Assembly (NCBI RefSeq): GCF_000314995.1
Contig: NZ_BAEO01000069.1
Span: 1-64,000 of the forward strand
Reading direction: 5' to 3'
From: Paraglaciecola arctica BSs20135
GTDB lineage: Bacteria; Pseudomonadota; Gammaproteobacteria; Enterobacterales; Alteromonadaceae
DNA: 64,000 bases
In this document: positions 1 to 64,000 of the stretch, piece by piece
How the letters are laid out: every line of letters begins with the position of its first letter
How positions within the stretch are numbered: position 1 is the stretch's first letter
Notes under the pieces: generated by a model
Seen by the model: the letters and a program-made list of their open reading frames with translations, nothing else
The model's database searches: none
Told to the model about the DNA's origin: nothing
Position numbers and translations under genes: made by a program

Positions 1-418
1 GAGCCAACTGATACTGTATAAACGTTGGCGGTAAATCCCTACGGTTTCTTCTAAGGTGAAAAACTCACTTTTACTGAGTGTATCCCCTCTTTGGTACTTT
101 TGACTCAACCAGTGTGCCTTGATACATTTGATGCCAGCGCCATATGACTTCATCCATTGACCAGCTCTCAGCCAAGTCTTTATCCACACAAACAACAACA
201 TGGGTATGATTACTCATCACTGCATAAGCACAAATATCAATAGAAAATACTGACCCAAGAAACAACAAACGTTTCTCGACCCAACCACGGCGATGTTCGT
301 AACTTTGCCCCGTAAACTTATCCTCACCGCACAAAAAAGAATAACGAACACAACGGGAAATACAATGGTAATAAGGGGTATCGATTAAACTAATTTGATT
401 TTTACGTGGCAGAGGCAT
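1..418 (-). pseudogene. Y1 (RAYT/IS200-like) transposase, frameshifted and cut by window edge
   Basis: The gene starts at 418 and reads 115 residues to a stop at 71-73. The N-terminal part has the usual layout of REP-associated or IS200-like Y1 transposases: an early YHCISR segment and an NHTH (HUH-type) metal-binding motif near residues 70-73. After the stop, another minus-strand frame continues the family sequence (GDTLSKSEFFTLEE, then RLYSISWL) to base 1. The two frames join if one extra base is removed near 84-90, in the reverse-strand run AAAGAGGGGA. The catalytic tyrosine would lie in the missing part. It is probably inactive through frameshift; programmed frameshifting is less likely because no classic slippery heptamer was seen. 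Confidence 0.8.
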
Positions 419-479
419 AGCAGACCATCCGTGGTTGTTTGAGTATATTAAAGTTTAGAACAAAGCAGTATTTTTGCTA

Positions 480-537
480 CTTTTTAAGATGGGTGTCTAG
501 CTAAGTTGCTTTTTAAGATGGGTGTCTAGCTAAGTTG
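480..537. repeat. Two tandem copies of a 29-bp repeat
   Basis: Bases 480-508 and 509-537 are identical 29-mers, each running from CTTTTTAAGATGGG to GTCTAGCTAAGTTG. They lie about 60 bp upstream of the Y1 transposase start. Shorter relatives of the core occur at 625-638 and 1916-1930. The TAGCTA core is a small palindrome. Position next to a RAYT-like gene suggests REP-type sequences, but no long hairpin was found, so that link is inference. Confidence 0.85.
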
Positions 538-624
538 ACATCTCTGAGGTTCATTTTTTTGTTTTAAACAGACAGCTCAAAAAAACACCAAGAATAAAAA
601 AGCACCCAATCATAGCTAAGTTTT

Positions 625-638
625 GTCTAACTAAGTTG
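625..638. repeat. Dispersed relative of the 29-bp repeat core
   Basis: GTCTAACTAAGTTG differs by one base from the core of the tandem repeat (GTCTAGCTAAGTTG). It lies just past the end of rnk. A TAGCTAAGTT segment also sits at 614-623. Confidence 0.55.
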
Positions 639-642
639 TTAC

Positions 643-1047
643 TCATTGGTATAGATTTGGGTTAAGGTTTTTTGCCTTGACCTTGACGATTTCAACAGTC
701 CGCGGCCCTCGTTGTGTTTGCCACTTAATACATTGCCCTTTACTTAACCCCAGTAACGCCGAACCTATGGGTGCAAACACAGAAATGCTATCTTCGAATA
801 AATTAGTGTCTGTCGGTAAACATAAAGTTTTAGTAAACCTTCGCTGTGTATCTAAAATTTCAAAGGTGACCTGACTTCCAATAGCGACTACATTATGTGG
901 TAGATCTTTACTGGAGACGATCGTCGCTCGGTCGAGTTCATTCTCAATGGCGAACATATAATCTGCAGGCAATTTAGAACGCTCAAGTTGATACTCAACC
1001 GCCGCTAAATCAGCACTTGAAATAATGATATGTGGTTGCATTTTCAT
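643..1047 (-). CDS. rnk: Rnk-type nucleoside diphosphate kinase regulator
   Basis: The 134-residue length is normal for Rnk. It has the N-terminal segment ending in ELDRA, the conserved middle stretch LPHNVVAIGSQVTFEI, and the GreA/GreB-type C-terminal core with PIGSALLGLSKGQ. Rnk proteins bind RNA polymerase through a Gre-like fold and affect nucleotide pools; no coiled-coil cleavage arm is present, as expected for Rnk rather than GreA. A second, more divergent Rnk-like gene lies 213 bp upstream on the same strand. The function is assigned from the family and not shown by context. Confidence 0.85.
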   Translation of the reverse strand: MKMQPHIIISSADLAAVEYQLERSKLPADYMFAIENELDRATIVSSKDLPHNVVAIGSQVTFEILDTQRRFTKTLCLPTDTNLFEDSISVFAPIGSALLGLSKGQCIKWQTQRGPRTVEIVKVKAKNLNPNLYQ

Positions 1048-1260
1048 AACCTCTCATATTGAATTCTAATAGAAAGCAGGGACTCAGCAGAGCCCCCTTA
1101 ATGTAATAGACTATTTTGCTTAGTTCTACGTTCCCCTTTTATTTATTGATGAATGCACTTAGCATAAAAAAGTATCCATCCCCATTAACTGTTTTTACAT
1201 CCTTTCTAGGAAAAATCCCCCCTTGGGCCTGCCCTCAACGTATCCATGATGAACATATTT

Positions 1261-1662
1261 CTAATTTTGTTTATTCTCACTGTAGTTATTCACTGAAATA
1301 AGCTGCCATTTAAGCACTCCATAAGGGGTGTTCACTTGTGCCAGGTCTCCGCATCGAAGCCCCAATAATGCTGCGCCAATTGCCGAAGTAAAAGACACAA
1401 GGCCTTTTAACGGGCTGGCTTTTTCTAGGTTAACTATCCATAACTCTAATGATTCTTCAGTAGCAATATTTTTTAATATAACTTTACTTCCAATTCGAAC
1501 TCGATTCTCTAGACGCGAGGTTTGGTTAGCGCAAAACTCCAAGCGTCCCAACAACAAACACAGTTCAATGGGATCCATCAGTATCCGATACTCAGCTTTC
1601 AGAAGCATCGAATTTGAACGGCAAATTGAGGTTTTGCTAGACCTGAACAAATGCATAAGCAC
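1261..1662 (-). CDS. Divergent Rnk/GreA-GreB C-terminal-domain protein
   Basis: This 133-residue protein keeps the GreA/GreB-type core (IGAALLGLRCGD near residues 92-103, then a PYGVLKW strand) but has a diverged N-terminal half. The GTG start at 1662 is supported by a GGAG about 8 bases upstream on the minus strand; an in-frame ATG lies two codons further in. It is a paralogue of the adjacent rnk, probably from an old duplication or transfer. Its role is likely binding in the RNA polymerase secondary channel, but this is only inferred. Confidence 0.65.
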   Translation of the reverse strand: MLMHLFRSSKTSICRSNSMLLKAEYRILMDPIELCLLLGRLEFCANQTSRLENRVRIGSKVILKNIATEESLELWIVNLEKASPLKGLVSFTSAIGAALLGLRCGDLAQVNTPYGVLKWQLISVNNYSENKQN

Positions 1663-2199
1663 GGCGAATTCTCCAACCGGACTGATTTTTAAAATAAATG
1701 AATAAACACGGGGTATGCGCCGAGCGTAAGGACTACACTCGGCTTAAATTGGTAAGGTGGGTACGTAACTCTTTATAAATTTACTGCTGTTATTTTTTAA
1801 CATTATTACCTCTTAGTCGATTCGAGATGATAGCTGTCCTAAATATAAAAGCAAGCCCATAAGAACAGTTTACTTTTAGTACAGCTACCTTTAGTACCAA
1901 TAGATATAAAGAAGGATGTCTAGCTAAGTTCTTAGAAAAGCAGGCAAAAAAGTAACACTCACCACGAATTGCCTTGGTTTTACATAAAGATGATATAACA
2001 GGTCAAACCGGCATATTGAAAACCTGTAGAACTCAGCGGTAAGCAGATACCGATAACCTGATTAGGACAATAAGCGCGTTTTTACAACTAGGTCATAGTC
2101 TTAAGACTAATCAAAGACCGTATATATGACAGCAATCCTGTCCCTGTTATCAATATGAAAAACCTTGCAGTACGGGAGGAGACCATATATGAACACTGG
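1663..2199. other. Non-coding stretch with one relative of the 29-bp repeat
   Basis: No supported gene was found. The stretch holds ATGTCTAGCTAAGTT at 1916-1930, matching the core of the tandem repeat at 480-537. A good Shine-Dalgarno-like GGAGGAGA near 2177 precedes only an 18-codon reading frame antisense to the Pmp3-type gene, which I do not call. Confidence 0.5.
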
Positions 2200-2358
2200 T
2201 TATTTAGTACAAACCCATAAAGCATGGATGATGCCTGGTACATAAAAAAGCAAACACAAAAGTATATTTATAAGTAGATCTTTTCCTACGCCACTTTTCA
2301 GAAAAACCGCAATAGGTGGTAAAAATATAGCCAAAATAATAAGTATTAGTTTATTCAT
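2200..2358 (-). CDS. Pmp3/YqaE-family small membrane protein
   Basis: A 52-residue frame runs from ATG at 2358 to TAA at 2200-2202. Its protein begins MNKLILIILAIFLPPIAVFL and ends YVPGIIHALWVCTK. The LPPIAVFL segment in the first helix, the loop with G-G-D/L, and the YVPGIIHALWV second helix are the signature of the Pmp3 (UPF0057) family, and the length is typical. These are two-helix inner-membrane proteins linked to membrane potential and to salt or cold stress. An AGAGA purine run lies upstream of the ATG. It stands alone, with no operon partner evident. Confidence 0.9.
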   Translation of the reverse strand: MNKLILIILAIFLPPIAVFLKSGVGKDLLINILLCLLFYVPGIIHALWVCTK

Positions 2359-2378
2359 AATGTTTCTCTTTTATAGTT

Positions 2379-2483
2379 AGGAGCGTGTTGAGTTTTTATA
2401 ATATCTGTAATTTCACTAAAGCGGAACAAGATCTGCTTAGCTTTATCGCTTTGCCTTGCGATGTTTTTTGACTCAACACTCCT
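2379..2483. repeat. Inverted-repeat element of about 105 bp, MITE-like
   Basis: The left arm AGGAGCGTGTTGAGT (2379-2393) and right arm ACTCAACACTCCT (2471-2483) are complementary except for a 2-base CG insertion in the left arm. The interior holds a smaller hairpin, ATCGC/GCGAT. No reading frame lies inside and no target duplication is obvious. It sits directly upstream of the Pmp3-type gene and could carry or disturb its promoter. Confidence 0.5.
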
Positions 2484-2574
2484 TCTGTTTCTGAAGGCGC
2501 ATACAAACTGAATCCTAACTTAGGCCGATCCCACTAGTTTAAGAAAAGACAAAATTTAGAGATAACGTCTTTCA

Positions 2575-3600
2575 TTAAACGTCATAACCATTAGGATTAT
2601 TCGACTGCCATCGCCAAGTATCTTCCATCATGTCATTAAGTGAACGCTTAGCTTGCCAATTGAGTTGACTACTGGCTTTTTGAGCATTGGCCCAAAATGC
2701 AGATAAATCACCTGAGCGTCTAGGAGATACATGATAAGGAATGGTTTTATGCACCGCTTTTTCAAACGCAGCAACTATTTTGAACACCGAAATCCCCTTG
2801 CCTGTGCCGAGGTTAAAGGCTTCAACGCCAGTAAAATCGCTATTAGCATTTAACCAATCTAGTGCTGCAACGTGCCCTTCTGCTAAATCCATAACGTGTA
2901 GATAATCCCGCTCACAACTGCCATCTTCAGTATCGTAATCGTCACCAAAAATACTTAACTTATCTCTTTTACCTACTGCGACTTGTGCCACAAATGGTAA
3001 TAAATTATTTGGAATGCCTTTGGGATCTTCGCCGATTATGCCGCTTGGGTGGGCACCAATAGGATTAAAGTAACGCAGTGATACACCTCTAAATTTGTTA
3101 TTCGCTAAGGCTTGATCTGCCATGATGCGCTCAACCATAACTTTGCTGGCGCCATAAGCACTCGATGGTGTGCCTAATTTCATGGTTTCTACATAAGGAA
3201 TATCATTTTCTTCACCATACACAGTGGCAGATGAACTAAAGATAAAATTCTGAACTTGATGTTTTTGCATCACTTCCAATAAACAAACTGAACCGTGAAC
3301 ATTGTTTTGATAATAACTAAGTGGGATTTGAGCAGACTCACCCACTGCTTTTAATGCTGAAAAATGAATCACCGCATCTATTTTATGGTTATCAAAAACA
3401 GCATCTAGTTTAGTCGTATCACGGATATCACCCTCAACAAACTCGAGCTGTTTACCAGTGAGTTTTTGCACCCGTGTTAATGACTCTTCACTTGAGTTAC
3501 AAAGGTTGTCATACACTATGACTTGATGATTGCTTTGCAACAAACATAATACAGTATGGGAGCCAATGTACCCTGCTCCACCTGTCACTAAGACTTTCAT
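2575..3600 (-). CDS. galE: UDP-glucose 4-epimerase
   Basis: GalE interconverts UDP-galactose and UDP-glucose in the Leloir pathway. The 341-residue protein is an extended short-chain dehydrogenase with the NAD-binding motif GGAGYIG at residues 7-13 and catalytic Ser124, Tyr149 and Lys153 (the YGASK motif). Length and spacing match characterised GalE enzymes. It is the last gene of a galT-galK-galE unit, 49 bp after galK, probably read from the promoter next to the GalR-type operators. UDP-sugar supply for cell-surface polymers is a likely second role. Confidence 0.96.
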   Translation of the reverse strand: MKVLVTGGAGYIGSHTVLCLLQSNHQVIVYDNLCNSSEESLTRVQKLTGKQLEFVEGDIRDTTKLDAVFDNHKIDAVIHFSALKAVGESAQIPLSYYQNNVHGSVCLLEVMQKHQVQNFIFSSSATVYGEENDIPYVETMKLGTPSSAYGASKVMVERIMADQALANNKFRGVSLRYFNPIGAHPSGIIGEDPKGIPNNLLPFVAQVAVGKRDKLSIFGDDYDTEDGSCERDYLHVMDLAEGHVAALDWLNANSDFTGVEAFNLGTGKGISVFKIVAAFEKAVHKTIPYHVSPRRSGDLSAFWANAQKASSQLNWQAKRSLNDMMEDTWRWQSNNPNGYDV

Positions 3601-3649
3601 TTTATGACCTTTTTGTTATTAAACATCCATTTACCTAGAGTGATTTGGA

Positions 3650-4795
3650 TTAACGATTAAACGCACCGTTTGTGGCAACACACACATACATATCTGCTTT
3701 TAATCCAGAATGCTGCTGGTAGCTAGCTACAATTTTTTGTTTAACTTGTGCAACCAAATTTTTTGGTGTTAAAGCAATAACACAACCACCAAAACCACCG
3801 CCAGTCATGCGAACACCACCTTTAGCGCCTAGCTCAGCAGCGATAATTTCAACTAGGTAGTCGATTTCAGGTGTTGACACTTCAAAGTCATCTCTTAAGG
3901 AATTATGGGACTGGGCCATTAATTCACTCATTTTTGCCATGTCGTTATTTTGCAGTGCAGTTAATGCGGATTCTGTACGAGTATTTTCAGTAATAACATG
4001 TTTGGCACGTTTAACGAGTTCGGCGTCTAATTCGTTTTCGGCACTTAGGAGCTGCTTTAAGGTAACGTCTCTCAATGCCTGCTTATTAAAATAACTGGCC
4101 ACAGTTTCACACTGTTGACGACGGGTATTATATTCACTATCAACCAACCCACGTTTTACATTGGAGTTAACAATCAACAAGGCCATGTTTTCTGGAATAG
4201 GTGCATGTTGGAAAGTCAGGCTTCTACAGTCTAATAACATGGCATTATTTTCTTTACCAAGTGCTGAAATAAGCTGATCCATAATGCCGCAATTACAACC
4301 AACAAAGTTGTTTTCAGCTTGTTGTCCCATTAGTGCAGCTTGAATACCATCTAATTCAATTGCATTTAAACTAGCAAAGGTTTTCAATACTGCTATTTCA
4401 AAACTAGCAGATGAACTCAGTCCAGCACCTTGAGGAACGTTACCAGTAACCACTAGGTCAGCACCTGTGATACTTGGGTATGCTTTCATTAACGCCAGTA
4501 ATGTACCGCCAATATAATTAACCCACATTTTATTTTCATCAAACTTAATGTCATCTATCGAAAATTCAACGCTTTCATTATTACAATCTACTGCTAATAC
4601 ACGAACAAGATTATCATCACGTTTTGTTGCTGCGATGTCAGTACCAAAGTTAATAGCTGCAGGTAATACAAATCCGTCGTTGTAGTCGGTATGATCACCA
4701 ATTAAATTGACACGACCTGGACCATGAGTGATGAGTGCTGGTTTAGTACCAAAATGAGCTCTATACATTTCACTGACTAATTCAAACTGGCTCAT
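3650..4795 (-). CDS. galK: Galactokinase
   Basis: GalK phosphorylates alpha-galactose with ATP. The 381-residue protein has the galactokinase signature GRVNLIGDHTDYNDG at residues 27-41, the GHMP-kinase phosphate loop PQGAGLSSSAS near 121-131, the likely catalytic Asp at 173 (CGIMDQ), and the C-terminal MTGGGFGG motif. The ATG overlaps the galT stop codon by one base (TAATG), which implies translational coupling with galT. Confidence 0.97.
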   Translation of the reverse strand: MSQFELVSEMYRAHFGTKPALITHGPGRVNLIGDHTDYNDGFVLPAAINFGTDIAATKRDDNLVRVLAVDCNNESVEFSIDDIKFDENKMWVNYIGGTLLALMKAYPSITGADLVVTGNVPQGAGLSSSASFEIAVLKTFASLNAIELDGIQAALMGQQAENNFVGCNCGIMDQLISALGKENNAMLLDCRSLTFQHAPIPENMALLIVNSNVKRGLVDSEYNTRRQQCETVASYFNKQALRDVTLKQLLSAENELDAELVKRAKHVITENTRTESALTALQNNDMAKMSELMAQSHNSLRDDFEVSTPEIDYLVEIIAAELGAKGGVRMTGGGFGGCVIALTPKNLVAQVKQKIVASYQQHSGLKADMYVCVATNGAFNR

Positions 4796-5850
4796 TATTT
4801 TTGCTCCGTGATTTGTTCTTTATAATGTAATGAAGACGCATCTTTTAATCTTGTTGCTGCTTGTTCTGCGGTGAGATCACGTTGTGCCTCTGCCATCATT
4901 TCATAACCAACCATAAATTTACGTACTGTTGCAGAACGTAACAATGGTGGAAAAAAGCTTGCATGAAGTGTCCACTCTGAATGCGCTTCGCCATCATAAG
5001 GTGCGCCATGCCAGCCCATAGAATAAGGAAATGAGGTATTAAATAAGTTGTCATATCGAATAGTGATTTGCTGCAGAATATCTGCTAACGACACTTGTTG
5101 TTGTGACGTTAAGTCAGTCATACGCTGAATAGCAAAACGAGGTAATAACAAGGTTTCAAATGGCCATGCTGCCCAGTATGGAACAACCACAACCCAATCA
5201 TCATTACTGACAACCACACGTTCTTGAGATCCTAATTCTCGTTTGGCGTAATCTTGTAAAAGGTTTGTACCATGCTCTGCTAAGTAGGCAGATTGCGCAT
5301 TTTGTTTCTTTTCAACTAAAGTAGGTAGTTGTTGCTGAGCCCATATTTGTCCATGTGGGTGTGGATTTGAACACCCCATCACTGCACCTTTGTTTTCAAA
5401 AACTTGCACCCAGTTGTAAGTTTTACCTATCTCTTCACATTGGCTTTGCCAGGTTTTAACCACTTCGGTAATTTCTTCAACATTAAGTTGCGGTAAGGTT
5501 TTACTGTGATCCGGAGAAAAACATATCACGCGGCTTTCGCCCTGCTCTGTTGCCATTTTAAATAATGGATCATCAGTTGCGAAAACCGGTGTATCGGCTT
5601 TTAACGCGGCAAAGTCATTGGGAAATACAAAGGTATTTTTATATTCGTCGTTCACTTCACCGTTAATACGAGTATTTCCTGAGCATAAAAAGCATGTTTC
5701 ATCATAGGCTGGCCTCTGATCTTCATCTAAGGTTTCAACTTGGCCTTGCCAAGGGCGTTTAGCACGGTGCGGAGACACTAATACCCATTCATTAATTAAT
5801 GGATTATATCGACGGTGTGGATGTTCGGTCGGATCAAAAATTTCACTCAT
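4795..5850 (-). CDS. galT: Galactose-1-phosphate uridylyltransferase
   Basis: GalT transfers UMP from UDP-glucose to galactose-1-phosphate. This 351-residue HIT-superfamily protein has the active-site HPHGQ motif with His164 and the nucleophile His166. Candidate zinc ligands are Cys53, Cys56 and His115, at the same spacing as in E. coli. It is the first gene of the gal unit and starts 45 bp from the perfect palindrome at 5895-5910, so repression by the divergent LacI-family protein is likely. Confidence 0.97.
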
Positions 5851-5894
5851 GGCTAGTTACCTACTTTGATATTTTCACTTAACATTTACACACA

Positions 5895-5910
5895 GGGTAA
5901 ACGTTTACCC
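5895..5910. promoter_or_regulatory. LacI/GalR-type operator, perfect palindrome
   Basis: GGGTAAACGTTTACCC is a perfect 16-bp palindrome centred on CG, the form usually bound by LacI/GalR dimers. It lies in the 215-bp divergent region, nearer to galT. A second copy of the TAAACGTTTA core lies about 100 bp away. Confidence 0.85.
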
Positions 5911-5993
5911 TCTTGACTGCAATAATAAATTTAAATTTAGATTAATTACTATTTTAACGCCTTAAAGCCTTTATTTAATGGACTGCACACAAA

Positions 5994-6007
5994 TGTAAAC
6001 GTTTAGA
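5994..6007. promoter_or_regulatory. Second LacI/GalR-type operator
   Basis: TGTAAACGTTTAGA contains the palindromic core TAAACGTTTA (5996-6005) shared with the site at 5895-5910. It lies 59 bp before the regulator gene, so autoregulation is plausible. The two centres are about 98 bp apart, a spacing that would permit looping across the divergent promoters. Confidence 0.8.
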
Positions 6008-6065
6008 CTTTAATTGCACATAGATACAAGATACTATAGTTATAAATATTCCTAATAAGTAAATA

Positions 6066-7082
6066 ATGTCTACCATAAAAGATGTCGCGAGAGAGGCTGG
6101 AGTATCAATTGCTACAGTATCCCGGGTAGTAAATAACGGACCCAAGGTTGGCGAAAAAACCAAAGCTCGAGTGTTATCTATTATGGCGGAATTAGGTTAC
6201 CGCCCTAACGAAAATGCCAGAGCACTTGTCACTCAAAAAAGTAAAACACTGGGCGTTGTTATCCCTGATTTATCCGATCCTTTCTTTGCATCACTTGCCA
6301 ATGGTGTGGATAAAGTTGCCCGACAAAACAATATGCAGTTACTTCTGAGTACCGGTTTAATCACTGAAGAATCAGAACGCCAAGCAATTAGACTTTTATT
6401 GGAGCGTAGATGTGAATCTATTGTGGTTCACAGTAAAAAGTTGTCCGACGAAGAAATAATAGAGTTCGCAAACAAAGTGCCTGGGTTAGTTCTAATTGAC
6501 CGATTTATTCAAAAAATCGCAGATAGATGTATTTGGTTAGATAATGAAGAAGGTGGCAAAATTGCCGCTAGGCATTTGATGTCTTTAGGCCACCAGCAAT
6601 TAGCCTGTATTTCTAGCAAATATCAAATTGACGATCCTGCCCTAAGATTTAAAGGCTTTAAAAATGAACTTACCGAGTCAGGTTTATCTTTGTTAAATCA
6701 ACATATTGTTGAAGATGAACCTAACTTACAAGGTGGCGAAATGGCTACCCAAAAGCTTCTTGCAAGCGATACTAAATTCGACGCTATATTTGTTTATAAC
6801 GATGCAATGGCAATTGGTGCCATTTCCACATTAGAAGACAATGGCTTTAGAGTGCCACTAGATGTTTCAGTCATTGGATTTGATGATGTGTTGTTGTCTA
6901 GATACTCACGACCTAAGTTAACAACCTTGCATTATCCCATTGAAGAAATGGCTGAATTTGCTGCACAACTGGCGTTAGGAAATATTAAAGACGTTACTGC
7001 ACAGCAAATTAGCAGCGGTTATAAATACATACCTAGGTTAGTGAAACGTGAATCAACCTCTCTCCACAGTTTTAGTAAATAA
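6066..7082 (+). CDS. galR: LacI-family transcriptional regulator of the gal operon (GalR-like)
   Basis: The 338-residue protein has an N-terminal LacI helix-turn-helix (TIKDVAREAGVSIATVSRVV, residues 3-22), the hinge near residues 45-60, and a periplasmic-binding-protein fold with the usual GVVIPDLSDPFF start and VIGFDD motif. It is transcribed away from galT-galK-galE, with two matching palindromes between, so the expected role is a galactose-responsive repressor of the gal genes and of itself. The effector is inferred from context. The symbol is functional; orthology to enterobacterial GalR was not tested. Confidence 0.88.
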   Translation: MSTIKDVAREAGVSIATVSRVVNNGPKVGEKTKARVLSIMAELGYRPNENARALVTQKSKTLGVVIPDLSDPFFASLANGVDKVARQNNMQLLLSTGLITEESERQAIRLLLERRCESIVVHSKKLSDEEIIEFANKVPGLVLIDRFIQKIADRCIWLDNEEGGKIAARHLMSLGHQQLACISSKYQIDDPALRFKGFKNELTESGLSLLNQHIVEDEPNLQGGEMATQKLLASDTKFDAIFVYNDAMAIGAISTLEDNGFRVPLDVSVIGFDDVLLSRYSRPKLTTLHYPIEEMAEFAAQLALGNIKDVTAQQISSGYKYIPRLVKRESTSLHSFSK

Positions 7083-7094
7083 TCACTTTACTAA
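7072..7094. terminator. Weak hairpin between convergent genes
   Basis: An 8-bp AT-rich stem (TTAGTAAA/TTTACTAA) with a 7-base loop spans the end of galR and the gap before the M48 gene. It could end transcription from both sides. There is no long T-run, so it is a weak call. Confidence 0.35.
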
Positions 7095-7097
7095 TGG

Positions 7098-9053
7098 CTA
7101 CGCCGACAGAGCGATTAATGGCATTGGACAACCCAGAGCATCAGCAAAAGCGCGTAATAACTCGACTTCAATAGGTGCTATTTTCTGGTCACGTTCAATA
7201 CTGGCGGCACAGGCCTTCAGTAGTTGCTGTTTGAGCAAAGGTCTGAGCTTTTCCAATTCTCGCAGGGCACGGTCCAAATCGGCAAGATGAATGGCATTTT
7301 TTGCCACTAATTGCAGCTTACCAATATCCAGGATCTGTACTGCGGCGCCAAAGGCTGCTTCAATATCACTTGGATCTTGCTGGCCAGCATAAGCCAGAAC
7401 CGAGAGGATCAACTCTGTTTCCTGCTGCAACTGCTTGATATTGGAATAACTTGTTGTTGAGCGCTCTGGTTTCAAAAACTGCCCATCTAGATGGGTAAAC
7501 AAAATATTCTGTAACGACCATTCCAACAGGTCGAGCCGCGAATCCATTGCAATTAAGCTGCTTAGATTATCCCTAAAGGCCAGATATTGATTGAGTGATA
7601 GTTGTTTCAACGCAGGTATAGCGATATCGATGAGTGGCAAACGAAATTTAGTTTCCAGACCCGTCAGCTTTGGCGCTAGTTTTTGGGTTAAAACAAATAC
7701 ATCTTGCTCGGCATTTAGCTTTAAATGCGACAGTTGTTTGTCCCGCACCACCTGCCCCAGATCTAATACCAATGAATACATAACCGCACGGGCTCCATAG
7801 GGCTCACGAGCCGCTTCCTTGATGGCTAATGGCAGTTCTGATAAAAGCGAACGAGCATGTTCAATTGTTTCTGCTTGTGGACTCCCTATTTGATTAATGG
7901 ATTTAGCGACATGGGCTATGGCAGCTCCCGCAACTAGTGGGATGGTTGTGTTGACAATCTGTTGACCTGTTAACTTTTCTTTTTTGTTTTGCCTTTGCCC
8001 CAAGCTAGGCTCCTGAATTGAATCGATTTTGTCGGAGCTATCAAACTTACCGTCCCACTGGGGATCAATACGCAAAATGCGCTGCTTTAGCGGCGGGTGC
8101 GTTGCGGCTAGGCCTTGCATAAATCCTGAAACACCTTGAGCGAAAAAGGCATGACTGACTTCAGGTGCAGCGGGACTTTCGAGTTTTGAACCGAATTTGA
8201 GCCCACCGATCCGTTTTAATGCGCCCGCTATGCCGTCCTGGTTACGGGTAAACTGAACAGCCGAGGCATCGGCAAGGTATTCCCGTTGTCGGCTCACCGC
8301 AGCCTTGATCAAGCCGCCGAAAAAAGTGCCAGCAAAACCTATCGCCATCAGTCCAACACCGAGAGCTAATATTCCAGCGGCGTTTTTACCATTGCTGCGC
8401 CCTCGCCCCGAAAAAGACGAAGCATACAAAATATAATAGCCAGCAAGTCCAATTATCAAAATACCATTTAGCGCGCCGATCAAGCGAATATTGAGTCGCA
8501 TGTCACCATTAAAAATATGGCTAAACTCATGGGCAATAACGCCTTGTAGCTGATCACGACTGAGGTGGTCGACTGTGCCCTGAGTTACGCCAATGACAGC
8601 ATCTCGTGGCGAAAAACCAGCCGCAAAAGCATTGATCCCTGATTCTTTGGTAAGCAGATACACAGGTGGTGGTGGCGTGCCTGAGGCGATGGCCATTTCT
8701 TCTACCACGTTTAATAGTTTGCGCTGTTTGGGATCATTGGTGTTTTGTGGGATCAATTGCCCTCCCAACGCTTCCGCAACAACTTTGCCGCCGGTCGACA
8801 GCACCATTATTTTGTACAAACTGCCAGCCACAACCAAAATACCAACACCTACACTGACTGTGGTGAAAGTTTGCCAGTCCATTTGCTCGAGCAAACTCCC
8901 GCCATTTTGCAGTTGCTCGCTATTCAAAAAACCAAAGACCCCCATAACCAGTAAATTGGTCATAAGGATCAAACTGAGCAGCGCCAGCACAAATAGTAGC
9001 GCTAGAATGAAGGTGTTTTTACGCACCTTGTCTTGTGATTCAAAGAAATTCAT
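7098..9053 (-). CDS. M48-family (HtpX-like) membrane metalloprotease
   Basis: The 651-residue protein has two N-terminal membrane helices (about residues 15-40 and 63-84), the zinc motif HEFSH at 175-179, further hydrophobic segments around 192-222 and 235-260, and a likely third zinc ligand Glu268 in SRQREYLADA. Beyond the protease part lies a long C-terminal region ending in a TerB-like helical segment (SIERDQKIAPIEVELL). It is more than twice the length of HtpX. It lies 27 bp after lemA, a common pairing in proteobacteria. A role in membrane protein quality control is inferred; the substrate is unknown. Confidence 0.88.
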   Translation of the reverse strand: MNFFESQDKVRKNTFILALLFVLALLSLILMTNLLVMGVFGFLNSEQLQNGGSLLEQMDWQTFTTVSVGVGILVVAGSLYKIMVLSTGGKVVAEALGGQLIPQNTNDPKQRKLLNVVEEMAIASGTPPPPVYLLTKESGINAFAAGFSPRDAVIGVTQGTVDHLSRDQLQGVIAHEFSHIFNGDMRLNIRLIGALNGILIIGLAGYYILYASSFSGRGRSNGKNAAGILALGVGLMAIGFAGTFFGGLIKAAVSRQREYLADASAVQFTRNQDGIAGALKRIGGLKFGSKLESPAAPEVSHAFFAQGVSGFMQGLAATHPPLKQRILRIDPQWDGKFDSSDKIDSIQEPSLGQRQNKKEKLTGQQIVNTTIPLVAGAAIAHVAKSINQIGSPQAETIEHARSLLSELPLAIKEAAREPYGARAVMYSLVLDLGQVVRDKQLSHLKLNAEQDVFVLTQKLAPKLTGLETKFRLPLIDIAIPALKQLSLNQYLAFRDNLSSLIAMDSRLDLLEWSLQNILFTHLDGQFLKPERSTTSYSNIKQLQQETELILSVLAYAGQQDPSDIEAAFGAAVQILDIGKLQLVAKNAIHLADLDRALRELEKLRPLLKQQLLKACAASIERDQKIAPIEVELLRAFADALGCPMPLIALSA

Positions 9054-9080
9054 TTTAAATACTGCTATAAAAAGTTATCA

Positions 9081-9677
9081 CTAGAACGAAACTTTTGGCG
9101 CGGCTTGTATAGCTGCAGAGTCTGCGAATTCCAACAAGGTTGCATCCTGTCCATAACCAAATCGAGCGGCTACCAAAACGGGAGGAAACGATTGTTTGTA
9201 AGTGTTGTAGGCCATCACTTGGTCGTTAAAGGCCTGCCGAGAGAAAGAAACCTTGTTTTCAGTAGAGATTAATTCTTCACTTAGTTGCATCATATTCTGA
9301 TTGGCCTTGAGATCAGGGTAAGCCTCCATCACCATATTCATATTCATCATGGCGCCAGCTAGTTTACCTTCGGCACCACTTAGCCCTTTGATGGCATCGG
9401 CGTCACCTGGAGCGGCTGCAGCAGCGGCCAACATATTTTGCGCCGCATTACGCGCCTGGATCACCGCCTCCAAGGTTTCACTTTCATGTTTCATATAACC
9501 CTTGGCAGTTTCGATAAGATTAGGTATCAGATCATAACGCCGCTTTAATTGCACCTCAATTTGGGCAAAAGCGTTTTGGTAGCGATTTTTCAACGCCACT
9601 AGTTTATTAAATATCCCGATCACGTAAAAAACGATCAGCGCAACAACAACCAAAATGACTATCAATGTAGTACTCAT
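9081..9677 (-). CDS. lemA: LemA-family protein
   Basis: This 198-residue protein has one N-terminal helix (residues 4-22) and then the LemA core [20 protein letters not shown] with [15 protein letters not shown], forming long helices. LemA proteins sit in the inner membrane with most of the chain outside; their biochemical role is not settled. An alanine-rich insertion (AAAAAAP) lies near residue 85. The M48 protease follows 27 bp downstream on the same strand, so they are probably one transcript. Confidence 0.92.
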
Positions 9678-10105
9678 ATTTCTCGCCTTTTTTGCTAACT
9701 ATGGGATAGATACTATTAAATTATGTAAGCTCTGTAACAAGGCTACAGAAAACCTGCGACGCTTGCGACCAACCATATTGGCATTGGCGACACGCCGCTT
9801 CAAGAGCCATTTTCATTATTATCTCGATCGCGCCATAAAAGCTATCTATAACGGCACTTGAGGGGCAAAGCAGGATATTCTTTGTTGCTATTCGATACAT
9901 TCCACAGCAAATATTTTTATTACAGTAAGTTTCAGATGATTATTCTACGACAACTTCTATTTCTAGAAGTAACCGGGGGCATTTTCTGGGCGCGTCATCA
10001 CCCTCTCCCTAGAAGATATATACGATATTGCTGATTAAGTATCTATCTTATGGTTTGAGGTTCATTATTAGAAGCTAAAGTATTTCTGGCATAAGGAAAC
10101 TATCA
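9678..10105. other. Divergent intergenic region lemA/fda
   Basis: The 428-bp region must hold promoters for lemA on the left and the aldolase on the right. A short inverted repeat, ACTTCT/AGAAGT, lies near 9953-9970. No gene, FNR box or other clear operator was seen. Confidence 0.4.
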
Positions 10106-11005
10106 ATGGCATCACAAGTTCGCTTAGATATGTTAAAAAAGATACAAACTGAAAAAGGTTTTATTGCCGCCTTAGATCAAAGCGGCGGTAGTACACCCGA
10201 AGCGTTGCGTCGTTATGGTATTCCAGAAAACCGATATTCTGGTGATGAAGAAATGTTTACAAAAGTGCATAAAATGCGCACCCGTATTATGACTAGCGAA
10301 GCCTTTTCTGGTGATAGGATTTTAGCTGCGATCCTGTTTGAAAATACCTTAGACAGGGAAATCGAAGGCTTAGCCTCTGCAGATTATTTGTGGCAAAAGA
10401 AACATATTGTGCCTTTTTTAAAGGTAGATATTGGCTTAGAAGAGCAGCATAACGGGGTTCAGTTGATGAAGCCAATTCGCGGCTTGAATGATTTATTAGA
10501 CAAAGCTGTCGATAAAAAAGTCTTTGGTACCAAAATGCGTTCAGTCATTAAATTGGCAAATAATAGCGGCATTCACATAATCGTTGCTCAACAATTTGCC
10601 GTTGCGGCGCAGATATTAGCCAAAGGTTTAGTGCCTATCATCGAAGCTGAGATTGATATTTATAGTCCAGAAAAAGGTGCAGCCGAATTATTACTTCGTG
10701 GAGAATTGTTAAAGCAATTGGATGCAGTACCCGTTGATCAGCAAGTAATGTTAAAATTATCGCTACCCAAAATCGCTGGTTTTTACGACAAAATAATTGC
10801 TCATCCCAGAGTATTAAAAGTGGTTGCATTGTCTGGCGGCTATAGTCGTGAAAAAGCCAACCGACTATTATCAGAAAACAAAGGCATGATTGCGAGTTTC
10901 TCAAGAGCCTTATCTGAAGAGCTATTCGAGCTAATGTCTGACGATGAATTTGAGTCAACCATCAATGAGTCTATCGACAGTATTTATCAGGCATCTAATG
11001 CATAA
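10106..11005 (+). CDS. fda: Class I fructose-bisphosphate aldolase
   Basis: It cleaves fructose-1,6-bisphosphate to glyceraldehyde-3-phosphate and dihydroxyacetone phosphate through a Schiff base. The 299-residue sequence resembles the staphylococcal-type class I enzyme throughout: LDQSGGSTP at 23-31, PFLKVD at 103-108, the probable Schiff-base Lys217 in MLKLSLP, and the phosphate-binding SGGYSREKA. No zinc site is needed. It is convergent with the N-ATPase operon and close to gpmI, ppsA and glgP, so a role in the same glycolytic/gluconeogenic module is likely. Confidence 0.93.
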   Translation: MASQVRLDMLKKIQTEKGFIAALDQSGGSTPEALRRYGIPENRYSGDEEMFTKVHKMRTRIMTSEAFSGDRILAAILFENTLDREIEGLASADYLWQKKHIVPFLKVDIGLEEQHNGVQLMKPIRGLNDLLDKAVDKKVFGTKMRSVIKLANNSGIHIIVAQQFAVAAQILAKGLVPIIEAEIDIYSPEKGAAELLLRGELLKQLDAVPVDQQVMLKLSLPKIAGFYDKIIAHPRVLKVVALSGGYSREKANRLLSENKGMIASFSRALSEELFELMSDDEFESTINESIDSIYQASNA

Positions 11006-11040
11006 GTTTGCGTGAAGCTAATGAATGCCCGTGATCTGAT

Positions 11041-11060
11041 TTAAAACATGGAAGTTTTAA
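11041..11060. terminator. Hairpin between fda and atpG
   Basis: TTAAAAC/GTTTTAA forms a 7-bp stem with a 6-base loop. A second inverted repeat, GGGAGTT/AACTCCC, follows at 11073-11103 with a 17-base loop. Both lie between the convergent ends of fda and the N-ATPase operon. Neither has a strong T-run. Confidence 0.4.
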
Positions 11061-11128
11061 TATCCTTATTTAGGGAGTTTTTAGAGTCATGTGTATAACT
11101 CCCCACTCGACTAGCATGATTTAACCGC

Positions 11129-12034
11129 TCATGTTTTGGGTGAATAATTTAGCAATTCATATCCCGCTAAGACATCACTGAGTTCTTCGTCAATAGAGTT
11201 TTGACGTAAGCGGTGAAACTCACTTTCAAGGTTTTCCAGTAATTCGTCGATGTTTTTTTCTGCGCGCTGCATCGCTGCAAGTCGGCTTGCATTCTCACTG
11301 GCAAGTGATTCAGCACATGCGCGATATAATGATATAAAAACATATTCGCGGATCAATGCGCTCACTGTTGAAGTCTGACTGCTTAAAATTTCTGGCAGAA
11401 GTTTACTGGGCCAAGGAATTTGAGCCAGAGATTGTTGCCATTGTCTATCGAGAGGCAACAATCGCTGCGATACGGGCTGATATAAAGCCCCGGTTTTAGG
11501 CCGATTGTGGAAAACATAGACACTTGCAGATCCACTTTGAGTCGCATGTGTTTCGCTATTGATTTGAATTTGGCTGACCAATCCGGCAATGTCATTAACG
11601 CTGGTCGGCACAGAAAATCCTTTGGACAGCTCCAAACCAGCGTCGGCAAGTCGAGAATATACTCGTTCACCCACAGCCCAAACCTTTGGTTTACCCTCTA
11701 GAGTAGCAAGGGTTTTAATAGCAAAGTCAGCGACATCTTCATTAAATTGCCCCACTAGTCCCTGATCGGAACCAAATACAATGACTCCAATCACATCAGT
11801 GTCTCGTTGAATCGTGTTCGAGGCTGTATTGACAGCTGACATGCCAGGCTCAGAAGCGCGGAAACTCGCGCTCAATCCCAACTCAACCGTGCGGTAATAA
11901 TCAGTTAGCGCACTTACCGATTGTTCGTATTGACTAATACTAGATGCTGCGAGCGCCTTCATGGTACGCACCACACCTTTAAGATCGCTGGCACTGTCGA
12001 TCTTATGACTAAGACTGGCCGCAGTTTCGCTCAT
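11129..12034 (-). CDS. atpG: N-type ATPase gamma subunit
   Basis: Gamma is the central rotor shaft of the F1 head. The 301-residue protein starts with a helix resembling other gamma subunits ([21 protein letters not shown]) and ends with the paired C-terminal helix [21 protein letters not shown]. The middle is strongly diverged, as is usual in N-ATPases. It is the last gene of the operon and overlaps the end of atpA by 4 bases, so translation is coupled. Confidence 0.9.
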
Positions 12035-13692
12035 GGTTGTTTAGACTCGGACACATTCTTAGCTTGTGCAGCAGTTACTTTAGTAGCAACTTTTTTATCA
12101 TGACTGGCCTTAGCCTTTTGTTGCTGTGGCTCAGTTTCAGTCTCAGGTAGAAAGTCATAGAGTGCTTTAGTCGCTAGTTCAACAATACTAAGGCGATCTT
12201 CATCGCTTAATGTTTTGGCACTAGCGAAGCGCTCACACAAGGCCGGTGGCAGGTTAACCGCGGCTTTGCGCAAAGTTTTCTGCGCTTGGTTCATCTGTGT
12301 TAGTGGGATGTTATCAAATAAATTCGAGGTCAAAGCCAACAGCAGAATAATTTGTTCAGGCTCGGGTATAGGTGACGATTCTGATTGTTTAAGGCAAGCG
12401 CGAATGCGACGACCATGTTCAATGGACTTTTGTGTGTCTTCATCCATACGAGCACCAAAGCGAGCAAAGGTTTCTAGTTCTTCAAATTGTGCATATGCCA
12501 GTTTAAGATCTCCTGCTACAGCGCGAAACGCCGCATGCTGAGCTTTTCCGCCAACACGAGAAACTGACTTCCCTACATCAACAGCAGGCAAAATTCCCAA
12601 TTCGAATAACGATGGCGATAAGTAAATTTGGCCGTCGGTAATAGAAATCAGGTTGGTTGGAATATACGCCGAAATGTTTTGGGCTTCAGTCTCAATAATG
12701 GGCAATGCGGTCAGCGATCCGCCACCGCGCTCTTTACATAAATGAGTAGCACGTTCCAGCAAGCGTGAATGAATATAAAAAATATCGCCCGGAAATGCCT
12801 CTCTCCCCGGTGGACGGCGAAGCAGGAGCGAAAGTTCGCGATAGGCTCGGGCGTGTTTGGTTAAGTCGTCGTAAACAATCAATACGTCGCGGCCTTGCTC
12901 CATAAAGTATTCAGCAATACTGGTGGCCGCGTAAGGCGCTATATATTGCAAGCCGGGTGGTTCGTTACCTTCTGTTACCACAACAACTGTATAAGACAGT
13001 GCACCCTGCTGCCGTAATATATCCACGGTTTTTGCCACAGTAGAAGCGCGCTGACCTATGGCGCAATAAACACAAATTACATTTTTATCACGCTGATTGA
13101 GAATAGTGTCTATGGCAATGGCCGTTTTACCTGTCTGTCGGTCGCCCAGAATCAACTCTCTCTGACCACGCCCCACTGGTATCATCGCATCAATCACAAC
13201 CAGTCCAGTCTGTAACGGCACAGTAACGGGTGCTCGATCCATAATAGCCACCGCCGGACGTTCAATGGGCAGGCGAACACTGGTTTCAATACTTCCCCCC
13301 TCATCGAGTGGGCGACCAAGGGGATCCACCACTCGGCCTAACAATTCTTCCCCAACTGCCACATCCATCACGCGACCACTACGGCGCACCTCATCCCCCG
13401 CTTCTAAGTGCGAATAGTCACCCAACAACACCACACCAATTTCTTCAGCATCCACGTTAAAGGCAATGCCAAGTACATTGCCTGGAAACATAATCAACTC
13501 TTCAAAGCCGACTCCAGGCAGTCCCGACACTTTAGCAATACCGGTGGCAACGTTAGTGATAATACCCACCTCGTACATAATTAATTGTGGAATAAATGTT
13601 TCGCGAGCTTGGTGCATATCGGCGAATGCGCTGTCGAATATACTTTCGAGGCGAGCAGTTTCTATAGCAGAGTTCTGGCTTATATTGTTCAT
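12031..13692 (-). CDS. atpA: N-type ATPase alpha subunit
   Basis: This is the non-catalytic nucleotide-binding subunit of F1, with the P-loop GDRQTGKT at 173-180 and the alpha signature around [17 protein letters not shown]. At 553 residues it is about 40 longer than ordinary alpha subunits; the extra part is a charged C-terminal tail rich in Lys, Ala, Glu and Gln (roughly residues 515-553). The gene overlaps atpF by 4 bases upstream and atpG by 4 downstream. The alpha-then-gamma ending with no atpH fits the N-ATPase operon type. Confidence 0.95.
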
Positions 13693-14501
13693 GATATTTC
13701 AGTTTTAGCCATTGGTTTTGCTGTATTTTCTGGCTGAATTTTTTCTTTGATAAGTGCCTCGATACTTTTCTCTAACAACTCAAGATAATCGGCAATACTC
13801 CAAACTAATTTTTGTCCCTTGGCTCTGAGTTCGATTCCGCTAATAAGCTCCTCTGAGATTTCAAACTGCAGTGAAATATCAGCTGAAAAAGTGACATTGA
13901 GCGCATTTTGAATGGCTGTACGCTGGATCTCATCTAGTTCAAATGCACTAAGTAGCACAGCGGGCTCAGATGCCGAAGTGGTCTTTAACGCCTCTGCAAG
14001 AATGTTTTTTGTTTGTAGATCCAGTCCATTCAAACGGCCTATAAAAACCTCTGCAACTTGCTGCTCTAAACTGGTATTTGCCATATCACTCAAGGTTTTG
14101 CGCGTGATGGCAAATACTTCATTTGTTGCTTTACGACTCAGTGTTTGTTTAAGGTTACGGGCATCCCTTGCCATGCTCTGCTGGTGTTTAACGCTTAAGG
14201 CTTCGGCGGCTTGTTGCGCCTCTGTCATTAAGCGCTGGTGTTCGGCTTCAGCATCCTGGTTGACCTGCTGCATCAACTTGGCTCGTTGCTGGTCAAATTC
14301 ATGGTTTTTGTGCTGAAATGCATCGCGCTCTGCTATAGCTTCAGTTTGTTTCGCAGCCGCATCGGCCAGTTCGGCAGCAATGCGTTGCTCTCTAGCATCG
14401 ATAGCATCCAGGATTGGCTTATACAAAAAGCGTTTCAGCAACCACACCAAAATCAGGAAATTAACAGCCTGTGCCGCCACGGTGAACCAATCAATCAACA
14501 T
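13689..14501 (-). CDS. atpF: N-type ATPase b subunit with delta-like C-terminal part
   Basis: This is the peripheral stalk of the enzyme. The 270-residue protein has an N-terminal membrane helix (about residues 5-28), a long charged coiled coil to about residue 150, and a C-terminal part with [21 protein letters not shown], which resembles the end of the delta subunit. It is much longer than a standard b subunit (about 156). N-ATPase operons lack atpH, and the extended AtpF is thought to supply the delta function. The c subunit gene lies 3 bp upstream. Confidence 0.9.
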
Positions 14502-14504
14502 CGT

Positions 14505-14798
14505 TTAGTTACCTGCGGCTTGGGCAATGGCGTAATTCCAGAATGGATTAGCAAAAATAAGGATCATCGATACCACAAAACAATAAATCGCAGTAGATTC
14601 GATCATCGCTAGGCCGACAAATAATGTACGTGTAATAGTTGCTGACGCATCTGGTTGTTGCGCCAAAGCGCTTAATGCCGTGGCTACCGCGCGCCCTTCA
14701 CCAAGTGACGGCCCAAGGCACCCAAAACTGATGGTGACACCCGAAATGATTATCGAAGCCACTGCTATCATTGTCATGCTGTCCATGTTTTCTCCCAT
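14505..14798 (-). CDS. atpE: N-type ATPase c subunit (rotor ring)
   Basis: The 97-residue hairpin protein forms the membrane rotor. Helix 1 holds SFGCLGPSLGEGRA and the polar loop is AQQPD. Helix 2 holds the ion-binding Glu67 followed by Ser68, Thr69 and Tyr72 (AMIESTAIY). Those residues match the sodium-binding set of sodium-type c rings, but the helix-1 position usually Gln in sodium rings is Glu34 here, giving two carboxylates. Some N-ATPase rings with two carboxylates bind protons, so the coupling ion cannot be settled from sequence. Confidence 0.95.
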   Translation of the reverse strand: MGENMDSMTMIAVASIIISGVTISFGCLGPSLGEGRAVATALSALAQQPDASATITRTLFVGLAMIESTAIYCFVVSMILIFANPFWNYAIAQAAGN

Positions 14799-14829
14799 AT
14801 AGGTTGGTTGTTTAAATCAATTATATTCA

Positions 14830-15537
14830 TTAGTGCACCGGCCCTGGATCAGACTGCGGTTTAGGTTTAGGTTTTCGTGTACGAGTCGCAGCCGCAATGT
14901 AGACAGCTGCAAGAATGGTAAATATATAAGCTTGCACTAAGCCAGTTAACAGTCCTAGTGCCGTCATTATGATTGGAAAAATAAAAGGCGTAATGGTTAG
15001 CAAGATACCGATAATCATCGCGCCGCTCATCATATTTCCAAACAAACGTACCGCTAATGCCAGCGTACGTGATACTTCACTGATGATATTAAATGGCAGC
15101 ATAATAAAGGTCGGATCCATATAAGATTTCAGATAATTACCCATGCCTTGCTCGGAAATACCAAACATTGGAACCGCTATAAACACAGTTAAGGCCAATG
15201 CTGCCGTTGTTGATAACGAAGCAGTTGGTGGTTCATAGCCAGGTATAATGGTGCAAATATTGGCTGTCACTAAAAACAAAAATAAGGTGCCAAGAAATCC
15301 TAAATACTTATTTGCATTATGTAGGCCTATTTCTGTTATTTGCTGTTCGATACCAGTGACGATTATTTCCAAGAAATTTTGCCACCTAGAACGCTTTAAA
15401 TCGGTTGATAAGTTCCTAGTGATCAACACTGAGCCTAAGGTCAACAGCAACATTAACGCCCATGTGAAGGCTATGGTTGCATTGATTTTGAAAAATCCGA
15501 GTTGCCAATAAACAACCACATCAGGGCTAAGGTGCAT
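14830..15537 (-). CDS. atpB: N-type ATPase a subunit
   Basis: The a subunit forms the ion half-channels beside the c ring. The 235-residue protein has five to six membrane helices and the essential Arg164 in LAVRLFGNMMSG. It ends in a short basic proline-lysine tail. The start overlaps the end of atpR by 11 bases and the c subunit gene follows 31 bp downstream. Confidence 0.94.
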   Translation of the reverse strand: MHLSPDVVVYWQLGFFKINATIAFTWALMLLLTLGSVLITRNLSTDLKRSRWQNFLEIIVTGIEQQITEIGLHNANKYLGFLGTLFLFLVTANICTIIPGYEPPTASLSTTAALALTVFIAVPMFGISEQGMGNYLKSYMDPTFIMLPFNIISEVSRTLALAVRLFGNMMSGAMIIGILLTITPFIFPIIMTALGLLTGLVQAYIFTILAAVYIAAATRTRKPKPKPQSDPGPVH

Positions 15538-15844
15538 GGGGAGACTCCTTAGGGGCCTTAATAGCTTTTACTGATGCCACTCGGGTGCAACGTGTAATTA
15601 ATAAACGGGCAGTCAAAAAACCGAATAAACACAGCAACAACAGTTGCCAAGACGGTTCACCTAAGTCACTCGTTAATACTAAATAAAAACCACTGAGGGC
15701 AAGTCCCATACGTAATAACAAGCTAGTTAATACATAAAGTGCGGGGTTGGCCGACAAAACACCTTTGCTAACTGTCCACCACAGGCCGCCAAAAAACATG
15801 CCACCCAGGCCTAAGCCAATACACCATACCAATAGAAAACTCAT
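15527..15844 (-). CDS. atpR: N-ATPase accessory membrane subunit AtpR
   Basis: AtpR is a small membrane protein found only in N-ATPase operons; it is proposed to help assemble or supply ions to the c ring. About 105 residues with three predicted helices and a buried arginine (LLLRMGLALSG). I place the start at the ATG at 15844 (MSFLLVW): AAGGAAGAG lies 7 bases upstream on the minus strand, and this start falls just after the atpQ stop. A longer frame from 15883 overlapping atpQ is possible but less likely. Confidence 0.85.
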   Translation of the reverse strand: MSFLLVWCIGLGLGGMFFGGLWWTVSKGVLSANPALYVLTSLLLRMGLALSGFYLVLTSDLGEPSWQLLLLCLFGFLTARLLITRCTRVASVKAIKAPKESPHAP

Positions 15845-15848
15845 AAAT

Positions 15849-16192
15849 TTACTCTTCCTTATCAAGGTCTTTTTGTTCATCACTTATGGCTTGATCTTCT
15901 TTTGCAATCCAGTGCCATGCATTGAAACAACCTATTGCCAAGCCTGCTACTAACAACGCCAAAGTCCAAGATCTTTCACTTGGATAATGATTATCAAGAT
16001 AAATACCCAAAGTAGCGCCAAGCAAAGTTGGCACCACCACTGACCAGCCTATTAGTCCCATCATGCCTAAACCGAACCAGACTCTTTGTTCAGCGTTACG
16101 TCGCGCTTTTATTTTTCGTGCCGCTTTTACACCAACTTGTGCAGCTATAGGTGATTTAGCATTGTCTGTATCTTTTAGATTTTTATGTTTCA

Positions 16193-16193
<1 letters not shown>
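15849..16193 (-). CDS. atpQ: N-ATPase accessory membrane subunit AtpQ
   Basis: The 114-residue protein is related to AtpI/AtpZ, with a basic N-terminal stretch and two helices (about 44-66 and 75-97), the first containing GWSVVVPTLLGATLGIYLD. Its place between atpC and atpR is diagnostic of N-ATPase operons. The family is thought to act in assembly of the rotor or in magnesium/ion supply. It shares one base with the end of atpC. Confidence 0.88.
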
Positions 16194-18865
<2,672 letters not shown>

Positions 18866-18940
18866 AACGGCTCCTTATCCGCGATTGATTGATTTACAAT
18901 ATTACTTCTAGCAACACCGTAGAAATTTTTTTACAACGGC

Positions 18941-21487
18941 TTAGTGTTCCCAATAGATATGATTGACTTCCAAAGGTATGGATACGTCATCACTAAAGGG
19001 AAACACTCGCAAGGTGTATTCTGTTAAAGGTTGACTCGCAGGTACTACACTACGATACAAGTGAGCCCTCATGGGATCGTCAGGTATGTGCACACAATCC
19101 ATTGATTGTCGCAAGGTACTACTACCATCCACGGCATTAGCATAGAGCTCAACCTTTACATCCTTTGGTGCTAAACCGTTAAGTAACACATTAGCTGAAA
19201 ATAAATACTGATCTCCTTCCTGCTTGACTGTCATGCCGTCTACAAACAATCCTTGCCAACAATGACTTAATGTTTGCTGCCAATCAGCTATCTGCCCTGC
19301 CAGTTTTCCATTATCTTGTGAGCGTAAACGAAACGCTTCTGCGGCAGGAAGATAACGCTGTTCGGTATATTCACGCACCACGCGATTAGTCGAAAACTGC
19401 GGGGTCAGGCGTGCCATGCTTTCGCGCATCCGCCTCGTCCACGCAACGGGAGTGCCCTTGTCATCACGGTCATAAAACTCTGGAATAACCTGCTGTTCAA
19501 GCAAGTCATAAAGGGCTTCTGCTTCAATAGCATCCCAAGCAGGATCATTACCATGTTCTTTACCATCACCCAGAGCCCAGCCAATATCGGGGCTATAGGC
19601 TTCAGCCCACCAGCCATCGAGTTCAGATAGATTAATACCACCGTTAACCAGCACTTTCATACCGCTGGTGCCGCTCGCTTCCCAAGGGCGCTGCGGGGTA
19701 TTTAGCCAAACGTCTACTCCGGCGACTAAGTGTTCGGCCAAAAACATGTCGTAGTCACTAAGAAAAATTGCATGTTGGCGGATCTGTGGCTGACGAATGT
19801 ACTCTATCCATTGTTTTATTAATGCTTGGCCATCCTCATCGGCTGGATGAGCCTTACCAGCAATAATAAGTTGCACTGGCCGCTCGGGATTAGTCAGTAA
19901 ACGTTGGAGGCGCGCTGGGTTATGCAATAATAAGTTGGGTCGTTTGTAGGTTGCAAATCGTCTGGCAAACCCTAAAGTCAGCACATTGGGATCAAACAAA
20001 TGTTGCGCCTCTGCAGCTGTCCTAGGAGAGGTACCTGAGGCAACCAACTGTTGCGATAAATGCTCGCGTACATATTCGACAAATTTGTGGCTAGCATCGG
20101 TTCGAAAATGCCAAAGATCCTCATCTGAAACATCTCGAATGGATTTGCATAGGGTTTCAGTGGTACCAAGCCAACGCTCTTTGCCGCAAGCTTTTGTCCA
20201 AAGGTCATCCGCAGCGGCAGAATCCCAACTGGGTGTATGCACACCATTAGTCACATGTCCGATTGGCACTTCATCTATGGGCCAGCGAGGGAATAAAGGT
20301 GCTAAAAGTTGCCTACTAACCTTTCCATGCAGCGCGCTTACGCCATTCACTGCACCGCTGCCATGTATCGCCAGATACGCCATATTAAAGTCATCGGCTA
20401 GCTCTGCTTGGGGTTGCCTTCCCAGAGCTAATAATTCTGCGGTTGAAATACCCAGCTCTGTGGTGGCATATTCACCTAACCAATGTTTGATCAAATCAGC
20501 TGAAAAACGGTCAAAACCGGCTTCTACTGCCGTATGCGTAGTAAATACATTTCCTACACGTGTAGCCGCCAATGCTGTGGCAAAAGGCTGCCCGGTTTTC
20601 TCCATAAATTCCCGCGCCCGCTCCAATATGGCAAACGCAGCGTGCCCCTCATTTAAGTGGCACACTTCAGGCTCTATCCCTAAGGCACTAAGCAATCGCC
20701 AGCCGCCAATACCCAGCACCAGTTCTTGCATCAAACGCATTTCCGCGCTGCCACCATACAGTTCACTGGTGATGGCACGAAACGGTGGATAATTTGCGGT
20801 GTCATTACTGTCCAATAAATACAATTTTGTACGTCCTACCTGAACTTTCCAGGCACGCAACCAAATAGGATGTCCAGGTAGATTGAGTTTTAACCGCAAC
20901 CATTCGCCGTTAGCGTGACGCAAAGGTGAGATCGGCAATTGTCCTGGATCATTGTAAGGATAAACGGCTTGCTGGTTGCCCTCCATATCGATGAGCTGGC
21001 GAAAGTAGCCTTGCTGATAAAGCAGTCCCACCCCAATCACTGGAACGCCTAAATCACTGGCGGCTTTAAGCTGATCACCCGCAACATTGCCTAAGCCCCC
21101 GGAGTAGATAGGCAAAGCGTCACTCAACATAAATTCCATGCTGAAATACGCCACAGTATTGAGGGCCGATCCGGGATAACTTTGCTGGAACCAAGCTGGC
21201 GACTCCGCTGCTTGACGTTTTTGCTGCAACAACGCATCGATGCGTTTGCGAAACGCAGGATCCGCTGTGACTTTCTGAATTTTATCCCGAGATACCGTTT
21301 GCAGCAGACCCCAAGGGTTATGGGTAAGCGCCCAGAGTTCTGGGTTGAGTTGCTTCCAAATATCATCGGTAGCGTGATTCCAAGACCAGCGTAAATCAAG
21401 TGCCAACTCAGCAAGGTCGTTAAAACCATCGACCTCAGTTGGTAATGCACTATATAAAGAATCACTGGAGCGGGTATTTATGGACAT
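18941..21487 (-). CDS. glgP: Alpha-glucan (glycogen/maltodextrin) phosphorylase
   Basis: It releases glucose-1-phosphate from alpha-1,4-glucans. The 848-residue protein is the DUF3417-headed type (N-terminal WSWNHATDDIWKQL), distinct from E. coli GlgP/MalP. The pyridoxal-phosphate lysine is in EASGTSGMKVLVNGG, and VAYFSMEF lies near residue 110. It follows gpmI by 13 bp and is in one direction with ppsA and gpmI, so glycogen breakdown and lower glycolysis appear co-regulated. The symbol is used in a functional sense. Confidence 0.93.
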   Translation of the reverse strand: MSINTRSSDSLYSALPTEVDGFNDLAELALDLRWSWNHATDDIWKQLNPELWALTHNPWGLLQTVSRDKIQKVTADPAFRKRIDALLQQKRQAAESPAWFQQSYPGSALNTVAYFSMEFMLSDALPIYSGGLGNVAGDQLKAASDLGVPVIGVGLLYQQGYFRQLIDMEGNQQAVYPYNDPGQLPISPLRHANGEWLRLKLNLPGHPIWLRAWKVQVGRTKLYLLDSNDTANYPPFRAITSELYGGSAEMRLMQELVLGIGGWRLLSALGIEPEVCHLNEGHAAFAILERAREFMEKTGQPFATALAATRVGNVFTTHTAVEAGFDRFSADLIKHWLGEYATTELGISTAELLALGRQPQAELADDFNMAYLAIHGSGAVNGVSALHGKVSRQLLAPLFPRWPIDEVPIGHVTNGVHTPSWDSAAADDLWTKACGKERWLGTTETLCKSIRDVSDEDLWHFRTDASHKFVEYVREHLSQQLVASGTSPRTAAEAQHLFDPNVLTLGFARRFATYKRPNLLLHNPARLQRLLTNPERPVQLIIAGKAHPADEDGQALIKQWIEYIRQPQIRQHAIFLSDYDMFLAEHLVAGVDVWLNTPQRPWEASGTSGMKVLVNGGINLSELDGWWAEAYSPDIGWALGDGKEHGNDPAWDAIEAEALYDLLEQQVIPEFYDRDDKGTPVAWTRRMRESMARLTPQFSTNRVVREYTEQRYLPAAEAFRLRSQDNGKLAGQIADWQQTLSHCWQGLFVDGMTVKQEGDQYLFSANVLLNGLAPKDVKVELYANAVDGSSTLRQSMDCVHIPDDPMRAHLYRSVVPASQPLTEYTLRVFPFSDDVSIPLEVNHIYWEH

Positions 21488-21500
21488 ATTGTTTCCTAAT

Positions 21501-23006
21501 TCAACGCAGTAACAAGCTGCGGCCAGTCATTACATCAGGTTGAGGCAGTCCGAGTAATTCGAGTATGGTTGGCGCTACGTCAGCAAGGCTGCGGCCGATC
21601 CCCAGCCGCACGTCTGGCTCACCTATTAACAGGCAAGGCACAGGGTATGCAGTATGCTGGGTGTGAGGTTGCCCGGTTTGTGGATCAACCATTTCATCGC
21701 AATTGCCATGATCTGCGCTAAGCATTATGCGCCAGCCTCGTTGTAACGCGCTTTGTATAATTCGAGAACTCTGCAGGTCAACGGTTTCCACAGCGCTGAT
21801 AACCGCCGCCCGCACTGCAGTGTGGCCAACCATATCGGTGTTGGCAAAGTTCACTAGTACAAACTGATAGGAATCACTCTCAATAGCTGTAATCACCCGG
21901 TCGGCCACTGCTGGCGCACTCATTTCTGGTTTTAGGTCGTAAGTTGCGACATTCGGCGAGGGAATAATTTCGCGGCTTTCACCAGCAAAAGGTGTTTCGA
22001 TACCACCATTAAAAAAGTAAGTAACGTGGGGATATTTTTCGGTTTCGGCACAGTGAAACTGTTTTAAGCCTGCGGAGCTGATGACTTGTGCCAATACTTG
22101 TTGTGGTAATTGTGGTTTGAATAATACTGGGAACGGAAACTGCGCGTCGTATTCGGTCATACAAACCACTTCACGGCAGCCCACTTCGGCACGATCAAAA
22201 TCGTTGAACTTTTCTAGGCCAACAGCAGCAGTTAACTGGCGAATACGATCACTACGAAAATTAAAAAACAATACAGCTTGGTTTTCTGTAATGCCCTTGT
22301 AATCGCCTATGATAGTGGCTTGAATAAACTCATCGGTTTCGCCCCGCAGGTAGGCTTCTTTAATGGCTTGCTCTGCGGTATCGGCATGTAAGCCCTGCCC
22401 TGTTACCATTGCCGACCACGCCTTTTCGGTGCGATCCCATTGACTGGTGCGATCCATGGCTAAGTAGCGACCGCTTATCGTGGCAATCTTGCCGCAGCCG
22501 AGTTGTTGCAGTTTATCTTCTACTTGTCGCAAATACGACTGTGCCGAGCGCGGTGGCGTGTCTCGTCCGTCGCACACCATGTGAATCACAGGTTCGACTC
22601 CAGCTTTTACTATCAGCGGCAAAAGCCCTAAGAGATGTTCAATATGAGAATGTACACCGCCATCTGAGACGAGTCCTACTAAGTGAAGACGTGTTGAATG
22701 CTCGAGTAGAGTTTGCCAATTAGTATTATTTGCTAAATCATCATCGGCAATGGCCTGTGAAATACGGGGTAATTCTTGTTTTAATACCCGCCCCGCCCCA
22801 AGAGTTAAATGGCCTACTTCGGAATTACCAAACTGACCATCGGGTAAACCAACGGCTTCGCCAGAGGCCTGCAATACAGTATGCGGCCAAGTAGCAAAAT
22901 AATGATCAAGATGAGGTGTTTTTGCCAGTGCCCACGCATTATGAGCCCGGCTAGGGTTAACCCCAAAGCCGTCTAAGATGATCAGTAAAACTGGCGTTTT
23001 TTTCAT
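21501..23006 (-). CDS. gpmI: 2,3-bisphosphoglycerate-independent phosphoglycerate mutase
   Basis: It interconverts 3- and 2-phosphoglycerate through a phosphoserine intermediate using two Mn2+. The 501-residue length is normal. Asp12 (ILDGFG) and Ser62 (GNSEVGH) are at the expected places, with VCDGRDTPP near residue 150 and SADHGNCDEM in the C-terminal metal site. The start overlaps the end of ppsA by 4 bases (ATGA), implying translational coupling. Confidence 0.95.
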   Translation of the reverse strand: MKKTPVLLIILDGFGVNPSRAHNAWALAKTPHLDHYFATWPHTVLQASGEAVGLPDGQFGNSEVGHLTLGAGRVLKQELPRISQAIADDDLANNTNWQTLLEHSTRLHLVGLVSDGGVHSHIEHLLGLLPLIVKAGVEPVIHMVCDGRDTPPRSAQSYLRQVEDKLQQLGCGKIATISGRYLAMDRTSQWDRTEKAWSAMVTGQGLHADTAEQAIKEAYLRGETDEFIQATIIGDYKGITENQAVLFFNFRSDRIRQLTAAVGLEKFNDFDRAEVGCREVVCMTEYDAQFPFPVLFKPQLPQQVLAQVISSAGLKQFHCAETEKYPHVTYFFNGGIETPFAGESREIIPSPNVATYDLKPEMSAPAVADRVITAIESDSYQFVLVNFANTDMVGHTAVRAAVISAVETVDLQSSRIIQSALQRGWRIMLSADHGNCDEMVDPQTGQPHTQHTAYPVPCLLIGEPDVRLGIGRSLADVAPTILELLGLPQPDVMTGRSLLLR

Positions 23007-25429
23007 TTTTTGCTCGACTTCAGGTGTTTTTCAAGTTCAACGACCTGGCGAATTGTTTTTAAAACAGTATCAGGTGTCAGGCTGATTGAATCGATGCCAA
23101 TCTTGACCAAAAACTCCGCTATCTCCGGATAATCTGATGGTGCTTGGCCACAAATTCCTGAATGTTTGTTGTTGCGCCGTGCGCCCTCAACTGCCAGCTT
23201 TATCATCTGTTTAACACCTGCATCGCGTTCGTCAAAATCAAAAGCGACAATTTCTGAATCTCGGTCTACGCCCAAGGTAAGTTGCGTCAAATCGTTCGAA
23301 CCGATAGAAAAGCCATCGAATAACTTAGAAAATTCGTCGATCAGGATGACATTGTTGGGGATTTCGCACATCACATAGATTTCTAAACCGTTATCACCAC
23401 GCTTAAGGCCATTTTTAGCCATTACAGCTAATGCCTTTTCACCTTCATCAATACGACGGCAAAAAGGGATCATCAGGATCACATTATCAAAGCCCATTTC
23501 ATCCCGCACTCGTTTCATCGCGGCGCATTCCAAACCAAAACCTTCAGCATAGGCAGGGTGACTGTATCTAGCGGCACCACGAAAACCAATCATGGGGTTG
23601 GATTCGACAGGCTCGAACGGTTTACCGCCCAGCAGAGTGGCGTATTCGTTGCTTTTAAAATCGCTCATGCGCACCACGCAGGGCTTTGGATAAACCGCAG
23701 CAGCTATGGTCGCAACACCCTCAGAAAGCGTCTTAACAAAAAAGTCTACTGGGTCTGCAAAGGCGCTGCTAAGTTCAGCTATGGATTGTTGCGTTTGTTC
23801 ATCGAGTTTTTCTGGATGAATAAGCGCCATCGGATGGACTTTAATGTATTCATTAATGATGAACTCCATTCGTGCCAGACCAATGCCGTCTACTGGTAAT
23901 GAAGCGAAACTAAAGGCTTGGTCGGGGTTGCCCAAGTTCATCATAATTTTGGTTTTTGGCTGTGCTAGATTGCTCAGGTCTGTCTCCTCGATATTGAACT
24001 CGAGAATACTTTCAAAGACCTTACCAATTTCGCCCTCGGCGCAGCTCACTGTGACTTCCTGGCCGTTGCTGAGTATTTCAGCACCATTGTCGGTGCCAAC
24101 TATAGCGGGAATACCAAGTTCACGAGAAACAATTGCCGCATGACAGGTTCGACCGCCGTGGTTAGTAACAATCGCAGCTGCAGTTTTCATAACAGGCTCC
24201 CAATCTGGGGTTGTGGTATCTGTCACTAGTACTTCGCCCGGTTGGAAGTCACTTAAATTTTTCACATTATTGATCACCCGCACTTTGCCCGCGCCAATGC
24301 GAGTCCCAACGGCCTGACCTTTGGCGAGAATGGCTGAGGAGTTATTAAGGTGGTAGATTTTTAATATATTACCTGAATTTTGAGACTCCACTGTTTCTGG
24401 TCTAGCTTGCACCATGTAGATCTGGCCATCGAGACCATCTTTGGCCCACTCCATATCCATGGGTTTATGTTTGCCTTGCTTTTGGGAATAGTGTTTTTCT
24501 ACTTTGATGGCATAGTCAGCGAGAACCATAACGTCTTCGTCACAAATCGAAAAATGCCCTTGCTCTTCTTTTGTTGTGTCGATATTGCAGGTGTACTCAA
24601 CGGCTATGCTGTCAGTGTTAAGGGTATCGGTAAAAATCATCTTAAGTTCTTTTTTACCCAATCGGCGTTTGAGTACCGTGCGAAAGCCTTTTTCAAAGGT
24701 TGGTTTATGAACGTAAAAACTGTCTGGGTCGATGGTGCCTTGCACGATGTTTTCGCCCAAGCCTAAGGCGGCATTGATAAAAACCACATCCTTAAAACCT
24801 GTCTCGGTATCCAGCGAGAACATCACACCACTAGCGCCAATATCGCTGCGCACCATTTTCATGATCACCACACACAAGTCCACTTTGAAGTAGTCGAATT
24901 TATTATCGTACTTGTAATGGATAGAACGGTCAGTGAAATTAGAAACCAAGCAACGAAGATAAGCGTCGAGCAATGCCTCGTCACCACTGATATTAAGATA
25001 GCTGTCGTTCTGACCAGCAAATGAAGCCTCAGGAGAATCCTCTGCCGTAGCTGAAGAGCGCACTGCCAGCGATACATCATCACCATATTGCACTTTTAAC
25101 TTGTTGTAGTGGTCGATGATCTCAGTCTGAAGATCCTGAGGTAATTCACAGGCTGCAACAATAGCCCTAGCCTTAGCGCCTCGGGCTTGTAAATCTTTAA
25201 CATTATCCGGGTTTAGCCCGTCAAGTGCCTCATGTAGTTGCGGCCAAGCATTATTAGCATCCAGTACTTGGCGATAAGCCTCAGCGGTAACAGCAAAACC
25301 ATTTGGCACCCGCACACCTTGAGCGGTCAGTTGTTGATACATTTCGCCGAGTGACGCGTTTTTTCCGCCCACCTGAAGGACATCGTCCATACCAACTTCT
25401 TCGAACCAGCGAATATATTTGTTTGACAT
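23003..25429 (-). CDS. ppsA: Phosphoenolpyruvate synthase
   Basis: PpsA makes phosphoenolpyruvate, AMP and phosphate from pyruvate and ATP, the entry step of gluconeogenesis. The 808-residue protein shows the three PEP-utilising parts: an ATP-grasp N-terminus (GGKNASLGEM), the phosphohistidine motif GGRTCHAAIVSRELG, and the C-terminal TIM-barrel with IGSNDLTQLTLGVDRD. It is the first gene of the array running to the N-ATPase, and a perfect FNR-type box lies about 170 bp upstream. Confidence 0.95.
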   Translation of the reverse strand: MSNKYIRWFEEVGMDDVLQVGGKNASLGEMYQQLTAQGVRVPNGFAVTAEAYRQVLDANNAWPQLHEALDGLNPDNVKDLQARGAKARAIVAACELPQDLQTEIIDHYNKLKVQYGDDVSLAVRSSATAEDSPEASFAGQNDSYLNISGDEALLDAYLRCLVSNFTDRSIHYKYDNKFDYFKVDLCVVIMKMVRSDIGASGVMFSLDTETGFKDVVFINAALGLGENIVQGTIDPDSFYVHKPTFEKGFRTVLKRRLGKKELKMIFTDTLNTDSIAVEYTCNIDTTKEEQGHFSICDEDVMVLADYAIKVEKHYSQKQGKHKPMDMEWAKDGLDGQIYMVQARPETVESQNSGNILKIYHLNNSSAILAKGQAVGTRIGAGKVRVINNVKNLSDFQPGEVLVTDTTTPDWEPVMKTAAAIVTNHGGRTCHAAIVSRELGIPAIVGTDNGAEILSNGQEVTVSCAEGEIGKVFESILEFNIEETDLSNLAQPKTKIMMNLGNPDQAFSFASLPVDGIGLARMEFIINEYIKVHPMALIHPEKLDEQTQQSIAELSSAFADPVDFFVKTLSEGVATIAAAVYPKPCVVRMSDFKSNEYATLLGGKPFEPVESNPMIGFRGAARYSHPAYAEGFGLECAAMKRVRDEMGFDNVILMIPFCRRIDEGEKALAVMAKNGLKRGDNGLEIYVMCEIPNNVILIDEFSKLFDGFSIGSNDLTQLTLGVDRDSEIVAFDFDERDAGVKQMIKLAVEGARRNNKHSGICGQAPSDYPEIAEFLVKIGIDSISLTPDTVLKTIRQVVELEKHLKSSKK

Positions 25430-25517
25430 TTCATCACCTATTTTTAAATTGAATCCACGCTTTTCTGCAAGCGTCTTTGCAGCACATCACTCAAAATTCA
25501 CCTTTGAAAATTAGGCT

Positions 25518-25537
25518 TTCGGTGTGTTGTCACCGAA
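25518..25537. promoter_or_regulatory. Inverted repeat in the ppsA leader
   Basis: TTCGGTG/CACCGAA forms a 7-bp stem with a 6-base loop between the FNR-type box and ppsA. It could be an operator or an mRNA leader hairpin. A second short stem, ACGCTT/AAGCGT, lies near 25457-25474. Confidence 0.4.
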
Positions 25538-25598
25538 TAATTTTAGGACTTAAATCACCTTGCAATAGCTACAGTGTGTACCTGTTGTAGTTCTTTGT

Positions 25599-25614
25599 TT
25601 TGATGTACATCAAA
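25599..25614. promoter_or_regulatory. FNR/ANR-type box upstream of ppsA
   Basis: TTTGATGTACATCAAA is a perfect 16-bp palindrome containing an exact FNR consensus, TTGAT-N4-ATCAA, at 25600-25613. Its centre is about 177 bp upstream of the ppsA start; a class II arrangement would put the transcription start near 25565. Anaerobic or microaerobic control of ppsA and genes downstream is the inference. Confidence 0.75.
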
Positions 25615-25747
25615 GTTACGCCACCAGTGCCAAAAAAAGTTGGATACAGTGATGAAATAATAATGCCAAAGCATATATAAAGGAGAGGAAAGCCTTTGCT
25701 GGCGACTAAAGGACTTTCCCCTTAGGATGGAAAAACCATATGCTTCT

Positions 25748-25906
25748 TTAAGCCGCGATCCATATTTCTGCTTCGGAATACTGGCTATTGGTGAAAACTT
25801 TGAGGGGGCACGGAATCGCAAATTTAAAAATATCAGAAGCCGATTTTATCCATTCTTTATCCGTAACAATGGCAATTTTACCCCAGGCTTTTTGGTGCTG
25901 TTTAAA
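25748..25906 (-). pseudogene. C-terminal fragment of a SpoIIAA-like (STAS-type) protein
   Basis: A 52-residue frame ending at a TAA (25748-25750) reads KAWGKIAIVTDKEWIKSA and then KVFTNSQYSEAEIWI, with no start codon of its own. The W-x-KIAIVTD-x-EWI block matches the C-terminal half of the SpoIIAA-like/DUF3478 family (usual length about 120), so the N-terminal half is missing. It follows directly on a truncated Crp/Fnr-type gene on the same strand, as if a deletion had joined two neighbours. Confidence 0.65.
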
Positions 25907-25910
25907 GCTA

Positions 25911-26185
25911 TTAGTTACAAACAGCAGTTTGGGCCATTTGAGTAATCAGAGCTTGGGTATAGCGCAGCTGTATCATTCGCATATCTGCTAAGCTGTTAAA
26001 TTCCTCACTAAGTACATTAGCGGGAAGCTTAAAGCAAAACCAGCACTTTGCACTACAGCTCGACTAGGGGTACTTTCTCCTCCCATAAAAGCCGCAATAC
26101 CAATTAATCGTTCATTGCCCACTACTGAAATTTCAGCCGATGCGCCATCCGACATGACATTAAGCAAAAACGCCACTACTGATTG
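25911..26185 (-). pseudogene. Crp/Fnr-family regulator remnant, frameshifted and truncated
   Basis: One frame reads SDGASAEISVVGNERLIGIA with FMGGESTPSRAVVQSAGF, the cyclic-nucleotide-binding-like domain of a Crp/Fnr subfamily. The match then moves to another frame (FKLPANVLSEEFN, then LRYTQALITQMAQTAVCN) and stops at 25911-25913. A single missing base near 26030 joins the frames. The first third and the C-terminal helix-turn-helix are absent, so the gene is dead. Full-length members are about 230 residues. Confidence 0.8.
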
Positions 26186-26587
26186 TCCTTGTTCTACAAC
26201 AATTTTATGACGCAGCTTATCTTTGCGTTTGTATTAAAGATATTGCAGATTACACTTACACTAAGGTGGAAAACCCTTAGTCGACCTATTCATATATTCA
26301 CTCAAAAATACCAAAACGGTAGCCTTTGCGTACTTATGGATCTTGATGGCTTTTAAATAATATACTTTTGGTTAGGTATAAAAGTGTCCCAACATGAATA
26401 GCGATTTAATAGCTTACCCCCTCTCAGATTTGCAATTATAAACAAGCAGTTTCTGGTTTATAAACAATCATCAGCAATCCCATTAAGTAGTGTCCACAAT
26501 TCATTAGGTACAATACCGAATATTATCTGACAGTGGATTGGGTGATTATCATTCAAGTTCATATAGAATTTTAAAAAGGCACTTGTC
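26186..26587. other. Non-coding region before the DUF1451-like gene
   Basis: No gene was seen. An inverted repeat ACTAAGG/CCTTAGT occupies 26260-26281. The minus-strand part next to the Crp/Fnr remnant no longer matches that family. The right end should carry the promoter of the following plus-strand gene. Confidence 0.4.
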
Positions 26588-27367
26588 ATGAAAACCCCAA
26601 AAAAACCAACAGAATTACAAGCTAGCTACCATGCAATGGTTGATAGTGTCGAAGCATTTGTGGTGCAAGAAGGTAAAAGTTTGAAACAGGCTTTTAAGGC
26701 CGCAGAAGAAAAGCTCGAAGATGCATCGGAATTAAGTAAAGAAAAAATTCAGCATGCGAGCAGATACTTAAAAGATAATTTACGTTTTTGGGGTGAAACA
26801 GTTGAAGGTGTCACTGATGCCTATAAAGACCAAATTCAGTTTGATATTGCCTATGTAAATAATTCTATTTGGAGCAAGTTACAAAGTATAGCTAAGACAA
26901 ATTCAGCGGAGCTAATGGAGTTTACTAGAACTCTTAAAGAAGAAGCTCAATCAGTCAGAACTGCAGAACATCTCGGTGCCCATCAGGAACATAATCAATG
27001 GGCTTCTGAACATGCTTTATGGCTAGATGAAATTGAGTTTTGGAAAAAAGACCACGAACAAGCTTTGACTAAACTAATGGATATAGAAAAAGCATTAAAA
27101 CAGCAATCGACATCACTGTTTGAGCATGCCCAAGTCATTCAGGCACTTGCTAACATAGACCACAAACATGAAGAAATCATGGCAAATGCTGAGCATGATC
27201 CAAGTAGCGAAGTTTTCAAGGTTGCAGATGAGAAAGAAGTTGCAGTGCATAATAAAGAACGCAAAATTCACACCCAACACTCAGAATTTCATCATGAAGT
27301 AAAAACTCATCACTTTAAAATAATGGCGATGATCAACATGCTTGATAAGGAAATGCGTAAAGTATAA
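26588..27367 (+). CDS. DUF1451-like helical protein of unknown function
   Basis: The 259-residue protein is soluble and almost wholly helical. Residues 1-115 (YHAMVDSVEAFV, then HASRYLKDNLRFWGETVEGV) resemble DUF1451 proteins, but the zinc-ribbon cysteines of that family are absent. The C-terminal half is Trp-, His- and Glu-rich (WASEHALWLDEIEFWKKDHE and many spaced histidines), which hints at metal or haem binding without proving it. A 73-residue gene follows 12 bp downstream. Its position beside an FNR-type promoter region may mean a shared stress or low-oxygen role. Confidence 0.7.
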   Translation: MKTPKKPTELQASYHAMVDSVEAFVVQEGKSLKQAFKAAEEKLEDASELSKEKIQHASRYLKDNLRFWGETVEGVTDAYKDQIQFDIAYVNNSIWSKLQSIAKTNSAELMEFTRTLKEEAQSVRTAEHLGAHQEHNQWASEHALWLDEIEFWKKDHEQALTKLMDIEKALKQQSTSLFEHAQVIQALANIDHKHEEIMANAEHDPSSEVFKVADEKEVAVHNKERKIHTQHSEFHHEVKTHHFKIMAMINMLDKEMRKV

Positions 27368-27379
27368 CAAGGAAAAACA

Positions 27380-27601
27380 ATGACTGACTACAACGATAAC
27401 AGCAAACTCAAACACGATCCTGAGTCGAACATGCAAGCCTTGAAAACAGCAATCGCCGATGGCAAAGTGCAGCGAATAAAAGCGCTTTTGACTAATTTAC
27501 TATTTGACGAAATACAAAAAAGTTACCTCATTAAATTGGCAGAACACAGCGGCAATTCAGAGATTATAAATTTGATTAAAGGTGCACCGGCAAAACCATA
27601 A
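27380..27601 (+). CDS. Small soluble protein of unknown function
   Basis: The 73-residue protein lies 12 bp after the preceding gene and is preceded by AAGGAAAAAC, a usable ribosome binding site. From about residue 18 the sequence AIADGKVQRIKALL and then LAEHSGNSEIINLIK resembles a pair of ankyrin-type helices. No family could be named. It is likely co-transcribed with the DUF1451-like gene. Confidence 0.55.
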   Translation: MTDYNDNSKLKHDPESNMQALKTAIADGKVQRIKALLTNLLFDEIQKSYLIKLAEHSGNSEIINLIKGAPAKP

Positions 27602-27648
27602 CATCGGATGGGTTTGTATAACTACAGCAAATTTTCCTAAAAAATCCC

Positions 27649-27674
27649 CGTCAACCAGCAACAGGAGGTTGACG
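27649..27674. terminator. Hairpin after the 73-residue gene
   Basis: CGTCAACC/GGTTGACG makes a perfect 8-bp stem with a 10-base loop, 48 bp after the stop codon. No T-run follows, so termination is uncertain. Confidence 0.4.
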
Positions 27675-27710
27675 ACTTCAGACCGAACTTGTAAAAACCA
27701 TGGGTCCATC

Positions 27711-27742
27711 TAATCGAAAACGAGAAAGCTCGTTTTCGATTA
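27711..27742. repeat. Perfect 14-bp stem, 4-base loop hairpin
   Basis: TAATCGAAAACGAG and CTCGTTTTCGATTA are perfectly complementary around the loop AAAG. The element lies alone in the 332-bp gap before corA. Without a T-run it is not a standard terminator; it could be a REP-like element or a structured RNA. Confidence 0.7.
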
Positions 27743-27933
27743 CCGCAATAATTTGATAGGGTTTAATTTTAAGCTCTACTCAAAATGTTCTGCATATCAT
27801 CAACTGCTTTTATTTGTATGCATTAAAATCTGAAGTAACCAGTTACAATCGGGAATTACTGCTGTTTTGATGACTTTAATTTTGTCTATTTTGCATCCAA
27901 TTGAAACACACTACTTATTTTTAAGGTTCAAAA

Positions 27934-29001
27934 ATGAAACTGTTTAATAAACGCTATCATCAGCCCGGCACTCGCCCTGGAGAACTTGCTGAGCCGGTAA
28001 GTGATGTGTTTTCACTTGACTTGCTCGACTACGATGCCAGTGCCATTAGTGTAAAAAACGATATTGATGTACATGATTGCCGACCTTTTATTAAAAATAG
28101 CAATGTGACTTGGATACATGTGCAAGGTGACCCAACTCATGATGCCTTAGTGACCCTTGCTAAAGGCTTAGATATTCATGATTTGTATATAGAAGATGTA
28201 GTCAATTCTGGGCAAAGACCCAAAGTTGAGTTAAATGAAGAACAAATATTTGCCATATTGAGTTTACCTGTACATAACAATAATCAAGTGCACATTGAGC
28301 AAGTCAGCTTATTTTTAACACAAAATACTGTGGTGTCCTTTTGCTCGGGTGACTTTAATCCATTTCAGCAAATAGTGACTAGGTTACAAAGTGGTGTGGG
28401 CAAATTACGGCGGCGTAAAGCTGACTATTTGTTTTACAACCTGATTGACACAGTCATAGATTACGGATTCCCCTTGTTAGAGACTTATTCTGAGCGTATT
28501 CAGACACTTGAAGACGAACTGTTAGATACACCAGACAAAAATGTGTTGAGCCAAGTGCATAAATTACGCAGAGAGTTGTTATTAATCAGGAGGCGGCTAT
28601 GGCCTCAACGGGAGATGGTGAATGAAATACTCCGTGATGAAGAAAACACCCAAATTACGCCTGAAACTAAAATGCATTTCCGAGATTGCCATGATCATGT
28701 AATTTCTATTATGGAATTATTGGAAACCTATCATGAGATGACATCTGGTTTGATGGAATTGTACATGACCAGTGTAAGTTTAAAATTAAATGATGTCATG
28801 AAAGTACTCACCATCATTGCCACCTTATTTATTCCTCCGACTTTTATTGTGGGAGTCTACGGTATGAATTTTGATCCTCTAGTGAGCAAGCTCAATATGC
28901 CAGAATTACAATGGGAATACGGATACATCGCTGTATGGGTCGTTATATTATTAATGATTTGCGGTATGCTGGCGTTTTTCAAAAAACATAAATGGATATA
29001 A
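27934..29001 (+). CDS. CorA-family Mg2+/Co2+/Zn2+ transporter
   Basis: The 355-residue protein has a long cytoplasmic N-terminal domain, two C-terminal helices, and the family GMN motif at about residues 310-312 (VYGMNFDP). The FIPPTFIVGVYGMNF segment is typical of CorA. The second helix ends in a basic tail (FKKHKWI). CorA pentamers carry Mg2+ or other divalent cations inward; ZntB-like proteins in the same superfamily carry Zn2+, and the sequence alone does not decide. It appears to be monocistronic. Confidence 0.92.
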   Translation: MKLFNKRYHQPGTRPGELAEPVSDVFSLDLLDYDASAISVKNDIDVHDCRPFIKNSNVTWIHVQGDPTHDALVTLAKGLDIHDLYIEDVVNSGQRPKVELNEEQIFAILSLPVHNNNQVHIEQVSLFLTQNTVVSFCSGDFNPFQQIVTRLQSGVGKLRRRKADYLFYNLIDTVIDYGFPLLETYSERIQTLEDELLDTPDKNVLSQVHKLRRELLLIRRRLWPQREMVNEILRDEENTQITPETKMHFRDCHDHVISIMELLETYHEMTSGLMELYMTSVSLKLNDVMKVLTIIATLFIPPTFIVGVYGMNFDPLVSKLNMPELQWEYGYIAVWVVILLMICGMLAFFKKHKWI

Positions 29002-29123
29002 ATTTGCTGCAAACTAAAAGACGGCTGACGGTGCGTTTTTTAATGCAAGGTTTTTAGATCCTATATCGATATTACTGTAATCTGTCGCCCCACTAAAACC
29101 ACATTATTTAAATTGGAGTACCC

Positions 29124-29864
29124 GTGCTAAAAGCGCTTTTTCTAGATATGGACGAAACACTGTGCGATACGCACAAGGCTAACAATATAGCTAAACAGCA
29201 GCTTGCTAAAAAAGCGGAGTCTATATGTGGCAGTTCTCTGGATAGCAAACAATTCGCTGAACGTTACGTACAAGGCATTTATCGGCAGTGGACTCCAGTT
29301 CAGCAACAAAGATATATGCCAATTATTGAGCAGCACAGTGAAGATGTATTTCGGGTGCAATTGATCCAGGATTTACTGGTCGATATGCAGCAACTAGCAG
29401 TTACCGTAGATGACGCCCAATTGCTGCAAAACTGTTTCGATAAAGAACGCCTAGCGGCCTTTGATTTTTTCCCAGGTATAGAGAAGTTTCTAAAGGATAT
29501 GAGAAAACGCATGACACTAGTGGTCATTACAAATGGTCCGGAATTTTCTCAGGTTCCCAAAGTACAGCGGATACTTCTTGAGCAACATGTTGACCATATA
29601 ATTATTGGTGGCCAGGAAGTAGAACAAAAACCCGCACCTTCAATTTTTGCAAAAGCCCTAAGATTAGCTGGCTGTGAAAACCATGAAGTGATACATATCG
29701 GCGATGGACTCACGCCAGATATTGGGGGTGCAAATGCCAGTAACATCAAGTCAGTTTGGGTTCGCCACAATCAATCCTTTGATAAAACCTTAGGGATCAA
29801 GCCCGACTATATTGTTGAGCATCCCGATGAACTACCTGAATTAATGGAACAGTTACTTAAATAA
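29124..29864 (+). CDS. HAD-superfamily phosphatase
   Basis: The 246-residue protein has the HAD nucleophile motif DMDET (Asp8 and Asp10), motif II VITNG near residue 132, a conserved lysine (QKPAPSIF) and motif IV HIGDGLTPDIGGA. A helical cap lies between residues 15 and 110. It resembles the YjjG/N-acylneuraminate-9-phosphatase branch of subfamily I, which hydrolyses nucleotide or sugar phosphates. The substrate cannot be named from the sequence. Confidence 0.85.
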   Translation: MLKALFLDMDETLCDTHKANNIAKQQLAKKAESICGSSLDSKQFAERYVQGIYRQWTPVQQQRYMPIIEQHSEDVFRVQLIQDLLVDMQQLAVTVDDAQLLQNCFDKERLAAFDFFPGIEKFLKDMRKRMTLVVITNGPEFSQVPKVQRILLEQHVDHIIIGGQEVEQKPAPSIFAKALRLAGCENHEVIHIGDGLTPDIGGANASNIKSVWVRHNQSFDKTLGIKPDYIVEHPDELPELMEQLLK

Positions 29865-29882
29865 CCAGCACTCTGGTTATTT
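29859..29882. terminator. Bidirectional hairpin overlapping the HAD gene stop
   Basis: AAATAACCAG/CTGGTTATTT forms a 10-bp stem with the 4-base loop CACT. The left arm includes the stop codon of the HAD gene. A/T-rich flanks suit termination in both directions, between convergent genes. Confidence 0.6.
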
Positions 29883-29935
29883 AACCCCATCGAGCCAATA
29901 GCATAATTTTAACTGTGCAGAAGTCACTAAAACAG

Positions 29936-32900
29936 TTAATTTAAACATTCCTGAATTATTAGGTTGCCTACATTAGTACTTTTACTAGGATTTGCTGCGT
30001 TTAAGGTTAAAAGAAAGCTATAAGTGCCAGCGGCTAAACTAGTTTGATTGTTACTTTCGCCCGCGCCATCGTAGGCCACAGGATAACTAACTCCAACCGC
30101 TAAGTTTTCGCTATAAATATTGCCGTCTGCAGCTTGTGCCCAAAGTTGTGTTGTCCAACTAGCATCATCAGAAGCTAACTTAAACTGAAAATCACCGCTA
30201 AATTCCGCCACTGCTTGGTAGCTATTGTTGCCTTTGTAATGCAGCCTGTAAGTTTCATCTGGGCCCCAAGCTGAATGACTACCACGCACATAGAGTTGCC
30301 CGCCACCAGCTATGTTAAAGGGAATATCTTGTGCTGAATTGTCTAAAGCAGAACAATTAACGGTTGGCGATACGCTGTTGATTGTCAACACAGGCGTCTG
30401 TTGCGAGGCATCTAACCGAAAATTATAGTTACCTTGAGCACTGACCGTAAAACTTATATTGCCATTTGCGTCAGCACTAGCCGTAACTGAGTTTGAATAG
30501 ATTTGCACATCACTAAAACCAAGGTTTACCAGAGAATAATCGTCGTTAGCAATCTTTAAGCTTTGAGTACCAGCGTCTAGCAGGTAATCAAGGTTATACA
30601 CACCATTTCCAACATAGGAAAAACTGTCTACCGCAGCTAGCCCGTCATCACCAAAATTATTCATTGAACCACGAAGATAAATGCTGGTTTCACCATAAGG
30701 TGCAATATCAGGCTGATTGACAGTAACATCTGCAGCTAAACCAACACCTTGAGCTCCCACTTGCGGCTTAACAAAAACAGCAGTTGTTAGCGCTGGCACA
30801 ATAAAGGTGCCGCTATTGGCTCCGGCGACAAAACTAGCTGTTTGCACAGTAGAGTCTGCTGAAGCTTGTTGCACATTATGAAGCTCAAAATTAGTGGCTG
30901 TTAGAATGTTATGTGACTGCTCGTTGGACGTACCATTAATAATCACAACTATTGCATCAAGGTTTACATCCAAGTCTTCTAGACCGGCACCATCGTCAAG
31001 GCTCATCACAATTAAGCCTTGAGTTTGACTCACGCCTGTATTGTGAAACCCTACACGGTCAATAACATCCTGGGTATTGGTTAATCTAAACAATTTGCTT
31101 GATTGACGAATAGTCACAAACTCTTTAAATACCGATGAAGAAAGAGCAATGTGGCTTATGCTCGTTTGTGCTTCAGCATTAGAAGCCAAGTCGCCAATAG
31201 TAGTCCAGCGCTCTTGATTATTTTCAGCCAGCGGTAAACCTAGATTCCAGTTATTTGAGGTTTTAGTAAAGTCTACCCAATTGAACCAATCCCCGGCATC
31301 GTAGCTATTTCTATCCATTGATTTTGAACGTATCAGGTCTCCACCCAATTGAAAGAAAGGAATACCTTGGCTGATAAGTGGAATAGTCCCGGCGATGTTT
31401 TGTACTCGTACACGATCATCGATAGACATGTCACTAGATAAACCATATTGAAGCTGATCCCATAAGGTTTCGTTATCATGTTTAGACACATAATTAATCA
31501 CATCAGCAGGATCTTTTGCATAAGCAGGCTTAGCCGAATACGCACTGCCTGATTTCACATTGCCGTTTTTATCTTGCATAACATAGTCAGCTAAGGTGCC
31601 AGCTAAACCTAGTCGTATAATGTCTTGATCGTCCAAACTTCCTGAGGTATTAAACAAAGACGCGCTACGAATAATATCTCGGGGGCGGTCGTTAAATGTG
31701 CCGACTTGGCTGCCTGCCATATTGTTTTGATTGGCCTGAGTGTAACCGTTGTTGTTTCGAGTCCAGCCTTCTCCATAAAAGTAATTATCAGAGTCTAGTG
31801 CTTGAACTACGTCTCTAGCATTGAGAATGGAGTCTGCAGAATTATTGCTCATGATATCGAAGCGAAATGCATCAAATTTATAGGCTTGGGTCCACAGCGC
31901 TAGCGAATCAACCATAAGTTTGTTCATCATGGTGTGTTCAGGCGCGGTATCTTCACAACAAGTATCTCGCAACACACTTCCAGTAGTGAGATTTCTGCGG
32001 TGATAGTAGCCAGGCACTATTTTATCTAACACTGAGTTTTCAAATAAACCCGATGAACTAGTGTGGTTATACACCACATCTAAAGACACTCGTAAGCCCA
32101 TTTCATGTAAGCTTTGGATCATGGAACGCATTTCTAAAATACGTACAGTCCCGTCTGGATCAGACGCATAACTGCCTTCAGGCGTCGAATAATGTTTGGG
32201 ATCGTATCCCCAGTTAAAACTATCTAAACCGCGCATTGCATTGGCCAAGGCCTGTGCATCTGAGGTACTAGGATCATAACTTTCAAATACAGATAACAAG
32301 GTCGATGAACTATCCGCTACACCACAAACTGGCGCAGTGCTATTTAGTGCACATAAGTCTGCAACTGTGTCGCTGATATTCACTCTATTAGTTAAGTCTT
32401 CACCAATAGTGGCAATATCATTAGCAGGCAACATTTGAAAATGGGTTAAACCAGCATCAGCAAGGGATTTAAGGTGAGTCACTGGAAGTGAATCTTGCTC
32501 AGTAAAGGCCAGATATTTACCACGATTTGCGACACTAGTACTTTCATCTCTTATGCTAAAGTCACGGATATGCCCTTCGTAAATGATCGCATCTTCAGGA
32601 TCAACAATACTCGGGGAAACATGGGTGTCCCAATTCTGGGGTTTTAGATTGTTATCCTCTAAATTTACAAACTGTGAATAATGACCATTTGTAGAAAGAG
32701 ACACTGCATACGGATCTGTGGTTTCTAATGTCTCAAAACATTGATTGATATAATGATAAACCGTCAGTTCAAATCGATAAAACTGCCTATCCATACTGTT
32801 ATCCAAATCAATTGTCCAAATCCCAGTATTATTATCCAAACTCATAGCCTGACTAGACTGCAATACCTTGTTGACATCATAAATGTTGATATTAACTTGT

Positions 32901-34141
32901 TGAGCAGTTGGCGCCCATACATTTGAGCTAATGCCGTTTGCGTCATATTGCAAACCTAACGGCGCTTCATTCGCATCGTCTGCTCCTGAAGTATAAATGG
33001 CATCTAATATTCGCGGTGTTTGTACATAAGTAGCTGCGACAACCGCATCACTATTATCATAAGCAATGGCTAACAATTTACCTTTCAGCATTTGTTTAAT
33101 ATCAGTTGTTGAAGATGCGTCAGCAGTATAGGCGTCTAAGTCTTGATATCTTGGCATGTGCAGGCCAGTTGACGGATGGGTACCACCTGTTTGCGGAGTA
33201 AATTCTACAAAATCATCTCCTGCGATCCCCACTTCCCCGTTATAACCTAAGTCATCTGCTTCTGAGCTATAAATGCGAACTTTAGCAACGCCGCTGCCAT
33301 TAACATCCCAAAAGACTGTTTGAGTATCCACCCAATGGGCAGCGGTATCAAAAATCAATACGCCAGAAGGAAACAATGTCGCGTCAGGATAGAGTTCACT
33401 TATACCAGATAACGTCCAGAACATTCTATCGCCAGTTAAATCAGCCCGATGATCGGCATCACCTACGTCTTTTTCATCACCCTTGTGCACAATAAAATTG
33501 GCGCAATCACTACTATCTGCCTTTAATGGCAATACCCAATAAGCACCGTAATTAGGATCAATACCACTTTGGGCTTGGCCTACCGACCATTCAGTACCGC
33601 CGCCAGATGCAAAATCTGCGTAGGCATCGCAACTGTCGTTATTCCATAAGTGCAATACCCAACTTTGATAATTTTCATCAGGACGATTGTAAAAAACCAC
33701 CAGTTCATTATCACCAGCCGTCACAATAGGTTGTGGTAAGCCACCACTGCTAGCTTCCAAGGTCAACGACACACTCTGACTAGCAGAAGCATTACTAGCG
33801 TCGGTGACTGTTAAACTAGCGTCTATTGTGCCGGCAAGGGTATAACTAACAAGGGTTGAGGTTGTCGCTAAACAATCGTTTATTGGGATATCTGAAATGC
33901 CATTTCCTGGGCTTAATACACAAGATAATGCATCATTATCGGCGTCAGAGACAGTCCAAGAAAAAGTCACTTCGAATGGATTTGCAGTGCTTATTTCAGA
34001 AGAGAAATTACTGATGGTCGGTGCGTTATTTTGCGCAACCACGGGTGGGTTAGGTTTGGCACTTCCACCTCCTCCACAACCAACTATCATAATCGCCATG
34101 GTCGAGAGAGATAATTGCAGTAATATTTTGGATTGGCTCAT
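29936..34141 (-). CDS. Pullulanase-type alpha-1,6-glucosidase, surface lipoprotein
   Basis: The 1401-residue protein debranches pullulan or starch. It has a lipoprotein signal with lipobox IVGCGGGG (Cys22), an Ig-like segment, a pullulanase-associated domain (SGIDPNYGAYWVLPLKAD), a CBM48-like module, and a GH13 core with FNWGYDP, DVVYNHTSSSG, the nucleophile region FDAFRFDIM, the acid Glu in YGEGW, and SKHDNETLWD. The C-terminal 300 residues hold two modules beginning IYLRGSMNNF and LYVRGSHSAW, like those in the lipoprotein at 47.7-49.9 kb. An operator-like sequence upstream resembles one near that gene. Confidence 0.93.
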   Translation of the reverse strand: MSQSKILLQLSLSTMAIMIVGCGGGGSAKPNPPVVAQNNAPTISNFSSEISTANPFEVTFSWTVSDADNDALSCVLSPGNGISDIPINDCLATTSTLVSYTLAGTIDASLTVTDASNASASQSVSLTLEASSGGLPQPIVTAGDNELVVFYNRPDENYQSWVLHLWNNDSCDAYADFASGGGTEWSVGQAQSGIDPNYGAYWVLPLKADSSDCANFIVHKGDEKDVGDADHRADLTGDRMFWTLSGISELYPDATLFPSGVLIFDTAAHWVDTQTVFWDVNGSGVAKVRIYSSEADDLGYNGEVGIAGDDFVEFTPQTGGTHPSTGLHMPRYQDLDAYTADASSTTDIKQMLKGKLLAIAYDNSDAVVAATYVQTPRILDAIYTSGADDANEAPLGLQYDANGISSNVWAPTAQQVNINIYDVNKVLQSSQAMSLDNNTGIWTIDLDNSMDRQFYRFELTVYHYINQCFETLETTDPYAVSLSTNGHYSQFVNLEDNNLKPQNWDTHVSPSIVDPEDAIIYEGHIRDFSIRDESTSVANRGKYLAFTEQDSLPVTHLKSLADAGLTHFQMLPANDIATIGEDLTNRVNISDTVADLCALNSTAPVCGVADSSSTLLSVFESYDPSTSDAQALANAMRGLDSFNWGYDPKHYSTPEGSYASDPDGTVRILEMRSMIQSLHEMGLRVSLDVVYNHTSSSGLFENSVLDKIVPGYYHRRNLTTGSVLRDTCCEDTAPEHTMMNKLMVDSLALWTQAYKFDAFRFDIMSNNSADSILNARDVVQALDSDNYFYGEGWTRNNNGYTQANQNNMAGSQVGTFNDRPRDIIRSASLFNTSGSLDDQDIIRLGLAGTLADYVMQDKNGNVKSGSAYSAKPAYAKDPADVINYVSKHDNETLWDQLQYGLSSDMSIDDRVRVQNIAGTIPLISQGIPFFQLGGDLIRSKSMDRNSYDAGDWFNWVDFTKTSNNWNLGLPLAENNQERWTTIGDLASNAEAQTSISHIALSSSVFKEFVTIRQSSKLFRLTNTQDVIDRVGFHNTGVSQTQGLIVMSLDDGAGLEDLDVNLDAIVVIINGTSNEQSHNILTATNFELHNVQQASADSTVQTASFVAGANSGTFIVPALTTAVFVKPQVGAQGVGLAADVTVNQPDIAPYGETSIYLRGSMNNFGDDGLAAVDSFSYVGNGVYNLDYLLDAGTQSLKIANDDYSLVNLGFSDVQIYSNSVTASADANGNISFTVSAQGNYNFRLDASQQTPVLTINSVSPTVNCSALDNSAQDIPFNIAGGGQLYVRGSHSAWGPDETYRLHYKGNNSYQAVAEFSGDFQFKLASDDASWTTQLWAQAADGNIYSENLAVGVSYPVAYDGAGESNNQTSLAAGTYSFLLTLNAANPSKSTNVGNLIIQECLN

Positions 34142-34212
34142 TTAACGTTGCCCTTTTTACATACCTGTCAGTGTCTATATGCTAAGGGTTTAGTTACGCT
34201 CAGAACAGCAGC

Positions 34213-34226
34213 TACATACGTATTCA
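34213..34226. promoter_or_regulatory. Operator-like ATACGTAT site upstream of pullulanase
   Basis: TACATACGTATTCA has the palindromic core ATACGTAT and matches 12 of 14 positions of the perfect palindrome TGAATACGTATTCA within 50081-50098. It lies about 72-85 bp upstream of the pullulanase start. The CG-centred form suggests a LacI-family maltodextrin regulator that is not in this window. Confidence 0.5.
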
Positions 34227-34263
34227 ACTCGTTAAAAACATGTTGTAAAAAAGTTACATGCAA

Positions 34264-34294
34264 AAACGCCAGTTAATGATTATTCATTAACTGG
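34264..34294 (-). terminator. Terminator of the bet/BCCT unit
   Basis: CCAGTTAATGA/TCATTAACTGG is a perfect 11-bp stem with loop TTAT. Read on the minus strand it is followed by CGTTTTTG, so it fits a rho-independent terminator about 150 bp after the BCCT gene. Confidence 0.65.
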
Positions 34295-34444
34295 AAATCA
34301 AAAAGACCAGAACGGTTGAACTTGAATATAAAATAGTAGGTATAAGTGCCAAAATCAAAAGCCTGATAAAAGTAAATTGCCACTGGAAACAGAGCGAACC
34401 AGCGGCAAAAGCAGTCTTAAATGATCACTCCGATTGGCAATATT

Positions 34445-35662
34445 TTAGCTAGATGATTCAATTTTTGTGTAGTCAATTTTGTTGTCTACAGGGGAACTCA
34501 CTATATTGCGTACCGTTTTAAATTTGCTGTATGCAATAAATATCGCGCAAGCAAAGAACAGCCCAATCACTAATGCACCTACCCACTGAATTTCTAAAAA
34601 TTCCAATTTAAATAACAGGGTTAACAATGCAAGTGCAACAACATTTATCGCAATATAATTAAATTTCCCAAAGCGTTTAACCGTCATATTTAAGTTATCT
34701 GTGTATAAACGGATCAGCGAATCGAGTGAATTGATCACAAACACTATACCTACAAAGGCCATGGCAAAGTTTTTCAAGCCCGCTGTGGGAATACCTGCTT
34801 CGTGGTATTGGTAAAGTACGCTAAACCAAACCGCAATGGGAATTGAAGGAAAAATCAACATAGCACCTAACAACTGATAAGTTTTTAACCCACCCACAAA
34901 GCGGGAGGTAAACTGACCAATCATAATACTCCATGCAAACCACCAAAATAAGTAAAACTCATGGTAAGCATTGAGTGGCAAAACAAAGTCATTAATATTG
35001 CCAAAATAGCCGCCTATCAGCGCTAAATTATCGGTAAATGCTGATACCTGACTGTCGCCGCCCATAAAAGCGCCAAGCCACATAAAGCCAATTAATGCGA
35101 TAAATAACCAGGTGGTAGAGATACTTAGAAAACGCACGTATTTAATGTCGGTGCTTGAATACACAGCAAAACATATGGCAGCCAGAACAATTAAATAGAA
35201 GCTGGGAACAATAGACTCGCCATCACCAATGGCAGGTAAATACCAAGGTAGATTTGAGAGTAGAAGAAAGGCAGTAAAAGCACAGGTACCAATAATGACC
35301 ACATTATTGATAAATTTTACCCAAGGAATGTCGAAAAATTTTACCTTAGGTTCTATCACGCAAAAGTAGAAGCAGGTAACAAAATAGAATCCCCAGATCA
35401 GAAAACCCCAATAGGCAAATTCAATGGCTAGTGGATTGGCAAAACTATATTCTGGATTGCTTTTTAAATCTGCATAACCGGCAAACTCAGTAAGGGGGAA
35501 CATAATCAAGCCAACATCTAGGCCTGAGGTAAATAAAATAGCAATAAAGGTAAAGGTTCTCACAGGTGTAACACCTACGCAGCGCACATTACCCCACTTG
35601 AACAAAATAACCACTATTGCCAATAGGGTGAAGATGATGCCAGCATTAAGCCATAAGGTCAT
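34445..35662 (-). CDS. BCCT-family transporter, short form
   Basis: The 405-residue protein has about ten helices and the BCCT tryptophan signature FWWFAWSIMIGQFTSRF. The motif region of the third helix reads SGLDVGL instead of the usual GMGIG. It is shorter than typical BCCT proteins (500-650): the first helices and the long cytoplasmic tails are missing, yet the frame is open and clean, so it seems a true short form. It lies 135 bp after betA on the same strand, so choline uptake is the likely role. Confidence 0.85.
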   Translation of the reverse strand: MTLWLNAGIIFTLLAIVVILFKWGNVRCVGVTPVRTFTFIAILFTSGLDVGLIMFPLTEFAGYADLKSNPEYSFANPLAIEFAYWGFLIWGFYFVTCFYFCVIEPKVKFFDIPWVKFINNVVIIGTCAFTAFLLLSNLPWYLPAIGDGESIVPSFYLIVLAAICFAVYSSTDIKYVRFLSISTTWLFIALIGFMWLGAFMGGDSQVSAFTDNLALIGGYFGNINDFVLPLNAYHEFYLFWWFAWSIMIGQFTSRFVGGLKTYQLLGAMLIFPSIPIAVWFSVLYQYHEAGIPTAGLKNFAMAFVGIVFVINSLDSLIRLYTDNLNMTVKRFGKFNYIAINVVALALLTLLFKLEFLEIQWVGALVIGLFFACAIFIAYSKFKTVRNIVSSPVDNKIDYTKIESSS

Positions 35663-35797
35663 AATCCCCTGCCCCCAAATAAAGTGTAATATTTCATTAT
35701 TTCCCAGTGCTTTTTATCTCGCATTAACACAGCATAAACAATTTATGGTGTGCACCACTGCAAGCCCCACAGCATCTATGTACTGTAGGTGGCCAGG

Positions 35798-37468
35798 TTA
35801 GATCTTTGAACTACGTTGTACACTTTGCCAATCTTTTGCAATGGCAACGCTTACGTGCGATTGACTCAGTGCTGGCTTCCCTAAAATTAGGTCAGCTGCT
35901 TTTTCTGCCACCATAATGGTTGGTGCATTTAAATTACCGTTGGGTATGGTGGGAAAGATAGAAGAATCCACTACCCTCAGACCCGTAAGCCCTCTGACTT
36001 GGGTGTGTGAGTTAACTACAGCCATATCGTCTTCACCCATTTTGCATGAACATGAAGGATGGTAGGCACTCTCAACAGACTGACGCACAAAGGCATCAAT
36101 TTGCTCATCAGTTTGTATTTCTTTACCAGGTTGAATTTCACCATCGCGATATTCATCAAAGGCATTTTGCTCGATAATTTCACGAGTTAAACGCACACAG
36201 GCTCTAAATCCTTCAATGTCATCTTGATGTTGTAAGTAATTAAATTGAATTTTAGGCGCCACGCTTGGATCCGCTGACTGAATGGTCACCGCACCGCGGC
36301 TTTTGGGTTTGTTATGCCCAACATGCACCTGAAAACCGTGGCCGGAAAAAGCACTTTTACCGTCATAACGCATCGCTGCTGGTAGAAAATGATATTGAAT
36401 ATCAGGCCATTCAACCCCTGGTTTTGAGCGAATAAAGGCGCAGGACTCAAAATGATTGGTCGCGCCTAGGCCACTGCGGGTTAATAACCAACGGGCACCA
36501 ATCAAGCCTTTGGAAATCAAACCCAGCTTGCCATTTAAGGTGATGGGTTGTTTACACTTATACTGAAAGTAAAACTCTAAGTGATCTTGCAGGTTTTGCC
36601 CAACCCCAGGTAAATGATGTTTCACATCAATACCGGCGGCTTTTAGCGTATCGCTATCACCTATGCCTGAAAGCTGTAATAAATGCGGAGAGCCAATAGG
36701 TCCCGCGCTTAGTACTATCTCTTTGCTCGCCTTGGCAGTTACTTTACTGCCCTTAACACTGTACTCGACGGCAACGGCTTTTTTACCTTCTAGCACGACT
36801 TTTTCTGCTAAAGCACCAGTGACTATGGTCAAATTACTACGCGACTTAACCGGGTCAAGATACTCGCGACTTGCCGAGCTGCGTACCCCGTCTTTTACTG
36901 TCATATACATGGGGCCAAAGCCCTCTTGCTGGGCAGCATTGTAATCGTCAGTGCTGGCATAACCAGCTTGCTGGCCGGCTTTAATAAAGGCTTTATAAAG
37001 TGGATTGGCCATTTCATTGCCATTATTCACCCCTAAAGGGCCGTCACTACCACGATAGTTATCTTTGCCTAAATAATAGGATTCCGCTTTTTGAAAATAA
37101 GGTAAACAAGATTGATAATCCCAACCCTCAGCGCCGTGCTGTTGCCATTGATCAAAATCTTTAGCGTGACCACGCACGTATACCATGCCATTGATCGACG
37201 ATGAGCCGCCTAACACTTTGCCCCGTGGGCAATGCATTTTACGACTATCTAAGTATGGCTCTGGTTGTGTATGGAACTGCCACGCGTATTTATCAGAATT
37301 CATGGGAATGGATAAGGCCGTTGGCATTTTAATAAAAATGCTTTTATCACTACCACCAGTTTCCAGTAATAAAACACTATTACTGCTGTCTGCAGATAGT
37401 CGATTGGCCAACACACAACCGGCCGAGCCTGCACCTACTATGATGTAATCATATGTATTTACAACCAT
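35798..37468 (-). CDS. betA: Choline dehydrogenase
   Basis: This GMC flavoprotein oxidises choline to betaine aldehyde at the membrane. The 556-residue protein has the FAD dinucleotide motif [14 protein letters not shown] near residues 12-25, the GMC signature [13 protein letters not shown], the active-site region [13 protein letters not shown], and the terminal [19 protein letters not shown]. Its start shares one base with the betB stop, so the two are coupled. Confidence 0.95.
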
Positions 37469-38943
37469 TAAAACGGGCTCTCTATGTTGCTCATGCCCAC
37501 ATAAATTGATTTGGTTTGGGTGTAGTGATCTAGGGTTTCGATGCCGTTTTCGCGGCCAATACCAGACTGCTTATAGCCACCTACTGGCATTTCGGCTGGT
37601 GAATTACCATAACTATTGATCCAACAAATACCGGCTTGTAATTTATGGGTAACTCGGTGAGCACGTTTAATATCTTGGCTAAACACTCCAGCTGCCAAGC
37701 CCAAATGGGTGTCGTTAGCACGGCGAATAACATCGTCTTCGTCTTCGAACACCAAGACACTCATAACAGGCCCAAAGATCTCTTCTTTGACAATAGTCAT
37801 GTCATCGGTACAGTCGATAAACACAGTGGGTGCCACAAAATAACCATTTGGTGCAGACTCAGGGCTTAAGGTTTTACCACCGGTTAAAAGTGTCGCGCCT
37901 TGGGCTATACCCTTATCTATATAACTCATGACTAAATCTTGATGTTTTTTTGAAATTAACGCACCAAAGTTAACTTGTGGATCAAGGGGATCACCGGCAA
38001 TAATATTTTGTTCGGTGCGGCTTTTAAGCTCTTCAATAAATTGCTGATAGATATTTTTGTGCACGTAAATACGGGTGCAATTAGTGCAAACTTCACCCTG
38101 GGTGTAAAAGTTGCCCAACATGGCTGCGCTAACCGCTTGTGATACATCTGCATCATCAAACACCAGTAGTGGAGACTTACCGCCAAGCTCCATAGTGACA
38201 TCTTTAAGTGAACCTGCTGCACTGGCGACCACTTTTTTACCTGTACCCACTTCACCGGTGAAGGATACTTTTGCGATATCAGGGTTATGGGTTAACCACT
38301 GCCCTACTTCAGCCGCGCCTTGCACAACGTTAAACACGCCAGCTGGCACACCTGCCTCGGTATAAATTTCTGCTAATTTTATCGCGCCTAAAGGGGTTTC
38401 TTCTGAAGGTTTAAAGATAAGGGCATTGCCCGCAGCTAGTGCGGGACCTGACTTCCAACAAGCAATTTGTAATGGGTAATTCCAGGCACCAATGCCGGCG
38501 CAAATACCTAAGGGTTCTTTACGGGTATAGTAAAAATCTTCGGCAACCATTTGCTGTTGACCCACTTGTGCAGGAGCAAGTCCGGCAAAGTATTCAATCA
38601 CATCGGCACCAGTTTGCACATCCACACACTCGGCTTCTTGCCAGGGCTTACCGGTATCTAACACTTCAATTTTTGCCAATTCATCATTACGTTCACGGAG
38701 CAAAGTCACGGCTTTTAATAAAATACGACTACGTTCAATAGGCGTCAGTGCCGACCAGACAGCAAAACCTTGTTTTGCACTTTGAATGGCGGCGTCTTGA
38801 ATAAATTTATCAGCGACTTCAACATGATAAATCACCTCATCAGTGGCAGGGTTTGTGACCGCAAAGGTGGCACCATTTTGATTGGCTAAAAACTTGCCAT
38901 TAATAAAATTTTGGTAAACAGGTATCGTCAATTTAAGCTCCAT
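37468..38943 (-). CDS. betB: Betaine aldehyde dehydrogenase
   Basis: It oxidises betaine aldehyde to glycine betaine with NAD(P)+. The 491-residue protein has the catalytic glutamate in [16 protein letters not shown] and the catalytic cysteine in [10 protein letters not shown], the usual BADH sequence. [14 protein letters not shown] and FTGEVGTG mark the cofactor site. It overlaps betI by 11 bases and betA by 1, giving the order betI-betB-betA. Confidence 0.95.
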
Positions 38944-39523
38944 ACAGTTTGATAAGTGAACTCACGTAGTTTTTAGCTAATTGCTCACTGTGATTAAATT
39001 GATCTTGATCAGACTTACTCAGTACTGCCCTTAACCACAAGCCGTCGATCATTGCGGCACATAACTGAGCTGCTAGTTTGGCGTCGTCATCGCCCATTAG
39101 TTTTTTAAATGAACTGGCTAAATTACTTAATAGTCGTTTACTATTTACATTCTGCAAACGATGTAATTCAACGTCGTGCATCGATTGTGCCCAAAAGCTT
39201 AACCAGGTTTTGGTGGTATCACTTAATTGCTGTAACCGCGCAAAATTTGCTTCAATAATCAGCATTAATCTTTGTTCTGGTGTTGTCGTGGGGCTTACGC
39301 GTTCAATCAGTGCATGCTTTAAGCCAGTTAATAGATAACGCACAGTCGCTTCAATAAGCGCCTGTTTACTGCCAAAATAGTGACTGATAATGCCTGATGA
39401 CATTCCAGCGCGACGAGAAATAAGGTTAATGGTAGCACCACGCAGACCTACATCTGCAATCACCTCAATAGTGGCATCGATCAACTGCTGACGACGCATC
39501 GGTTCAATTCCTACTTTTGGCAT
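38933..39523 (-). CDS. betI: TetR-family choline-responsive repressor
   Basis: The 196-residue protein begins with [20 protein letters not shown], as BetI does, and has a TetR helix-turn-helix ([20 protein letters not shown], about residues 33-52). BetI represses the bet genes and is released by choline. It lies inside the unit, 24 bp after the PhoD-like gene, with no promoter space of its own. Its probable sites are the ATTGAACGTTCAAT palindromes at 43149-43164 and 45836-45849. Confidence 0.93.
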
Positions 39524-39547
39524 ATATTTCCTACACAGTTGGTATTG

Positions 39548-40588
39548 TTAATAAGGTTCAAGCAATGACAGCCTAAACCTGTGTTCGTTTACAACGTCAC
39601 CCGCCTCATCATATAGACCTAGGGTTATAATTGGATCTTGTTTTTGCCAATTCACATTTAGCGCCCCATAGTTTACGTTATTGGTAAACTGACCTATACG
39701 ATTTTTATTGGGACTAACGTTTTTCCATTCTTCTGTTAATCCTGATGAGGTAACTTCCCATAAGGGATAATCAAGATCCTGATCATAATAACTAACTTCC
39801 CCCCAATGGGTGTCACCGCTTATAAGTACAACACCATTGACTTTATGCTGCTTAATAAGCTTGAACAAACGCTGGCGATCAGCAGGGAAATTTGCCCAAG
39901 ATTCCCAACCGGTAAAGTCTGCCAACAATTGTACACTAGAGCCAATAACTTTTATCCGACCTGGTTTTTGTAATTCTTGTTCGAGCCATAACCATTGCTT
40001 TTCACCCAGCATACTGGCGTTTATATCGCTGCTTGCTTTATAAGGACCCATTTTGTTGGGTTTACGTTCACTCGCATATTCTTCGGGAGATACATGAGAC
40101 AGGGGATCACGGTTCCAGCGCAGATCCGGTAAAATGACACGAATACTCTGTTGCCCTTCTCCGTATAGGTAAGAAGTATAAATACCATCTTCACGAGTAC
40201 GGCGGATTGAGTTTTCAGGTTCTTGCCAAAAATCCAGCATAAGTGCTCGAGAGGCTTCTTTCATGGGGTATTCCTTACCCGCGTCGTTAGCACCAAAATC
40301 GTGGTCATCCCAGATGGCGATTAATTCTGCCTGCTCTTTTAATTTTTTAAAACCCGGCTTAGCGCCCAGTTTTTGATATTTGTTGCCCAACACTGTCATG
40401 TCTTGAGTGTCGCCATAAATATTGTCCCCAAGAAAAATAAACACCTCAGGGTTGTCTTTTATAATGCTATTAAAAATAGCCATGTCTTTATCTTGATGAG
40501 AACAAGAGCCAAACAAAATACGGCTTGGTGCCTTGGCGCAGACCACAGCGCTAAACAATAAAATAAAAATTGCTAATAATCTCAGCAT
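39548..40588 (-). CDS. PhoD-family metallophosphoesterase, exported
   Basis: The 346-residue protein has a Sec-type signal peptide (MLRLLAIFILLFSAVVCAKA) and the PhoD-like metal motifs FGSCSHQD, FLGDNIYGD, IWDDHDFG and ISGDTHWGE. PhoD-family enzymes are phosphodiesterases or phosphomonoesterases, and some secreted members (Streptomyces chromofuscus phospholipase D) release choline from phosphatidylcholine. Its position between a TonB receptor (74 bp) and betI (24 bp) suggests it frees choline from a phosphorylated choline compound. The substrate is inferred. Confidence 0.85.
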   Translation of the reverse strand: MLRLLAIFILLFSAVVCAKAPSRILFGSCSHQDKDMAIFNSIIKDNPEVFIFLGDNIYGDTQDMTVLGNKYQKLGAKPGFKKLKEQAELIAIWDDHDFGANDAGKEYPMKEASRALMLDFWQEPENSIRRTREDGIYTSYLYGEGQQSIRVILPDLRWNRDPLSHVSPEEYASERKPNKMGPYKASSDINASMLGEKQWLWLEQELQKPGRIKVIGSSVQLLADFTGWESWANFPADRQRLFKLIKQHKVNGVVLISGDTHWGEVSYYDQDLDYPLWEVTSSGLTEEWKNVSPNKNRIGQFTNNVNYGALNVNWQKQDPIITLGLYDEAGDVVNEHRFRLSLLEPY

Positions 40589-40662
40589 GGACGATTGCCT
40601 TTTTTTCCAAACATAAAGTAGGTCACATACAATATTATTGCATGTGACCTATTAACCTATTG

Positions 40663-43029
40663 TTACAAGACGAATTTAGCGTTAAGCGCCGCAATACGTG
40701 GTGCACCAATCCAACCTGCACTTGGCGCTATAGAGCCAAGGTAATCTTGGTCAAAGACGTTGTTTACTGTAAAGCTCAGCTCAATACTGTCGATAGCTCC
40801 ACCAATATCATATGCCGTTTTACCAATATACAGATCACTTACTATGTAAGAGTCAGTTTTCTGGGTATTTGCTTGGTCTAAGTAGCGCTCACCTACGTAC
40901 TTAGTGCTAAAACCAGCGTATAAATCACCTTTGCTATAATCAAAGCTAATCACAGCCATGTCTTTAGCACTACCTAACACAGTATTACCGCGGAAATCTT
41001 CGTCCGTGTAAGTAGCATCATTTTTTGTATAAGAAACGTAAATACCAAAATTGTCGTTGAAATTGTAATCAACTGAAGCTTCGATACCGTCTGACTCAAT
41101 ACCACCGTCGTTAATGTATCCTCCTGCAGCGGCTTCTAAGAAGTCAATGCCATTAACATCTTCATTACTCACAAAAGTAATACGGTTTTCAAACTTGATA
41201 TTGTAATAAGTAAGACTGGCATTAAAACCTGGGCTTGAATAACGCAGACCAAGGTCAATGTTATCCGCAGTTTCAGGTTCAACTAAACTTAAATCAGTAT
41301 CGTCACGCTCTAACACAGCATCTTTAATGGCGGCAAAGTTTTCTGCATAACCACCAAACACTTCTAGGCCACGCAACGGTAAAGGAGCAACAAAACCAGC
41401 TGAAATTAAGGCGTCGGAGTCTGAGGATACGTTCAAGTCATTAGCAGGCGTAAATTGATCTTCTTTAACTACCTCAACATTAAACTTCTTTGCACCCAGG
41501 CGGAACGTGGCAAAACCAGCATCTATTTCGTCTTCAACGTAGTACATCAAAGTCTCTACAGGGAACTCACGATCATACTGAACCCAGTAAGGATTGTTCT
41601 CTGCTCTAGGGCTTGATGCTGCATCAATAGTTTTATGCCAGTCACGATATTCATCACGCTGATAATCTTCATACCAGAAACCACCGCGTACTGTATTTTC
41701 CATACCTGCGATACTAGTGTTCCATTTAAAGTCAGCATTTATGCCGTAGCGCTTTTTGTTGTAATGAGTGTGACGATTAGAACTGACAGGCATAGCACCT
41801 TGCTCGTAACAACCTGGGTCTAGAGCTGCCCCGGCTCCGCCATAAGGAAAGCCGATAGAGCTGGCACAGCCTTCAATAGGTGAAAGTGACTGACCTGCAC
41901 GGTCAACAAAATAAATGAGCCCCTGAGATGCACCGCCGTATATGGTGCTAGAAGCATCTAGTTCTGAGTTAGGATTACCGGCGCCGTCATCGATAACATC
42001 CACCATGTAATAAGGGATCCATTTACCTGCGCCTTCGTTCTCGTGGTAATAGACATTAGAGCTAACATCCACATCACCCAAAGTAAAATCTGCTTTTACA
42101 TAAGTAAACAGGTTTTCACGCTCAGTAATCCAACCTTCACGCCAGACCTGATCTTGATAAGGTACACCTGTCCAAACTTCAGTTAATCCATCCCAATCTG
42201 GGTTTTGCTCATATTGTGCTAAGCCATAGACGCGCTGGTAAGTATATTCCTGAGCGTCGTCATAACTGATATAAGCGGTTAAATTAACTTCACCAATGCG
42301 ACTGATTATTTTACCTTCAGCATGATCTCTAGAGTTCGTTATTGAACCGCCCATATAGTCGTCGTTTTGTTGACTTGATATAGACAACCAAGCAAAAGTG
42401 TCTTGCGCGATTTCACCGGTATCGTAGCGAACATAGACTTTTTTCGCATTGTACTCACCTAAAGTGGTACTGACTGTAAGTTGCTCATCAAACGCTGGAA
42501 GTATAGTAGTGAAATCTAGCGTACCGCCCAGTGCTTCGTTTGAGCGACTGCCTATGTCGGCGGTACCTTGAGATACTTCTGTGGCGCGTAAATTTTCAGT
42601 ATCGATATAACGGCTGGCTTTAGTACCACCGCCGTAATTTGAATTACCGTTAGAAATGCCATCAACTGTCATGCCTATTTGCTGGGATGCTAAATTCAAC
42701 TCAAAGCCGCGGATTGAAATGCTTGTTGACCATTCATCGGAACCAAAGGGGTCACCTTCAGTTACCAATACGCCTGGCAGGTTATCGATCAAAGCCAAAG
42801 CACTTGTCATAGGAGTTTGCTGTTTTTTCATTTCAGCAGAAGATGCGGCGTTTGCGTAAGAAACACTGCGGCCAGTAACCACAATGGATTCCATTGGTTG
42901 TTGTTTTTCTTCGGTTTTAGCTTGTGATTCTTGATCCTCTTGAGCCATTGCTGGTAACGAGGTAATAGATATTGCAGATAGCACAGAGAGTGCGATTAAA
43001 CTTTGCTTCATGGGCACATTAGTGTTCAT
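40663..43029 (-). CDS. TonB-dependent outer-membrane receptor, choline cluster
   Basis: The 788-residue protein has a signal peptide ending in PAMA-QED, a TonB-box-like segment (MESIVVTGRS), a plug domain with LIDNLPGVLV and ISIRGFELN, and a 22-strand barrel ending in a terminal phenylalanine segment (LNAKFVL). A start at residue 7 (MKQSLIAL) is possible. BetI-like palindromes lie 89-135 bp upstream and the PhoD-bet genes follow on the same strand, so the ligand is probably a choline-containing molecule too large for porins. Confidence 0.9.
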   Translation of the reverse strand: MNTNVPMKQSLIALSVLSAISITSLPAMAQEDQESQAKTEEKQQPMESIVVTGRSVSYANAASSAEMKKQQTPMTSALALIDNLPGVLVTEGDPFGSDEWSTSISIRGFELNLASQQIGMTVDGISNGNSNYGGGTKASRYIDTENLRATEVSQGTADIGSRSNEALGGTLDFTTILPAFDEQLTVSTTLGEYNAKKVYVRYDTGEIAQDTFAWLSISSQQNDDYMGGSITNSRDHAEGKIISRIGEVNLTAYISYDDAQEYTYQRVYGLAQYEQNPDWDGLTEVWTGVPYQDQVWREGWITERENLFTYVKADFTLGDVDVSSNVYYHENEGAGKWIPYYMVDVIDDGAGNPNSELDASSTIYGGASQGLIYFVDRAGQSLSPIEGCASSIGFPYGGAGAALDPGCYEQGAMPVSSNRHTHYNKKRYGINADFKWNTSIAGMENTVRGGFWYEDYQRDEYRDWHKTIDAASSPRAENNPYWVQYDREFPVETLMYYVEDEIDAGFATFRLGAKKFNVEVVKEDQFTPANDLNVSSDSDALISAGFVAPLPLRGLEVFGGYAENFAAIKDAVLERDDTDLSLVEPETADNIDLGLRYSSPGFNASLTYYNIKFENRITFVSNEDVNGIDFLEAAAGGYINDGGIESDGIEASVDYNFNDNFGIYVSYTKNDATYTDEDFRGNTVLGSAKDMAVISFDYSKGDLYAGFSTKYVGERYLDQANTQKTDSYIVSDLYIGKTAYDIGGAIDSIELSFTVNNVFDQDYLGSIAPSAGWIGAPRIAALNAKFVL

Positions 43030-43117
43030 AGAAAATCCTGTTTAGTTTGTGTGTGTTTATTATGTGTGGGTGCAGATCCTCAAGACTGGGTAAATTGTGA
43101 TTTCAGGGTTTATATTA

Positions 43118-43164
43118 ATTGATTGTTCAATCAATATCAAATTTGATTAATTGAACGTTCAATT
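43118..43164. promoter_or_regulatory. Double BetI-type operator before the TonB receptor
   Basis: AATTGAACGTTCAATT (43149-43164) is a perfect 16-bp palindrome and ATTGATTGTTCAATCAAT (43118-43135) is a second, variant one. The known E. coli BetI site has the similar ATTGATTGGACGTTCAAT form. Neighbouring bases (TTCAGG then TATTAATTGA) are shared with the site before the PHP gene, suggesting duplicated promoters. Confidence 0.75.
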
Positions 43165-43346
43165 TAAAATAAAATAGCCACATAAAAATCATGCATTCTG
43201 TTTGAACTTGAACGGCTTGAACTACCGACAAGCAGCAATATTCTCTTATTGTTATTTTTCAAAATTTTGGCGACAGCCAAATTAAGGCACTTGAGTCTAG
43301 GCAGACAAGTCCATGACCTATTAACAGCTTATCAATCACCCAAAAA

Positions 43347-43376
43347 AAAGAGGGCATGTTCACACATGCCCTCTTT
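43347..43376 (-). terminator. Rho-independent terminator of the PHP gene
   Basis: AAAGAGGGCATGT/ACATGCCCTCTTT is a perfect 13-bp stem with loop TCAC. On the minus strand it ends in a run of eight T, 41 bp after the PHP-gene stop. The strong stop here separates the PHP gene from the receptor-bet unit. Confidence 0.85.
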
Positions 43377-43416
43377 ATTTGATCTTCTATTGTTTTAATA
43401 CACTAACTAACACACA

Positions 43417-45690
43417 TCAGAATTGTGTTTTATCCACCAACTGCAGCCATATAGGGTTTGAGAAAGCTTTGTGTTCCTTATTATCCTCAACAACTAAACT
43501 TAGCCATCCTGATTTTAGAGGTAAATCAAATACCACAGAGGCATTCTCGCCAGTTAAGCTTTGCTCACTGATCACACCTGCATTGCCAATTAACTGCACA
43601 GACTTAAGGCCATTGACTGATAACAGCTCAAAACTAATAGATTGCGGCTGATTTTTAGCTAGCTTTATGGTGTCGCCAAACATCACATTTTGCGGATAGA
43701 TTATTGGACCAAACGACACATAAGAGCGGCCATTTTTCATCGCCTGAGCAAAGGCTTTAGCGTTTGGTTTACTGCCTGTATATACAAAAATACGGTTAAG
43801 CCCGCTGGTTTCATTCCACACATCATGGGTGTCAGAACCAGCAGTATAATAATAAGGTAGGCCTGCAGACCATAACTGGCGCGCTTTCTTAACTACCTGC
43901 CTATAATCCACTACTGCATTTATCTCGAGCAGATCAATGGCTGGGTCAAAACCACCCACTGCAGTATTTTTCTCTAGACTGCTTAGATAACCATAAGGAA
44001 TGTAGGGATGGTTAGAAGCAACTACTGTTGCTCCCATATGCCTAGCATCTTTAATGATCTGATGGATATCATCCACCCCAGGATCTACCGATAGTTGTGC
44101 GCCAATATCAATGGGGAAAGCATTAAAATGCCCCCAAGATGGCGAGAATTCTATTGATGGAATAAAGGGTATGCCACGTTTATCCGATAACGCTTTAATA
44201 GTCCCATGGTTCCTGATGGAGTCATGATCACTGACAAAAGTAACATTTAGACCCGCAGCCAGCTGCGAACGCACTAGATACTCTGGTGATGTCGAACCTT
44301 CCAGTACATCTGAATGATGATGCAAATCACCGGCATACCAGCCTTGTTGTGTTGGATAAGTACTAACCGGTATTACGCTGGCCAGATGGCTGGTTTTATT
44401 GGCAACAACGCTGACATCAAGCAATACAGGTTTCGCTAAAAAATCGCCACCAGCAGACACTTTAAGCTGATAATCGCCAGGGGCCAAAGTGAATTTTGCC
44501 TGCCCAACACTAGTTAACTCAGTGAAAAAGGTTTTTGCACCAAAAAATTCAATCAAAGGTTTAGCACCTTTTTCAATCTGAATTTTAGCGTCTAATGCCG
44601 CTCTTGTTTGAGCGTCTGTTACCTGAATATTCACTTCGCCTGGGGCCAAAAGATCGCTAAATGAAAGGCTTTGCGAGCCACCATTTTTGATACTTATGTC
44701 TTGTATTGCACTGTCTGAATAACCTTTACTGGTGGCGTATACCTGATAATCCCCCACAGGTAGGTCAAGCTTATATTGGCCATTCTTACCCAGTGCCCAA
44801 ATGTATGGCACACCATCCTTGAGCACTACAAGAGCAGGCTCATCCACAGACTTACCCTGTTGTGTTTTCACCTTGCCTGTTAATGTTCCGGCTGGCAGAT
44901 TTTTACGCTCAATCTCGGCACTAACCACAGGCGCAAGGTCGCCACTGGCCAGCACTTGATAGTCACCTTCAAATGACATGGATTGTGATTTTTTCAAGCT
45001 ATGTTTTGTGTAGAGATCCCGCGATTGATATCTCAGTTCTGTCATATAAGGTGCATGCAAGGCAACCGCCCAATCGGCGCCATAACCAACAAAACGGTCT
45101 GCTAAAGGCTCAGTCACTAGCGCCTCTACTTTTCCCGCATAACCGGGTACGGCAAACTTATAACCGCCATCGGGCCACAATGCGTAACCGGATAACATAT
45201 CTGCTAATGCTTCCCCTTCGTTGGTCATCGTGGTTTTAACATGAATAAGATCAGAACCAGTTGCTAGGCTATAAACAGTGCTAATGACCACCTCACCAAA
45301 ATCCCGAGTAATCTTAACTATCGCTTCGTCCTTAGAATCTTTAATGATATCGAGCTTTTGATAAGTGTTCGGCCAGCTTGACCAGTTGTTCGGCATAAAA
45401 TCCGCAAAGGCAACACGATCATGACTTAAAGATCCATCCTTTCGAACGTTGGCAATATCCACAATACAACCACGGGCTACCCCCCAAGGAGGCGCTGAAC
45501 CTAACGCTAAAGAAAACGCCAACTTGTCATTTCTAATGGTTAAGTCTTTCTCAGAAGTCGCGTTGCCACCCGGGATGATAGTTTTGCCGTGAATAATACT
45601 GACAGCTGCATGACTTTGCGATGAGACAGCCAAACCAGAAGCTAACATTAGGGCACAAACAAAGGGGAAACTGCGAAACGGTTTTATCAT
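43417..45690 (-). CDS. CehA/McbA-type PHP-domain metallohydrolase, exported
   Basis: The 757-residue protein has a signal peptide (MIKPFRSFPFVCALMLASGL), an N-terminal beta-rich region, two carboxypeptidase-regulatory-like segments (about 255-430), and a C-terminal PHP domain with GDLHHHSDVLEGS, FVSDHDSIRNHG, SIEFSPSWGHFN and AGSDTHDVW, which carry the metal-binding His and Asp residues. The CehA/McbA group includes a carbaryl hydrolase, but most members are uncharacterised phosphoesterases or esterases. A BetI-like palindrome 146 bp upstream ties it to choline use; the substrate is unknown. Confidence 0.85.
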   Translation of the reverse strand: MIKPFRSFPFVCALMLASGLAVSSQSHAAVSIIHGKTIIPGGNATSEKDLTIRNDKLAFSLALGSAPPWGVARGCIVDIANVRKDGSLSHDRVAFADFMPNNWSSWPNTYQKLDIIKDSKDEAIVKITRDFGEVVISTVYSLATGSDLIHVKTTMTNEGEALADMLSGYALWPDGGYKFAVPGYAGKVEALVTEPLADRFVGYGADWAVALHAPYMTELRYQSRDLYTKHSLKKSQSMSFEGDYQVLASGDLAPVVSAEIERKNLPAGTLTGKVKTQQGKSVDEPALVVLKDGVPYIWALGKNGQYKLDLPVGDYQVYATSKGYSDSAIQDISIKNGGSQSLSFSDLLAPGEVNIQVTDAQTRAALDAKIQIEKGAKPLIEFFGAKTFFTELTSVGQAKFTLAPGDYQLKVSAGGDFLAKPVLLDVSVVANKTSHLASVIPVSTYPTQQGWYAGDLHHHSDVLEGSTSPEYLVRSQLAAGLNVTFVSDHDSIRNHGTIKALSDKRGIPFIPSIEFSPSWGHFNAFPIDIGAQLSVDPGVDDIHQIIKDARHMGATVVASNHPYIPYGYLSSLEKNTAVGGFDPAIDLLEINAVVDYRQVVKKARQLWSAGLPYYYTAGSDTHDVWNETSGLNRIFVYTGSKPNAKAFAQAMKNGRSYVSFGPIIYPQNVMFGDTIKLAKNQPQSISFELLSVNGLKSVQLIGNAGVISEQSLTGENASVVFDLPLKSGWLSLVVEDNKEHKAFSNPIWLQLVDKTQF

Positions 45691-45835
45691 TATTCTTTAC
45701 CTTATGCAGACAATAAAGCCTGCTTTTTTTGCTAATGAGATTAATAGCAGTAGCTTGTAATCGAAGCTCAGCACCTGAGTCTATTAACGAGCATACGAAG
45801 AATCGCTATGATTGTAACTTCAGGTATTTTTATTA

Positions 45836-45849
45836 ATTGAACGTTCAAT
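45836..45849. promoter_or_regulatory. BetI-type operator before the PHP gene
   Basis: ATTGAACGTTCAAT is a perfect 14-bp palindrome identical to the core at 43150-43163. The 30 bases on its left (ATTGTAACTTCAGG, then TATTAATTGA) also resemble the receptor promoter. Confidence 0.75.
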
Positions 45850-46525
45850 AAAAACAAAGGTTAAGGTAATAGCGCTGACTATTCAAGGTTGACAAAGTTA
45901 TTTTACAAAGAGAACAGCTTATGAAAATCTAAAAAAAGAACCTCGATTCTTTTTTATAAAGGCAAATATATAAAGCCCCCACCAACACCATTTGGATATC
46001 CGCTTTAACACTACTGCTAGTTGGACTCATTGACATTCAATAGAATTTTAGGCATTAGTTCACCATTTGAATAAGTTGAAGTCAGTAAACAGGTTATGCC
46101 TCCAAAGCGGTCATTAGTATTTAATTTTAACCTGACTACATTTAGTTCCTAGCCTAAATTGAAGTAAAACAAGGCTACTTAAAACGTAGAATTAGGAGAC
46201 CTTTTTATAATTTAATTAACAATGAACAGCTAAAAATCGTAATAACAGTAAGGTACGGCATAATAGCCTAAAGGTTTAAGTTTCCAGTCTGGTAGTAGAA
46301 AAAGAGCATGTAAAAACAAGCGGGCTTTATTTCCAGAGAAACAGCCAAGGGTGAAAACGGTTAATGGTTAGTCGTCGTCCATTGGGAAACATTAAAAAAT
46401 GCTGATGCTTCAATGAATAGTTTTACGGGAAAAAGCGCTATAAAATACCCATGTAAAAATGAAGTTCGATAGACTTAAAATATTAATTTATTTTCAATAA
46501 AATTTAAAAGGTAAAACAGTACAAA
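45850..46525. other. Long AT-rich intergenic region
   Basis: No gene, RNA or clear repeat was seen in this 676-bp stretch. Its length and AT-richness continue into the following hydrolase gene, suggesting the two arrived together or that a gene has decayed here. Confidence 0.4.
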
Positions 46526-47521
46526 ATGAAATGTATATTCACATGTTTTTTAATGCTAATTAGTTGCTCTTCTTTCGCTCAAGAAAGTAAGTTGCAATGG
46601 TTAGACTTAATGCTTAGTAATTACCAATACCCACATGCGGTTGAGTATTTTACTGTTAACACACAACAACAAAAACTTAAAATGGCCTATATGGACATAA
46701 ACCCAATTAATAATAACGGCCATAACATAGTACTTCTGCATGGTAAGAATTTTAATGGAGCTTATTGGGAAACAACAATCGATGCTTTAAAAAAGGAAGG
46801 TTATCGAGTGATAGTGCCGGATCAAATTGGTTTTGGAAAATCATCTAAACCTGATAGTTTTCAATATTCTTTTCAAGAATTAGCGACAAATACTAAAGCG
46901 CTTTTAGATTCTTTGCATATAAAAAAAACAACCATTTTAGGGCATTCTATGGGGGGGATGCTAGCGGCAAGGTTTGCACTTATGTATCCAGAAACCACTG
47001 AAAAGTTGGTTTTGGAAAATCCAATCGGTTTAGAAGATTGGAAATTGTTGGTGCCTTATCAGACTGTTGATTGGTGGTATCAATTAGAGATGAAAAAAAC
47101 CTATGAAGGCATCAAGGCTTATCAACTTAACAATTATTATGACGGCAAATGGAAAGCAGAATACGCCGAGTGGGTTAATCTTTTAGCTGGTTGGAATCTT
47201 AACTCTGATTACCAAAAGATTGCATGGAATGCAGCTTTAACTTACGACATGATCTTTACCCAACCTGTTGTTTACGAATTTAAAAACATTCAAAGCCCAA
47301 CCTTATTAATTATCGGTACCAGAGACAGAACAGCTCTAGGCAAACCTTTGGTTTCTGAAGAGGTGAGAAAAACAATGGGGTTATATGAACAGTTGGGTAA
47401 AACCACCCAACAAGCGATCCCTAATAGCACATTAGTTGAAATAGAAAATATTGGTCATTTACCACATATTGAAAGTTTCGATAAATTTATTACACCTTTA
47501 AAATCATTTTTAGCTGAATAA
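46526..47521 (+). CDS. Exported alpha/beta hydrolase
   Basis: The 331-residue protein has a signal peptide (MKCIFTCFLMLISCSSFAQ) and an alpha/beta-hydrolase fold: oxyanion-hole region VLLHGKNFNG, nucleophile elbow GHSMGG, and the C-terminal histidine in ENIGHLPHIE. The class covers esterases, lipases, epoxide and haloalkane hydrolases; no substrate can be set. The gene is visibly more AT-rich than its neighbours and uses many AAA, AAT and TTA codons, which suggests acquisition from a low-GC donor. No operon partner. Confidence 0.85.
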   Translation: MKCIFTCFLMLISCSSFAQESKLQWLDLMLSNYQYPHAVEYFTVNTQQQKLKMAYMDINPINNNGHNIVLLHGKNFNGAYWETTIDALKKEGYRVIVPDQIGFGKSSKPDSFQYSFQELATNTKALLDSLHIKKTTILGHSMGGMLAARFALMYPETTEKLVLENPIGLEDWKLLVPYQTVDWWYQLEMKKTYEGIKAYQLNNYYDGKWKAEYAEWVNLLAGWNLNSDYQKIAWNAALTYDMIFTQPVVYEFKNIQSPTLLIIGTRDRTALGKPLVSEEVRKTMGLYEQLGKTTQQAIPNSTLVEIENIGHLPHIESFDKFITPLKSFLAE

Positions 47522-47626
47522 ATGTTGAAGATAATTAGTTAGGCCGCCATCTTTAAAAAGTAGCAAAACACTGCTTTATCTTAAGTTTTAAGGTATTCAA
47601 GTAGCCAAGGATGGGACAACACATAC

Positions 47627-47657
47627 AAAAAAGCCGCGATAATCTCGCGGCTTTTTT
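47627..47657. terminator. Bidirectional rho-independent terminator
   Basis: AAAAAAGCCGCGA/TCGCGGCTTTTTT is a 13-bp stem with a 5-base loop and A- and T-runs on both sides. It serves the convergent hydrolase and repeat-lipoprotein genes. Confidence 0.88.
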
Positions 47658-47697
47658 TACACTTATTTTTGTCAATTACAAAAACATCAGCTAACGA

Positions 47698-49863
47698 TTA
47701 TTCCTTAACGGTTATCGTTAATACCGGTGCGCCAACTATGGTCGCATCGACAGTAAAGATATAAGTTGTTTGTTCAGCAACCTCTAATCTTATATTTTCC
47801 GTACCGCCGTCATTTTTTATGGCAACAGTTAACGGCTCGGCAGCTAACACTACATTCATGTCAAGCAATCCACCAATAGTTGAATCATCTTCCCACTCAG
47901 CAGAAGCCACTTTAAACTCATGAGTTGCCGCGTCTAAAGTAGTTTCTAGGGTAAAGATACCTGCAGCATAAGTGAATTCATAGGCAGCGTCGTTACTCCA
48001 ACCGTTCATAGTTCCTTTAAGCATCAAAGTTCTGGCAGCAAAAGGTGTGTATTCACTTACCACTAATACCGGTGCATGTTTGTCGGTCGCATCAATATCA
48101 AACTGATACATAGCTGGTGCATCAACTACAAACCTTAAGTTTTCTGTGCCACCGTCATCTTTTACCGCTACTGTAAGTGCTTCATCCTGGGTAATTAGGT
48201 TATTTTCAGGTAAGCCACCTATAGAAGCTGCATCGTTCCAATCATCTGGAGCAATTTTAAACTCATGAGTGGCGGTATCTAACAAGGTTGCCAAAATATA
48301 GTGGTTGTCGGCATAACCAAAACCAAAACCTTCAACTTGTGACCAATCGTTCATAGTCCCTTTTAGGTACAATGCATTGTTACCGTAAGGCACAGCTGTG
48401 CTGACCGTTAATATCGGCGCTTCAGAAGAAGTAGCATCAAGTACAAATTTATAATTACCCGCTTCGGCAATAGTGATAGCGATGTTTTGTGCAACACCTT
48501 CACCAAACACTAAACTTTTTGACACATCTAGGTCGAGCATTTCGTCACCTAACGCAGCACCAAAATTAGTATCATCAGTCCAGGTTGCATCGGCCACTTT
48601 AAATTCGTAATCAGTCTCAGCTAAAGTGAAAACAGAAGTGTAAATATTCTGCCCTTCATACACCATAGCTTGAGTGTTGCTCCATTCGTTTAAGGTTCCT
48701 TTTACGTACATAACCTTTTTAAGAGGCACTTCTATGACAGTTAAAACAGGTAATTCAGGGTCGGTCGCATTAAAGATAAACTGATAATTAGCGTCTGCTG
48801 ATACAGTAAAAGTTATGTTTTGACTAACATCTTCTCCCACTACAAGGGTTTTATCTTCTCCCAATACAACTGGCTCTTCAGTAGCTGCCGCGCCAAAAGA
48901 AGTAGGCTCTGACCAAAGATCATCTGCAACTTTAAAGCTATAGTCGTCTGCTGAAGCTGTTAATGAAGCAACCATGGTATAAACACCATCAGCATATTCA
49001 AATACGTATTCAGCTTTAATTTCATCTGTAGCTTCGTCACCAAGCCAACCGTTAAATGAACCTTTCAAATAAAGTGTTGCATCACCTGGAACAAAAGTTA
49101 CTAAGGCAGTTGGGTCATCGATACATGCATCGCCCGTCTCGTTCAATATCAGTGGTTCGTCACAAGTAAGTGTTGAGCCACCTGGTACCACTAATGAATC
49201 AAAGGTACGTGGATGAGGAAAAACAAGGTCTAAACCTTCAAGTAAAAAGAAGCGATTAGTTGGATTAACAGTTTCGTCTGCTAGCTGTGCAATGGCAGTA
49301 AATTGAACTTGAAGACTTGCATCAAAATTATAAGGGATCCAGTTACCACAATTAGGATTAGTTTTTGTATCCATAACCCAGTAAACACCAAAATTTGGAT
49401 CAACACCTACCGGATCAATTGGGATACCCCAACTTGTACCTGTTACCGCATCATCACCACCTGGTGCATCAAACATTGCCCATGAAGTACATTGTCCTTC
49501 ATTGAAGGCATGTAAGCCCCAACCTGTATATTCTTCATCTTTTAGTGCGTAATATAGAACAACTTCGCCATCTTTAGGGACGTACTCAGGCTCAGGCATA
49601 GTGATGCCGTTGGTGCCATCTGGCCATGCGCCAGTATCCATAGCACACAAGCCCAAATCGTTAGGTACTTCAGGATAGTTACAAGGCACAATAACAAGTT
49701 CACATGCCGAACCGTCTTCGGTTAACGTTTCGGGGGCTTTACATATTAATAAGGTATCTGCGGTGCCGGTCAATCCTACTTGATCACCTCCACAGCTAGA
49801 CAATACTGCTGCAGATAATGCAAACAGCATAGTAGTTAAAAGTTTCTTCATGTACATAGACAT
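47698..49863 (-). CDS. Lipoprotein with pullulanase-associated domain and four repeated glucan-binding-like modules
   Basis: About 721 residues, a lipoprotein with lipobox LSSCGG. A pullulanase-associated-type domain (VGVDPNFGVYWVMDTKTN) is followed by four modules of about 105 residues beginning LYLKGSFNGW, MYVKGTLNEW, LYLKGTMNDW and LMLKGTMNGW. No catalytic motif was seen, so it probably binds starch-type glucan at the cell surface, like SusE/SusF. I choose the ATG at 49863: GGAG lies 9 bases upstream, whereas a TTG start further up would lie inside that site; ATGs at 49857 and 49851 remain possible. Confidence 0.8.
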   Translation of the reverse strand: MSMYMKKLLTTMLFALSAAVLSSCGGDQVGLTGTADTLLICKAPETLTEDGSACELVIVPCNYPEVPNDLGLCAMDTGAWPDGTNGITMPEPEYVPKDGEVVLYYALKDEEYTGWGLHAFNEGQCTSWAMFDAPGGDDAVTGTSWGIPIDPVGVDPNFGVYWVMDTKTNPNCGNWIPYNFDASLQVQFTAIAQLADETVNPTNRFFLLEGLDLVFPHPRTFDSLVVPGGSTLTCDEPLILNETGDACIDDPTALVTFVPGDATLYLKGSFNGWLGDEATDEIKAEYVFEYADGVYTMVASLTASADDYSFKVADDLWSEPTSFGAAATEEPVVLGEDKTLVVGEDVSQNITFTVSADANYQFIFNATDPELPVLTVIEVPLKKVMYVKGTLNEWSNTQAMVYEGQNIYTSVFTLAETDYEFKVADATWTDDTNFGAALGDEMLDLDVSKSLVFGEGVAQNIAITIAEAGNYKFVLDATSSEAPILTVSTAVPYGNNALYLKGTMNDWSQVEGFGFGYADNHYILATLLDTATHEFKIAPDDWNDAASIGGLPENNLITQDEALTVAVKDDGGTENLRFVVDAPAMYQFDIDATDKHAPVLVVSEYTPFAARTLMLKGTMNGWSNDAAYEFTYAAGIFTLETTLDAATHEFKVASAEWEDDSTIGGLLDMNVVLAAEPLTVAIKNDGGTENIRLEVAEQTTYIFTVDATIVGAPVLTITVKE

Positions 49864-50080
49864 AAATGGTTTCTCCAAGTGTGTTACTCAGCTGCTAGCC
49901 TGTAAAAGCTAATAGCTTCGATGGTTATTTCTCTAGTTATTAAAATGACACTGTCACGTAATCAAAAAACTATTCCAGGAGTCCTTACCATCATGCTCAG
50001 TGTAGGAATTCGCATCTACTATCATTCGAGCAAGGCTATTGTTGATTAATTGTAATATGTTGTAAATGAAATACATGGCT

Positions 50081-50098
50081 TATGAATACGTATTCATA
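50081..50098. promoter_or_regulatory. Operator-like perfect palindrome between lipoprotein and TonB receptor
   Basis: TATGAATACGTATTCATA is a perfect 18-bp palindrome centred on CG, typical of LacI-family sites. It lies in the 507-bp divergent region, about 220 bp from the lipoprotein start and 273 bp from the receptor start. A 12-of-14 match is found upstream of the pullulanase gene. Apart from promoters, nothing else was seen in this region. Confidence 0.7.
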
Positions 50099-50370
50099 AT
50101 TTGCAGCAGATACGCACAAAAACACCTATCCAGTTGTTTTTTAAGGTAATAATTGAAATTAACTCTAATTTAAGCGCCATTTTGGCATTTTCGCATGTTA
50201 ATAAAAGGTTGTATTTGGGCCCCGAGCTATTAGCATTATCATCGTCACGTTACACCTAAAACTTCCTAAATTAGATATGGATTATCGAATATTTTTACAG
50301 TTCACAAAGACGCTACATATAAAAGGTGTCTGGTCTGTAAGTTACTAGAACACACTAGGAAATACACATA

Positions 50371-53343
50371 ATGAAAAAATTTAAACCGAGCCTAATGACG
50401 CTCAGCCTTTTGGCAGCAGGACTTACCTTGCATGCTAGCGCGAGCTTTGCTCAAGAAACTGATGCAGTGGCTGAACAAGAAAGTGAATTGGAAGTAATCC
50501 AAGTTAAAGGTTTTAGAGGCAGCGTTATTAAGTCTTTAAATACTAAACGTTTCGCAGACACTGTGGTGGATGCCATATCTGCCGACGACATTGGTGGTTT
50601 ACCTGACGTATCTATAGCCGATGCTTTAACACGTTTACCGGGTGTAACATCGGTGCGCCGTGATGGACAATCAAGTGAACTAAACATCCGTGGTTTATCC
50701 GGTGGTTTTGTTTTATCTACACTAAATGGTCGTGAACAAGTTTCTTCTGCAGGTGGTCGCTCGGTTGAGTTTGATCAATTTCCATCTGAACTAATTTCAG
50801 CAGCGCAAGTATATAAATCACAAAAAGCGTCACTCATTGAAGGCGGTGTCGCCGGTACAGTAGAACTAAAAACAGCCAGTGCCCTAGATAATGACGAAGA
50901 TCAAAAATTCCGTATTTCGGCCCATGGCAATACCAACAATGCTGTGGCAGATAGTGAATACCTAGATTCATTTGGTAAGCGTATTACCGCTTCTTATCAA
51001 GCCAAATTACTTGATGACACAGTTGGCGTCTCAGTGGGTGTGGCTATGATGAGACAACCCACCATAGCTAATCAATTTATTAGCTTACAGTTTGATGAAT
51101 ACAGTGATGAACTAAACAATTCTTTGTCGTCAGAATATGGCGGGATTTATGACGGTTTACCTGAAAAACTTTTTATGTCTGATGGTTTTGAATTACATGA
51201 TCGTGGTGGTGAAGACTCCCGTGACGCCTTTGTTGTTGCCTTAAACTGGGCACCAAGAGATGATCTTCGTTTCCAATTTGATGGTTTTCATTCAAAATTT
51301 GATTCAGAAAAATTTGACCGCGGCTTAAGAGTCGATGGATTATCCTCAGTCAGATTAGCCAATTTAGGAGGCAATCCGAACGCGGGGGTATTAACTGATG
51401 CAGTATTAGCTGGCAATGCCCTTATAGGAGGCACGTTCTCTCGTGATCCTAACAATATGGTTGATGCGCCACCTTATATTACGTCCCAAGTGGGTAGCAT
51501 TCGGGTGCAATCGCAAGCTGATGATGCCACTACAGAAAGTTCCGTTTCATCTTGGGGTTTAAAAGGTGAATGGGATATTAATGATGACTTGTCTATGACG
51601 GTTGATATTGCCCATTCAGAGGGTGATGAAGACAGTAAAGACAGAGTTATGCGTATGGCATACTTTGAAGATTCAAGCATTGATACGCCAGTCATCGATG
51701 ATAATTTAGTGGTTCAATATCAATTAAATGGTTTAGAGTCCCCTACAGTTAGCTTTAATCGTGATTTTACTGATGTTAATCATATGATGGTGGTAGCTGC
51801 TGAGGCTTACCCACGAATTGAGTCAAACTCGTCTGATGCCATTAGAATTGACTTCCAATATCAAGTGGATAACGACTTTATCAGATCAATTGAAGCCGGT
51901 ATTCGTTCCTCAAAACGTGAATATACATTGGAGCGCGGTAGATTTGTATATGGTGTTTCTGACCAATCCGCAAGAAACGGACAATATATTACATATGGAC
52001 AAGATGCTGACGGCAATACTATTGAAGTAGAACGCTTCCAGCCTTATCAGTTATCTGCTGACGAAGTAACAGTGTCTACCTTAGGTGGTGATTTCAATAA
52101 CATGCCACAATACCTTACCTTAGATGTTGAACAAGTATTGAATAGTTGGATACCAAACGTTGACCAAACTCCTACAACAGATTGGAATAATGCTTGGACT
52201 TTAACACAAAATAACGTGATTGAAGAAAATGTCACTGCTGCTTACATTCAAGCCAATATAGATACAGAACTTGGCAATTTCCCTGTACGAGGTAATTTTG
52301 GTATTCGTGCAGTTGAAACTGAACAATTAAGTACAGGTTTAATCGATGTAGGTCCAGGCAACGGTGATCCTATTGCCGATGACAATGGCCTAATTAGCAC
52401 TAATTATGTCCGAGGTACTGAAGGTACAACCTACACTGATTATTTACCTTCATTAAACTTAACCTTTGCTTTAAATGACGAGCAATTAATCCGTTTTGCT
52501 GCGGCCAAGGTGTTAGCTCGTCCAGATATGAATAAGTTAGCATTAAGTGGTGGTGTGAGTATTAATGAACGAGAAGGCACAGAATTTCTCGATTACAATA
52601 GCTCTACTAGCCCGTTTTTACGCCCGTTTTATGCGAATCAAATCGATATTTCCTATGAGCATTATTTCACAGAAACTGATGGCGCATTTGTGGTTGCATT
52701 ATGGAATAAAGACATCACAAACTTTGTTGGTGAAATAACCGAGAAAAATTTCGATTTGGCTCAAATTGGCATCGAAATACCGCCATTATTTGATACTAAT
52801 GGCGTACCTAGACAGTTTGAAGATGGTGATTACACTCACGCAGAAAATAATGCTGAAGGCGGTTATATGCGCGGCATTGAAGTAGCCTATACACAAACCT
52901 TTAATTTCCTTCCTGACTTGTGGTCAGGACTTGGTATAAACATCAACTGGTCCTACACAGACAGTGAAATTACCCGTCCATCAGCAGTACCTGGGGAAGC
53001 TGGACAAGATGCACCACTGGAAGGTTTATCGAATAGAGTCTTCAGTGGAACATTATTCTATGATTATGATGAAAAACTGAATGCAAGAGTCAGTGTTCGT
53101 CATCGTGGACCATACCTAAGTCGACAAATTGCCATTGGAAGTGATCAATCGGCTTATTTTAACGAGGAAACAATTTACTCAGCGCAAATGTCTTATAACT
53201 TTTCAGAGAATTTGCAAGCTGTAGTATCTGTTGACAACTTAACTGATGAACCTAACATTTCATATTTTGGTGATACAAACCGTACTGGTACTATCCAATA
53301 TTTTGGCCGTACCACTTACTTCGGTGTTAACTACAACTTTTAA
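50371..53343 (+). CDS. TonB-dependent receptor, carbohydrate type
   Basis: The 990-residue protein belongs to the large TIGR01782-type receptors of Alteromonadales and Caulobacter. It has a signal peptide ending ASFA-QET, a TonB-box-like stretch (LEVIQVKGFRGSV), a plug with DIGGLPDVSIADALTRLPGV and LNIRGL, and a barrel ending FGVNYNF. Such receptors often import oligosaccharides and are paired with a tryptophan-halogenase-like gene, as here. With the repeat lipoprotein and pullulanase nearby, maltodextrin is the likely ligand. Confidence 0.92.
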   Translation: MKKFKPSLMTLSLLAAGLTLHASASFAQETDAVAEQESELEVIQVKGFRGSVIKSLNTKRFADTVVDAISADDIGGLPDVSIADALTRLPGVTSVRRDGQSSELNIRGLSGGFVLSTLNGREQVSSAGGRSVEFDQFPSELISAAQVYKSQKASLIEGGVAGTVELKTASALDNDEDQKFRISAHGNTNNAVADSEYLDSFGKRITASYQAKLLDDTVGVSVGVAMMRQPTIANQFISLQFDEYSDELNNSLSSEYGGIYDGLPEKLFMSDGFELHDRGGEDSRDAFVVALNWAPRDDLRFQFDGFHSKFDSEKFDRGLRVDGLSSVRLANLGGNPNAGVLTDAVLAGNALIGGTFSRDPNNMVDAPPYITSQVGSIRVQSQADDATTESSVSSWGLKGEWDINDDLSMTVDIAHSEGDEDSKDRVMRMAYFEDSSIDTPVIDDNLVVQYQLNGLESPTVSFNRDFTDVNHMMVVAAEAYPRIESNSSDAIRIDFQYQVDNDFIRSIEAGIRSSKREYTLERGRFVYGVSDQSARNGQYITYGQDADGNTIEVERFQPYQLSADEVTVSTLGGDFNNMPQYLTLDVEQVLNSWIPNVDQTPTTDWNNAWTLTQNNVIEENVTAAYIQANIDTELGNFPVRGNFGIRAVETEQLSTGLIDVGPGNGDPIADDNGLISTNYVRGTEGTTYTDYLPSLNLTFALNDEQLIRFAAAKVLARPDMNKLALSGGVSINEREGTEFLDYNSSTSPFLRPFYANQIDISYEHYFTETDGAFVVALWNKDITNFVGEITEKNFDLAQIGIEIPPLFDTNGVPRQFEDGDYTHAENNAEGGYMRGIEVAYTQTFNFLPDLWSGLGININWSYTDSEITRPSAVPGEAGQDAPLEGLSNRVFSGTLFYDYDEKLNARVSVRHRGPYLSRQIAIGSDQSAYFNEETIYSAQMSYNFSENLQAVVSVDNLTDEPNISYFGDTNRTGTIQYFGRTTYFGVNYNF

Positions 53344-53358
53344 TTGTTAGTTAAAAAC

Positions 53359-53387
53359 AACAAGAGCCACAATATGTGGCTCTTGTT
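53359..53387 (+). terminator. Terminator after the TonB receptor
   Basis: AACAAGAGCCACA/TGTGGCTCTTGTT is a perfect 13-bp stem with a 3-base loop followed by TTATTTTC. It probably lowers read-through into the halogenase-like gene. Confidence 0.85.
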
Positions 53388-53501
53388 TATTTTCGAGCAT
53401 AAATATTGGGTTAGAGCTTTTTAATAAATGAGGCTTTAACCCAATGTGTAAACTCAGTTCTAATTAGTTTACCTTTAATTTAAAAATCCTTTGCAGAGAC
53501 T

Positions 53502-55016
53502 ATGAACACAACTCTTACTGCCAATAAACATATAGTGATCCTAGGCGGCGGCACGGCTGGTTGGATGGCTGCTAACTTAATGGCTGCCAAATGGCAAAAA
53601 ATAGGTATTCAAATTACCTTAGTGGAGTCACCTGCTATTGGCACTATTGGTGTGGGCGAAGGTTCGACTCCGCAGCTCAAATCCTTTTTTGACCAAATTG
53701 GGGTCGAAGAGCATGAGTGGATGCCAGCTTGTAACGCCACCTACAAAAATGGCATACGCTTTAATGGTTGGTCATCTCGCCCTGGGTTTGAGAGTTATTT
53801 TCATCCTTTTGCTTCTAGAATTGATGCTTTTTCAGCACCCGCGTTGTTTTATAACAGTATTCATAGGCGTAAGGGGATTAACGTTGATTGTCATCCAGAC
53901 CGTTTTTATTTGTCTGCTAAATTGGCTGAGCAGCACAAAACGCCTATTCCGGATCACAATTTCCCCTTTCCTATTGGTTACGGCTATCATTTTGATGCGA
54001 ACTTATTAGGTCAGTTTTTAGCAAACAAAGGGATAGCCAAAGGCGTTAAACACATTCAAGGCAAAGTGTTGAATGTGGGCATGCAAACCAATGGCGATAT
54101 AGCCAATCTACAGCTAGACGATGGCAATACAATCATCGGTGATATTTTTGTTGATTGTTCTGGTTTTAATGGTGTTTTGATTCAAAAAGCGCTCAAAGTA
54201 CCTTTTGTGAGTTTCAAAGATAATCTGTTTAACGACAGTGCTGTCGCTATCCCCTCGCCTACTAGCCAGCCACTCAGATCACAAACGATATCCACCACAA
54301 TGAAATATGGTTGGGCATGGGATATTCCGCTTACCAATAGAGTCGGAAATGGTTATGTGTATAGCTCGCAGCATTGCACCGCGGAACAAGCTGAGATTGA
54401 ACTAAGAACAAAACTAAACTTATTAGATAGCGAGGTTGCAGCCCGTCACCTAAAGATGAAAGTGGGACGGGTAGAAAAACACTGGTATCGCAACTGCTTA
54501 GCAGTAGGTTTATCTCAAGGGTTTATTGAGCCCCTTGAAGCCACCGCCTTACATTTTGTGCAAGAAACCATAGAAGGTTTTATTGAAGCTAACGAAAAAA
54601 GTAACTTTTCTAACACCCACCAAGATGAATTTAACCAACAGATTAATCAACGTTTTGAAGGTATTCGCGATTATATTGTGGCTCACTATCGATTGAGCTC
54701 CAGAGACGATACTGATTATTGGCGAGAAAATTCTGCCAACCCACATATTTCAAATCAACTTAAACGCATAGTCAAAGGTTGGATGGCAGCAGAAGATATC
54801 ACCCAAACCATCCAGCAAGCCAAGATACAAAGTTACTACCCACCTTTTTCTTGGTTATGTATTTTGTCAGGTTATGGAATATTTCCTGAACAATTGAGCG
54901 ACGTGCCACAGGATAATGTGGCGCACAAATACGACCTTGATTATGTTGATGATTTTATTCAACGCTCTAGTCTTAACTTTAATGATCATAAAACATTTTT
55001 AGATCTTCACTATTAG
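53502..55016 (+). CDS. Tryptophan-halogenase-family flavoprotein
   Basis: The 504-residue protein has the FAD motif GGGTAGW (15-21), GVGEGSTP (about 50-57), the lysine equivalent to the catalytic Lys79 of PrnA (Lys82 in TYKNG), and WAWDIP, the WxWxIP family motif; GFIEPLEATALHF is also conserved. The motifs for a flavin-dependent halogenase are thus present, but most relatives beside TonB receptors in marine bacteria have no known product. No tryptophan-derived biosynthesis gene is near, so a role in glucan use or signalling is as likely as halogenation. Confidence 0.88.
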   Translation: MNTTLTANKHIVILGGGTAGWMAANLMAAKWQKIGIQITLVESPAIGTIGVGEGSTPQLKSFFDQIGVEEHEWMPACNATYKNGIRFNGWSSRPGFESYFHPFASRIDAFSAPALFYNSIHRRKGINVDCHPDRFYLSAKLAEQHKTPIPDHNFPFPIGYGYHFDANLLGQFLANKGIAKGVKHIQGKVLNVGMQTNGDIANLQLDDGNTIIGDIFVDCSGFNGVLIQKALKVPFVSFKDNLFNDSAVAIPSPTSQPLRSQTISTTMKYGWAWDIPLTNRVGNGYVYSSQHCTAEQAEIELRTKLNLLDSEVAARHLKMKVGRVEKHWYRNCLAVGLSQGFIEPLEATALHFVQETIEGFIEANEKSNFSNTHQDEFNQQINQRFEGIRDYIVAHYRLSSRDDTDYWRENSANPHISNQLKRIVKGWMAAEDITQTIQQAKIQSYYPPFSWLCILSGYGIFPEQLSDVPQDNVAHKYDLDYVDDFIQRSSLNFNDHKTFLDLHY

Positions 55017-55027
55017 TAGTAATAAAT

Positions 55028-56722
55028 ATGAATCAAATTAAACAATCAACCTTATCCACTGCCATATTTGGCATTTTGCTACTCGGTTGTGGTGGTGGCT
55101 CATCAAAAGATACTCCCACTTCTGTTATAAAGACTCCAGAGCCTGAACTGCGCAGCGGCGTGCCAGTAATAGTTGATTCAACGTCTGCCCAAGGGAATAG
55201 CACTCATGCCTGTCATTCACCTAGCGTAGATACGCTTGAATTAAGTTTTACCGATATATCAACTCAAGCAGGACTAAATTTTAGTCATTCAATGCCTAAT
55301 GGTGACGGTATATTGAGTATGTCTGGGGGCGTGGCAGCTGGAGACTTTGACAACGATGGCTGGGTCGATTTGTATGCCGTTGGCGGTGATGGTCGAGAAA
55401 ACCTACTATTAAAAAATATGGCAGACGGCTCATTTTCTGATATGGCAGAGTTTGCAGAAGTAAACTTACTAGCCAAAGGAAGTGGTCCTGCATTTGGTGA
55501 CTTAGATGGTGACGGTTTACTCGATTTATTTGTTGGTAGTGTGGGTGGCTCTGATCCTAAACTTTATTTAAACAGAGGAAACGACAAATTTTTAGATATC
55601 ACTGAAACTTCAGGTTTGGTTTTACCCGGCAACAACTTCGGCGCGACTTGGGGAGATTATGACAAGGATGATGATCTCGATTTGGTGATTACCCACTGGA
55701 GTAGTGTCAGCAGCGACCACTACGCTTATTTTTGGCGCAATAATGGTGATAATACCTTTACTGACGTAAGTGCCCAAGTGGGTTTAAAAACGGTTATGCA
55801 GCAGTTTGGTAGTCGAGACAAATCTTTTACTCCCACTTTTGCCGACATTGATAATGATGGCTGGCAAGATTTGCTGCTGGTATCAGACAACCACCGCACC
55901 CGTATTTTTAATAACAATCAAGATGGTACATTTTCTGATAACACTGACAGAGACGTGATCAGTGATAATGCCGGAATGGGATCCGCCGTGGGCGACTATG
56001 ATAACGATGGTGATTTGGACTGGTTTGTTTCGGCCATTACCTTTAAAGACGGAGTCAAACATTTTGGTTCATTAACCCCAGGAAATCGTCTCTATCAAAA
56101 CCAAGGTGATGGCACTTTTATTGATAAAACTGATGACGCTGGGGTTCGCGATGGTTACTGGGGATGGGCCGCATGTTTTGCCGATTTTAATAATGATACA
56201 CATTTAGACATATTCCATGTTAATGGCATGGAAGGTAGTAATATTGATCCTAGGTTTAAGGAAGACCCTTCTCGCTTATTTATGTCTAATGGCGATGGCA
56301 CTTTTACTGAGTCATCATTGGATCTTGGTATTGATGATACAGCCATGGGCCGAGGGTTAGTCTGTTTTGATTATGATAAAGATGGTGATATTGATTTATA
56401 CACGGCTAATTACAATCAAGCCCCGAAGTTATTATGTAATTCAGGTAGCAACAACCACTTTGTTAATATTAAACTGCTTGAAAAGTCAGCTAATACTCAA
56501 GCTTTAGGTGCCCGTATCTATGTAACAACTGACGGTGTTGAACAAATGAGAGAACTAAGAGCCGGCAGTAACTACGTATCTCAGAATCCTGTTGAAGCAC
56601 ACTTTGGATTGGCGCAAGCAACAAGTTTGCAACGAGTCAGGATAGTCTGGCCAGACGGTCAGCAAAGCCAACTAGACGATTTAAGCCTAGATCAGTTTAT
56701 AACCATCACCCGAAACGACTAA
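55028..56722 (+). CDS. FG-GAP/VCBS repeat lipoprotein with ASPIC/UnbV domain
   Basis: The 564-residue protein has a lipobox (LLLGCGGG), then FG-GAP-type repeats with calcium-binding Asp-rich loops (DFDNDGWVDL, DLDGDGLLDL, DYDKDDDLDL, DIDNDGWQDL, DYDNDGDLDW, DFNNDTHLDI, DYDKDGDIDL), forming a beta-propeller, and a C-terminal ASPIC/UnbV domain (RELRAGSNYVSQNP, VRIVWPDGQ). It follows the halogenase-like gene by 11 bp, so the two are co-transcribed. It is probably a surface carbohydrate-binding protein; its activity is unknown. Confidence 0.9.
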   Translation: MNQIKQSTLSTAIFGILLLGCGGGSSKDTPTSVIKTPEPELRSGVPVIVDSTSAQGNSTHACHSPSVDTLELSFTDISTQAGLNFSHSMPNGDGILSMSGGVAAGDFDNDGWVDLYAVGGDGRENLLLKNMADGSFSDMAEFAEVNLLAKGSGPAFGDLDGDGLLDLFVGSVGGSDPKLYLNRGNDKFLDITETSGLVLPGNNFGATWGDYDKDDDLDLVITHWSSVSSDHYAYFWRNNGDNTFTDVSAQVGLKTVMQQFGSRDKSFTPTFADIDNDGWQDLLLVSDNHRTRIFNNNQDGTFSDNTDRDVISDNAGMGSAVGDYDNDGDLDWFVSAITFKDGVKHFGSLTPGNRLYQNQGDGTFIDKTDDAGVRDGYWGWAACFADFNNDTHLDIFHVNGMEGSNIDPRFKEDPSRLFMSNGDGTFTESSLDLGIDDTAMGRGLVCFDYDKDGDIDLYTANYNQAPKLLCNSGSNNHFVNIKLLEKSANTQALGARIYVTTDGVEQMRELRAGSNYVSQNPVEAHFGLAQATSLQRVRIVWPDGQQSQLDDLSLDQFITITRND

Positions 56723-56760
56723 CTCCAATTCGTATGCCAAAACATCCGCCTATTGGTGTA

Positions 56761-56787
56761 ATGCCGTTCACATAAGGTGAACGGCAT
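56761..56787 (+). terminator. Terminator of the halogenase/UnbV unit
   Basis: ATGCCGTTCAC/GTGAACGGCAT forms an 11-bp stem with the loop ATAAG, then CTTTGCTTTT. It lies 38 bp after the UnbV gene. The 56788-57041 stretch beyond it shows nothing I can support. Confidence 0.8.
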
Positions 56788-57041
56788 CTTTGCTTTTGGC
56801 GATAAGGTATCAGTTTTTAGATACCTTTAAACATCGGAATAACTTCGCTTAGAAGGGAGGTTATTATCTGGCACCTTATCGACTAGTTTTGCGGCTAAAT
56901 TCATTTCATTTTCAGCAACACTATTAACACCATTGGAGTTGAGACAAGATTGGATAACATCAGGCTCTAATACGTCTGACAATAACCTGAATTCAGTGAG
57001 ACGATGATTGATGTAAGGGTGAGCGCTTCTGAGAGTTCCAT

Positions 57042-57078
57042 AAAAAAATCCGATAACAGTATACTGATATCGGATTTT
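57042..57078 (-). terminator. Terminator of prfB-lysS
   Basis: AAAATCCGATA/TATCGGATTTT encloses an inner CAGTATACTG palindrome. Read on the minus strand it ends in a run of seven T. It lies about 100 bp after the lysS stop. Confidence 0.75.
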
Positions 57079-57173
57079 GGACTGTTCTAAAGATCGCTCA
57101 ACCGATCGCTAAAATATTTTTAACTGTTCGGCATTACACCTAAGTGTCCTTTTTACAATCTATAACCCGTAAG

Positions 57174-58721
57174 CTATTCTGCTGGTACTTCAGGCTTCAT
57201 ATGTGGGAATAAAATCACATCTTTAATGGTTGGGCTGTCGGTAAATAACATCACCAAACGGTCTATGCCTATGCCCTCACCTGCTGTCGGTGGTAAGCCG
57301 TATTCCAAGGCACGGATGTAATCTTCGTCAAAGTGCATGGCTTCGTCGTCGCCAGCGTCTTTTTCTTCAACTTGTTTACGGAAACGTGCAGCTTGGTCTT
57401 CTGAGTCATTTAACTCTGAGAAACCATTAGCCAGTTCACGGCCACCCACAAAAAACTCAAAACGGTCAGTAACAAAACTGTTGTTATCGTTTCTACGTGC
57501 TAGTGGAGAGACTTCCCAAGGGTAAGCAGTGATGAAAGTAGGTTGATCGAGTTTTTCTTCGGCTGTCGCTTCGAAAATTTCACACAAATATTTGCCTGCG
57601 CCCCAAATGCCATCAACCTCAGGCTCTTTGATGTGAAGCTGTTTAGCCATCACTTTAAGCTCAGCTAAATGGTTTTCAGGATCGTTAATGGCATCAACGT
57701 TAGCATCTGGCCAGTATTTGATTACTGCCTCGTTCATGGTTAAACGAGCAAATGGCTGACCAAAGTCATAGTTTACTTCGCTAACTACTTCGCCTTCAGC
57801 GTCTTTAGTGGTGTTTTTAATGATAGTTGTACCCAACACGTCTTGCGCCACTTTACGTAACATTTCTTCTGTGAGATTCATCAAGTCATGATAATCAGCA
57901 TAAGACTGATAAAACTCTAACATGGTAAATTCTGGGTTATGTCTGGTAGACAGACCTTCATTTCTAAAGTTACGGTTGATTTCAAACACACGCTCAAAGC
58001 CACCCACAACTAAACGCTTAAGGTAAAGCTCTGGAGCCACACGTAAATACATATCGATATCAAGAGCGTTATGATGAGTAGTGAAAGGTTTAGCTGTAGC
58101 ACCGCCCGGTATCACTTGTAACATGGGAGTTTCCACTTCCATAAAATCACGTTCGATTAAAAAGTTACGAATGCCACTGACTATCTTACTGCGGATCATA
58201 AAAGTATCGCGAGTGTGCTGATTAGTGATCAAGTCCACATAACGCTGACGATATTTGGTTTCTTGATCGGCTAAACCATGGAATTTTTCAGGTAATGGAC
58301 GCAATGATTTAGTCAACAATTGGTATTCAGTCATATTCACATACAAATCGCCTTTACCGGATTTGTGTAACTCACCTTTTACGCCAATGATGTCGCCTAT
58401 ATCCAAGCTACCGTAACGTTCTTTAATATCTTTTTGGATATCTTTGGAAGCATAAGACTGAATGCGACCTGTCATATCTTGTAGTGACAAAAATGGTCCA
58501 CGCTTAGCTAAGATACGTCCAGCAATACTCACTACTTTACCTAGTTCTTCTAAAGCAGGTTTTTCATGGTCACCAAAAGCTTGCTGTAATTCATCACTGT
58601 AAAATTCACGACGAAAGTCATTGGGGAAACCATTGGATTGGCAGTTTTCTCTTATGTGAGAAAGTTTAGCGCGGCGCTCTGCAATCAACTTATTTTCATC
58701 TTGTGTGTGTTCGGTCATCAA
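57174..58721 (-). CDS. lysS: Lysyl-tRNA synthetase, class II
   Basis: It charges tRNA-Lys. The 515-residue protein has an N-terminal OB-fold anticodon-binding domain (about 60-150) and a class II catalytic core: motif 1 [15 protein letters not shown], motif 2 [20 protein letters not shown], and motif 3 [11 protein letters not shown] near the end. It follows prfB by 32 bp, the common gammaproteobacterial arrangement. Confidence 0.97.
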
Positions 58722-58753
58722 CTTTCCTGATATTTCTTTGCTGCGTTAGGTAA

Positions 58754-59852
58754 TTACAGACCAGATTTTAAGCTGGCTTGAATAAATTTGTCTAAATCGC
58801 CGTCTAATACGGCTTGTATATTGTGGGTTTCTACCCCAGTGCGTAAATCTTTAATCCGTGAATCATCCAATACATAAGAGCGTATTTGGCTGCCCCAACC
58901 TATGTCAGACTTGCCGTCTTCCATAATTTGTTTTTCTTCATTCTGTTTATGCATTTCGTGTTCATAGAGCTTGGCCTTTAGCTGTTTCATGGCCTGTGCT
59001 TTATTTTTATGCTGCGAACGGTCGTTTTGACACTGCACCACTATGTTAGTGGGTTCATGGGTAATTCGCACCGCCGAATCGGTACGGTTAACGTGTTGGC
59101 CACCTGCTCCCGAAGCACGATAGGTATCAATTCGTAAGTCTGAGGGATCAATTTCGATCTCAATATCATCATCCACTTCTGGATAGGCAAAAACAGAGGC
59201 AAAAGATGTATGCCTGCGACTGCCAGAATCAAAAGGCGATTTTCTAACTAATCTATGAACGCCTGTTTCTGTGCGGATCCAACCAAAGGCATAATCGCCA
59301 CTAAATTTAATAGTGGCACTTTTGATACCGGCTACATCACCGTCGGACACTTCAATCAACTCGGTTTTAAATCCGTGGGCTTCACCCCAGCGTAAATACA
59401 TGCGTAATAGCATATTAGCCCAATCTTGCGCTTCGGTACCACCGGATCCTGATTGAATATCAATATATCCATGGTTAGCATCATTGGGGCCTGAGAACAT
59501 ACGTCTAAACTCGAGTATTTCGAGTTTTTTCATCAACTCGGCTAATTCAGACTCTGCTTCATCAAAAGTATCTTGGTCTTCGGCTTCAACTGCCAATTCA
59601 ACTAAACCTTCGACGTCATCAGTACCTTGAGCTAATATTTCAATGGTTTGCACAACCAATTCAAGGGCAACTTTTTCTTTACCTAAAGCTTGAGCACGCT
59701 CAGGCAGATTCCATACATCAGGGCTTTCTAATTCGCGATTAACTTCTTCAAGACGTTCTTTCTTCTGATCATAGTCAAAGATACCCCCGAAGCGAATCGG
59801 CACGTAGTCTTATATCCGCTAAGGCATTATGTACAGGGTTGATTTCAAACAT
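58754..59852 (-). CDS. prfB: Peptide chain release factor 2, with programmed +1 frameshift
   Basis: RF2 recognises UAA and UGA stops. The gene starts with ATG at 59852 ([17 protein letters not shown]), reads 25 codons to CTT, and meets an in-frame TGA at 59775-59777. Skipping base 59777 continues as GAC TAT GAT ([13 protein letters not shown]) to the stop at 58754, giving a 365-residue protein as in E. coli. The GGQ motif ([13 protein letters not shown]) and the SPF tripeptide (RKSPFDSG) are present. A frame beginning MPIRFGG without the shift would lack the native N-terminus. lysS follows 32 bp downstream. Confidence 0.97.
59774..59787 (-). promoter_or_regulatory. prfB autoregulatory frameshift site
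   Basis: On the minus strand the sequence is GGGGGTATCTTTGAC: an internal Shine-Dalgarno-like GGGGG, three bases, then CTT TGA C, as in E. coli prfB. RF2 shortage slows termination at the TGA and favours the +1 shift. Confidence 0.95.
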
Positions 59853-59974
59853 AAATAATACAGGTAAACTCGAAATTAAAGGACGCGGATTTTAACGGAT
59901 TTTCCCATAGAATGACAGTATATGGCGCGTAACTACCCTATAAATTAATCATTTAAGTCATACGAATATAACTC

Positions 59975-60874
59975 TTAGCCTATTTTTTTTATGAGTTCGG
60001 CAAGTTTTGGCTGCATTGATTTTAATGCGGAGTTTTCACTTCGTGCCGATATGGCAAAAATACTATAAATAAAGTTTCGAGTATTATGCAATTTTGCTAA
60101 ACCTTCTTTATCACTGTATACACTCTGCCAGTCATTAAAAGGGGCTGGGCTAGCAACACTCTCAAGGTAACTCGCCACTTCTTGTTCAGTATGTTCGCCA
60201 CGTAAAACAATATAAATAAATGCCATGGCCAAACGTTTTGGCTCTCCAAATACATAGAAGTGTGGCTGTTGTGGTGATACTTGGGATTTAAGCGCATCCA
60301 ACAATTGCCCGAGTTGTACTTTTGAAACCTTGTTATTCAATGAAAGTTGTAAAATCACATCTGCAGTATGGGCAACTGCATGTCGCCAACCTTGTAGATC
60401 ATCAAACCCTCTATAATCAACAATATTAACCATATAGCTGGTTGTTACCTTTATCGCTTTTTGCAGTTCATTTTCAGTAAGGTAGGGCTTGATACGGTCA
60501 ACTCGAAGCACTTCAGACAATACTAAAGCCGCAAAAGGTTGCGTGAAATTTAAGGGATCTTGATTGGTCTGTTCTAATGTATTGATGAGAAAATCAAACA
60601 TTGTTTTAATAGTAACTTGGTCTAATAAGTTGCCTCGTAACCACTCACTTGTCGCTTCGTATACAATACCGTCGCGCACTTTAGGATCCGGCGAACCAAG
60701 GCATAACAACAACTTTACAGCTGTTTTGTTTCTATCTTCAGTGGCTTCAATTACAAAATTTTCATTTTTCAATGTCTGTAGTGCAGCATCGCTAAAATTG
60801 CCGCTGCACTGACTAGCCTGTAAGGCAGAAGATATTGCCAATAACACAATAAGAGCGATTAATCGTCTTTTCAT
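59975..60874 (-). CDS. DUF2785 protein, exported
   Basis: The 299-residue protein has a signal peptide (MKRRLIALIVLLAISSALQA) and an all-helical DUF2785 domain marked by YRGFDDLQGWRHAVAHTADV near residues 155-175. Function of the family is unknown; it is predicted to be a HEAT-like helical repeat. It lies between prfB and an MscS-type gene, both over 100 bp away, so it is probably transcribed alone. Confidence 0.8.
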   Translation of the reverse strand: MKRRLIALIVLLAISSALQASQCSGNFSDAALQTLKNENFVIEATEDRNKTAVKLLLCLGSPDPKVRDGIVYEATSEWLRGNLLDQVTIKTMFDFLINTLEQTNQDPLNFTQPFAALVLSEVLRVDRIKPYLTENELQKAIKVTTSYMVNIVDYRGFDDLQGWRHAVAHTADVILQLSLNNKVSKVQLGQLLDALKSQVSPQQPHFYVFGEPKRLAMAFIYIVLRGEHTEQEVASYLESVASPAPFNDWQSVYSDKEGLAKLHNTRNFIYSIFAISARSENSALKSMQPKLAELIKKIG

Positions 60875-60975
60875 CTAATTTCCAAATTACATTCAACCGA
60901 ACTGGGTTCGGTAAAGTTTTAGGTATAGGGCGGATCCCGCATTTGCTGTCACTTTTAAAAGACTAAACATCTAGA

Positions 60976-61806
60976 TTAGTCTTGCTTAATTTTGTTTTTC
61001 TCAGCATACCAGTAACGCATAAAATCTTTAGTTATCGCTTGTTGAATTTCTATTGCCAGCTCTGTTGGACAAAATATAGTGATTTCCACAACGTTGTCGC
61101 CTATCTCAGATGTAGAGACTTTAATTTGTGGTTCAGGACCAGCTATTTTCACATCTAGTCGTCTTTCTAACATCTGATTGTAACGTACCGCCACTTCATG
61201 AAAGTCAGCACAGTAAACCTTGGCATTTTTGATTACCTTTTGAATAATGCCATAAGGATTAACACTTTGATCACGAACAATCACAAAATGGTGAGTCGCA
61301 TAACGCTTTAGAAAATTTAGATTCTTAATAGGGCTGGTCATCAACTTATTGTTCGGAATAAACAACGTTTTACCTGTGTACTCGTAAGTTTTTATATCCA
61401 CTTCTAATAAGGTACTTTTGATCCAATCAGTCGCAGAAACTTCACCAACAAAATCTTCAACTTCAATCCATTCGCCGATGCGAAATGGCCGAGTTGAAAC
61501 TAAATAGAAAAAACCAATAATACACTGAATAAATTCCCTAGTAGCCAACACAATAGCCACAGAAAAAGCCGCAATTGAAAATGCAAACTTTTGCATCTCT
61601 TCCGCCCAAAGACTAAATAAACACACTATGAGCACAAAATTAAGAAAATTCTTAACGTTGTTAACTAAGTCTCTGCGGTCTTCACCTTTATTTTTAGCTT
61701 GTTTACGTACCAATTTTACTAGAACGTATTTCGTCAGCAGCGCTAAAAACGTGATTGAGAAGGTTAAAATTAATTTGTTTTCAAAAATATTTTGTATAAA
61801 TTCCAT
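60976..61806 (-). CDS. MscS-family mechanosensitive channel
   Basis: The 276-residue protein has three to four membrane helices, a pore-type helix (FAFSIAAFSVAIVLATREFI), and the beta domain with RPFRIGEWIEVEDFVGEV and IPNNKLMTSPIKNL. The family opens on membrane tension to release solutes in osmotic down-shock. I place the start at the ATG at 61806 (MEFIQNIF); a frame from a TTG at 61857 would add 17 unlikely residues. It lies back-to-back with the AstE-like gene. Confidence 0.85.
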   Translation of the reverse strand: MEFIQNIFENKLILTFSITFLALLTKYVLVKLVRKQAKNKGEDRRDLVNNVKNFLNFVLIVCLFSLWAEEMQKFAFSIAAFSVAIVLATREFIQCIIGFFYLVSTRPFRIGEWIEVEDFVGEVSATDWIKSTLLEVDIKTYEYTGKTLFIPNNKLMTSPIKNLNFLKRYATHHFVIVRDQSVNPYGIIQKVIKNAKVYCADFHEVAVRYNQMLERRLDVKIAGPEPQIKVSTSEIGDNVVEITIFCPTELAIEIQQAITKDFMRYWYAEKNKIKQD

Positions 61807-62159
61807 ATCTGATCTTTGGATTGATGAGGTGCGCAAAACCCAGAGTATACACAACAATAGTTCTTAGCTTAATTTGATTCGTATCCTAATCAAAATAACG
61901 CTTTACGTTAAGCCACAGCTGCACGTAATATGCAAAACCTAGAAAATTAGGTGGTGCGGCTGTTGTCATCAATTAACTTGAACCTAAACAAGACATTTTT
62001 ATTGTACTTACTGATTATCTCAAGGCGTCAGTAATAGTTACGGTTAATTCATCTTCCAAATGGGAAGATATTAAAACAGTAATAGCAAAGATGTGGCATG
62101 GATGGTCATTCAATTTATCGAAAAAATGCCAACCTAATAAAACTAAAGGATAAGGCTAA
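61807..62159. other. Divergent region mscS-like/astE-like
   Basis: The roughly 350-bp region must hold promoters in both directions. A short inverted repeat (CTTCCAAATGGGAAG) lies near 62052-62066. No gene was seen. Confidence 0.4.
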
Positions 62160-63197
62160 ATGAAAGATCTTGAAATTGGTGGCGTAACCATAAAACGTGG
62201 TGAAACCAAACGCATTGAATTACCTATGCCACCTTTATATACGGATACTAGGATGTCAATGCCAGTGCATGTTCAGCGCGGCAGACGAGATGGGCCAACT
62301 ATATTTGTCAGCGGCGCTGTGCATGGTGATGAATTAAACGGCATTGAGATTGTCAATCGCTTGCTCAAACACAAATCACTAAAGTATCTAAAAGGCACAC
62401 TTATAGCAGTACCTATTGTAAATGGGTATGGGGTATTAAATCAGAGTCGTTATTTACCCGATAGACGAGATCTTAATCGCAGTTTTCCTGGTAGCGCCAA
62501 AGGCTCCATTGCGGGAAGACTAGCGCATCTATTTGTAAATGAAATAGTCTCAAAATGTGACGTTGGCATTGACTTACACACAGGCGCTATTCATCGTAGT
62601 AACCTTCCTCAAATCCGAGCCAACTTGGACGACGCAGAAACATTAGCTATGGCAGAGTCTTTTGGATTACCTGTTTTACTCAACGCCGACATCAGGCCAG
62701 GTACACTTCGCCAAGCAGCTGGAGACTTAGGTGTAAAAGTACTCCTTTACGAAGCTGGAGAAGCTCTTAGATATGATGAGTTTTCCATACGAGCTGGGGT
62801 CAAAGGTGTGATTAACGTGATGCGTGAAATCGGCATGTTAAATAAGCGCAAACGCAAAGGTCATAAAATATCAAAGTTTGTTGCACGTCAAAGTGGCTGG
62901 GTACGTGCTACTGAAAGTGGCTTTGTTAACCATGTTGCGCAATTAGGTGATCATGTCAATAAAGGTGGCGTATTGGCCATAATTGCCGACCCCTATGGAA
63001 CTGAATTATGCAAAGTCCTTTGCCCTGAAGAAGGTGTGGTCATAGGCAAACAAAATATTCCCTTAACTCAAGAGGGGGAAGCCATGTATCACATTGCTTA
63101 TTTTAGAAAACCTGATTCAGTCGCCGAACACCTAGGACTGCTACAAGACAACCTGCAAGACGACTTGGTTTTAGAAGACCCTACTATTATTGATTAA
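62160..63197 (+). CDS. Succinylglutamate desuccinylase/aspartoacylase-family protein
   Basis: The 345-residue M14-like zinc hydrolase has the metal motif GAVHGDELNGIEIV (near residues 52-65) and the third ligand in GIDLHTGA. The C-terminal part is a biotinyl-lipoyl-like beta domain (ATESGFVNHVAQLGDHVNKG). Members cleave N-acyl amino acids. It lies 12 bp before a retropepsin-like zinc protease, a pair often found with RimK, suggesting action on glutamate-tagged or acyl-amino-acid substrates. Confidence 0.88.
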   Translation: MKDLEIGGVTIKRGETKRIELPMPPLYTDTRMSMPVHVQRGRRDGPTIFVSGAVHGDELNGIEIVNRLLKHKSLKYLKGTLIAVPIVNGYGVLNQSRYLPDRRDLNRSFPGSAKGSIAGRLAHLFVNEIVSKCDVGIDLHTGAIHRSNLPQIRANLDDAETLAMAESFGLPVLLNADIRPGTLRQAAGDLGVKVLLYEAGEALRYDEFSIRAGVKGVINVMREIGMLNKRKRKGHKISKFVARQSGWVRATESGFVNHVAQLGDHVNKGGVLAIIADPYGTELCKVLCPEEGVVIGKQNIPLTQEGEAMYHIAYFRKPDSVAEHLGLLQDNLQDDLVLEDPTIID

Positions 63198-63209
63198 AGA
63201 GTAACTTAG

Positions 63210-63638
63210 ATGAATAAAAAGCATTTAGTTGGTGCACTTGAACTATGTGATTTACCTCAACTTAAACTAAACGGATTGGAAGCAAGAGTTGACACCGGAG
63301 CAACAACATCCTCATTGCATGTGGATAATATCGTCAAATTTAAAAAAGAAAAGGAAAAATGGGTTCGATTTGATATCCACCCCGACTCACATGACGTAAG
63401 CAAATTAATGCAAAGAGAAGCCAAAGTTAAAAGTGTACGTAAAGTTAAGAGTTCTAATGCTACAAAACAAACACGCTACGTAATCGAAACCGACATTTCA
63501 ATTGCCGGTATGCAATGGGGAATTGAGCTTACTCTTACAGACCGTTCTGAAATGAAATACCTGATGCTGCTTGGCAGAGAAGCCATGTCTGGGCGATTAA
63601 TTGTTGACCCAGAGCATGAGTTTTTATTGACCGAATAG
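63210..63638 (+). CDS. Retropepsin-like ATP-dependent zinc protease family protein
   Basis: The 142-residue protein has the aspartic-protease-like motif ARVDTGATTSSLH near residues 26-38 and the C-terminal LGREAMSGRLIVDP. It matches the family once named DUF785, usually next to rimK. Despite the family name, proteolysis is not well proved. Here it follows the AstE-like gene by 12 bp; no rimK is in the window. Confidence 0.85.
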   Translation: MNKKHLVGALELCDLPQLKLNGLEARVDTGATTSSLHVDNIVKFKKEKEKWVRFDIHPDSHDVSKLMQREAKVKSVRKVKSSNATKQTRYVIETDISIAGMQWGIELTLTDRSEMKYLMLLGREAMSGRLIVDPEHEFLLTE

Positions 63639-63696
63639 ACCAATATATCCGAGCCACTAATATAGTGGCCAAGACCTACGGAAATCCTATTTTAAT

Positions 63697-64000
63697 TTAA
63701 CCTTTTAACTTGGTTAGAGTATCGACCAATTCTTTGCCAAGAGCCTTTAACGCTTTTTCGGTTTTTTCATCGCTAATATTGCCATCCCCATCAAACATAG
63801 CAAATGCGCCACTGACCGCTTTTTGATTAGGTAACACCATAGTCCCTAAATTTTCCATCAACATACGCAGTACGACCAATACCCGCATACCGCCCAATCC
63901 ACCAGGTGATGCAGCCATAATCGCGGCTACTTTGCCTCGGTAAGCTGCCATAGGAGCTTCATCACCAGTACGTCTGGAGGCCCAATCAATCGCATTTTTA
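63697..64000 (-). CDS. NADPH-dependent FMN reductase, partial
   Basis: The frame enters from the right edge and ends at 63697. The visible 100 residues read KNAIDWASRRTGDEA, then YRGKVAAIMAASPGGLGGMR and LPNQKAVSGAF, typical of the C-terminal half of flavodoxin-like NAD(P)H-dependent FMN/quinone/chromate reductases (about 185 residues in full). The N-terminal FMN phosphate-binding loop is outside the window. Confidence 0.88.
   Translation of the reverse strand, partial: KNAIDWASRRTGDEAPMAAYRGKVAAIMAASPGGLGGMRVLVVLRMLMENLGTMVLPNQKAVSGAFAMFDGDGNISDEKTEKALKALGKELVDTLTKLKG

Follow-up and report, generated by a model that had tools for sequence, protein, structure and literature searches.

A putative choline-responsive locus of Paraglaciecola arctica couples a TonB-dependent receptor and probably exported hydrolases to the bet genes under predicted BetI control

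We analysed a stretch of 64,000 nucleotides from Paraglaciecola arctica BSs20135 (contig NZ_BAEO01000069.1, positions 1 to 64,000; here called the window), which on balance probably carries a choline-responsive operon for the capture of a choline-bearing phosphoester. The locus is best read as a phosphoester uptake locus similar to the Pus loci of Bacteroidetes, recruited by the choline-responsive repressor BetI, such that a marine-type bacterium appears to have brought a channel for import across the outer membrane, together with two exported enzymes, under its choline sensor. Gene content, box conservation, linkage and trees are computational results. The features of the locus are as follows.

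34445-35662, minus strand: short BCCT-type transporter, 405 aa (PF02028, E 2.4e-6; profile A4 finds BetT)
35798-37468, minus strand: betA, choline dehydrogenase (TIGR01810, 791.7 against a cut-off of 732.1)
37468-38943, minus strand: betB, betaine-aldehyde dehydrogenase (TIGR01804, 673.4 against a cut-off of 668.6)
38933-39523, minus strand: betI, choline-responsive TetR-type repressor (TIGR03384, 243.3 bits against a cut-off of 201.3)
39548-40588, minus strand: PhoD-family phosphoesterase, 346 aa (PF09423, E 2.7e-21, above the Pfam cut-off; alignment A3)
40619-40651, minus strand: terminator-like hairpin between the TBDR gene and phoD (consensus scan)
40663-43029, minus strand: TonB-dependent receptor (TBDR), 788 aa (PF00593 match; tree)
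43118-43131: imperfect second BetI-like site ahead of the TBDR gene, 2 mismatches
43150-43163: exact copy of the predicted BetI box, ATTGAACGTTCAAT, ahead of the TBDR operon, starting 134 bp upstream of the first codon of the TBDR gene
43347-43376, minus strand: terminator-like hairpin 3' of the PHP gene (consensus scan)
43417-45690, minus strand: PHP metallohydrolase of the CehA/McbA type, 757 aa (NF038032, E 1.6e-74; alignment A1)
45836-45849: exact copy of the predicted BetI box, ATTGAACGTTCAAT, ahead of the PHP gene, beginning 159 bp before its start codon

The open reading frames of the window confirm the arrangement given by an earlier sequence-only reading, in which the TBDR, phoD, betI, betB, betA and BCCT genes run in one direction, here on the minus strand, with small gaps or overlaps (74, 24, -11, -1 and 135 bp from TBDR to BCCT). 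The PHP gene is a separate unit upstream of the TBDR operon, also on the minus strand, from which the hairpin at 43347-43376 would isolate it. A second hairpin of this kind lies between the TBDR gene and phoD, and counts against the choline-capture reading.

The window BetI is 47% identical to that of Escherichia coli, with a very similar HTH region, and no betC was found among the genes of the cluster using Pfam and NCBIfam profiles. The BCCT-like protein is short and divergent, with a PF02028 score (26.7) just below the gathering score of 27 and a length of 405 aa compared to 504-505 aa for the BetT chains of the PDB, but is probably a choline transporter, as BetT choline-transporter chains rank first (E 2.8e-7) when its family profile is searched against the PDB. 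The PhoD protein belongs to the PhoD family by its PF09423 match and by its iron-ligand motifs, whose Cys and Tyr are conserved (Cys29 and Tyr58, invariant in 21/21 rows of alignment A3, with their role as ligands assigned by motif). It is the sole match of its kind in its own genome at E<=1e-30, and is probably exported, judging by eye from its signal-like N-terminus. According to PMC4223295, the Cys subfamily of PhoD includes Bacillus subtilis PhoD and S. chromofuscus PLD, and among the characterised PhoD enzymes are a phospholipase D and a probable teichoic acid phosphodiesterase; thus, either cut is possible for the window protein.

The sequence-only reading had noted identical palindromes before the TBDR and PHP genes, and these two exact copies of ATTGAACGTTCAAT are the only ones in the 5,964,456-base genome. 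The same pattern written backwards, used as a control, had zero exact copies in these 5.96 Mb. Looser matching gave no excess over controls, either in the window at three mismatches (5 matches, against a shuffle mean of 4.91) or in the whole genome at two mismatches (36 matches, against 36 for the backwards control), and we therefore count only exact or near-exact, correctly placed copies as evidence. One site with a single mismatch, on contig C15 of the same genome, sits within an open frame and was rejected.

We surveyed 196 evenly drawn genomes of the host's family, its own included, and identified the exact palindrome in 46 of them at 58 places, compared to one copy each in 5/196 genomes for the backwards control. 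With gene starts in the relatives estimated from BLAST alignments, 47 of the 58 copies lie no more than 300 bp before betI, a TBDR of the window kind or PHP (30 before betI, seven between divergent betI and TBDR genes, eight before TBDR genes and two before PHP genes). The other 11 have none of these three genes within 300 bp downstream; seven of them are inside open frames, one of which encodes an aldehyde dehydrogenase just 37% like BetB, and the remaining four are intergenic copies in two look-alike pairs (L188/L193 and L195/L198), which seem to be inherited. In E. coli MG1655, a sequence with one mismatch to the box, ATTGGACGTTCAAT, lies between betI and betT, and ATTGACGCGTCAAT is present in a region of Ruegeria pomeroyi that was footprinted with BetI1 (PMC12442346). 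The palindrome is accordingly predicted, with high confidence, to be the BetI operator. No site was found within 350 bp upstream of betI itself (best 5 mismatches), suggesting that its expression would come from the TBDR promoter. The hairpin between the TBDR gene and phoD, together with an unseen promoter, could uncouple betI from this arrangement.

We investigated the distribution of the PhoD locus within the same 196 genomes, of which 69 contain PhoD relatives at E<=1e-30, and took as our census all 53 PhoD loci at E<=1e-100. A TBDR was identified near PhoD in 50 of these loci, and an alkaline-phosphatase-superfamily phosphodiesterase (AP) in 34, the usual order being TBDR-AP-PhoD; in the three loci with no nearby TBDR, the box was measured before PhoD, and these loci were excluded from the Pho-box counts below. 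TBDR-AP-PhoD is thus a broader module, extending beyond the window locus. Across an order-wide survey of 295 genomes, PhoD (E<=1e-60) was found in 15 and PHP in five. PhoD relatives also adjoin TBDRs, of more distant kinds, in Alphaproteobacteria and Burkholderiales, and on the Kordiimonadaceae contig L070, outside the family, PhoD adjoins betA, betB, BCCT and a BetI-type TetR gene.

A betI gene was found near 18 of the 53 loci. Seven of these have the layout of the window, nine have betI divergent from TBDR-(AP)-PhoD, one has the order TBDR-AP-PhoD-betI, and one (L254) unites TBDR-AP-PhoD-betI-betB-betA-BCCT in a single run within one genome. The other 35 lack a nearby betI, which counts against capture by BetI. 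The TBDR-PhoD pair is not peculiar to this locus, which corrects the sequence-only reading; its proposals of BetI control and of the capture of a choline phosphoester are upheld as predictions by the comparisons made here.

All 18 betI-linked loci carry a BetI box (two or fewer mismatches) before the TBDR, 12 of them exact, compared to three of the 35 unlinked loci (Fisher 2e-11, kinship ignored). The PhoD tree requires seven changes of betI linkage and six of the box, and its supported branches provide three independent pairs and none to the contrary, which are too few for significance. For the three unlinked loci with exact boxes (G144, G133 and G172), no homologue of BetI was found at E<=1e-8, a point against BetI capture. 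In the tree, the G144 locus is sister to a betI-linked locus, and the nearest neighbours of the other two are a locus with neither betI nor box and, beyond it, two betI-linked loci; all three boxes are likely to be relics. At one of these exceptions (L215), a LacI-type regulator adjoins the box, and may read it there.

We defined a Pho-box-like site as one with three or fewer mismatches out of 14, within 400 bp before the TBDR, scored against the Pho-box consensus. Such sites were found in 12 of the 32 betI-unlinked loci with a TBDR, when permuted motifs gave a mean of 1.36 and 0/400 reached 12. The betI-linked loci had 2/18, a count reached by 69 of the 400 permuted motifs, and the direct comparison between the two groups gave p 0.056. 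The other 20 unlinked TBDR-PhoD loci have no Pho-box-like site, and three of these 20 carry the BetI box. No Pho-box-like site was found in the window locus (best 5 mismatches, with 35/40 shuffles equally good).

These sites, like the many loci that lack betI, would also fit a view of TBDR-AP-PhoD as a general scavenger of organophosphates for their phosphate, to which the bet genes were joined as both are useful and of which choline is not the substrate, as would the Pus loci of Bacteroidetes, in which TBDRs and phosphodiesterases come under phosphate starvation (PMC8115612). We hold this explanation to be rather unlikely: betI linkage changed some seven times on the tree, with the box before the TBDR in every linked locus, and Pho boxes show no clear excess in the linked loci. 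From these motifs, part of the unlinked loci looks phosphate-controlled and the linked loci choline-controlled. Choline wiring in some hosts and phosphate wiring in others points to a phosphocholine-type substrate, since a molecule bearing both phosphate and choline would account for both modes of control.

We additionally constructed a tree of the TBDRs, keeping 49 rows after removal of four duplicated loci, of sequences that contain stops or are shorter than 600 aa, and of receptors of less than 38% identity, with two Caulobacter rows retained as an exception to the identity limit. The window receptor falls within a clade of 13 rows (support 100/100), 12 of which have bet genes within the same fetched region. 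Its partners are PhoD in seven rows, PHP in five and neither nearby in one, the window, which has both, being counted under PhoD. This alternation of PhoD and PHP beside one clade of receptors suggests that the two enzymes serve the same import route. It is very improbable that the receptor imports a metal chelate such as a siderophore, its place beside the bet genes being unrelated to choline. Its top NCBIfam match is indeed TonB-siderophor, far under the cut-off (117.8 against 223.5 bits), and PhoD enzymes contain iron (PMC4223295), but receptors of the window kind lie near PhoD in 50/53 loci and have a BetI box in 18/18 of those linked to betI.

The PHP protein is a CehA/McbA metallohydrolase (NF038032, 251.1 bits against a cut-off of 80), with metal-site residues (His457-459, His489, Asp490, His561, Asp620 and His622) invariant in 10/10 sequences and a signal-like N-terminus that, judged by eye, makes it probably exported. 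PHP was found in 10 of the 196 family genomes (E<=1e-40), and was tied to bet genes or to the box in eight. Four genomes of the same genus (L172-L175) have a boxed operon of betI-betB-betA-BCCT-TBDR-PHP that does not contain PhoD. PHP has its own exact box in the window genome and in G104, G024 has TBDR-PHP with a two-mismatch box before the TBDR, and in G194 the PHP gene is preceded by what remains of betI, betB and betA. Box conservation and the linkage of receptor and PHP genes to bet genes in these relatives are thus consistent with the earlier proposal that BetI controls both. PHP in G161 and G088 has neither bet linkage nor box, and the same is true of G299 and G388, outside the family, whose PHP is 83% identical and was probably acquired by transfer; these four unlinked and unboxed genes count against capture by BetI.

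CehA, a namesake of the PHP family, cleaves a carbamate ester. The substrate might be a non-phosphate choline ester (acyl or aromatic, for example) cut by PHP, with PhoD as a side partner, and the four same-genus operons, which also count against the BetI-capture reading, would agree with this. We nevertheless consider it improbable, as PhoD pairs with the TBDR in seven loci of the same clade, and in the PDB the sequence of PHP matches an amidohydrolase (E 1.2e-7) and, below significance, a putative phosphoesterase (E 0.07). The structure model of PHP was poor (pLDDT 66.1).

The AP proteins of the relatives match the Pfam family Phosphodiest, and residues at the NPP-type metal-ligand motifs are invariant. 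The AP gene of the window organism itself is on contig C66, next to a paralogue of the TBDR, and has neither PhoD nor a box there; the position of AP away from the window locus counts against the BetI-capture reading. We compared AP with ENPP6, a choline-specific glycerophosphodiesterase in which Ser71, Tyr72 and Tyr75 form the nucleophile and choline pocket (PMC4757880, here and below). The nucleophile motif S-Y-P-G-Y is found in 21/23 rows of alignment A2, the other two being S-S-P-G-Y and S-F-P-G-Y, such that the nucleophile of AP, located by motif, is a Ser followed by Tyr at +1 and +4, alongside its NPP-type metal ligands. In a crude control on 30 PF01663 loci, many of which gave no readable nucleophile, the Ser-Tyr motif was present in the two AP orthologues only.

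Other features of ENPP6 were not recovered, in a comparison based on motifs and not on structural superposition. Fewer than two Cys are present in 17/23 rows, which precludes the insertion-loop disulfide of ENPP6 in them. The counterpart of Glu190 is a Glu one residue out of register (hand alignment on DxxxH), and that of Tyr188 is not aromatic, the residue one further on being L, F or Y. ENPP6 is also of a remote family, and AP is bacterial. Because the Ser-Tyr spacing agrees but the disulfide and acidic residue do not, we do not place AP as an ENPP6, and regard the likeness as a lead, not as membership. Searches with the AP model (pLDDT 92.7) matched the alkaline-phosphatase superfamily broadly (YejM-like, LTA synthase, NPP and sulfatases), giving no indication of substrate, and the AP profile found just weak NPP and phosphoglycerate-mutase matches in the PDB (best E 8e-4).

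Taking these results together, the most economical function of the locus would be to capture a phosphoester that carries choline, which the sequence-only reading had in part proposed. The TBDR-AP-PhoD set would be a phosphoester-scavenging module, phosphate-controlled in appearance in other species. BetI binding, induction and export are inferred, with repression and its release by choline taken from the BetI family, and the substrate, the cleavage steps and their order from gene content and double regulation. When choline is absent, BetI would occupy the boxes before the TBDR operon and PHP and repress both, and the presence of choline would lift this repression. The TBDR would then import a choline-bearing phosphoester that is surface-held or exceeds porin size, candidates being lysophosphatidylcholine, phosphatidylcholine vesicles, and glycerophosphocholine-type or phosphocholine-decorated oligomers. 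Exported PhoD would cut this to choline, perhaps with the AP phosphodiesterase encoded elsewhere in the genome, and the regulon would include PHP as another exported hydrolase, which could perhaps stand in for PhoD and vice versa. The short BCCT protein would move choline over the inner membrane, and BetA and BetB would convert it to the protectant glycine betaine.

More tentatively, and in our view doubtfully, a portable set of TBDR, NPP-like phosphodiesterase and PhoD for phosphocholine-bearing molecules may have been swapped repeatedly between the phosphate regulator and BetI, making one substrate serve some marine bacteria for phosphorus and others as osmolyte or for nitrogen, with the phosphoesterases replaced in the window's genus by PHP as a new class of choline-ester hydrolase. 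Much of the choline in nature is held in esters such as phospholipids, and the usual ties of TonB receptors are to iron, vitamins, glycans and phosphate; a TBDR controlled by the choline repressor would give choline-bearing molecules an entry of their own through the outer membrane, and would join phosphorus to nitrogen cycling through nothing more than a switch of regulator. The locus additionally offers testable roles for three little-known families: the TBDR clade, the AP protein and the CehA/McbA-type PHP.

The sequence-only reading knew of no described system with this gene set. This agrees with a limited search of the open-access literature, in which none of the matches listed joined BetI, a TonB receptor and PhoD in the title or start of the abstract, although Pus loci (PMC8115612) and Pho-dependent headgroup catabolism feeding the Bet enzymes (PMC10132767) come close. 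In the Pus loci of Bacteroidetes, a TonB-dependent receptor adjoins phosphomonoesterases and phosphodiesterases, as in the window, but with SusCD pairs and induction by phosphate starvation in place of a BetI box and bet genes (PMC8115612). Phosphate-starvation control is not apparent at the window locus, where no Pho-box-like site was found, and only some of its betI-unlinked kin have one.

Headgroup catabolism in Phaeobacter involves extracytoplasmic cleavage of phosphocholine, from which choline passes to BetT, BetA and BetB; this depends on PhoX and PhoB with separate Bet induction, the paper's text does not mention TonB, and PhoD is absent from Phaeobacter (PMC10132767). In the bet clusters of R. 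pomeroyi with betC, BetI likewise controls the release of choline from an ester ahead of its oxidation, there a sulfate ester cleaved by the choline sulfatase BetC, compared to PhoD, PHP and a TBDR in the window (PMC12442346 and PMC4744692). Finally, the canonical betIBA(T) operon of E. coli and others shares with the window betI, betB, betA, a BCCT-type transporter and a box of the same form, to which the window regulon adds an outer-membrane receptor and hydrolases, with a transporter shortened to 405 aa.

The TonB-dependent receptor (TBDR), alkaline-phosphatase-superfamily phosphodiesterase (AP) and PhoD genes were identified together with betI, betB, betA and the BCCT transporter gene as a single run in one genome (G037; region L254, 4207-13803), which carries the full set, with putative BetI operators (boxes) upstream of the TBDR (one mismatch) and of betI (two mismatches). 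In the window, we noted a second, imperfect palindrome upstream of the TBDR (ATTGATTGTTCAAT, 43118-43131). It is separated by 32 bp from the exact box there, and the two sites possibly form a tandem operator. The flanking genes (29936-34141 and 47698-56722) encode a pullulanase, a protein with starch-binding-type domains, a TonB receptor, a tryptophan-halogenase-like protein and an FG-GAP/ASPIC protein, and we saw no evident connection to choline among them. Elsewhere in the same genome (contig C66; L246, 5730-9296), a TBDR-AP pair without PhoD is followed by an esterase-like gene, and is perhaps a former TBDR-AP-PhoD unit that has lost PhoD.

We additionally identified decayed and duplicated bet genes in relatives. 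In the region L180 (5490-12989), the bet operon is degenerate, with fragments of betI, betB and betA downstream of a two-mismatch box, interspersed with other genes, and an intact PHP metallohydrolase gene at the end. In L203, betI is partially duplicated close to an intact bet operon, and this incomplete extra copy (11582-11956) has an exact box of its own. In L215 (8828-9850), a gene for a LacI-type regulator lies upstream of a TBDR that has a box, although no BetI match was found in that genome; this box may be a relic, or the same palindrome may be read by a second regulator.

Finally, an alkaline-phosphatase gene was found downstream of betI-BCCT on the same strand in L046 (2284-3942), divergent from a TBDR-AP-PhoD unit with a BetI box. 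The encoded enzyme could remove phosphate from phosphocholine; it matches the PhoA model weakly, under the model cut-off.
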